From Novosphingobium sp. 17-62-19 (GTDB lineage: Bacteria; Pseudomonadota; Alphaproteobacteria; Sphingomonadales; Sphingomonadaceae), in the NCBI RefSeq assembly GCF_002256775.1, contig NZ_NCII01000027.1:1-33600 (forward strand): a DNA stretch of 33,600 nt. Reading direction: 5' to 3'. Shown here piece by piece: positions 1 through 33,600 of this stretch. Under the pieces are notes generated by a model that was not told the origin of the DNA, did no database searches, and saw only the letters and a program-made list of their open reading frames with translations. The stretch's first letter is position 1; every line of letters starts with the position of its first letter. Position numbers and translations under genes: made by a program.

Positions 1-1
1 C

Positions 2-160
2 GATTCTGACATTCGGTACCGTATAAGGTTAGGCGGCGTTCGAATGTCAGAATCTTTTCGGACCACTAGAAGCTTTTGATTCTAGTGGATTTTACGATTC
101 TGACATTTGCAGACCCATCCCAACCGCAAGGGGATGCAAATGTCAAAATCAATCCACTAG
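2..160. repeat. Array of three hairpins made of two repeated inverted-repeat units (REP/BIME-like)
   Basis: Positions 2-15 and 41-54 are a perfect 14-bp inverted repeat around a 25-nt loop. Positions 96-111 and 135-150 are a 16-bp inverted repeat of the same family (shared core GATTCTGACATT) with one mismatch, which becomes a G-U pair in a minus-strand transcript. Between them lies a smaller hairpin, 63-71 with 80-88 (CCACTAGAA and its complement, 8-nt loop). The heptamer CCACTAG occurs at 63-69 and again at 154-160, so the layout is unit plus CCACTAG, twice in tandem. The second CCACTAG contains the stop codon of the large cytochrome gene. The hairpins lie just 3' of the four-gene minus-strand operon, so they may end transcription or stabilise the 3' end. 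That role is inferred. Confidence 0.75.
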
Positions 161-3100
161 TTACCTCTGGCGAGCATTGGTGCTGCTTTCGCGCCAACCC
201 AATGGCTCATGTCCACCGTGTTGGTCACGCGGAACACCTCACCCTTCGCGTTGAGGAACAGCTCTTCCATCTCTGGCCGGGTGAATGGGCGTGAGCCGAG
301 GCGACCGAACACCGCCATCTGCCCCCCGGTCTCGTCGACGCCACGATCCCGGTCCAATCCCTTTGACAGCGCGAGGGCGGGTGTGGGTGTGCGTGCCCAG
401 GCGATCAATTCGGGCTTCGGCTCGGGCGAGAAGCCGTAGAAGTTCGGCTGGCTGCCCGGACTGGTCAGTTGCAGCACTTTCACCCCGTTCCGGCCATCGG
501 CAACATAGGCGAAAAGCGAGGCGTTGGTGGAGGCTACGATCACATCCTCGGCGTCGGTCAGCTTTCCGTCGGCAGTGTAGCTGGTGAAGATCGAAGGCCG
601 TGTGGGGGCGGTGATATCCACGATGACAAGGCCCTGCCCCTTGGCGGCGACATAGGCATATGTGCGCGCCAGATAGACGCGGCGCGCATCGGCCAGCGGG
701 ACGGTGGCTCCGACAACAGCCTTGGGGTCGGCCAGATTGGTCACGTCCATCAGTTCAAGGCCATTGGCGGTCGTCACCCACAAGTAGCGGAACTGCAACG
801 CGGTGCCGCGCGGATCGCTGAGCGGCACCACCGAAGTGACGCGCGGGTCGAGGCAGGTTTCGCCGCCCTTTTTTGCGCTGATTTCGCAGGGCTTCTCCGC
901 CGACCACGGCTTGGTCAGGTAGACGGTGACCAGCGCCTTGTCGGTGACGACATAGGCATAGTCGCCCGCCAGCGTGATGTGCCGTGCACCCGTGAGCACG
1001 CCGTCGGGGTTGAAGGTAAAGCTGCGGTCAAAGAAGTTGTTGCGGAACTCGCCATCGGCCAGCGTATCGACATTGACCGCGATCAGCCCTTCGACTGCAT
1101 CGGTAACGAAGGCATAGCTGTAGATCGGCGAGAACGGCTGCTCCTGATTGAGGTCGCGCAGTTCGGGCGTGTTGCGTGTGGGCGCGATGGCCTGATTGGT
1201 GGGCAGGGCCATGCAGGTGGCGTTCTTCGTCTTCACATGGGCATCGTGGCCGAGCGAGGAGAATGGCGCGGTGACGATGCGTTCGGAGAAGCCCTTGTCG
1301 CCAATCGCGGCGATATCATAGGCGCGGAAACCGCCCTTGCCTTCGGCGACGAACATGTATTCGCCGCGCATTTGCAGGCAGCGGACCGCGTCCTTGGTGC
1401 CTTCGACGACGTTGGCGAACTGTTCTTGGCCGGTGGTTTCGCCTGACAGTTTCTTGTCGAAGATCTTGCCGCGGGTCCAGTTCTTCAGCTCGCGGTCGTT
1501 CTTCTCGACGTGGAGTTTCCAGTAGTCGGGATAGGCGTAGCGATGGAGATAGGAGCCGATCACGGCTTGCGGTTCATCCCATTCGGTCACGCGGACCGCT
1601 TCGAAGCCGCCTTCAAGGCCGAACCACGCGTTCATTCCCACGAAGTTCACGTAATTGGTGCCGAGCAGCAGGAGCTGCGCCATGACCGCGTTGTTGTCCT
1701 CGTCTTGGGCGACGTGGCAGTCGGTGCACTGCTTGGTCTCGTTCTTGCGGACGGTGTGCGGGAAGTGCGGCGCGAAGGCTTGTGACGAGTAGCCGATCGA
1801 GGAAATCGGCGGCTGCTGCACGTAAATGCGTTCGCGGTTGATATTGGTCGAGGAGAGGATCAGCGCCGACGTTGAGCGGATCGGCGCTGTGATCGCCTTG
1901 CCACTGACAGGATTGCCCGCCGCATCGAACTGTACGGGATCGGAACCGGACGACTTGTTGCGCTGGTGCTTGCCCAGTTGGAACATGTCGTCACGCGCTA
2001 CCTGCGGGTTGTAGGTCGCGTAGTTGCGGGTGAAATCTTCCTCGTACTTGTGGGTGGCCGATTTCCAGTTCGCCTCGATCGGCAGGTGGCAGCCTGCGCA
2101 CGATGTGGTCCACGAAAGGTGGCAGGTGAAGCAGGCCATGTCGTCATCACGGTGGGCACGCGCTTCCTTGGGCACACCAGTGCCGAACTTGTAATCGCCA
2201 TCGTCCGAGGCGGACTTGGCCATCAGTTTGGCGCGCGCGGCCTTCGGATTGAAGATCGGCGCGCCTGCGCTGTCCATCTTGCCGGCGAAGCGGGCGTCGA
2301 CGGAGTCTTTCACGAGGCTCACGCGCCATGACAGGTTCGGATCGATGATCGAACGCTGGATCAGCACACGGCGGCCATCGGATTCGTTGAACCATTCAAA
2401 GCGGCGCTGGCCATCGGAGTTGCGCAGGAGCGAGAGGTTGTTGCCCTTTTCGGGCGCGGCAAGGTTCGATGTCAGCAGCGTGGGATAGGCGTCGGGCGTG
2501 CCGTGGCAATCCTTGCAGCCGATTTCGACGGCGTTGGCGACTTCGCCATAGATCAACCCGTTGCCGTGGCTGTCCTGCGCGAAGTGGCAGTCAGCGCATT
2601 GCATCCCGATCTGGGCATGGATGTCCATCATGTGGACGCTCTTGCCGGGATTGTCGGGGCCGACGTCGACAAACTTGCCCTCGGTACCTTGGCGGAACTT
2701 TTCGGGGTCGTTCGGGTCGATGATGTGCGCGGTGTCGGTGCCGTAAGTGCTCATGTCGCCATCATCGTCGAGCAGGTTGCCGCGACGGTCGCGCTTCAGG
2801 ATGGCGCGGAAGTTCCAGCCGTGGCCGTGATAGTCGGCGAACTGGGTGTCCTTGGCCTGACTGTTCAGGTCATAGACGTTGCGCAGGAATTCGACATCGC
2901 GCCACAGCCCGCGCGTGGATGCGCCTTCGGGGTTGCGGTCCAGCACTTCGCGCTGTTCATCGATGTTCGGGTAAAACTGCTTCTTGTAGGCCTTTTCGTA
3001 GTCGGCGTCCGACATTTCGGCAGGCTTGGGCGCGCGGTTTTCCGGCCCCGGCCACATGCTCGGCGCGTCAGACTCATAGTCCCACATCGTATAGCCGAGG

Positions 3101-4758
3101 TAGCTGTTCAGGAAGATGTTCGGCTGGTGCATGTGGCAGTTCATGCACTGAGCGGTGGGAATGGCGCGGGTGAAGGCGTGGACCAGCGGGTGGCCGCGTT
3201 CACGATCCTGCATGGCGACAGGGCCAGTGGGTTCGTGCGAGTCATCGCCGTGGCTGCTGCCATGAGCGGCCTTCTTCGCATGGCCCTTTTCATCAAGGCC
3301 TGCGGTGGCGTGGGCCGAGGCTTGGTCCATCTTGTCATGGTCCATTGTGCCATGCGGGGCCACACCCTTAGCCGGGGAATAGACAAGCTGTTCGGCCGCC
3401 GAAATCGCGCGGGCGCAATCGGCTGCCATGTCGTGCGAGGCTTCCGCGTCGGACTTGTCGCCGCCAACGTAGCTGCCTTGTCCGCCAAGCACAGTGCCGC
3501 GCACCTTGTCGTGCGCTTCATGGGCTGCAGCATCGTAAGTGCCATAGGCACCCTTGCGATGCTGGCCTTCGCGCAATGTGTTGATGGTGGGGTCCGCCGT
3601 GACCGTCTGCCCGTCACGTCCACACTTGCCGTAGTTCAGCGAGTGGCGCGGTTCGCGGTCGTTCGCGTAGATAACGTGGCATGATGCGCAGCCAGACGAA
3701 CGGTAGTCGCCCGGCTGGTCGTTGGTGCCCATCTGGAACAGGAACGGGTCGTTCAGGCGGGTCTTGTGTATGTTCAGGACCGGAATTGCGACGCGCAGGC
3801 CGGTTGCGGGGCCACGGTTGGACTGCTTCAGGTCGGGGCGGCCCGGCTCGTCCAGACGCTGGATCAGGCCGGTCGAATTGGGCAGTCCGATTTCAGGGAA
3901 CTGCGGGTTGATCGTGCGGCCGCCATCCTCGAACACGCGAAACACGTCGCCCGGCGGGATCTGGTGCCAGCGCGGCAGCGGATAGAGGATCGGCAGCGCA
4001 CCACGCGCTTTTTCCTGCGGCGTGACGGTGCCCCACATCGGCTTGCCATCCGGGCCGATTTCCTTCGAGCCCGACTTGAGCAGTGCCGGTTCACCTGCGC
4101 GGGTGAAGCTCTCGCCGAACATGTAGTTCTTGAAGGGAACGATGCCGTTGTTATAGGCCGCCCCGCCCCAGAGCATCGCACCGGTGGACATGATCGAGCG
4201 TTCGGACGCTTCGATGATCGACATGTGGCACGCCCCGCAGGAATCGCGCGCAATGCGATAGTCCGAAGGGTTTACAAAGCGAATGAAGTCAGGGCTTTCC
4301 TTGGCCAGCAGCGCGTAGGAGCGCTTCGGATTTGCCGAGGACGGCCAGCCCCAAGCCACCGGATACTTCGGCAGCACGTGGGCATCCTTCATCGCGCCCA
4401 CATATTCCATCGAATTGTGGTTCCACGAGCGGTCCGCCACAACCTTGGTATCGCCGCCATGGCAATCGACGCACGACAGCACCACCGCAGGGCTGGCGTG
4501 CATCGTGCGGTGATCGCTCTGCGTGTGGCAGCTGACGCAGCCCGCGTTCTGCTTGTCGACAAAGGCCCACTGCTCTTCCGCTGTTTCGCCCGGCTGGCCA
4601 CGGGGGGCAGCAGGCGCGCGCGTGTGCTTGACCTTCTGCGCCGGTTCCTCGCCCGCCGCGAACAGGGCGCTTGGCACCAGAAGCGCGGCAAACAGCGCTA
4701 TCAGCCATGTCAGCGGAAGCGAACGGATGCGGCGCGTAAGGGTCATGGGCTGGGTCAT
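157..4758 (-). CDS. Ten-haem c-type cytochrome with C-terminal LVIVD-repeat beta-propeller
   Basis: A 1533-residue exported protein. An N-terminal signal peptide (basic LTRRIR, hydrophobic stretch to about residue 36, ALFAA) directs it to the periplasm, where haem is attached. Ten CXXCH motifs lie near residues 74, 96, 174, 357, 538, 721, 748, 876, 887 and 1011. Between motifs 4 and 5, around residues 440-510, is a His- and Asp-rich insert that could bind metal. From about residue 1120 to the end the protein has repeated strands such as GLVIVDITAP and LELMDVTNLADP, typical of LVIVD/beta-propeller repeats. There is no lipobox. The ATG at 4758 overlaps the preceding stop by one base (TGATG); an in-frame TTG one codon upstream is less likely. 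It is last in a four-gene operon with a beta-barrel protein and a second multiheme cytochrome, so an electron-transfer role at or outside the outer membrane is likely. Substrate and exact location cannot be read from the sequence. Confidence 0.88.
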   Translation of the reverse strand: MTQPMTLTRRIRSLPLTWLIALFAALLVPSALFAAGEEPAQKVKHTRAPAAPRGQPGETAEEQWAFVDKQNAGCVSCHTQSDHRTMHASPAVVLSCVDCHGGDTKVVADRSWNHNSMEYVGAMKDAHVLPKYPVAWGWPSSANPKRSYALLAKESPDFIRFVNPSDYRIARDSCGACHMSIIEASERSIMSTGAMLWGGAAYNNGIVPFKNYMFGESFTRAGEPALLKSGSKEIGPDGKPMWGTVTPQEKARGALPILYPLPRWHQIPPGDVFRVFEDGGRTINPQFPEIGLPNSTGLIQRLDEPGRPDLKQSNRGPATGLRVAIPVLNIHKTRLNDPFLFQMGTNDQPGDYRSSGCASCHVIYANDREPRHSLNYGKCGRDGQTVTADPTINTLREGQHRKGAYGTYDAAAHEAHDKVRGTVLGGQGSYVGGDKSDAEASHDMAADCARAISAAEQLVYSPAKGVAPHGTMDHDKMDQASAHATAGLDEKGHAKKAAHGSSHGDDSHEPTGPVAMQDRERGHPLVHAFTRAIPTAQCMNCHMHQPNIFLNSYLGYTMWDYESDAPSMWPGPENRAPKPAEMSDADYEKAYKKQFYPNIDEQREVLDRNPEGASTRGLWRDVEFLRNVYDLNSQAKDTQFADYHGHGWNFRAILKRDRRGNLLDDDGDMSTYGTDTAHIIDPNDPEKFRQGTEGKFVDVGPDNPGKSVHMMDIHAQIGMQCADCHFAQDSHGNGLIYGEVANAVEIGCKDCHGTPDAYPTLLTSNLAAPEKGNNLSLLRNSDGQRRFEWFNESDGRRVLIQRSIIDPNLSWRVSLVKDSVDARFAGKMDSAGAPIFNPKAARAKLMAKSASDDGDYKFGTGVPKEARAHRDDDMACFTCHLSWTTSCAGCHLPIEANWKSATHKYEEDFTRNYATYNPQVARDDMFQLGKHQRNKSSGSDPVQFDAAGNPVSGKAITAPIRSTSALILSSTNINRERIYVQQPPISSIGYSSQAFAPHFPHTVRKNETKQCTDCHVAQDEDNNAVMAQLLLLGTNYVNFVGMNAWFGLEGGFEAVRVTEWDEPQAVIGSYLHRYAYPDYWKLHVEKNDRELKNWTRGKIFDKKLSGETTGQEQFANVVEGTKDAVRCLQMRGEYMFVAEGKGGFRAYDIAAIGDKGFSERIVTAPFSSLGHDAHVKTKNATCMALPTNQAIAPTRNTPELRDLNQEQPFSPIYSYAFVTDAVEGLIAVNVDTLADGEFRNNFFDRSFTFNPDGVLTGARHITLAGDYAYVVTDKALVTVYLTKPWSAEKPCEISAKKGGETCLDPRVTSVVPLSDPRGTALQFRYLWVTTANGLELMDVTNLADPKAVVGATVPLADARRVYLARTYAYVAAKGQGLVIVDITAPTRPSIFTSYTADGKLTDAEDVIVASTNASLFAYVADGRNGVKVLQLTSPGSQPNFYGFSPEPKPELIAWARTPTPALALSKGLDRDRGVDETGGQMAVFGRLGSRPFTRPEMEELFLNAKGEVFRVTNTVDMSHWVGAKAAPMLARGN

Positions 4759-6797
4759 CAAAAGGCCAGAGTCGCGTTGGCGAGGACGGAGTAGAAGCGG
4801 CTGGCCTTGCCCTGTTGCGCAAACAGATTGTCAAAGCCACGCCCCGGTTCAAGCACTGCGCCCGACAGGCGGAACACCAGATTCTGCGAGGCATTGGGCC
4901 GCCAGATGGCCGAGACCGAGGCGTCCCAACCGATATCCTTGGGGATCGAGCCTTCGTTGCGCAGCACCTGAAGAACTTTCGTGTTTTCGAACCACAAATG
5001 GTTGACGTTGGTCGAAACGCGCACGGTGGGCGTCAGATCGAAATCGGTGCCGACCCCGAGCAGCATCGTGCCGGGGTTGGTGAAGTTCGATTGGCCCTGC
5101 TCTTTCGATGAGCGCAGTGAATTGAGAATGCCGTTGCGGCCATTGACCGAGATCGCGCGGCCACCGCCTGCGAACGGGATCGTCTGGCGGATCCAGTAGC
5201 TGGTATCCGCGCCTGCAAACTGCGGATTTTCAAACACCGCGTCGAACCCGCCTTCGACCTTGTCGTAGGGGTCCTTGTCGCCGCTGGCATAGAGGCCGGA
5301 CAGGCGAATGCGCGTCCAGTCGATGTCATAGCTCAGTTCTGCCGCCGCCATGAAGGCGCGGATGCTGGCGGGGCCGCTGGTCAGGAAATTGTTGCTGTCG
5401 TGCCCCAGCGCGCCATAGAATTGCGCGGTCAGGTTGATGCGGCCAATGCGGCCATCGGCGGCATAGCCGAGATAGACTACGTCATAGTTGCGGCCGCGCA
5501 GATCGCCCAGCAGCGCTGGGCGTACCGGGAAGCCATTCTTGTCGACCGCCACTTCGCCACGTTCGCGGTTGATATTCCACGTGGCGGAAAGCTGGCTGGT
5601 CAGGCCGACAATTGGGAAGTCCTGTCGATAGACATTGGCCATCAGCAGGAAATCGTTGCGCGGAGCCTGCGTGATGTCATTCAGGCCGGAGTTGGTGTCT
5701 TTTTCAAGACGCCAGAACGCCGCCAGATTGAACTGGAAGCGGTTGTTGTCGCGGTTGCCGAAGAAGCGGATGCCCAACTGGTTATCGTTGAACAGGAAAC
5801 CGCGAAAGTCCGACTGCATGGGCTGGATGCCTGCACGGACCGAGAAGAAGTCATACCGCTTGGAATCGTACTGGCCGAGGTGATAATCGACGAAGGCTTC
5901 CTGCAGGCCCACGAAACCATCGGTGCGGCGCGTGCCCTTGGACGGCTCGACGAACAGCACACGGCGCTCTGGCACCTGCACATGATTGATATTGCCCGCA
6001 ATTGCGATGCGATATTCAATCGTCGGCGGCTTGAACGCGGTCATGCCCTTCAGAAGCGACACACTGGCGATGAAGGTCTGCGCTAGCACAAGGCTGTTGC
6101 TGCGTCCGAACACGTCGATCTGGTTGGGATCGCTGGTGGTCTGATTGCCGACCGGAATCGGGAAGCTGCGCGGTTCGACAATCGTGTCGGACACTGCGCC
6201 TGCGATCAGGAACCAGTCATCCCCCTTCAGAAAACCGGGGCGCTTGCCGCGCGCCAGCGGACGGTCACCTTTGAGCAGGCTGTGGTGGAACGGGTCGAGC
6301 GAGGAGTGGCAGACATGCTCCAGCCGGGGGAACAATGTATAGAGCGAACGATCAATCTTGCCCGAAAGCTTGTCTTTCTGCGGGCACAGCGAAGAGACGA
6401 TACGCCAGCGATCGGGTACGCCGACTTGCAGGCCCAGATTGCTCATTGGGCCCTCGCCATCGTACTTGTCGTAGAAGGCTTCGGGCGGCGGGGCGTTGAC
6501 CGCGCCGGGATTGTCCTGCTCCACCTTGTCGGGAAGCTGCTTGTTGTAACCGGGGCGGCGGCGGCCATCGATCAGCGCTTCGTCGGCCTCGGTCTCTCCG
6601 CCGGGGAGTGCCGTCGTGTTGGGATCGACCTGTTGTGATGCACCGTCTGCTGCGGGTGTAGCCGCCTGCTGCGGTTCCGCCGCGCCGGGTGTTGCCGCAG
6701 CACTTGCGGAAAGCACCTGAAACGGCATCATCGGCATGGGCATCGGCTGGCTGATACCGAAAGCCGGTGCAATCAGGGCGATCACCTGCTGCATCAT
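4758..6797 (-). CDS. Outer-membrane beta-barrel (porin-like) protein of the cytochrome operon
   Basis: A 679-residue protein. The N-terminus is weakly hydrophobic, followed by an Ala/Pro/Gln-rich linker to about residue 75. Next comes a globular stretch with LCPQKDK and HVCHSSLDPFHH, a Cys/His-rich patch that is not a CXXCH haem site. From about residue 200 onward there are alternating hydrophobic/polar strands with many aromatic residues, and the chain ends in ATLAF, the terminal Phe typical of BAM-assembled barrels. The start ATG overlaps the upstream stop (ATGA) and has a GAGG ribosome-binding site five bases upstream. I do not recognise a named family. By analogy with MtrB/PioB-type barrels it could sheathe a multiheme cytochrome, because it is encoded between two exported haem proteins. 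A general porin or a substrate-specific channel is the alternative. The signal peptide is atypical (MPMPMM segment), so the cleavage site is unclear. Confidence 0.8.
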   Translation of the reverse strand: MMQQVIALIAPAFGISQPMPMPMMPFQVLSASAAATPGAAEPQQAATPAADGASQQVDPNTTALPGGETEADEALIDGRRRPGYNKQLPDKVEQDNPGAVNAPPPEAFYDKYDGEGPMSNLGLQVGVPDRWRIVSSLCPQKDKLSGKIDRSLYTLFPRLEHVCHSSLDPFHHSLLKGDRPLARGKRPGFLKGDDWFLIAGAVSDTIVEPRSFPIPVGNQTTSDPNQIDVFGRSNSLVLAQTFIASVSLLKGMTAFKPPTIEYRIAIAGNINHVQVPERRVLFVEPSKGTRRTDGFVGLQEAFVDYHLGQYDSKRYDFFSVRAGIQPMQSDFRGFLFNDNQLGIRFFGNRDNNRFQFNLAAFWRLEKDTNSGLNDITQAPRNDFLLMANVYRQDFPIVGLTSQLSATWNINRERGEVAVDKNGFPVRPALLGDLRGRNYDVVYLGYAADGRIGRINLTAQFYGALGHDSNNFLTSGPASIRAFMAAAELSYDIDWTRIRLSGLYASGDKDPYDKVEGGFDAVFENPQFAGADTSYWIRQTIPFAGGGRAISVNGRNGILNSLRSSKEQGQSNFTNPGTMLLGVGTDFDLTPTVRVSTNVNHLWFENTKVLQVLRNEGSIPKDIGWDASVSAIWRPNASQNLVFRLSGAVLEPGRGFDNLFAQQGKASRFYSVLANATLAF

Positions 6798-8770
6798 TTG
6801 CCCTCACAGACGTTCTGTTCGCTCGTATCGAGGAACGGGGCGAAGGGGCAGTTCACATAGCGCAGGCGCACGCCGCTACCAATTGCAACAACGATGGTAT
6901 CGGCGCGCATGTCCTTGGGGGCATTACCAATCCCGCCGACTTTGGCTCCCGCATTGTGCAGGCCGAGGAACGAGATCATGTCGTCCTGATCGATGCCGTC
7001 ACCCGAAACGCCAATCGCGCCGACCAGCTTGTTGCCGCGATAGATCGGCACGGAACCGGGGAAAATCTGGATTCCGTTGGCAAGGCGCTTCTTGCCGGTC
7101 GGCGTATCCGGCACGGACGAGCAGGTCTGCGGGGTGTCAGCACCTGCACCCTGCACAAAGCCTGCGTGCTGCACCACATTCCCGGCAACGAGCGCAATTT
7201 GCAAGCCAGTGGCGAAGGGGCTGAAATCGTCAATCGGGCGTGACAAGGGACCGGGAGGACGGCCCAGTTCGCCATCGGGGAAGTACGGCCGCGAAAGGTT
7301 GCCGCCAGAACGGTCGGCAAAGGCTTTGCCACCGGTAAGCGCGGTCTGGTCGCCCAGGAAATCGCGCACGCGCTGGACGAACGCATCGGCTCCGGGTGTG
7401 GCGAGCATTTGCTGTGCGGCCAGCGGGTTCGAGAAGAATGCCGCAGTGCGTGCTTTTTGCAGCGAAACGTCGGTGCCGAAGATCGGCGCATCGGGGCTGC
7501 GGACCTGCCCCAGCACTTCGCCGAAGGTATCGACCACGGTGACCGTCACTTGTGCGCGGCTGTCGAGCGGGCGGCGGATTTGCGCGCGGGCGCGGGTCAT
7601 CACGGTGAAGGCCTCTTCCAGCACAGCGCGGGATTCAGCAGCGGTCAGCGCCTGCCCCACAACCGCTCCGTCAGTGCCGGGCTTCACCGGGTAGCGGGGA
7701 TTGCCTGCACCGTCAGTGAGCAGATAGGCGTCAGCCAGCGAGAACTCCGACCCACTTACGCGGCGTATGCCGCTGCGTTCGGTGCCATAAGGCGTCCCGG
7801 CGATAGCCGCAGTTCCATCGTAGTAGCCACGCACCGGAATCAGCGTGCCGCGCACGTTGTTAATTGCGGCAAAGCTGGTCTGCAGCGCCGAAAGTTTTGC
7901 CGGTTGCGCATCGGCAAAGCGCAGCGTGGTGCCGTCGGCGGTGATGCGGTCCCCGCGAATGTCGGCGGCGGGCGCAAAGCCCTGAATGCCAGCTAGTGCG
8001 ATGTATTCCTCATCGTCCTCATCGATGTCGGTGACGTTTGGATCGTAGCCATAATCGCCATCGGCCATCACTCCGATACCGCCGACAACCACACCGTTCT
8101 TGTAAAGCGGCAGGCCACCGGGATCGGCAGCAAGGCCGAGCGGGGAACGCTTCGGGCCGATGAAAGCGCCTGCTCCGGCGTTTCCGGTGACGAACCGGGT
8201 GTTGAGGTCCGAACAGGGCAACTGGCTGAACTGGACGCCAAACAGAGGGCCGGATTCAAGGCCCGGTGTATTGGGCGCGGGCGGGAAATGTTCCTGCACG
8301 ATCATGCTGGCCGTGCGGGTGGTGAAGGCGTTGCCGCTGGAGGATAGGTAAGCGCCGGTTATCGCCTTGGAAATCGCGCCCATCGTTGCCTCGACTTCGA
8401 GACCCTGCGCATCAATGCCGGGGTTGGCGATCCGGCCCGTCGCAGTGCGGCGACTGGTGACCATGCGCGTTGGTGCGCCATTCATGCGGAACACGGCCAG
8501 CACATTGCCCACGCGATCCACGACGCTGATGATTGCAGGCTTGTTGCGCGCCTGCGCCTCGCCCACGGCCTGCGCGATGATCTGCTGGACTTCGTTTACG
8601 CTCAACGATTCCTGCGCGGGATCGGCAAAGAAGCGCGAGGATGCGGTGGGAGTAGGCGTTGGCGTGAATGTATCGCCGGAGCCGGAATCACCCCCACCAC
8701 ATCCGGCAAGCACCAGCGACAGCGACAAGGCGAAGGCAGTGGTCTGACGAAGAGCCAGCGGCAGGTGCAT
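6794..8770 (-). CDS. Lipoprotein with two GlcG/HbpS-type (haem-binding-like) domains
   Basis: A 658-residue protein with a clear lipoprotein signal peptide: hydrophobic residues 11-23 and lipobox LAGC with Cys24, then a Gly/Ser/Thr/Pro-rich tether. Two copies of the GlcG/HbpS (DUF336) fold can be seen. The first spans roughly 55-260, from SVNEVQQIIAQAV and ISVVDRVGNVLAVFRM to NGVVVGGIGVMADG. The second spans roughly 373-610, from LTAAESRAVLEEAF and VTVVDTFGEVLGQV to RGNKLVGAIGVSGDG. HbpS members bind haem, while GlcG proteins are often of unknown function. It lies between a c554-like cytochrome and a beta-barrel gene with 1-nt and 4-nt overlaps, so co-translation is likely. A role in haem handling or as an envelope-anchored partner of the cytochromes is an inference. 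Residue 25 onward does not show an obvious inner-membrane retention Asp (+2 is Gly), which is compatible with the outer membrane. Confidence 0.85.
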   Translation of the reverse strand: MHLPLALRQTTAFALSLSLVLAGCGGGDSGSGDTFTPTPTPTASSRFFADPAQESLSVNEVQQIIAQAVGEAQARNKPAIISVVDRVGNVLAVFRMNGAPTRMVTSRRTATGRIANPGIDAQGLEVEATMGAISKAITGAYLSSSGNAFTTRTASMIVQEHFPPAPNTPGLESGPLFGVQFSQLPCSDLNTRFVTGNAGAGAFIGPKRSPLGLAADPGGLPLYKNGVVVGGIGVMADGDYGYDPNVTDIDEDDEEYIALAGIQGFAPAADIRGDRITADGTTLRFADAQPAKLSALQTSFAAINNVRGTLIPVRGYYDGTAAIAGTPYGTERSGIRRVSGSEFSLADAYLLTDGAGNPRYPVKPGTDGAVVGQALTAAESRAVLEEAFTVMTRARAQIRRPLDSRAQVTVTVVDTFGEVLGQVRSPDAPIFGTDVSLQKARTAAFFSNPLAAQQMLATPGADAFVQRVRDFLGDQTALTGGKAFADRSGGNLSRPYFPDGELGRPPGPLSRPIDDFSPFATGLQIALVAGNVVQHAGFVQGAGADTPQTCSSVPDTPTGKKRLANGIQIFPGSVPIYRGNKLVGAIGVSGDGIDQDDMISFLGLHNAGAKVGGIGNAPKDMRADTIVVAIGSGVRLRYVNCPFAPFLDTSEQNVCEGK

Positions 8771-10203
8771 CAGCGCAGGCTCCGAATTGAACGCACTGCC
8801 CCGCCCAGAGCGCGGCGGAAGGCGATCGGCTGGAAGCCGTTGGGATCGCGCACGGCGGCATAGGCCTGATTAATCTGGACGCGAAGGTTGGCTGCCGACG
8901 CGGTAGAGACCATGCCCTGATTGACCATACCACCCAGCAGCGTGTCCACCGCCATCACTGATTGCACCGCGCCCTCATAGTCGGTGAAGCGGGCCCCAAT
9001 GGCATCGCTGGCAATCGAATCCATGATGGCAAAGGTCTGGTCGCGGGTGAAACTGGTCGCTGCAAAGCGACTGGACAGGGCATCTGCCGACTGGCGAAGC
9101 GCCTGCGCTGCGGCTACGGTTTCAGCCCTGCCCGCCAGCATCGCGCGATGGAAGGCCTTGGCCCGCGCATCAAACGTAGCTGCTGCATCGGGCGCGACGA
9201 CCTTTGCCGCAGCCAGCAGCATGATCATGTTCTCGTCGTTATAAGGCGGCGTGCCGAGATCGAGCGGACGGCCCGGATTGGGCACCGCCGTCACATTAGC
9301 CCCCGCTTCGCCATCGTAGATACGGCGGTGACAGGAATGGCAATCGTAGAAGGTGAATTCGGGGAAGATGCCATCGACCGCGCGGCTCGGCTGGCTGAAC
9401 AGTTCAAGGCTACGCTTGACCGCTTCTGCCTGCCCCACCGCCCACATGCGCATGGCGTTGGTCTTGCCACCCTTGCGCTGGGCGTAGTCGGCATCCTCGT
9501 CATGGTGCGATTGCAGCGTGGTGAACAGGTCAAGTTCGAACGAGATGCGCGGATGGCCTGCTGCCATGATGCGGTGTGCGATGAACTGGCCGCGTGCATC
9601 ACCCGAGAAGTGGCAATCGAGGCAGACTTGCGCCTTGACCGCCGGGTTGACCAGATCGGTCATGCCTTGCGCCACGTTGCGCCCGTGGCTTGCGCCGACG
9701 GTATAGTGGGTGGAAAGCCAGCCGCCGGACGTTCCATGGCAAGCCTCGCAATCAACGCCATCGGCGACGCGTGTTGCGCCGGGAGTAGCATGGCAGCCCG
9801 CGCAATCGCGCTGGGCGCCAGCGGCATCCAGACCAAGGCGGCGCAAAATTGCCTGTCCGCGTGGTTCCTGCACCACGCGCCAGGCGCGGCTGTGTGCGCC
9901 AGTGGGCGAGGATTCCTCCTGCCAGCGCAGCAGCTCGTCCTGACGCACCATCGCTCCATCGGCGATACTGCGGCCATGGCAAGTAGACCCCGCGCACGAG
10001 GCAACACCCATGTGCCCGCGCAACGATTGGCCCGCAGAAACGGAGGAGGGTTCGGCCCGGACAGAATCGGGGCCGAGCAGCGAGGACGCACCCAGTGCTG
10101 CCCCAGCCATCGCCAGACACGCCGCAATAGCCAGCGCACCCGAACGAGATGTCGCCCGGAGCACAGCCATGCGCTGCCCTATTCCCTTGAAAATGCCCTG
10201 CAT
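8770..10203 (-). CDS. c554-like multiheme cytochrome c
   Basis: A 477-residue exported protein and the first gene of the four-gene operon. A signal peptide covers about residues 1-50, with a hydrophobic core near 22-44 and a likely cleavage after VRA. Haem-attachment motifs are CAGCH (134-138), CEACH (152-156), CLDCH (194-198) and CHSCH (288-292), plus an unusual CX4CH (CAGSTCH, 70-76) that could hold a fifth haem. Nearby His residues, such as HYTVGASHGRN and AAGHPRISFE, are candidate distal ligands and resemble the cytochrome c554 family. The C-terminal 180 residues are helical and lack Cys. The ATG has a GAGGGG ribosome-binding site about six bases upstream. The 182-bp upstream gap should hold the operon promoter; the best pattern there is a weak TTGAAC-N17-CTAGGC (10299-10327). 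Its likely job is periplasmic electron transfer to the downstream barrel and ten-haem protein. Confidence 0.86.
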   Translation of the reverse strand: MQGIFKGIGQRMAVLRATSRSGALAIAACLAMAGAALGASSLLGPDSVRAEPSSVSAGQSLRGHMGVASCAGSTCHGRSIADGAMVRQDELLRWQEESSPTGAHSRAWRVVQEPRGQAILRRLGLDAAGAQRDCAGCHATPGATRVADGVDCEACHGTSGGWLSTHYTVGASHGRNVAQGMTDLVNPAVKAQVCLDCHFSGDARGQFIAHRIMAAGHPRISFELDLFTTLQSHHDEDADYAQRKGGKTNAMRMWAVGQAEAVKRSLELFSQPSRAVDGIFPEFTFYDCHSCHRRIYDGEAGANVTAVPNPGRPLDLGTPPYNDENMIMLLAAAKVVAPDAAATFDARAKAFHRAMLAGRAETVAAAQALRQSADALSSRFAATSFTRDQTFAIMDSIASDAIGARFTDYEGAVQSVMAVDTLLGGMVNQGMVSTASAANLRVQINQAYAAVRDPNGFQPIAFRRALGGAVRSIRSLR

Positions 10204-10385
10204 TGCCCCTCGTCCCCACCGGCAGGAAAGCCGCCCGACGTTTCGTCTATCGCGGAATTCCGAACCGGAAGTGCTGCAATGCGACCCCTTATGCCGGAGC
10301 CTAGGCCACCAACCGAGCTAGGTTCAAGTGGCTAAACGTCCTTTCGCACACAATTCAGCAATAGTTTGTCAGGATATGCTTGGCT

Positions 10386-11822
10386 TCACGTCCTGCGAAT
10401 GACCAGATTGCGGATCTCGGACATGTCCTCCATCGCAAACCGGATGCCCTCGCGCCCAAGGCCCGAATCCTTGACGCCCCCATAGGGCATGTTGTCGACG
10501 CGGTAGGATGACACGTCGTTGACGACGATTCCGCCCACATCAAGCTTGTCCCAGGCACCCATCACCCTCTGGATGTCGGACGTAAAAAGGCCAGCCTGAA
10601 GGCCGAACTTGCTGTCGTTGACCTCGTCGAGCGCGGCAGCCCAATCGGTGTACTTCGAAAGGATGACGACCGGACCGAACGCTTCTTCGGTGTAGACGTC
10701 CATGTCGCGGCTGCAGCCTTCGAGCAGCGTGGCTTCGAGCATGTTGCCCTCGCACCTGCCGCCTGCCAGCAAGGTTGCCCCGCCTGCAACCGCCGCGTCG
10801 ATCCAGCCTTTGAGCCGTTGTGCTTCCTTGGCCGAGATCATCGGGCCGATGAAGGTCTCGCGATTCTTGGGATCGCCAGACTTCAGCGCCTTGACCTTGG
10901 CAGCAAGCATATCGCGGAACTGGTCATAGATGTCGGCGTGGATGATCACGCGCTGCACATGGATGCATGACTGGCCCGACTGGTAGTACCCGCCGAAGAT
11001 GATCCGGGCGAGCGCGTGGTCCAGATCAGCGTCCTTGTCGACCACTACGGCCGCATTGCCGCCAAGTTCCAGCACGACCTTCTTCTTGCCCGCCTTGCCC
11101 TTCAATTCCCAGCCCACGCCGGGCGAGCCGGTGAACGAGAGCAATTTCAAGCGTTCGTCCGTTGTGAACAAGTCTGCGCCATCGCGGCTGGCAGGCAGGA
11201 TCGAAAACGCGCCTTCGGGCAGGACATCGCACTCGGCCAGCACTTCGCCCATGATGATCGCGCCCAGCGGGGTGAGGCTGGCGGGCTTCATCACGAAGGG
11301 GCAGCCCATGGCGATGGCGGGCGCGATCTTGTGCGCGGCAAGGTTCAGCGGGAAGTTGAAGGGCGAGATGAAACTGCACGGCCCGATCGGCACGCGCTTC
11401 CACATGCCCATATAGCCTTTGGCGCGCGGCGAAATGTCGAGCGGCTGGACCTCGCCATAGTTGCGGGTCGCTTCCTCTGCCGCGATGCGGAAGGTGTCGA
11501 TCAAACGGCCTACTTCGCCTTCGGAATCGGCAATCGGCTTTCCGGCTTCTACACACAGGGCATAGGCCAGCTCGTCCTTGCGCTCGGCAAAACGCTTCAC
11601 GCAATGGTCCAGCACGTCGCGCTTTTCGTAGCTTGCCAGCGCCGCCATCGGCTCTGCCGCGCGCACAGCCCCGGCGATGGCCTCATCGATCACATCAGGC
11701 GTAGCAAGCGCGGTGCGGAAGGCGACTTCGCCGGTGAACTTGTCGGTCACCGCAAGATCGGTGTTGGGCTGCACCGCCTTGTTGTTGAGGTAGAGCGGGT
11801 AGACGTCTTTCAACTGGGTCAC
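10386..11822 (-). CDS. NAD(P)-dependent aldehyde dehydrogenase
   Basis: A member of the aldehyde dehydrogenase superfamily, about 478 residues, which oxidises an aldehyde to the acid in the cytoplasm. Family signatures are present in order: FISPFNFPLN in the cofactor domain, FTGSPGVGWELK, the general-base motif VLELGGN (near 252), the nucleophile in GQSCIHV (near 285), and EEAFGPVVIL. The chain is nearest in feel to the lactaldehyde/glyceraldehyde-3-phosphate type. The substrate is not decidable from sequence. The GTG at 11822 is preferred because a GGAG lies nine bases upstream; another GTG at 11837 is possible, but its upstream bases are the repeat at 11838-11922. The gene follows the acetolactate synthase-like gene in the same direction with the inverted repeat between them, so read-through may be reduced. 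Confidence 0.88.
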   Translation of the reverse strand: MTQLKDVYPLYLNNKAVQPNTDLAVTDKFTGEVAFRTALATPDVIDEAIAGAVRAAEPMAALASYEKRDVLDHCVKRFAERKDELAYALCVEAGKPIADSEGEVGRLIDTFRIAAEEATRNYGEVQPLDISPRAKGYMGMWKRVPIGPCSFISPFNFPLNLAAHKIAPAIAMGCPFVMKPASLTPLGAIIMGEVLAECDVLPEGAFSILPASRDGADLFTTDERLKLLSFTGSPGVGWELKGKAGKKKVVLELGGNAAVVVDKDADLDHALARIIFGGYYQSGQSCIHVQRVIIHADIYDQFRDMLAAKVKALKSGDPKNRETFIGPMISAKEAQRLKGWIDAAVAGGATLLAGGRCEGNMLEATLLEGCSRDMDVYTEEAFGPVVILSKYTDWAAALDEVNDSKFGLQAGLFTSDIQRVMGAWDKLDVGGIVVNDVSSYRVDNMPYGGVKDSGLGREGIRFAMEDMSEIRNLVIRRT

Positions 11823-11837
11823 GAAATCAAACTCCAC

Positions 11838-11922
11838 GTCATCCCGGACTTGATCCGGGATCCCGCTGTTTATTGCACCGCCGCGAGGAAAAAGCGGGAC
11901 CCCGGATCAAGTCCGGGGTGAC
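11838..11922. repeat. Long inverted repeat between the ThDP-enzyme and aldehyde dehydrogenase genes
   Basis: Two 30-nt arms, 11838-11867 and 11893-11922, are inverted copies differing at two positions and separated by a 25-nt loop. Each arm is itself a small palindrome (TCCCGGA, short loop, TCCGGGA). This resembles the dispersed palindromic elements common in sphingomonad and other alphaproteobacterial genomes; that comparison is from memory. The element fills almost the whole 121-bp gap and ends 15 bases before the preferred aldehyde dehydrogenase start. In RNA it would form a very stable hairpin that could attenuate the downstream gene or protect the upstream message. Confidence 0.9.
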
Positions 11923-11943
11923 GACATTTCTGGTTGAATAACC

Positions 11944-13599
11944 CTAAAGCGCCTTCGACAGTTCCTTGATGTCCTTGTTCAGAATCTGGTCGTTCTCCGA
12001 ATAGTCCACCGGACATTCGATCAGATGGACGCCCGGCGTATCGCGGCAGTGGGCGAGCAGTTCCTTCAAATGAGCAGCGCTCTCCGCCCGGTAACCGTTC
12101 GCGCCATAGCTTTGCGCATACATCACAAAATCGGGGTTGTTGTAGGTCAGTCCAAAGTCCGCAAAGCCCATGTTCGCCTGCTTCCAGCGGATCATGCCAT
12201 AAGAATTGTCGTTGAGAATCAGGACCGTGAGGTTGAGACCCAGCCGGACGGCAGTCTCCATTTCCTGGCTGTTCATCATGAACCCACCATCGCCGCAAAT
12301 CGCCATGACCTTGCGATCGGGATAGAGCATCGCGCTCATCATCGCAGACGGCAACCCCGCCCCCATTGTGGCCAGCGCATTGTCGAGCAGCACGGTGTTG
12401 GGCTGATAGGCGGTATAGCCGCGCGCGAACCAGATCTTGTACACGCCGTTATCGAGGCAGATGATCCCGTCCTCAGGCATACAATCGCGCACCTGCTGCA
12501 CCAGATGCGGCGGGAACACCGGGAAGCGCGCATCAGCCGCCAAGGGTGCGGTGTGTGCCACTTCAGCGGCGCGATAGGACAGCATCCGGTCAAAGTTCCA
12601 TGCCGGATTGGGCGTGATCGCTTCCTTCATCTGCCAGATGGCATTGGCGATATCGCCGATCACCTCGATACTGGGGAAGTAGACCGGATCGACCTCTGCC
12701 GTCTTGGTCGAAACGTGGATCACGGGCGTTCCGCCATTCCGCATGAAGAACGGCGGCTTTTCGATCACGTCATGGCCGACGTTCACGATCAGGTCGGCGT
12801 CTTCCACCGCGCGATGGACAAAGTCCCCGGATGAAAGCGCGGCGCAGCCCAGAAACTTCGGATGGCGTTCATCGATCACGCCCTTGCCGAGCTGCGTGGT
12901 CAGAAACGGAATGCCGCTCTTTTCCACGAATTCGGCCAGCATCTTGCCGGTCATCTTCCGGTTTGCACCCGCACCGATCACCAGAACCGGCGCTTTGGCG
13001 TTCTGCAACGCGTGAACGGCCTGCATAACAGACTTTGCATCGGCATTGGGACGGCGAACAAGGCTGCGCTTCAGCGGCCGGGAATCGGTATGTTCGTCAG
13101 CAATGTCTTCCGGCAGTTCGATATGCGTCGCGCCGGGCTTTTCCTCTTCGGCCAAACGATAGGCTTCCCGCACCCGGCTGGGGATGTTGTCCGAAGACTG
13201 CATCTGGTGGGTAAACTTGGTGATCGGCCCCATCATCGACACGACATCGAGAATCTGGAACCGGCCCTGCTTCGATTTCTTGATCGGCTTTTGCCCGGTA
13301 ATCATCAGCATCGGCATACCGCCCAGAGTGGCATAGGCAGCAGCGGTCACGAAATTGGTCGCTCCCGGCCCTAACGTAGCGATGCACACGCCGGTCTTGC
13401 CAGTATGCCGGCCATATGTCGCAGCCATGAAGCCCGCGCCCTGCTCATGCCGGGTCAGGACCAGCTTGATCTTGGTGGAGCGTGACAGCGAATCGAGGAA
13501 ATCGAGGTTCTCTTCGCCCGGAACGCCAAAGATGTATTCGCAGCCCTCTTCCTCAAGGCATTCAATGAATACGTCGGATGCTTTCTTGCCGTCGGCCAT
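11944..13599 (-). CDS. Acetolactate synthase-like thiamine diphosphate-dependent enzyme
   Basis: A 551-residue enzyme of the acetohydroxyacid synthase / pyruvate oxidase family. Features are the N-terminal ThDP domain with the catalytic glutamate in LTRHEQGAGFMA (near residue 52), GPGATNFVTAAAYA, a central nucleotide-binding-like domain, and the C-terminal ThDP/Mg motif beginning GDGGFMMNS and ending LNDNSYG (near 437-462). The ending PVDYSEN resembles catabolic AlsS-type acetolactate synthases, which condense two pyruvates. There is no ilvN regulatory-subunit gene beside it, which argues for a catabolic or non-branched-chain role. The ATG at 13599 (MADGKK) has a GGAG nine bases upstream and is preferred over the ATGs at 13614 and 13617. 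An aldehyde dehydrogenase follows on the same strand. Its substrate could be another 2-oxo acid. Confidence 0.85.
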   Translation of the reverse strand: MADGKKASDVFIECLEEEGCEYIFGVPGEENLDFLDSLSRSTKIKLVLTRHEQGAGFMAATYGRHTGKTGVCIATLGPGATNFVTAAAYATLGGMPMLMITGQKPIKKSKQGRFQILDVVSMMGPITKFTHQMQSSDNIPSRVREAYRLAEEEKPGATHIELPEDIADEHTDSRPLKRSLVRRPNADAKSVMQAVHALQNAKAPVLVIGAGANRKMTGKMLAEFVEKSGIPFLTTQLGKGVIDERHPKFLGCAALSSGDFVHRAVEDADLIVNVGHDVIEKPPFFMRNGGTPVIHVSTKTAEVDPVYFPSIEVIGDIANAIWQMKEAITPNPAWNFDRMLSYRAAEVAHTAPLAADARFPVFPPHLVQQVRDCMPEDGIICLDNGVYKIWFARGYTAYQPNTVLLDNALATMGAGLPSAMMSAMLYPDRKVMAICGDGGFMMNSQEMETAVRLGLNLTVLILNDNSYGMIRWKQANMGFADFGLTYNNPDFVMYAQSYGANGYRAESAAHLKELLAHCRDTPGVHLIECPVDYSENDQILNKDIKELSKAL

Positions 13600-13764
13600 T
13601 TTCGGTCGCTCCATCAATCAGGAACACGCGGCCACGCGGCGCTCCCCTCCCCAATTCGGCTGCGACCGTTCAGGGCGAAAATCCGGTGCGTGTCGTTATG
13701 GCCCCCGCACCTGCCCCTTGGTGCATGGGCTAACAAACCCAACCGCGCGAGTCACGCGCCGGTT

Positions 13765-14703
13765 TCAATAGCCCAAAGAAAGGTCAACCTGCGGCTGGAG
13801 CGGTTCGCCATTGTGAAAGCGCGGGATGTTCGCAAGGAAGCGTGACACCGAGCGTTCAAACATTCGCGTCTGCGCGCGGCCTGACAGGTGGCTGGTGACA
13901 TGCGCGTTGGGCACGCTCCACAGCGGATGCTCTGGCGGCAACGGTTCGGGCGTCACCACATCAAGGAAGGCATGGCCCGGCCGTCCGGCTTTCAGGCCTG
14001 CAATCAACGCATCCTGATCTACCACGCTGCCGCGCGCCACGTTGATCACGGTCGATCCCGGCTTCATCGCCCCAAGTTCTGCCGCGCCAATCATGCCATC
14101 GGTTTCCGCCGTGGCTGGCACGGCAAGGATCACCCAGTCGAACGTGCCCAACTGCGCACGCCATTCATCCGGTCCCAGCGCGCCTTCACCCCCGGACCGG
14201 CGCACCTTCACCACCTCCACGTCAAAGCCCTGCAACATCCGCTCGACCTTCTGACCGATCGCGCCATAGCCAAGGATCAGCGCGCGGCTGCCTGCCAGTT
14301 CCACCTTGCCGGGAGAATCCAGCAGCCATTCGTGCCGGTCCTGCGCGCGCACCACCTCGCGATAGCCCTTGGCCACAGTCAACATTCCCATCACCACGTA
14401 TTCAGCGATGGTGATGGCGTTGATGCCCGTGCCATTGGTCAGGATCACGCCGCGTTCACGCAGCACATCGAGCGGGAAGAAATCCACCCCGGCATAGACC
14501 GAATTGAGCCACTTCAGCCGGGTCGCCAGCCGGATCGCCTTGTCCATGCCACCCGGCTGATAAAGGTCGAACCATCCGATTTCGGCCTCAGGTGCCAGTT
14601 CGAACAGTTCTTCGGCACTGCGGAAAAAGCGCGGCTCGATCCAGTCGGGCAAGCGCCCGTCGACCAGCGGCGCGGCCATGGCGTTCATCACAAGGACGGT
14701 CAT
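13765..14703 (-). CDS. D-2-hydroxyacid dehydrogenase (NAD(P)-dependent)
   Basis: A 312-residue cytoplasmic oxidoreductase interconverting a 2-hydroxyacid and its 2-oxo acid. The Rossmann motif GYGAIGQKV, the substrate-binding Arg in INVARGSVVDQDAL, the Glu in DVVTPEPLPPEHPLW and the catalytic His in NAHVTSHLSG are all in the usual order for the glyoxylate/hydroxypyruvate reductase-like branch. The length is normal. The start overlaps the hicB stop by four bases (ATGA), so it should be translated as part of the hicAB message. That partnership is unusual and is flagged as a finding. The exact substrate is not readable. Confidence 0.88.
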   Translation of the reverse strand: MTVLVMNAMAAPLVDGRLPDWIEPRFFRSAEELFELAPEAEIGWFDLYQPGGMDKAIRLATRLKWLNSVYAGVDFFPLDVLRERGVILTNGTGINAITIAEYVVMGMLTVAKGYREVVRAQDRHEWLLDSPGKVELAGSRALILGYGAIGQKVERMLQGFDVEVVKVRRSGGEGALGPDEWRAQLGTFDWVILAVPATAETDGMIGAAELGAMKPGSTVINVARGSVVDQDALIAGLKAGRPGHAFLDVVTPEPLPPEHPLWSVPNAHVTSHLSGRAQTRMFERSVSRFLANIPRFHNGEPLQPQVDLSLGY

Positions 14704-15101
14704 GACGGGCGCCTTTGCTCGATCTCATTCCGCGCTGCATCGGCAAGGAACGCGCTGCGCGTAAGATTCCGGTCCGCCGCAGCACGATCAATCGCATCCA
14801 GCATCCCGCGATCCAGCGAGATATTGGCCCGCACCTGCCGCCCGGTGCGCCGGATATGCGGCACGGAAATCAGGAACGCACCCTCTGCCAGATCAGCCGC
14901 AACACGCGCGCGCACATCCTCAAGGCTGCTCGGCGCAATGTCCTGCGGCTCGTCCTCGAACCAAAGCTCCAGCGCCTCACAGGCATTGGGCACAAGTTGC
15001 TCCACCTCGTCTGCCGCCGAAAAGCAGCCGGGAAGATCGGGAAATGCAACGCCGAACGCGCTGTCCGCGTCCTTGTGAACCACTGCGTAGAAGTATTTCA
15101 T
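14700..15101 (-). CDS. hicB: HicB-family antitoxin
   Basis: A 133-residue antitoxin. The N-terminal HicB fold begins MKYFYAVVHKD and contains FGVAFPDLPGCFSAADEVEQL, the signature that masks the HicA active site. The C-terminal part (RQVRANISLDRGMLDAIDRAA and LTRSAFLADAARNEI) looks like a ribbon-helix-helix DNA-binding domain, so autoregulation is likely. The ATG at 15101 overlaps the hicA stop (ATGA). A TTG two codons upstream is a weaker alternative. It is immediately followed by a D-2-hydroxyacid dehydrogenase gene with another 4-nt overlap. Confidence 0.9.
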   Translation of the reverse strand: MKYFYAVVHKDADSAFGVAFPDLPGCFSAADEVEQLVPNACEALELWFEDEPQDIAPSSLEDVRARVAADLAEGAFLISVPHIRRTGRQVRANISLDRGMLDAIDRAAADRNLTRSAFLADAARNEIEQRRPS

Positions 15102-15280
15102 AGCCAACCTGCCATTCGGGCGATGCTGCGCGCGGTGCCAAGCGGCAGGTCCTTCTTCGGGTGGGGAACGATCACAGTCACACCATCACGGCGGAACTTG
15201 TGATGCGATCCCTTGACCGAAACAGGCACAAAACCCTCGGCGAGCAGCCGCTTGACGATCTGGCGGCTATCGTGCTCCAT
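15098..15280 (-). CDS. hicA: HicA-family mRNA interferase toxin
   Basis: A 60-residue protein with the HicA double-stranded-RNA-binding fold: an N-terminal helix (SRQIVKRLLAEGF) and the catalytic GSHHKF segment with His26/His27, then VTVIVPHPKKDLPLGTARSIARMAG. HicA toxins cleave mRNA and block growth until bound by HicB. The length and order (toxin first) are those of canonical type II hicAB loci. The ATG at 15280 is chosen; a TTG at 15286 is in frame but sits in the promoter spacer. It starts only 38 bases after the cysS stop and has its own predicted promoter there. Confidence 0.9.
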   Translation of the reverse strand: MEHDSRQIVKRLLAEGFVPVSVKGSHHKFRRDGVTVIVPHPKKDLPLGTARSIARMAGWL

Positions 15281-15287
15281 GCGCAAC

Positions 15288-15316
15288 TATATACACACCG
15301 AGTAACGAAGTTGCAA
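15288..15316 (-). promoter_or_regulatory. Candidate sigma-70-type promoter of hicAB
   Basis: On the minus strand TTGCAA (15316-15311), a 17-bp spacer and TATATA (15293-15288) form a plausible housekeeping promoter. The expected start lies at about 15281-15280, on or next to the hicA ATG, so the transcript may be leaderless. No ribosome-binding site is visible before hicA, which agrees. Predicted only from spacing and hexamers. Confidence 0.55.
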
Positions 15317-15318
15317 GA

Positions 15319-16827
15319 TCAGCCGAGCTTCCAGTCCCAGCCGAGCGGATCGCCGTCCATGACTTCGACGCCCTTTGCGGCAAGTTCGTCACGCAGGGCA
15401 TCGGAGCGGGCGAAGTCTTTTTCAGCGCGGGCAGCCTTGCGTGCTTCAAGCATGGATTCGATTTCGGTTTCGGTGATGGAGGCTGTCTTGGGGCGGAGGC
15501 GCATATCTTCCCGAGTAAGATTCAGGAGATCAAGACCAAGGACAGAATCCACCCCTTCCACAACTTTAATTGTTAAATCCCGTGGAAGATCTGCAACATC
15601 AAACAGGACCGTTTTCTCGTACAAAATTGCACCCAGAAAATCTAAAATGGCTGGCGTATTTAGGTCATTTGAGATACTATCTTCAAATTTCATAAGAGCT
15701 CTTTTTATCCCAATATCCAATTTTTCTTTTTCTATGAGCGTATCGGACTTGCTTAACTTGATCTTCTCTATAGCCATCAGCATCCGCTTCAACCGCGTCA
15801 GCGCCGCCCCCAGCCCTTCCCAGCTGAACTCCAGCTCGCTGCGATAATGCGCCTGCAGGCACATCATGCGGTAGGCCAGCGGGTGATAGCCCTTGTCGAT
15901 CAGCAGTTGCAGCCGCAGGAACTCGCCCGAAGACTTGCTCATCTTGCCTGAGCGTTCGACCAGGAAGTTGTTGTGCATCCACACCCGCGCGCCGGAATTG
16001 GCGGGCAGGTCCAGCCCGTTCGTGCAGCAGAATGCCTGATTCTGTGCGATCTCATTAGGGTGGTGGATTTCGCGGTGATCGATGCCGCCGGTGTGGATGT
16101 CGAACGGAAAGCCGAGCACTTCGCCCGACATGACCGAGCATTCCAGATGCCAACCGGGAGCGCCCTTTCCCCACGGTGAATTCCACTCCATCTGGCGCTT
16201 TTCGCCCGCCGGAGTCTTGCGCCAGATGGCGAAGTCGGCGGCGTTGCGCTTGCCTTCCACCGCCTCGATCCGGCCTTCTCCGTCCTCGGTCTGCGCACGC
16301 GCCAATCGGCCATAATCGGCCACGGTCGAAACGTCGAAGTACAGCCCGCTGTCCAGTTCGTAGCAGTGCTTGTCCGCAATCCGCTCAGCAAAGGCGATCA
16401 TCTGCGGCACAAACTCGGTCGCAATCGTCCAGCGGGCGGGCTGGCGGATGTTCAGCGCCTTGATGTCTTCCCAATAGGCCTGCGTATAGTGCTGCGCGAT
16501 GTCCCAGATGGAACGCGCCTCGGCCTGCGCCATCTTCTCCATCTTGTCCTCGCCCGCATCGGCATCGTCGGTCAGGTGGCCGACATCGGTGATGTTGATG
16601 ACGTGGGTGAGCTTGTAGCCCTTGAAGCTGAGCGTGCGGCCCAGAATGTCGGCAAAGACATAGGCCCGCATGTTGCCGATGTGGGGGTAGTTGTAGACCG
16701 TCGGCCCGCAGGAATAGACGCGCGCCTCGCCCAGATGGACCGGCTGGAACTCTTCCAACTGGCGAGTCAGGCTGTTGAACAGCTTCAACGGGGTGGACGG
16801 GCTGAACGGCGCGGGAGCGTTTGACAT
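15319..16827 (-). CDS. cysS: Cysteinyl-tRNA synthetase
   Basis: A 502-residue class I aminoacyl-tRNA synthetase that charges tRNA-Cys. The catalytic Rossmann domain has YSCGPTVYNYPHIGNMRAY (HIGH motif and first zinc Cys). Further zinc ligands lie in HLECSVM and GGIDHREIHHPNE. The KMSKS loop (SGKMSKSSGEF) is near residue 294, followed by the anticodon-side DALR-like helices. The length is normal for the family. Residues about 350-430 are encoded by unusually AT-rich DNA (see the segment at 15541-15780) and are Lys/Ile/Ser-rich, although conserved elements such as NDLNTP remain. The gene is otherwise intact. Confidence 0.97.
   Translation of the reverse strand: MSNAPAPFSPSTPLKLFNSLTRQLEEFQPVHLGEARVYSCGPTVYNYPHIGNMRAYVFADILGRTLSFKGYKLTHVINITDVGHLTDDADAGEDKMEKMAQAEARSIWDIAQHYTQAYWEDIKALNIRQPARWTIATEFVPQMIAFAERIADKHCYELDSGLYFDVSTVADYGRLARAQTEDGEGRIEAVEGKRNAADFAIWRKTPAGEKRQMEWNSPWGKGAPGWHLECSVMSGEVLGFPFDIHTGGIDHREIHHPNEIAQNQAFCCTNGLDLPANSGARVWMHNNFLVERSGKMSKSSGEFLRLQLLIDKGYHPLAYRMMCLQAHYRSELEFSWEGLGAALTRLKRMLMAIEKIKLSKSDTLIEKEKLDIGIKRALMKFEDSISNDLNTPAILDFLGAILYEKTVLFDVADLPRDLTIKVVEGVDSVLGLDLLNLTREDMRLRPKTASITETEIESMLEARKAARAEKDFARSDALRDELAAKGVEVMDGDPLGWDWKLG
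15541..15780. other. AT-rich segment inside cysS (possible recombined or foreign tract)
   Basis: By direct count these 240 bases contain about 90 G or C (about 38 percent; the 60-base block 15661-15720 is near 30 percent), while the flanking coding DNA is clearly GC-rich. It encodes residues about 350-430 of CysS, which use codons such as AAA, ATT, TTA and AGA that are rare in neighbouring genes. The reading frame is uninterrupted. The change at the 15775-15785 edge is abrupt. Intragenic recombination with an AT-rich homologue is the simplest reading. Confidence 0.75.
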
Positions 16828-16865
16828 GGGCCAGCCATTGCCCCGCGCCCCTGCCTTCGGTCAAG

Positions 16866-17612
16866 TCATTCGGCTGGACTGTCGGCCAGAACCTCGGCCA
16901 GCCATTCGAACTGCGCCTTGCACCCATTGTCCAGCAACAGCGTGCCAAGCGCGGCAGCATCGGCGGGCACCGCTTCCGGCTCCAGCGTGACGATGCGGAA
17001 CTCTGCCGCCTTGTCGGGCGCGGTTTCGTCATAGATGCGGTAGGTGCGGCCTTCCTGCGGGGCGAGCATGGTCTTGGGCCAAGCGATGCCAGCCGTTTTG
17101 GGCGGCCACTGCATTCGCACCATCTCGCCGCCCTCGCTCTCGGTCAGCCAGGTGAAGCTGCGCGCGTCAGCCTTGCCACGCCACAGATAAAGGTCACTGC
17201 CACGCGGCACGCAGACATTGCCGTCCTGATTGGTATCGGCGATCCAGATGCTGACGGGCAGCACCACCTCGGGGTCACCAGCCACCGCACCACGCACCGC
17301 TCCTGCGCGCACCGAAGCCGGATTGCTGAGTGACCGGGCCAGCAGCGCAGCAGCTCCGCGATCACGATTCACAGCAGAGTCCATCACGAAAGTCCCCGCG
17401 CCTTTCAGAACGCGCGTCCCCGCCTTGTCGAGCACGGTGACGACGTCCCCGGCCTTCAACACCACGCTGGCGTTGGCCGGAAGCCGCTTGCCTTTCGGAT
17501 AGTTCACCGCTGTCGGCCCGGTAGAGCGGACGACCACCGCCTGCGCCATCGTCTCCGATGACACGGCAGCAGCCATCAACGCGCCCGCTGCTATCAGGAC
17601 CGTGCGCCGCAT
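16866..17612 (-). CDS. Secreted protein of unknown function, paralogue of its upstream neighbour
   Basis: A 248-residue protein with a signal peptide (MRRTVLIAAGALMAAAVSS, cleavage near MAQA). The mature N-terminus VVVRSTGPTAVNYPKGKRLP and the following VVLKAGDVVTVLDKAGTRVLKGAGTF are nearly shared with the adjacent gene at 17615-18382, so the two arose by duplication. The middle part differs. Two Cys, in NVCVPRG and in NGCKAQ near the C-terminus, are matched in position in the paralogue (TYCVAD and KGCTAQ), suggesting a conserved disulphide. The GDVVTVLDKAG strand pattern recalls FecR-like periplasmic sensor segments, but I cannot assign a family. It lies two bases downstream of its paralogue in an operon with a CHASE2 cyclase. 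Confidence 0.75.
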   Translation of the reverse strand: MRRTVLIAAGALMAAAVSSETMAQAVVVRSTGPTAVNYPKGKRLPANASVVLKAGDVVTVLDKAGTRVLKGAGTFVMDSAVNRDRGAAALLARSLSNPASVRAGAVRGAVAGDPEVVLPVSIWIADTNQDGNVCVPRGSDLYLWRGKADARSFTWLTESEGGEMVRMQWPPKTAGIAWPKTMLAPQEGRTYRIYDETAPDKAAEFRIVTLEPEAVPADAAALGTLLLDNGCKAQFEWLAEVLADSPAE

Positions 17613-17614
17613 GT

Positions 17615-18382
17615 TCAGCCCCCCGCCTGCGTGGCGCTAGCAAGGTTGGCCAGCAGATCAAGCTGCGCGGTGCAGCCCTTTTCCGCCATCGTGCCTGCAA
17701 TCTCCACCTCGTCCGTCGGCACCGTGGCGAGCACCATCGTGCGGATCTTCACCGGCCCGCCCACCGGACTGCTGAATGTGTAGGTCTGCCCATCGACCAC
17801 CGGCACGGTCGCCGATGGCCAGACTTTCAGCGGATTGCCCGCGCGCCAGCTCACATCGGCGGTGCTGCCATCCTGCGAAAGCAGCGTGCCGGTGCCGTCC
17901 AGCGTCTTGTCTGGCCGCCACAGCACCAGCGCGGCAGGATCGGCCACGCAATAGGTGCCGCCCTTGCTCACATCGATGTGCCACACATTCTCTGGCGCAG
18001 TGGGAGCCGCGACCACAGGAGCCGCCGTGGCCCCGCGCACAGCCCCGGTCCGCGTCCGTGCCCCGCCGCCGCGCGCCATCATCGAGGCCAGCGCCGTCGC
18101 GCCGCCGCCATCGCGGTTGACCGCACCGTTCAGCGTGAAAGTGCCCGGCCCCGCCAGAACGCGGGTGCCCGCCTTGTCCAGCACCGTCACCTGATCGCCG
18201 CCCTTCAGCACGACCGTGGCGTGCGCAGGCAACTTCTTGCCCTGCGGATAGGCCCCCGCCGAAGGCCCGGTAGAGCGCACAACGACCGATTGCGCCATCG
18301 CGCTGCCTGCGATTGCCATTCCGGCCAGCGCCGCCATTCCGGCAACACCTTTGCGGATCAGCTTGCGATCAACCCAGCCCAT
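17615..18382 (-). CDS. Secreted protein of unknown function with FecR-like repeat strands
   Basis: A 255-residue exported protein with a hydrophobic signal (VAGMAALAGMAIAGSAMAQ, cleavage after AMA). The mature start SVVVRSTGPSAGAYPQGKKL and VVLKGGDQVTVLDKAGTRVLAGPGTF match the next gene closely. The central region is Ala/Gly/Arg-rich (ARGGGARTRTGAVRG), then comes a segment with TYCVAD and KGCTAQ Cys positions conserved in the paralogue. Its start overlaps the end of the cyclase gene by 14 bases, so it is probably translated with it. A periplasmic partner of the CHASE2 sensor is a reasonable guess, not shown by the sequence. Confidence 0.75.
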   Translation of the reverse strand: MGWVDRKLIRKGVAGMAALAGMAIAGSAMAQSVVVRSTGPSAGAYPQGKKLPAHATVVLKGGDQVTVLDKAGTRVLAGPGTFTLNGAVNRDGGGATALASMMARGGGARTRTGAVRGATAAPVVAAPTAPENVWHIDVSKGGTYCVADPAALVLWRPDKTLDGTGTLLSQDGSTADVSWRAGNPLKVWPSATVPVVDGQTYTFSSPVGGPVKIRTMVLATVPTDEVEIAGTMAEKGCTAQLDLLANLASATQAGG

Positions 18383-20414
18383 TGTTCTCTCCCTCGTGCG
18401 CCTCGCGCAGTCTTTCGATCAAATTCATCATCGCCTCATCGCCCTGCGCCGAATCGGGCAGGTTGTCTGTGAGGGTCTGCACACGATCCCGGTCACCCGC
18501 TGAATGGGCACTGAGCAAGTCGGCAGAAAGCTGCCGCTGTTCCATCCGCATCTCCGGCACCGGCTCGAATATCTGGACCGGCGTTGATCGCCCGCGCAGA
18601 ACCACTTCGCCCATGGGCCTGAACCAGTCCAGCCCCGACCGCTCCACCGCCTCACGGCTCACCAGCACTTTGGTGTCGAGCGTCTTGTTCGCGCCTTCAA
18701 GCCGCGCGGCGGTGTTCATCGCATCGCCCAACGCGGTGTACTGGATGCGCCCCTCGCCCCCGAAGTTGCCCACCACTGCCTCGCCATAATGGACGCCCAC
18801 GCGAGTGCGGCCGATCTTCGGCACGCCTTCGGGCACGTTCCTGCGGAAGTCCTCGCCCGCCAGATACATCGCCCACGCCGCCTTCACAGCCCGCTCGCCA
18901 TCGTCAGGATAGGCAATCGGCGCGCCCCAGAACGCCACCACCGCATCGCCCACAAACTTGTCGAGCGTGCCGCCATATTCCAGCACCACCGCGCTCAGCC
19001 GGTCGAGGTAATCGTTCAGCAGCCGCGCAATCATCTCCGGCTCTACCGCGTGCGTCAGCTTGGTAAAGCCCTCCAGATCGCTGAACAGGCAGAAAATTTC
19101 GCGCTTCTCGCCATGCAACGAAAGGCGCTCAGGATTGCGCATGATCTCTGCCGCCACCGATCGCGGCAGGTATTTGCCCAGCGCCCCTTGCGCAAATTCG
19201 CGCTGCGCCGCGTTGATTGCGCGCAGCCCCGAACTCACCGCAGTAAACGCGATCAGCCAGCCGATCAGCCAGCCCGTTGCAGGCAAGTCCAGCGTGTCAT
19301 AGCCCGCCCTCTCCACCAGAAACGGCACCGCAAGGAACAGCGCAAACTGCGCCACCACCGCCAGCGCCAGAACCCACGTCCGCGTCTGCACAACCGCCGT
19401 AGCCACGCCAAGGCCAACCGCCAGCAAGGCCGCGAGCAGCTTGATCCACACGGCGGGCGGCGCTTTCCACGCCTTGTCCAGCAGTTGCGCCAGCATCGAT
19501 GCGTGAACTTCCACCCCGATCATCCGCGTCTCGCCGGTCACCGGATTTCCGGTGCGGGTGAACGGCGTGTCGAACTGGTCAAAGTCCGCAAAATCGCCAC
19601 CGATCAGGATATAGCGCCCCTTGATAACATCAGCCACAAAGGGCGCGGTTTCCGGGTCCGCCAGCAGATCAATCGGAATCTTGTCAAACACCGGACGGTC
19701 GGTCGCTGTCGGAACGCGGAAGCGGATTGGCCCGGTGAACGTGGCAAAGCGCGCATCGGCATCTGGCCCCTGTTCGGTCAATGCCAGCGAAAGCAAAGTC
19801 GGCAACCCCGGATACTGCTTGGGCCAGCGCCGCGCCACACCATCGGAGTCCGTTTCAAGCAGGATCGACGCCGGGCCAACCTTGTCCGTCCGCACGCTCT
19901 GCTGAAAGGCTTTGAGATCCTGCTCCTGCTCATAGGTGATCGCTTCGGGGTTTGTGCGATTGTCGGCATAGGCAAGATACACCGGCGTCTGCATGGCCTT
20001 CAGCGAAGCGCGCAACACGTCATCGTCGTCCTGCGGGCTGTCAAACAGCACGTCGATGCCCACGCCCTTGGCACCCAGCTTATCGATTTCCGTCAAAGCC
20101 TTGGCCAGAATGGTGCGATCTACTGGCGAAATCTGCCCGGTCGCGCGATTGGTATCGGCGGTATAAACCACCAGCGTCACACGTTTGTCCGTGTCAGCAG
20201 GCAGCGCAAAATTGGCAGCCCGCAAATCATAGAGCGCAGCCTCTGCATCGCGCAGCAAGGGAAGCCGCCAACTGCTGAACGCAATGAATAGCGCAACCGC
20301 AATCAGCCCCAGCGCCACCACCGTGCGCTGCACGCCCAGTTGCCCCAGCCCGCGCATTGCGGTGCGGCCAATCTCGCTCGCGCCCGCTTCTGCCGCCTTA
20401 TTACGCCAAGGCAT
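18369..20414 (-). CDS. CHASE2-domain adenylate/guanylate cyclase
   Basis: A 681-residue membrane-bound class III nucleotide cyclase that would make cAMP or cGMP. An N-terminal membrane helix (VVALGLIAVALFIAFSS) is followed by an extracytoplasmic CHASE2 sensor to about residue 310. Then come hydrophobic helices (WIKLLAALLAVGLG, TWVLALAVVAQFALFLA, GWLIGWLIAFTAV). A cytoplasmic cyclase domain begins near residue 430. Metal-binding aspartates are in FSDLEGF (near 443) and in FVGDAVVAFWG (near 488); YTALGDAMNTAARLE carries the transition-state Asn and Arg. The catalytic set looks complete. The ATG at 20414 (MPWRNK) has a G-rich ribosome-binding site; an ATG at 20441 is the alternative. It is first in an operon with two paralogous secreted proteins. 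Confidence 0.9.
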   Translation of the reverse strand: MPWRNKAAEAGASEIGRTAMRGLGQLGVQRTVVALGLIAVALFIAFSSWRLPLLRDAEAALYDLRAANFALPADTDKRVTLVVYTADTNRATGQISPVDRTILAKALTEIDKLGAKGVGIDVLFDSPQDDDDVLRASLKAMQTPVYLAYADNRTNPEAITYEQEQDLKAFQQSVRTDKVGPASILLETDSDGVARRWPKQYPGLPTLLSLALTEQGPDADARFATFTGPIRFRVPTATDRPVFDKIPIDLLADPETAPFVADVIKGRYILIGGDFADFDQFDTPFTRTGNPVTGETRMIGVEVHASMLAQLLDKAWKAPPAVWIKLLAALLAVGLGVATAVVQTRTWVLALAVVAQFALFLAVPFLVERAGYDTLDLPATGWLIGWLIAFTAVSSGLRAINAAQREFAQGALGKYLPRSVAAEIMRNPERLSLHGEKREIFCLFSDLEGFTKLTHAVEPEMIARLLNDYLDRLSAVVLEYGGTLDKFVGDAVVAFWGAPIAYPDDGERAVKAAWAMYLAGEDFRRNVPEGVPKIGRTRVGVHYGEAVVGNFGGEGRIQYTALGDAMNTAARLEGANKTLDTKVLVSREAVERSGLDWFRPMGEVVLRGRSTPVQIFEPVPEMRMEQRQLSADLLSAHSAGDRDRVQTLTDNLPDSAQGDEAMMNLIERLREAHEGENNGLG

Positions 20415-20578
20415 GTTTCGCCCCCCATTCGCATATCTCAAAGGCCCGCCGCCAAAGCGCGAGCCTTACCCCCGAAGATTTTGCGAACCCGTGCGAGCGC
20501 CTTTGCGCCTCGCCCCAAAGCATAGGCGGATTGTTGCAGCCCTGCCAATGCGGAACTGCACGGCAGTGGAGCGAAAGA

Positions 20579-21250
20579 TCAGAAACCCAGGAAGCGCACG
20601 TTCCCGTCCACCGGTTCACGCTCACGCGGGAAACCGTTCACGCTGGCATCTTCCACGCGATAGCCGATGGCCATGCCGCAAAAGAAGATGTGCGTTTCGT
20701 CCGATACGCCGATGAAATCCTTGATCAGCCGGGCGTGCATCGCAAGGAATTCCTGCGGGCAGGAATCCAGCCCTTCCTCGCGCAGCAGCAGCATGATCGT
20801 CTGCAACCACATGCCGGTATCAGACCATTGCGGCGATCCCATGCGCCGGTCAAAATAGCACATCTGCACCGCCGGCGCGCCAAACGACGTCACGTTGTTG
20901 CGCACGAAATCGGCTCGCGCATCGCCATCACCGCGGCCCACGCCCATCGCCTGATACATGGCTGCACCCACCTGATGCAGGCGCGCCTTGCATTCCGGGA
21001 TCACTTCAGGCTGCGACCACGAATATTCAATCGGATCCTGCATTGGCGAAACCAGCATCTTCGCCTGCAAATCGGCCAATGGTGCCCCGGTCAGGATCGT
21101 GGCTTCCCACGGCTGGAAATTGCACCCCGAAGGAGTCCACCGCGCCTTGTCCATCACACGTTGCAACACTTCGAGCGGCACCGCATCGGGCTTGAACACC
21201 CGGATCGAACGGCGGGATAGAACGGCTTCGCTGACTGTCATGGTGCTCAT
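20579..21250 (-). CDS. FMN-dependent nitroreductase-family oxidoreductase
   Basis: A 223-residue member of the nitroreductase superfamily: N-terminal SEAVLSRRSIRVFK (phosphate-binding Arg residues), TPSGCNFQPWEATIL (FMN contact) and a C-terminal IFFCGMAIGYRVEDASVN, the usual GY segment. It would use NAD(P)H and FMN to reduce nitro compounds, quinones or related substrates in the cytoplasm. The length is normal. The ATG at 21250 is chosen; an ATG at 21241 is possible. No ribosome-binding site is visible and the predicted start of transcription is almost at the ATG, so a leaderless message is possible. A perfect palindrome lies in its promoter. The natural substrate is unknown. Confidence 0.87.
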   Translation of the reverse strand: MSTMTVSEAVLSRRSIRVFKPDAVPLEVLQRVMDKARWTPSGCNFQPWEATILTGAPLADLQAKMLVSPMQDPIEYSWSQPEVIPECKARLHQVGAAMYQAMGVGRGDGDARADFVRNNVTSFGAPAVQMCYFDRRMGSPQWSDTGMWLQTIMLLLREEGLDSCPQEFLAMHARLIKDFIGVSDETHIFFCGMAIGYRVEDASVNGFPREREPVDGNVRFLGF

Positions 21251-21256
21251 GCGCGA

Positions 21257-21286
21257 TTAACTGCCCAGTTAACCCCTCGCCGTCAA
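21257..21286 (-). promoter_or_regulatory. Promoter with palindromic repressor-type operator for the nitroreductase gene
   Basis: Positions 21257-21272 are TTAACTG-CC-CAGTTAA, a perfect 7-bp inverted repeat with a 2-bp centre. On the minus strand TTGACG (21286-21281) is a good -35, and a 17-bp spacing puts the -10 inside the palindrome, just before the nitroreductase ATG. The shape matches operators of TetR- or MarR-like repressors. No regulator gene is adjacent. Confidence 0.6.
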
Positions 21287-21293
21287 GCGCTCG

Positions 21294-23105
21294 CTACTCG
21301 TCCTCGAACAGGTCCGCCAACTGCTCGATAATCGTGCCGCCAAGCTGTTCGGCGTCCATGATCGTCACCGCGCGGCGATAGTAACGGGTCACGTCATGTC
21401 CGATGCCGATAGCCACCAGTTGGACCGGCGATTGCTTTTCGATCCAGTCGATCACCTTGCGCAAGTGCTGCTCAAGATAGCCCGCATTGTTCACCGAAAG
21501 CGTCGAATCATCCACCGGCGCGCCATCGGATATGACCATCAGGATGCGGCGGTCTTCGGGCCGTGCCAGCAGGCGGCTATGCGCCCAAAGCAGCGCCTCA
21601 CCGTCGATGTTTTCCTTCAGCAACCCTTCGCGCATCATCAGGCCAAGGTTCTTGCGCGCGCGCCGCCACGGCTCGTCCGCCTTCTTATAGACGATGTGCC
21701 GCAGATCGTTGAGGCGGCCCGGCTGTGCGGGTTTGCCGCCTGCCAGCCACGCCTCGCGGCTCTGGCCACCTTTCCATGCGCGTGTAGTGAAGCCGAGCAC
21801 TTCGGTCTTCACGCCGCACCGCTCCAGCGTGCGCGCGAGAATATCGGCGCTGATCGCTGCGATGGAAATGGGCCGCCCGCGCATCGAACCCGAATTGTCG
21901 ATCAGCAGCGTGACAATGGTGTCCTTGAACTCCACATCGCGCTCGATCTTGTAGGACAGCGAATGGCCGGGCGAGATCACCACACGCGCCAGCCGCGCGG
22001 CATCGAGCAGGCCTTCTTCCTGATCGAAGTCCCATGACCGGTTCTGCTGCGCCATCAACCGGCGCTGGAGTCGATTGGCGAGCCGCGTGACCACCCCTTG
22101 CAGACCTTTCAGCTGCGTATCGAGATAGGCGCGCAGGCGCGTCAGCTCTTCCTCGTCACAAAGTTCGGTCGCCGCGATGATTTCATCAAACTGGCTGGTA
22201 TAGGCCGTGTAGTCAAAGTTCTCTGGTAGATCGGTCCACGGGCGGTTCGGACGCGTGGGCAACATGCCCTCCTCGCCTTCGTCGGCCATGTCGGAATCGG
22301 CGGAATCGTCGTCCTCAATCTCCTGCTCGGACTCCGAATCCTCGTCGCCCTCGCTGGTATCACCCGCCATTTCAGACGGCTGCTGCTCCTGATCGTCAGA
22401 GCTGCTCGGCTCTTCCTCGCCCTCGTCTTCCTGATCCTCGCCCTCGTCGTCCTGCGATTCCTCGTTCTGCTCGCTGGCAGACTGGGTCAGGTCAAGATGC
22501 TGCAGCATGTCGAGCGCAAGCTGCTGGAACGCCCGCTGGTCATCCAGCGACAGCGCCAGCGCCTCCATGTCGTTGCCGACCTTGCTTTCGATCCAGCTGC
22601 GCACCATCGCCATGCCGGTTTGTGCCGAAGCAGGCGCTTCCTGCCCGGTGAGCTTTTCGCGCAGCAGCAGTGCAAGCGCGGTAGGCAGCGGCACGTCTTC
22701 GGGCTTTGCCGCACGGGCAATCGGGTCGGACGCCGTGCGCATGGCCACCGCTGCGTTCAGATTGCCGCGCATCCCCGCATAGGCATTGGCGCCCAGCGCC
22801 TCGTAACGCACTTGTTCGACCGCGTCATAACAGGCACGGGCAAGTGCTTCACCCGGAGCATTGCGACCATGGATCGCCGCATTGTGGTGCCGCAACCGCA
22901 GCGCCATCGAATCTGCGTGGCCCCGCGCCTCGGCCACCTGATCGGCAGGTAGCGCGCGCCCCGGCATCGGCACGCGCATCGATTGGCCAGACTGCACCGG
23001 CGCATCGGCCGTCCACGCCACTTCCACCTCAGGATCAAGCGAAATGGCGCGCGCAGTGCCGGTCAGCACCGCACGAAAACGGTCAAGGGGGGATTCGTCA
23101 GCCAA
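21294..23105 (-). CDS. cobT: CobT-like cobaltochelatase subunit with VWA domain
   Basis: A 603-residue cytoplasmic protein. The N-terminal half resembles CobT ([21 protein letters not shown]). A very acidic linker lies at about residues 210-280 (runs of Glu/Asp/Ser), and a C-terminal von Willebrand A domain carries the MIDAS motif DNSGSM near residue 402 and later ISDGAPVDD. In the aerobic cobalamin pathway CobT works with CobS and CobN to insert cobalt into hydrogenobyrinic acid diamide. The length fits CobT. Neither cobS nor cobN is in this window, so the pathway cannot be confirmed here. It lies between fsa upstream and the nitroreductase downstream on the same strand. Confidence 0.88.
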
Positions 23106-23140
23106 TGCCTGCCTTCAATACCTCTGGCCCCTCAGCGAGC

Positions 23141-23160
23141 GCCCCCGCGAAGGCGGGGGC
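23141..23160. repeat. Short GC-rich hairpin repeat between fsa and cobT
   Basis: An 8-bp perfect stem, GCCCCCGC with GCGGGGGC, around GAAG, in the 76-bp gap downstream of fsa and just upstream of cobT. Similar CCCCGCGAAGGCGGGG palindromes are scattered in sphingomonad genomes (from memory). There is no U-run, so it is not a classic terminator. It may act as an mRNA-stability or attenuation element. Confidence 0.65.
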
Positions 23161-23181
23161 CTCAGGCGGGCCAACTCAAGT

Positions 23182-23835
23182 TCAACCGATCTTCTGGCCG
23201 GTCTTCGCCCAATCCGCAAGGAAGCCTTCGATACCCTTGTCCGTAAGGACATGTTTGAACAGGCCCTTGATCACGGCGGGCGGTGCTGTGATCACGTCAG
23301 CACCGATCTTCGCGCTTTCCAGCACATGCACACCGTGGCGGATCGAAGCGACGAGGATCTGCGTCTCGAACGCATAGTTGTCATAGATCAGGCGGATGTC
23401 GCGGATCAGATCCATGCCATCGAAGCCATTGTCGTCATGACGGCCCACGAAAGGCGAGATGAACGTCGCGCCCGCCTTCGCAGCCAGCAGCGCCTGATTG
23501 GCTGAGAAGCACAGCGTGACGTTCACCTGAGTGCCGTCGCTGGTCAGGGCCTTGCAGGTCTTCAGCCCGTCGATGGTCAGCGGCACCTTGATGCAGACGT
23601 TATCCGCGATTTTGCGCAGGATTTCGGCCTCACGCATCATTCCCGCATGGTCGAGCGCGACGACTTCAGCCGAAACCGGACCATCGACCAGACCGCAGAT
23701 TTCGCGCGTGACTTCGATGAAGTCCTTGCCGGCCTTGGCGATCAGCGTGGGGTTGGTGGTCACGCCATCGAGCAGGCCAGTGGCGGCAAGATCCGCGATA
23801 TCGGCAGTATCGGCAGTGTCGACAAAGAACTTCAT
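23182..23835 (-). CDS. fsa: Transaldolase / fructose-6-phosphate aldolase-type enzyme
   Basis: A 217-residue enzyme of the short (FSA-like) transaldolase family, beginning [17 protein letters not shown] with the signature [14 protein letters not shown]. The Schiff-base Lys is in CIKVPLT, near residue 83. [28 protein letters not shown] forms the substrate pocket, and the C-terminal [16 protein letters not shown] completes the barrel. It would transfer dihydroxyacetone units between sugar phosphates in the non-oxidative pentose phosphate pathway. Some members act as transaldolase and others as fructose-6-phosphate aldolase, and sequence reading alone does not separate them. The length is typical. 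A GAAGG ribosome-binding site lies about nine bases before the ATG. Confidence 0.93.
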
Positions 23836-23876
23836 GGGTCTGGCCTTCCGAAGGGAGGGGGAAACGATTCCCTGCG

Positions 23877-23905
23877 CCTATAAGCAAAGCTGCCGGGCTT
23901 GTCAG
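23877..23905 (-). promoter_or_regulatory. Candidate sigma-70-type promoter of fsa
   Basis: On the minus strand CTGACA (23905-23900), a 17-bp spacer and TATAGG (23882-23877) are good matches to both hexamers. The predicted start near 23870 leaves a short leader of about 35 bases with a GAAGG site before the ATG. Confidence 0.6.
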
Positions 23906-23930
23906 GCTTGATGCTTGATAATTTGTCTGA

Positions 23931-24614
23931 TTATTTGAGGCCGAAAGCCGTCATCAGTACCGGATCGTTGGTTGACCGCGGATCGGCACGGATGGCCGCT
24001 TCCTCCCGCCCGATTGCCCGGAAGATGGCATTGTCGGCCTGAATGGCCAGCGAATTGGCAATCCCGCCAATGTCCACGCCGGTCAGCGCTCCCAGCACTT
24101 CGCCGATCAATGGCTCGCGGCTGACGCGAATCGCATCGCCAAATTCGGGGACCATGATCTCGACAAGGCTCGTGCCCATTTCCTGATGCAGATAGGCGCT
24201 TGCCGCCATTGGATCGCTGCTGCGGATCAGGGCCAGCGCATCGCGCACGCCGATGGTGCGCACAGTGTCGGCCACATACGGCGCGGCACGTTCCGCAGCG
24301 TCATAGGCCATGTCATTGAAAGCGCGGCTCAAACGGTCCTTCATCAGCGGCCCGGTGAGGATTCGCGCCAGCACGCCACCGCGATTGCCGATGGATTCGG
24401 GCAGAGCCAGCCGGGTGACAGAATCGTCCCAGAAGCCGCCCGGAGCCAGCAATCGTGCAAAGGCGCGGTCGCTTGAAAGGAACAGCAACCGCCGCACCGC
24501 TTCCTCCAGCGAAAACGCCGGATACGTGGCGCAGCCTGCCACTGACATCACGCCGATTGACGCCATGCCGCCCAGCACAGCCCGCCGCCCCAGCACGTTG
24601 GAAACCTGCGCCAT
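23931..24614 (-). CDS. DUF4197-like predicted lipoprotein
   Basis: A 227-residue protein with a signal peptide and lipobox (VLGGMASIGVMSVAGC, Cys at about 28). The body (FSLEEAVRRLLFLSSDRAFARLL, MKDRLSRAFNDMAYDAAERAAPY, GDAIRVSREPLIGEVLGALTG) matches what I recall of the DUF4197 family, whose function is unknown. The ATG at 24614 is chosen because GAGGAG lies close upstream and the signal peptide starts there; an upstream ATG at 24671 would place a long non-signal extension before it. It is divergent from priA across a 71-bp gap. Confidence 0.8.
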   Translation of the reverse strand: MAQVSNVLGRRAVLGGMASIGVMSVAGCATYPAFSLEEAVRRLLFLSSDRAFARLLAPGGFWDDSVTRLALPESIGNRGGVLARILTGPLMKDRLSRAFNDMAYDAAERAAPYVADTVRTIGVRDALALIRSSDPMAASAYLHQEMGTSLVEIMVPEFGDAIRVSREPLIGEVLGALTGVDIGGIANSLAIQADNAIFRAIGREEAAIRADPRSTNDPVLMTAFGLK

Positions 24615-24647
24615 ATCTTTTCTCCTCAGTTCCTTGGCGCCGGGGCT

Positions 24648-24676
24648 TTGCCCACAGCAGTTGCGCGCCATATAGA
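24648..24676 (+). promoter_or_regulatory. Candidate promoter of priA
   Basis: TTGCCC (24648-24653), a 17-bp spacer and TATAGA (24671-24676) lie just before the priA ATG at 24686. Four of six bases match in each hexamer. The transcript would begin within a few bases of the start codon, and no ribosome-binding site is evident, so it may be leaderless. Confidence 0.5.
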
Positions 24677-24685
24677 CGGGCTAAC

Positions 24686-26851
24686 ATGAACCGCGTCCGA
24701 TGCCTCGTTTTCAATGCCGCGCTCGGCCCGCTCGATTACCGGGTGCCCGCCGGGATGGACGTGGAACCCGGCAGCGTCGTGCTCGCCCCGCTCGGTCCGC
24801 GCCAAATCATCGGCGTGGTATGGGAGGCAGAACGCCTGCCTGCCACGGAAGTGCCTGAAAACAAACTGCGCCCGCTGCTGCAGGTGCTTCCGGTCCCCCC
24901 GCTCCCCGCCCCCTTGCGACGATTGATCGAATGGACGGCGGACTATTACCTCGCCCCCCTCGCCTCGGTCGCGCGGATGGCGCTGTCGAGCAACGCGGCG
25001 TTGCAGGGCGGCGGGACCATCACCGAATATCGCCTGACCGGGCGCGAGCCGGGCCGGATGACCCCGCAACGCCTGATCGCGCTCGATCTGTTGCACGATC
25101 AGCAAGCCACGATCCGCGAACTGTCTGAAATCGCTGGCGTTTCCGATGGCGTGCTGCGCGGAATGGTCAATGCCGGATTGCTGGAAGCGGTGGTGGTCGA
25201 TTCGGACCGCCCCTACCCTGCCGCTGATCCGCACCACGCCGTGCCTGATCTTTCCGACCAACAGGCTGAAGTTGCAGCGAAATTCGTTGAAGCTGTAAAG
25301 GCACAGGAATTCCGCCCCTTCCTGCTCGACGGCGTGACCGGATCGGGCAAGACCGAGACCTATTTCGAAGCCATCGCCACTGCCATCGAAGCGGGCCAGC
25401 AGGTCCTCGTGCTGCTGCCAGAGATCGCGCTGACGGAAACTTTCCTCAAGCGTTTCGAGGAACGGTTCGGGGTTCCGCCGGTGACGTGGCACAGCTCATT
25501 GAAGGCGTCGGAACGGCGCCGGGCGTGGCGTTCGGTGTCGTTAGGTGTCGCTCAGGTGCTTGTAGGTGCACGTAGCGCCCTGTTCCTGCCCTTTGCGAAT
25601 CTGGGCCTGATCGTGGTCGATGAAGCGCATGAAATCTCGTTTAAACAAGACGATGGCGTGCGCTACAACGCCCGCGATGTGGCGGTAATGCGCGCCCGGT
25701 TCGAGTCCACACCTGTCATTCTGGCCAGCGCCACACCCGCGCTTGAAAGTCTGCAGATGGCAGAGGCGGGACGCTATGAACGCGTGGTCCTTCCCGCCCG
25801 GTTCGGCGGTGCGACGATGCCCGAAATCAAGGTGTTGGATTTGCGGGTGGACCAGCCCGAACGCAACCACTGGATCGCCCCGCCGCTGGTCGAAGCGCTG
25901 AAAGACCGGCTGGAAAAGGGTGAGCAATCGCTGCTGTTCCTAAATCGCCGGGGCTTTGCGCCGCTGACGCTGTGCCGCGCTTGCGGTTATCGCTTCCAGT
26001 GCCCGAATTGCTCGGCCTGGCTGGTGGAGCATCGCCTGAGCAAACGCCTCGCCTGCCACCACTGCGGGCATGAGGTGCCAACGCCCGATGCCTGCCCCGA
26101 ATGCCACGAGCCGGACTGTCTTGTCGCCTGCGGTCCCGGCGTGGAACGGATCGCCGATGAAGTGGCAGAAATCCTGCCAAATGCGCGGGTTGCGCTGGTG
26201 ACTTCGGACACGCTGACAAGCCCCGCCAAAGCGGCGGAGTTCGTCGAACAGGCCAGCGCCGGGGCGATCGATGTGATCGTTGGCACGCAGCTTGTGACCA
26301 AGGGCTACCACTTTCCCGAACTCACGCTGGTGGGCGTGATCGATGCCGACATGGGGCTGGAAGGCGGCGATCTGCGCGCGGCGGAGCGGACTTACCAGCA
26401 AGTGGCGCAAGTCGCCGGGCGTGCGGGGCGCGGGGTGAAGCCGGGCGTGGTGATGATCCAGACGCGCCACCCCGAAGCCGCCGTGATCGAAGCGCTGGCG
26501 AGCGGTGACCGTGATGCCTTCTACGCCGCCGAGGCCGAAGCCCGCCGCGATGCCGGAGCGCCGCCGTTCGGGCGCTGGGCGGCGATCATCGTATCGAGCG
26601 AGGACGAGGCCGAAGCCCGCGATGCGGCGCGCGGCATCGGCGGCACCGCGCCCCGGCTGGAGGACGTGCTGATCCTTGGCCCTGCGCCAGCGCCGCTGTC
26701 ACTGCTGCGCGGGCGCTATCGCTATCGGCTGCTGATCAACGCGCGGCGGTCCAGCGAAATCCAGCGTGTGATCCGCGAATGGCTCGATCCCTTGCGCTTT
26801 CCGCCGGGGGTACGTGTGGCTGTGGATATTGATCCTTACAGCTTCGTCTGA
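24686..26851 (+). CDS. priA: Primosomal replication restart helicase PriA
   Basis: A 721-residue superfamily 2 DNA helicase that reloads the replisome at stalled forks. The N-terminal DNA-binding domain (VLVFN-like start, FNAALGPLDYRVPAG) is followed by Walker A GVTGSGKTE (near 216) and the DEAH box VVDEAHE (near 312). The zinc-binding insert has eight Cys residues, from CRACGY to CPECHEPDCLVACG (about 431-475). The last helicase motifs are in VGTQLVTKGYHFPELTLVGV and RTYQQVAQVAGRAGRG. The length is normal. The ATG at 24686 gives the canonical N-terminus. The longer frame back to 24455 runs antisense through the DUF4197 gene and is rejected. Confidence 0.97.
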   Translation: MNRVRCLVFNAALGPLDYRVPAGMDVEPGSVVLAPLGPRQIIGVVWEAERLPATEVPENKLRPLLQVLPVPPLPAPLRRLIEWTADYYLAPLASVARMALSSNAALQGGGTITEYRLTGREPGRMTPQRLIALDLLHDQQATIRELSEIAGVSDGVLRGMVNAGLLEAVVVDSDRPYPAADPHHAVPDLSDQQAEVAAKFVEAVKAQEFRPFLLDGVTGSGKTETYFEAIATAIEAGQQVLVLLPEIALTETFLKRFEERFGVPPVTWHSSLKASERRRAWRSVSLGVAQVLVGARSALFLPFANLGLIVVDEAHEISFKQDDGVRYNARDVAVMRARFESTPVILASATPALESLQMAEAGRYERVVLPARFGGATMPEIKVLDLRVDQPERNHWIAPPLVEALKDRLEKGEQSLLFLNRRGFAPLTLCRACGYRFQCPNCSAWLVEHRLSKRLACHHCGHEVPTPDACPECHEPDCLVACGPGVERIADEVAEILPNARVALVTSDTLTSPAKAAEFVEQASAGAIDVIVGTQLVTKGYHFPELTLVGVIDADMGLEGGDLRAAERTYQQVAQVAGRAGRGVKPGVVMIQTRHPEAAVIEALASGDRDAFYAAEAEARRDAGAPPFGRWAAIIVSSEDEAEARDAARGIGGTAPRLEDVLILGPAPAPLSLLRGRYRYRLLINARRSSEIQRVIREWLDPLRFPPGVRVAVDIDPYSFV

Positions 26852-26899
26852 CCCGAACGGGAAGGTTGAACCATTCGCGCGCTCGGCCATTCACCCACA

Positions 26900-28456
26900 A
26901 TGACCGGTCCAGTCCTCGTCCCCATCCTTGGCGATCAGCTTTCGCCCGATATATCCAGCCTTGCTGACCGCACGCCGGACGACACGGTGGTGCTGATGAT
27001 GGAGGTGGCCGAGGAGACGACTTACGTGCGCCACCACAAGGCCAAGATCGCATTGATCCTTTCCGCCATGCGCCACTTCGCCGAGGAATTGCGCGCGGTG
27101 GGCTGGACCGTGGATTACATCAAACTGGATGATCCCGAGAACAGCGGCAGCTTCACGGGCGAAGTTGCGCGCGCGGTTGAACGGCACAAGGTCCGCGGCG
27201 TGCAGGTGGCCGAGCCCGGCGAATGGCGTGTTCGGCAGGCGATGGACCAGTGGCGTACCGACCTGCCGGTGCGGTTGCGCATCGTGCCAGACACGCGCTT
27301 CGTTTGTCCCTTGCCCAATTTCTATGAGTGGGCGGCAGGGCGCAAGGAACTGCGCATGGAATGGTTCTATCGCGAGATGCGGCGCAAGACCGGACTGCTG
27401 ATGGAGGGCGACAAGCCGGTAGGCGGGCGCTGGAACTTCGATGCCGAAAACCGGGGAGGACCGGAAGCGGGATTGCAGCCGCCTTCTCTGCCCGCCTTCG
27501 AACACGATGCGGTTACCTGTGAGGTGTTGGAACTCGTGGCAAACCGGTTCGGCAAGCACTTCGGATCACTGGAGAAATTCGGCTGGCCAGTAACCCGTGC
27601 CGATGCAGAAGCGGCGCGTGACGATTTCCTGAAACACCGCCTGCCGCTGTTCGGAAAGTATCAGGACGCGATGGTGGCGGGGGAGGATTTCCTGTTTCAC
27701 GCCGTGCTTTCACCCGCGATCAACATCGGCTTGCTCGATCCGCTGGACCTGTGCCGCCGCGCCGAGACCGAATGGCGTGAAGGGCGCGCACCGCTTGAAG
27801 CGGTGGAAGGCTTTATCCGCCAGATCATCGGCTGGCGGGAGTATATTCGCGGTATATACTGGCTGGAAATGCCGGGCCTTGCCGATGCCAATGGGCTTGA
27901 TGCGCAGCGCCCCCTGCCTGATTTCTACTGGACCGGCAAAACCGACATGCGCTGCCTTGCCGATTGCGTGCGGACGACGCAGAAAAACGCTTATGCCCAC
28001 CATATCCAGCGCTTGATGGTGCTTGGCAACTTTGCGTTGCTAGCGGGGTTGAAACCGCAGGATGTCGCTGACTGGTATCTGGTGGTCTTCGCCGATGCGT
28101 TCGAGTGGGTTGAATTGCCCAACGTGGCCGGGATGGTCTTGCACGCGGACAAGGGGCGGCTGGCCTCCAAACCCTATGCCGCCAGCGGGGCTTATATTGA
28201 TCGCATGAGCGACTATTGCGGCCAATGTGCCTACAACGTGAAGAAGAAGACCGGCGATGGGGCCTGCCCGTTCAACGCGCTGTACTGGCACTTTCTGGCG
28301 CGCAATGAGACGAAGTTGGCGGGTTATCACCGGCTGGCGCAACCCTATGCCACATGGCGGCGGATGAGCGAGGGCAAGCGCGCCGAGTATCTGGAAAGCG
28401 CGGAGGCTTTTCTGGCGACGCTGGAGCCTGCTGAAGCTGGTTGGGCGCGGAATTGA
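26900..28456 (+). CDS. Iron-sulfur bacterial cryptochrome/(6-4) photolyase (PhrB-like)
   Basis: A 518-residue flavoprotein of the photolyase-related (DPRP, FeS-BCP) family, beginning VPILGDQLS, the family N-terminus. Four Cys at about residues 352, 440, 443 and 456 (DMRCLAD, YCGQC, GACPF) match the spacing of the [4Fe-4S] ligands known from Agrobacterium PhrB (350, 438, 441, 454). FIRQIIGWREYIRGIYWLEMP and HHIQRLMVLGNFALL are in the FAD-binding helical domain. Members repair UV (6-4) photoproducts using light, or act as cryptochromes, and sequence does not tell which. It lies 48 bases after priA on the same strand. No ribosome-binding site is obvious before the ATG. Confidence 0.92.
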   Translation: MTGPVLVPILGDQLSPDISSLADRTPDDTVVLMMEVAEETTYVRHHKAKIALILSAMRHFAEELRAVGWTVDYIKLDDPENSGSFTGEVARAVERHKVRGVQVAEPGEWRVRQAMDQWRTDLPVRLRIVPDTRFVCPLPNFYEWAAGRKELRMEWFYREMRRKTGLLMEGDKPVGGRWNFDAENRGGPEAGLQPPSLPAFEHDAVTCEVLELVANRFGKHFGSLEKFGWPVTRADAEAARDDFLKHRLPLFGKYQDAMVAGEDFLFHAVLSPAINIGLLDPLDLCRRAETEWREGRAPLEAVEGFIRQIIGWREYIRGIYWLEMPGLADANGLDAQRPLPDFYWTGKTDMRCLADCVRTTQKNAYAHHIQRLMVLGNFALLAGLKPQDVADWYLVVFADAFEWVELPNVAGMVLHADKGRLASKPYAASGAYIDRMSDYCGQCAYNVKKKTGDGACPFNALYWHFLARNETKLAGYHRLAQPYATWRRMSEGKRAEYLESAEAFLATLEPAEAGWARN

Positions 28457-28520
28457 CGGCGCAGCGCTTTTGCCCACCCCGCTGCGACTAATTTCGCCTC
28501 CGGCTCAATAAGTCTCGCGG

Positions 28521-28583
28521 CCCTCCCGCCTGCGGGAGGGCATGAAACGATCCTCTCGTCTCCCCTCCCGCAGGCGGGAGGGG
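28521..28583. repeat. Pair of inverted palindromic repeats between convergent genes
   Basis: Positions 28521-28540 are a near-perfect palindrome (9-bp arms, CCCTCCCGC). Positions 28562-28583 are a second one (10-bp arms, CCCCTCCCGC, with an AG centre). The first is contained in the reverse complement of the second, so they are two copies in opposite orientation 21 bases apart. They fill the gap between the stops of the photolyase gene and the CPBP gene and could fold as a bidirectional terminator. Such elements followed by GGTTGGGGGTGGG are familiar in sphingomonads (from memory). Confidence 0.8.
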
Positions 28584-28604
28584 TTGGGGGTGGGGATGTA
28601 CATT

Positions 28605-29480
28605 TCAGCCCTTCACCCACATCGGCGGCCGGATGCCACCCTGCCGCACCACGCGCACCAGCAGCAGCAGCCCCGCGCCGGTCGCCACCGCCATTGCGAT
28701 CACGCTGGCTTCCAGCCCAAACAGGCCGCCCGTCAGCCAATCCGGCCCTTCGCGGACGGTAGCAAGCAGACCTTCCGGCGCATCGCCGCCAGACACCGGC
28801 ACGCTGAACACCCAGCCTTGCGTGAAATTCCACGCGGCGTGGATGCCGATGGGCACCCACAGTCGGCGCGTCCACAGATAGGCCGCTCCGAGCAGGATGC
28901 CCGCTTCCATCGCAATGGCAAAGGCGGCGAACAGGCTGGCCCCCTCGTTGGCAAGGTGGGCCGCACCGAACAGCGCCGAGGTGATCAGCAGCGCGGCCCA
29001 TGTGCCAAGCATCGATTCGATGTGGCGCAGCAGGATACCGCGAAACAGGATTTCCTCGATCGTGCCCGACGTGACCGCCATGGCGAGCATTCCCCACAGA
29101 GCGCCCATGCCGTTGACCCGCTCCACGCGAATGCCACTCATCAGCGCTACGATTCCGGTCATCAGCGTGAACAGACCCGCCCCGATCAGCAGGCCCAGCG
29201 GCACATCGCGCAAAAAGGCCGCGGGGGGCAGTTCATCGTTCGCGCGCCATTCGATCCAGCGGCGGCAGGCAAGGTAGATCGCAATGGCGAGGCCCGCTAC
29301 TGCGAGCGCACCCAGCAATCCGGTGACGCCATCGACATCGACAAACGGGGTCAGCAGCGCAGACGCCAGCGAAGCCACAAATCCTACTGCGAGAAATTCG
29401 ACGATGAGCAACGTCAGCGGAAAGACAATGATCCGCCGCAGTGTCCCCTGCTTAGCCTGCTGCACATCGTCCACAATCAT
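28605..29480 (-). CDS. CPBP-family intramembrane metalloprotease
   Basis: A 291-residue polytopic membrane protein with about seven or eight hydrophobic helices. It carries the three CPBP (Abi/CAAX protease) motifs: EEILFRG (EExxxR) near residue 145, SALFGAAHL (FxxxH), and GIHAAWNF (HxxxN) near 222. Relatives cleave or process prenylated or other membrane substrates, or protect against bacteriocins. The target here is unknown. The start overlaps the ada stop by four bases (ATGA), so ada and this gene should be co-translated. Confidence 0.88.
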   Translation of the reverse strand: MIVDDVQQAKQGTLRRIIVFPLTLLIVEFLAVGFVASLASALLTPFVDVDGVTGLLGALAVAGLAIAIYLACRRWIEWRANDELPPAAFLRDVPLGLLIGAGLFTLMTGIVALMSGIRVERVNGMGALWGMLAMAVTSGTIEEILFRGILLRHIESMLGTWAALLITSALFGAAHLANEGASLFAAFAIAMEAGILLGAAYLWTRRLWVPIGIHAAWNFTQGWVFSVPVSGGDAPEGLLATVREGPDWLTGGLFGLEASVIAMAVATGAGLLLLVRVVRQGGIRPPMWVKG

Positions 29481-30520
29481 CCCCCGCTGCCTTCGCGTTC
29501 CTTGTTCAGCAATCGCTGCTTGATCTCAAGCCCATAGGCATAGCCCCCGAGTGAGCCGTCCGAGCGGATCACGCGGTGGCACGGGATCAGGACTGCCACA
29601 TTGTTTGCCCCGTTGGCCGAACCTGCCGCACGCACCGCGCCGGGCTTGCCCACTTCGGAGGCGATCTGCGCATAGGAGCGCGTCTCGCCCGGCGGGATTT
29701 TCCGCAGCGCCTGCCATACGGCCTCCTGAAAAGCAGTGCCCTTCACATCGAGTGGGATGTGCGCAAAATCGCCCGGCGCCTCCACAGCTGCGACCACATC
29801 GGCAAGCAGCGCGCCGAAAGCTTCGCCGCCCTGTTCCAGCGCAGCCTTGGGGAAGCGGGTGCGCAAAGCGCTTTCGTCCTCGTTGAAGGACAGGCGGCAC
29901 ACGCCTTTGTCGGTGGCGGCAACCAGCATCGCGCCGAGCGAGGTTGGCACCACAGCCCAGCGGATTGTCACCCCCTGCCCACCATTGGCCCATGCTGAAG
30001 GTGTCATGCCCAACCGATCCTCTGCTGCAGAATAGAACCGCGAAGGGCCTGAAAAACCCGCGTCATAGATGGCATCGGTCACGCTTTCTGCTGAAGTCAG
30101 GGCCTGCGCCATGCGCTCCTTTTGCAAGGCGCGGGAATAGGCGGCGGGGGACAGGCCAGTGTGGCGGGCGAACACGCGCTGAAAGTGCGTGGGCGAATAG
30201 CCGCAGCGCTGCGCCAGATCAGCCAGCGCCGGGGTTTGCCCGGCGGCCTTGATCGCCTCGATGGCAGCCAGAACTGCACGCTCATCGCGCGAGACGTCAT
30301 CGGGCGAACAACGCAAGCAAGGCCTCAGACCCGCCGCCCGCGCTGCCGCGCCATCGGCAAAGAAGCGCACGTTCTCGCGCCGGGGATGGCGGGCGGAACA
30401 AGAGGGGCGGCAGTAGATACCTGTAGTAAGCACGCCGGTGACGAAGCGCCCGTCAAACGCGCGATCACGCGCCATGACGGCGGCCCATGCTTCATCATCG
30501 GGGATCGGCGGCGTGTGCAT
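29477..30520 (-). CDS. ada: Ada: bifunctional methylphosphotriester/O6-methylguanine methyltransferase and activator
   Basis: A 347-residue alkylation-repair protein. The N-terminal zinc domain has Cys37, Cys41, Cys68 and Cys71 (GIYCRPSC and LRPCLRC), Cys37 being the phosphotriester methyl acceptor. An AraC-type helix-turn-helix follows (TPALADLAQRCGYSPTHFQRVFARHTGLSPAAY). The C-terminal MGMT domain has VLIPCHRV with acceptor Cys near 314. The order is that of E. coli Ada, so it likely activates its own and other repair genes. The ATG at 30520 fits the family alignment and has typical GC-rich codons. An ATG at 30577 has a better ribosome-binding site (GGAG, seven bases), but its 19-codon extension uses rare codons. 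Downstream is a CPBP protease gene; upstream is a divergent serine protease gene. Confidence 0.94.
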   Translation of the reverse strand: MHTPPIPDDEAWAAVMARDRAFDGRFVTGVLTTGIYCRPSCSARHPRRENVRFFADGAAARAAGLRPCLRCSPDDVSRDERAVLAAIEAIKAAGQTPALADLAQRCGYSPTHFQRVFARHTGLSPAAYSRALQKERMAQALTSAESVTDAIYDAGFSGPSRFYSAAEDRLGMTPSAWANGGQGVTIRWAVVPTSLGAMLVAATDKGVCRLSFNEDESALRTRFPKAALEQGGEAFGALLADVVAAVEAPGDFAHIPLDVKGTAFQEAVWQALRKIPPGETRSYAQIASEVGKPGAVRAAGSANGANNVAVLIPCHRVIRSDGSLGGYAYGLEIKQRLLNKEREGSGG

Positions 30521-30605
30521 TATCTGCGAGGGATAGTCAGCCCCGCGCGCAGGGCAAGTGTGCAGTCGATCAGGCATAGGACAACTCCGGGGCTGTGGAG
30601 AGACC

Positions 30606-32231
30606 ATGCCAATTCCCGATGACATGCGCGTCCCGCACCTTGCGGTCAAAGCGAAAGGGCGCAAGAAGCAGGCCATGCGTGTCGCCAAGCCCATAATCGT
30701 GTTGTTCGCTGCCCTATTTGCTTTGCTTGCAGGCACTACCCTGCACGCTGACCCGGCAGACATTTCGGCGGCGAGCCGTTCTGTCGTGCGCGTGGTGATC
30801 GTGGAAAGCGATGGTGACAGGGCGCGGTTGATTACCCACGGCACCGGCTTTGCGGTGACGCCCAATCTGATCGTCACCAATGCCCACGTGGTCGAAGAAC
30901 TGCGCGGCGATGATTCGCTGATCGCGGGCGTCGTCCCGGCAGAGGGGCGCAATGGCTATCCGGCGCGGCTGGTGGCCTATTCGCCGGGGAACGACCTTGC
31001 CCTGCTGAAGATCGAGGGCGGCGGATCGATCACGCCTATCACGCTGTTTCCGGGCGTGCCGGGCGATGGCGGGGAGGTCTATGCCGTCGGCTATCCGGGC
31101 AACGTCGATCTGGCGCAGGGGCTTTCGATGGCCGATCTGGTGACGCCACAAGCCGCGGTGAAGACGCGCGGCTATCTGTCAGGAGGGCGCTCGTCACGCT
31201 CGTTCGATACGCTGCTGCACACCGCGCCGCTGGGTTCTGGCAATTCGGGCGGGCCGCTGCTCGATTCGTGTGGCCGGGTGATCGGGGTAAACTCGTTCGG
31301 CACGATCAGCGACAATGGGACTGATTCGGCCTTCTACTTTGCAATTTCGATGCGCGAACTTTCCACGTTTCTGCGCCGCGCCAATGTGGAAGTGCACAGC
31401 AGCGGGCTGCCTTGCCGCTCGATTGCGGACCTGAACCGCGCCGAAGCAGAACGCGCTGTCGGCGAAGGCGCAAAGCTGGCGGCGGCGAACGCGGCCAAGG
31501 CTGAGGCCCGGGAAAAGGCCATGGACAAGGCTCAGCGCGATGCTGAACGCGCGGTGTTTTCGGAGCGGGACAACGGCATGGCGCTGGCCGCGCTACTGCT
31601 TGTTGGCGCGTTGGGCGCAGGTGGCTGGGGGATGGTTCAGGCGTCCAAACGACGCGGCCGGTTTCAGCGCAAACATCTGTTCGGCGCAGGTGCGCTGCTG
31701 GTTTCGGCGGTGGCCGTGTGGTTCCTGCGCCCTTCGCTCGAATCGATAGACAGCCGTGCGAAGGAAATGCTGAGCGAGCCGGAGCCGAGCGCAAGCGCAT
31801 CGGCAATCGCCACAGCGAAATCGGGTGCTGGCAAGATGATCTGCGTGCTCGATCCGCAGCGTAGCCGCGTCACCGTGTCAGACATAACCGACGTGCCGAT
31901 CGAGTGGACCGAGGGCGGCTGCATGAACGGCAAGACGCAATATGGCGTGGCGCCGGATGGCTGGAGCCGGATTCTTGTGCCCAATCAGGAAGAGGCGGTG
32001 TCAGTAAATTCGTATGATCCGCAGACGCGCACGTACACCGTTGAGCGCTTTCTGGTGGACCTGGATACCATGACCAAAGCCCGGACCGAGCGTGCAAAAC
32101 TGAACGCGCCTGCCTGCGGTGCGGGCGAGGATGCTGCGCTGCAATTTGGCCGGAGCCAGCAAGGGATCAAGGCGCTTTTGCCGCCTGAACCCAACGAGCG
32201 GATGCGCTATAACTGCCAGCCAGCCGGGTAA
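30606..32231 (+). CDS. Membrane-anchored trypsin-like (S1C-like) serine protease
   Basis: A 541-residue protein with an N-terminal membrane or signal segment (PIIVLFAALFALLAGTTLHA). The protease fold carries His94 (VTNAHVV), Asp130 (GNDLALLKI) and Ser214 (GSGNSGGPLLD), a complete DegP/trypsin-like triad. A charged coiled stretch (ADLNRAEAERAVGEGAKLAAANAAKAEAR) follows, then two hydrophobic helices (MALAALLLVGALGAGGWGM and LLVSAVAVWFL). The last 150 residues are a soluble part without a recognised domain and with no PDZ. The start at 30606 has GGAG five bases upstream. An ATG at 30675 would give a shorter, more classical signal peptide. It is divergent from ada. Substrate unknown. Confidence 0.8.
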   Translation: MPIPDDMRVPHLAVKAKGRKKQAMRVAKPIIVLFAALFALLAGTTLHADPADISAASRSVVRVVIVESDGDRARLITHGTGFAVTPNLIVTNAHVVEELRGDDSLIAGVVPAEGRNGYPARLVAYSPGNDLALLKIEGGGSITPITLFPGVPGDGGEVYAVGYPGNVDLAQGLSMADLVTPQAAVKTRGYLSGGRSSRSFDTLLHTAPLGSGNSGGPLLDSCGRVIGVNSFGTISDNGTDSAFYFAISMRELSTFLRRANVEVHSSGLPCRSIADLNRAEAERAVGEGAKLAAANAAKAEAREKAMDKAQRDAERAVFSERDNGMALAALLLVGALGAGGWGMVQASKRRGRFQRKHLFGAGALLVSAVAVWFLRPSLESIDSRAKEMLSEPEPSASASAIATAKSGAGKMICVLDPQRSRVTVSDITDVPIEWTEGGCMNGKTQYGVAPDGWSRILVPNQEEAVSVNSYDPQTRTYTVERFLVDLDTMTKARTERAKLNAPACGAGEDAALQFGRSQQGIKALLPPEPNERMRYNCQPAG

Positions 32232-32290
32232 TTGCAGCCTGCGCGCGAAAAAACACGGTCATACCTATGCACGAGAAGGCAAGTCGCATC

Positions 32291-32319
32291 TTGTCATAAG
32301 CGCGTGACGTTGCTAGGCG
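32291..32319 (+). promoter_or_regulatory. Weak candidate promoter of the atp operon
   Basis: TTGTCA at 32291-32296 is a good -35, but the -10 is poor by the E. coli rule (TAGGCG at 32314). It fits better the alphaproteobacterial pattern of TTG-type -35 with GCTA at shorter spacing (GCTAGGC from 32312). The gap 32232-32401 holds nothing else recognised. Confidence 0.35.
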
Positions 32320-32401
32320 CGCCCCGTCTGCAGGCCACTCGGTGTTCGTCACCGGGCAATGGTCTGCTTCGGCTTATCCTTGGATGAAGGAACCTCGGCG
32401 C

Positions 32402-32769
32402 GTGGAGATTTCCGGCGGCATTACGGCCAGCTTGTCAGGGCGTTACGCTTCGGCGTTGTTCGAACTGGCGTACTCGCCGCCAACCGCCGCCTTTCGGCGC
32501 TGCCCGATGTGATCCGCGCTTTTGCGCAGATCGCGGCTGCCAGCCGTGGCGAGGCCACTGCCGAAGTGACCAGCGCACACGCACTCGACGATGCCCAGAT
32601 CGCTGCCCTCACTGAAAAGCTGAAGGCGCGCACCGGCAAGTCGATCAAGCTCAAGACCAACGTCGATCCCGATATTCTCGGTGGCCTTGTCGTGAAAATC
32701 GGCAGCCAGATGATCGACAGCTCGATCCGCACCCGTCTCAATTCCCTCGCTACGGCGATGAAGGCTTGA
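32402..32769 (+). pseudogene. atpH: atpH (ATP synthase delta subunit) with internal frameshifting deletion
   Basis: F1Fo ATP synthase delta links F1 to the peripheral stalk. The N-terminus reads from GTG 32402 (AAGGA ten bases upstream) as [20 protein letters not shown], ending ELA at 32470. The rest of the protein is in another frame, beginning [18 protein letters not shown] at 32470 and running intact to the stop at 32769. Against E. coli delta, about 60 residues between these blocks are missing, and the frame shift means the loss is 3n+1 bases. As read, no continuous delta protein can be made; an ATG at 32359 would start a 136-residue product with an unrelated N-terminus. The gene is followed by atpA as usual. 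True mutation or assembly loss cannot be told apart here. Confidence 0.85.
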
Positions 32770-32797
32770 AGCCTCAAGGCTCTGTGAAAGGCTGAAA

Positions 32798-33600
32798 ATG
32801 GAAATCCGCGCCGCTGAAATTGACGGTATCGCCCGCATCCACGGTCTGGACAACGTTCAGGCCGGTGAAATGGTCCAGTTCTCGAACGGCGTTAAGGGCA
32901 TGGCCCTGAACCTCGAAGCTGACAATGTCGGCGTCGTGATCTTCGGCTCGGACGCCGAGATCAAGGAAGGCGATGTCGTCAAGCGCACCGGCACCATCGT
33001 CGACGTTCCCGTCGGCAAGGGTCTGCTGGGCCGCGTGGTCGATGCTCTGGGCAACCCGATCGACGGCAAGGGTCCGATCGTTGACGCCACCCGCCAGCGC
33101 GTGGAAGTCAAGGCTCCGGGCATCATCCCGCGCAAGTCGGTGCACGAACCCGTGCAGACCGGCCTCAAGGCAATTGACGCTCTCGTGCCCGTCGGCCGCG
33201 GCCAGCGCGAACTGATCATCGGTGACCGCCAGACCGGCAAGACCGCCGTCGCCATCGACACCTTCATCAACCAGAAAGGCCCGAACGCGGGCACCGATGA
33301 AGGCAAGAAGCTGTACTGCATCTACGTCGCTGTCGGCCAGAAGCGCTCGACCGTGGCGCAGATCGTCCGCCAGCTCGAAGAAAACGGCGCGATGGAATAT
33401 TCCATCGTCGTGGCCGCCACCGCTTCGGAACCGGCTCCGCTCCAGTACCTCGCACCCTACACCGGCGCGACGATGGGCGAATTCTTCCGCGACAACGGTA
33501 TGCACGCCGTGATCGTGTACGACGATCTTTCCAAGCAGGCCGTGGCCTATCGCCAGATGTCGCTGCTGCTGCGTCGTCCTCCGGGCCGCGAAGCGTATCC
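32798..33600 (+). CDS. atpA: ATP synthase alpha subunit, 3' end outside window, internal N-terminal gap
   Basis: The F1 alpha subunit, cut by the window end (267 codons visible, no stop). The ATG at 32798 follows an AAAGG ribosome-binding site. The N-terminus reads MEIRAAEI directly joined to [12 protein letters not shown]. In E. coli and in alphaproteobacterial alpha subunits about 27 residues lie between these (the SELIKQ-to-SVS region in E. coli), so 81 bases are missing in frame near 32821. The nucleotide-binding loop GDRQTGKT and [16 protein letters not shown] are intact. The missing part belongs to the N-terminal helix and first strands that bind delta, so loss should weaken stalk attachment. 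The reading frame is otherwise clean. Confidence 0.9.

Follow-up and report, generated by a model that had tools for sequence, protein, structure and literature searches.

A four-gene cytochrome and porin operon of sphingomonads as the candidate outer half of a trans-envelope electron system linked to NAD(P)H

PCC4, the closest described relative of the locus analysed here, was put forward in 2017 as a putative porin-cytochrome cluster of iron oxidisers, in which electrons from an external donor would flow inward and reach the quinone pool (He et al., PMC5566968). Its parts are given as multihaem proteins with 4, 5 and 10 sites, a porin and a redox gene that precedes the tetrahaem one; the inner-membrane protein carries two WX3HX13H motifs and SGXXG, and in Subgroup II a PF13247 Fe-S gene lies upstream of it (PMC5566968). 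The same report describes PCC3 cytochromes with medians of 34 and 21 haem sites and porins that are mostly large. The Uet cluster of Tenderiales comprises an 11-haem protein, three 3-haem proteins, one 4-haem protein and a peptidylprolyl isomerase (PMC10734462).

The window (the whole stretch of DNA analysed, 33,600 nucleotides) carries at 157-10203, on the minus strand, four genes in the order A-B-C-D that all overlap by 1-4 nt. The overlap is 1 nt between A and B (TGATG at 8770) and 4 nt between B and C (ATGA at 6794-6797); C and D overlap by 4 nt if D starts at TTG, or by 1 nt if it starts at the ATG one codon inside, at 4758. Coordinates, overlaps, haem motifs and Pfam matches agree with the overlapping operon reported in the preliminary description of this DNA. 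Gene A (8770-10203, minus strand) encodes an exported c554-like cytochrome with CXXCH at 134, 152, 194 and 288 and CX4CH at 70, as first described, and belongs to Pfam Cytochrome_C554 (PF13435; E 1.3e-6). Its profile matches the cytochrome c554 structure 1bvb (E 2.5e-8); phmmer with A against PDB sequences gave no match. The product of B (6794-8770, minus strand) matches the HbpS-like family PF03928 in three stretches (E 7e-25), and a lipobox is present in 66 of 70 scored relatives, confirming it as a lipoprotein with HbpS/GlcG-like domains. Its profile also matches EfgA (6bws; E 4.9e-10), a putative haem-binding protein and a protein named ATP:cob(I)alamin adenosyltransferase.

Gene C (4758-6797, minus strand) encodes a 679-residue protein that matched no Pfam family. 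It was modelled as a beta-barrel with 18 strands of at least 10 residues (pLDDT 57.9), closest in fold to AlgE/OprD-type porins. The only phmmer match in the PDB (4ici, E 0.013) was taken as chance, and the C profile found nothing among PDB sequences. No MtrB entry figured among the best 50 structural matches listed for the model, which does not exclude one. The MtrB barrel has 26 strands. Since the model is narrower, it is doubtful that C could hold a cytochrome plug of the MtrA kind, and C may be just a channel of porin size.

Gene D (157-4761, minus strand) encodes an exported 1534-residue protein which, as first recognised, combines ten CXXCH motifs with a C-terminal LVIVD propeller (E 1.1e-13, Pfam); it shares 54-73% identity with the D proteins of 10 other genomes. 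Family searches also revealed choice-of-anchor domains in D. Together with LVIVD, such domains are typical of surface proteins. None of 36 scored relatives has a lipobox, so that a position of D at the cell surface is unproven. The best NCBIfam match was Geobacter ExtM (58.8 bits against a cut-off of 800). It is limited to two short haem stretches, and homology was rejected; the search that located these stretches gave 0 matches in 14 control genomes and so has no yardstick. Neither D nor its profile found anything among PDB sequences (phmmer for the former), and an AlphaFold2 model built with 54 sequences was unusable (pLDDT 46.0).

Of the 80 named loci kept, almost all from sphingomonads, 71 show the gene order A-B-C-D on one strand; the barrel and the cytochromes therefore occur together elsewhere, a point that the preliminary description had proposed to check. 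Eight of the other nine loci start at a contig edge; the ninth (the MAG locus L068) retains C and D but lacks A and B, although the sequence extends about 10 kb upstream. Among ORFs scored complete by script within the 80 loci, four CXXCH are found in 67 of 69 relatives of A and the single CX4CH in 66 of 69, ten CXXCH in 74 of 77 relatives of D, and a terminal F or Y, corresponding to the Phe noted at the end of this barrel, in 77 of 78 relatives of C. Conservation on this scale argues that the features are not fortuitous. The hosts include Novosphingobium, Sphingopyxis, Sphingobium and Erythrobacter, and the system is also found on plasmids. Among the matches listed, a barrel relative is encoded in at least 527 of at least 595 stretches, and the closest named one is from Novosphingobium sp. 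ERN07 (92%; records of the present genome are possibly not included). In a sample of 398 genomes the barrel occurs in 12. D gave 18 matches there, of which the 11 full-length ones were counted but not the remaining 7, which were short (E 4e-14 to 5e-4); one genome (G154) has the barrel without D, its contig ending just after the barrel.

In all 12 barrel genomes of this sample, the genes of three further proteins lie together: a flavoprotein, a cytochrome b of the membrane and a cytochrome whose ten haem sites follow an FHA domain. The last of these is present in 12/12 barrel genomes and in 3/386 others (p 1.6e-20 in Fisher's test, which took no account of kinship); of 24 matches 15 entered the count, the other 9 being weak (E 6e-6 to 8e-4). 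A further search gave 34 matches: 15 were strong, with E 7e-93 or better, and of the 19 weak ones 16 were followed up, with G105, G117 and G291 left out. The inner-membrane module sits beside the operon in 33 of the 80 named loci; in the present genome (G000) it lies on another contig, C114. This linked module makes plausible a trans-envelope route of the kind originally suggested for the operon. Three genomes carry the module without the barrel, and it can thus serve something else as well.

The flavoprotein (G000:C114:13226-15802), predicted to be cytosolic, combines a Pyr_redox domain, two cyclic-nucleotide (cNMP) domains and a 4Fe-4S part (PF13247, E 3.5e-10) with 16 Cys, the cysteines for four 4Fe-4S clusters. 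The flavin part is of the thioredoxin-reductase/YpdA type and has no CXXC; motifs judged by eye and a YpdA match below cut-off suggest a preference for NADPH. Directly downstream, the cytochrome b gene (G000:C114:12314-13222) specifies two WX3HX13H motifs and SGMFG. The former are kept in 30 of 32 homologues and, by a stricter count that includes SGXXG, in 25 of 33 rows. The third protein (G000:C114:10423-12306) has a single hydrophobic segment at 142-160 and ten CXXCH from 203 onward. Its FHA match (20.0 bits) falls just under the Pfam cut-off of 20.7, which one relative passes with 23.0; against the DmsE/MtrA family TIGR03508 it scores 26.5 bits (cut-off 192.2).

These parts tie the system to PCC4. 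Both have a c554-like protein, a PF13247 cNMP/4Fe-4S protein, a membrane protein with two WX3HX13H motifs, a ten-haem cytochrome, an NAD(P)H-type redox enzyme and a barrel, and both the SGXXG signature and the Subgroup II arrangement, with the PF13247 gene upstream, are present here. The profile of A finds the c554-like protein in five loci that are PCC4-like or partly so, and that of the flavoprotein finds Fe-S ORFs in four (L148, L149, L150, L160). Homology of the ten-haem proteins is the weakest link, since the FHA protein has an unspecific profile, which also matches 21- to 24-haem ORFs. There are also differences. No counterpart of the barrel, of B or of D was detected in PCC4-like loci. 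Hhalign of the barrel profile with one PCC4-like porin, the single sequence compared (L149), gave E 0.54; alignment of D with the 5-haem protein of L160 gave a probability of 72.4%, over haem motifs. The three multihaem proteins of PCC4 have 4, 5 and 10 sites, whereas here A has 4+1 and the FHA protein and D ten each; a separate 5-haem gene was found neither within the operon nor beside the module. A ten-haem LVIVD protein, an HbpS lipoprotein and an FHA domain on the membrane ten-haem protein are particular to the present system. In PCC4 the 2Fe-2S reductase is separate; here the NAD(P)H-type domain is a flavin domain of another family, fused to the Fe-S protein. Three PCC4-like loci do encode a separate NAD-binding/2Fe-2S reductase, which indicates that NAD(P)H input recurs by way of a different domain. 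The distinct porin-cytochrome type announced at first is not a stand-alone type, since the c554-like, 4Fe-4S/cNMP, cytochrome b and, less surely, ten-haem proteins are homologous to PCC4 parts. On sequence grounds, the sphingomonad system appears to be a variant, with new parts, of a PCC4 type that has itself been put forward on the basis of iron-oxidiser genomes.

Other known systems are more distant. With PCC3 there is a shared membrane protein with two HX13H motifs, and in two loci (L154, L156) an ORF related to the flavoprotein lies near a 24-haem ORF, a PCC3-like feature; membership was rejected on haem counts, the largest here being 10. The barrel model has 18 strands (barrel against the L156 ORF adjoining 24-haem genes, E 0.78). 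MtrCAB, PioAB and MtoAB likewise unite a periplasmic cytochrome, a barrel and a ten-haem protein in one operon, but no lipid-anchored ten-haem protein is seen here, and the barrel model (pLDDT 57.9) is smaller. They were set aside, A scoring 15.3 against 192.2 bits for TIGR03508 (DmsE) and D, which lacks a lipobox, not being listed. That neither operon cytochrome resembles MtrA or MtrC, as already remarked, is in line with the Pfam and NCBIfam searches, where no such family cut-off was reached. Uet also groups multihaem proteins, a barrel and propeller-type (NHL) proteins (PMC10734462); it was rejected on haem counts (here 4+1, 10 and 10) and because LVIVD, not NHL, is fused to the cytochrome. 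Geobacter extHIJKLMNOPQS, with a porin, multihaem proteins and a b-type cytochrome, differs in gene set, the sub-threshold ExtM match of D notwithstanding.

Several neighbouring genes could provide signals or reductant. A CHASE2 class III adenylate/guanylate cyclase (18369-20441, minus strand; PF05226 E 4.1e-28, PF00211 E 1.6e-14) is a candidate signal maker. Of 100 stretches, 17 contain a homologue, which is almost complete in 10; nine of the latter belong to the 80 named loci and have it upstream of A. Two similar genes beside the cyclase (16866-18382, minus strand) match no Pfam family at E 0.001; nine named loci have homologues of them in the interval from cyclase to A, and tblastn gave matches in 11 of the 100 stretches. 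These stretches include overlapping or paired ones of the same genomes. A CcmH-like motif, present in 2 of the 100, was dropped as an argument; L021 carries a variant outside the search expression. A CpdA-like phosphodiesterase is encoded beside the module (G000:C114:9551-10405); in 3 of the 12 carrier genomes none was found by the module. Upstream of A lie an aldehyde dehydrogenase (10386-11837, minus strand; PF00171 E 2.5e-131), possibly of linked metabolism, and a thiamine-diphosphate enzyme of the acetolactate-synthase family (11944-13617, minus strand; NF006187, 883.8 bits, cut-off 509). By analogy with cyanobacterial work the latter might be a 2-oxoglutarate decarboxylase; its NCBIfam name is acetolactate synthase. 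Neighbours were scored in 65 of the 80 loci, 15 being dropped for missing A or 5.5 kb upstream of it. This enzyme pair stands upstream of A in 25 of the 65; the pair or a glutamate dehydrogenase is near the operon in 40, and neither in 25. In one locus (L022) the dehydrogenase gene lies within the operon; in the present genome the NADP-glutamate dehydrogenase is on a third contig, apart from operon and module. These enzymes can make NADPH near the operon; glutamate dehydrogenase can also consume it.

Taken together, we favour, with a probability of about 0.55, the reading that the operon forms the periplasmic and outer-membrane part of a trans-envelope electron system that is linked to NAD(P)H and gated by a cyclic nucleotide, a sphingomonad variant of PCC4. 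Electrons would pass from NADPH (or NADH) through the FAD domain to the 4Fe-4S clusters of the flavoprotein, then to two haems b of the membrane cytochrome, to the periplasmic ten-haem domain of the FHA-anchored protein, to A and to D, which with C and B at the outer membrane would deliver them to an acceptor on or beyond the cell surface. Flow is probably outward. CHASE2 cyclases would make the gating cyclic nucleotide, the phosphodiesterase would remove it and the two cNMP domains would sense it; phosphothreonine, through FHA, is perhaps a second gate. A more specific version is possible though doubtful: a cyclic-nucleotide-gated NADPH valve, written by the cyclase, erased by the phosphodiesterase and read by the flavoprotein, that would export electrons from proline/glutamate breakdown (PutA, glutamate dehydrogenase, thiamine-diphosphate enzyme, aldehyde dehydrogenase) across both membranes without the quinone pool, the AlgE-like barrel, propeller cytochrome and HbpS lipoprotein forming a new outer-membrane exit.

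A rather unlikely alternative keeps the electrons in the cell. D would be the catalytic part of a multihaem reductase or oxidase in the periplasm that receives the electrons of NAD(P)H through A and the module, with the barrel admitting a soluble substrate and B binding substrate or haem. The porin-sized barrel model, the large D with its long stretches free of haem motifs and no lipobox, and the ExtM match agree with this, as does Geobacter ExtI, a porin beside multihaem genes tied to selenite/tellurite reduction in the account of PMC5877670. Three points go the other way: Pfam and NCBIfam matched no enzyme family in it, its LVIVD and choice-of-anchor domains speak for a surface protein, and homologous PCC4 clusters were proposed as conduits. 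It is improbable that the conduit runs inward, with Fe(II), Mn(II) or a different external donor being oxidised and electrons entering through D, A and the module. PCC4 was described in that direction (PMC5566968), but the cytosolic end here is an NAD(P)H-type flavoprotein, reduction of NAD(P)+ by such donors would be uphill, and NADPH-linked carbon enzymes lie near many loci. Handling of haem or a corrinoid, with B binding the ligand, the barrel moving it and the cytochromes reducing it, is very improbable: the HbpS-like domains, their profile matches and cobT, present in the window, would fit, but the operon has no importer gene and the same fold includes EfgA, so the ligand of B is not fixed by fold.

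Extracellular electron transfer has mostly been studied in anaerobes and iron bacteria, and sphingomonads such as Novosphingobium, Sphingopyxis, Sphingobium and Erythrobacter are cultivable aerobes. A conduit-like system is present in many of them, plasmids included. If the trans-envelope reading is true, cytosolic NAD(P)H, not quinol, would be linked to the cell surface under cyclic-nucleotide control, and the PCC4 class, so far proposed from genomes, would gain tractable hosts. Ten-haem 'forkhead-associated' proteins appear without a function in the list given for 27 of 87 iron-oxidiser genomes (PMC10734462); should they belong to the same family, the system would offer a role for them.

The left end of the window carries a minus-strand run of four genes, neighbours overlapping by 1-4 nt. 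Gene A (8770-10203) encodes a protein with four CXXCH motifs and one CX4CH that matches Cytochrome_C554; gene B (6794-8770), a lipoprotein with HbpS-like stretches; gene C (4758-6797), a beta-barrel without any Pfam family whose last residue is Phe; and gene D (157-4761), a protein with a signal segment, ten CXXCH motifs and LVIVD repeats. The preliminary description, which proposed an outer-membrane electron conduit, was accurate in every feature it gave of the operon (gene overlaps, haem motifs and domains). A long segment of the barrel, residues about 518-573, is among the most conserved stretches of its family and was left unplaced by AlphaFold2; it is a candidate plug or docking site.

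Relatives of C were found in 12 of 398 genomes of the phylum, the source genome included. Eight come from the source's own family, for which the table has 19 genomes, two from other families of the class and two from other classes of the phylum. When about 20 kb around C was read in the 11 other carriers, A, B and D were all present beside it in 10, with D retaining ten CXXCH motifs and A its 4+1. At one locus (L023) A sits downstream of D; at another (L024) B is present, A and D are absent from the stretch and the contig stops after C. A scan of named species yielded at least 527 relatives of C among at least 595 stretches. Recurrence of the gene order elsewhere, suggested earlier as a check, was borne out by the 80 named loci retained for counting, 71 of which show the A-B-C-D arrangement with all four genes on a single strand. 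The operon is real and widespread. Among the matches listed, no published account of it was recognised in the open-licence literature.

A second conserved block was revealed in the flanks of distant carriers. This inner-membrane module comprises a flavoprotein (Pyr_redox, two cNMP domains and 4Fe-4S), a membrane cytochrome b, a ten-CXXCH protein with an FHA-like N-terminus and a single hydrophobic segment, and often a metallophosphoesterase. In the source genome it lies on another contig (C114:9551-15802). The FHA protein was present in 12/12 carriers and 0/8 same-family non-carriers; across the 398-genome sample, it was found in 12/12 carriers versus 3/386 others, an association with a Fisher p of 1.6e-20, a value that kinship among the genomes makes look stronger than it is. 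On re-examination, all 12 carriers had the flavoprotein, cytochrome b and FHA protein grouped together, with the phosphodiesterase near the trio in nine. The module falls inside the available flank in 33 of the 80 named loci, convergent with A-D in 32 of these. The flavoprotein-cytochrome b-FHA-multihaem module is also present at three loci (L139, L140 and L141) from genomes in which no barrel or full-length D was found (G034, G153 and G001); two of these loci encode flavoprotein and cytochrome b as a single ORF of about 1120 aa. A ten-haem "forkhead-associated protein", reported in 27 of 87 iron-oxidiser genomes with no role assigned (PMC10734462), is a candidate relative of the FHA-ten-haem family.

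Fifteen plasmid records matched D; in 13 of them (12 Sphingobium, one Sphingopyxis) the match covered 80% or more of its length. Two plasmids examined (L142 and L143), large and typed as conjugative, both have the four-gene order: that of Sphingobium herbicidovorans bears operon and module, while in that of Sphingopyxis indica the stretch read shows just the operon.

In the description of PCC4, a putative cluster (PMC5566968), a porin is accompanied by three multihaem proteins with 4, 5 and 10 haem sites, an Fe-S protein, further redox proteins, and a membrane protein that has a doubled WX3HX13H motif and SGXXG. The membrane protein of the source genome has both motifs, and the doubled WX3HX13H occurs in 30 of 32 homologues. 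A profile search with this protein gave 15 strong and 19 weak genomes. In 4 of the 16 weak-match neighbourhoods read (L148, L149, L150 and L160), all four of the following profiles matched: A (E 2e-15 to 3e-19), flavoprotein (E 2e-42 to 2e-52), membrane protein (E 4e-13 to 7e-19) and FHA protein (E 6e-7 to 7e-18). The flavoprotein match concerns the cNMP/Fe-S part, since Pyr_redox was not found in the two of these loci scanned. Comparison of A with the c554-like protein of L149 by hhalign gave 97.7%; L163 and L151 showed partial matches only, and the B, C and D profiles matched no ORF at 1e-3 in the 16 neighbourhoods. We conclude that the system is a new variant of the PCC4 type, PCC4 itself being putative. 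("PCC4-like" and "PCC3-like" are labels assigned here by gene content.) Two PCC3-like neighbourhoods, with 24-haem ORFs, contain flavoprotein-related ORFs (L154:3977-5326, E 1.6e-64; L156:8054-9349, E 9.1e-70), so that PCC3, too, may include an NAD(P)H-type enzyme.

All three PCC4-like loci scanned (L149, L150 and L160) have a separate NAD-binding/2Fe-2S reductase. The sphingomonad variant instead has an FAD domain of thioredoxin-reductase/YpdA type fused to the cNMP/4Fe-4S protein, and the flavin part contains no CXXC. That one position is filled by two distinct flavoenzymes, both of NAD(P)H type, speaks for NAD(P)H at the cytosolic end of the path; for this role the quinone pool was put forward by He et al. 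(PMC5566968).

Metabolic genes lie upstream of A at many loci. Among 65 loci with sufficient upstream sequence, 18 have an NADP-type glutamate dehydrogenase there and 25 a ThDP enzyme together with an aldehyde dehydrogenase; 40 have at least one of these two options and 25 have neither, the carriers being related and the events not independent. The source genome has its glutamate dehydrogenase gene on a third contig; at one locus such an NADP-type gene (L022:13337-14659) separates A from B and shares their strand, and PutA is nearby in L016 and L143. The window also encodes a CHASE2 class III cyclase (18369-20441); of 100 stretches, 17 contain a homologue, which in 10 is close to full length. 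Next to the cyclase are two similar adjoining genes without Pfam family (16866-18382), homologues of which stand between cyclase and A at nine named loci. The module phosphodiesterase matches the CpdA and SpdA models, under the cut-off. With cyclase, phosphodiesterase and cNMP domains, a maker, a remover and a reader of cyclic nucleotide occur with the electron system, and we infer that they may act on it.

We favour, with a probability of roughly 0.55, a path in which electrons from NAD(P)H would pass through FAD to 4Fe-4S, then via two haems b to the FHA-ten-haem protein, and on to A and D, the latter acting with B and C. That the genes specify a periplasmic enzyme and a porin dedicated to it is a distinctly less probable reading. 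Electron flow in the inward direction seems unlikely, and a function in haem or corrinoid handling very improbable. In NADPH oxidases, electrons cross from the cytosol through haems b. On the favoured outward path, a comparable flow from cytosol to periplasm would conserve no energy, so that tight gating and a role as a redox valve would fit better than respiration.
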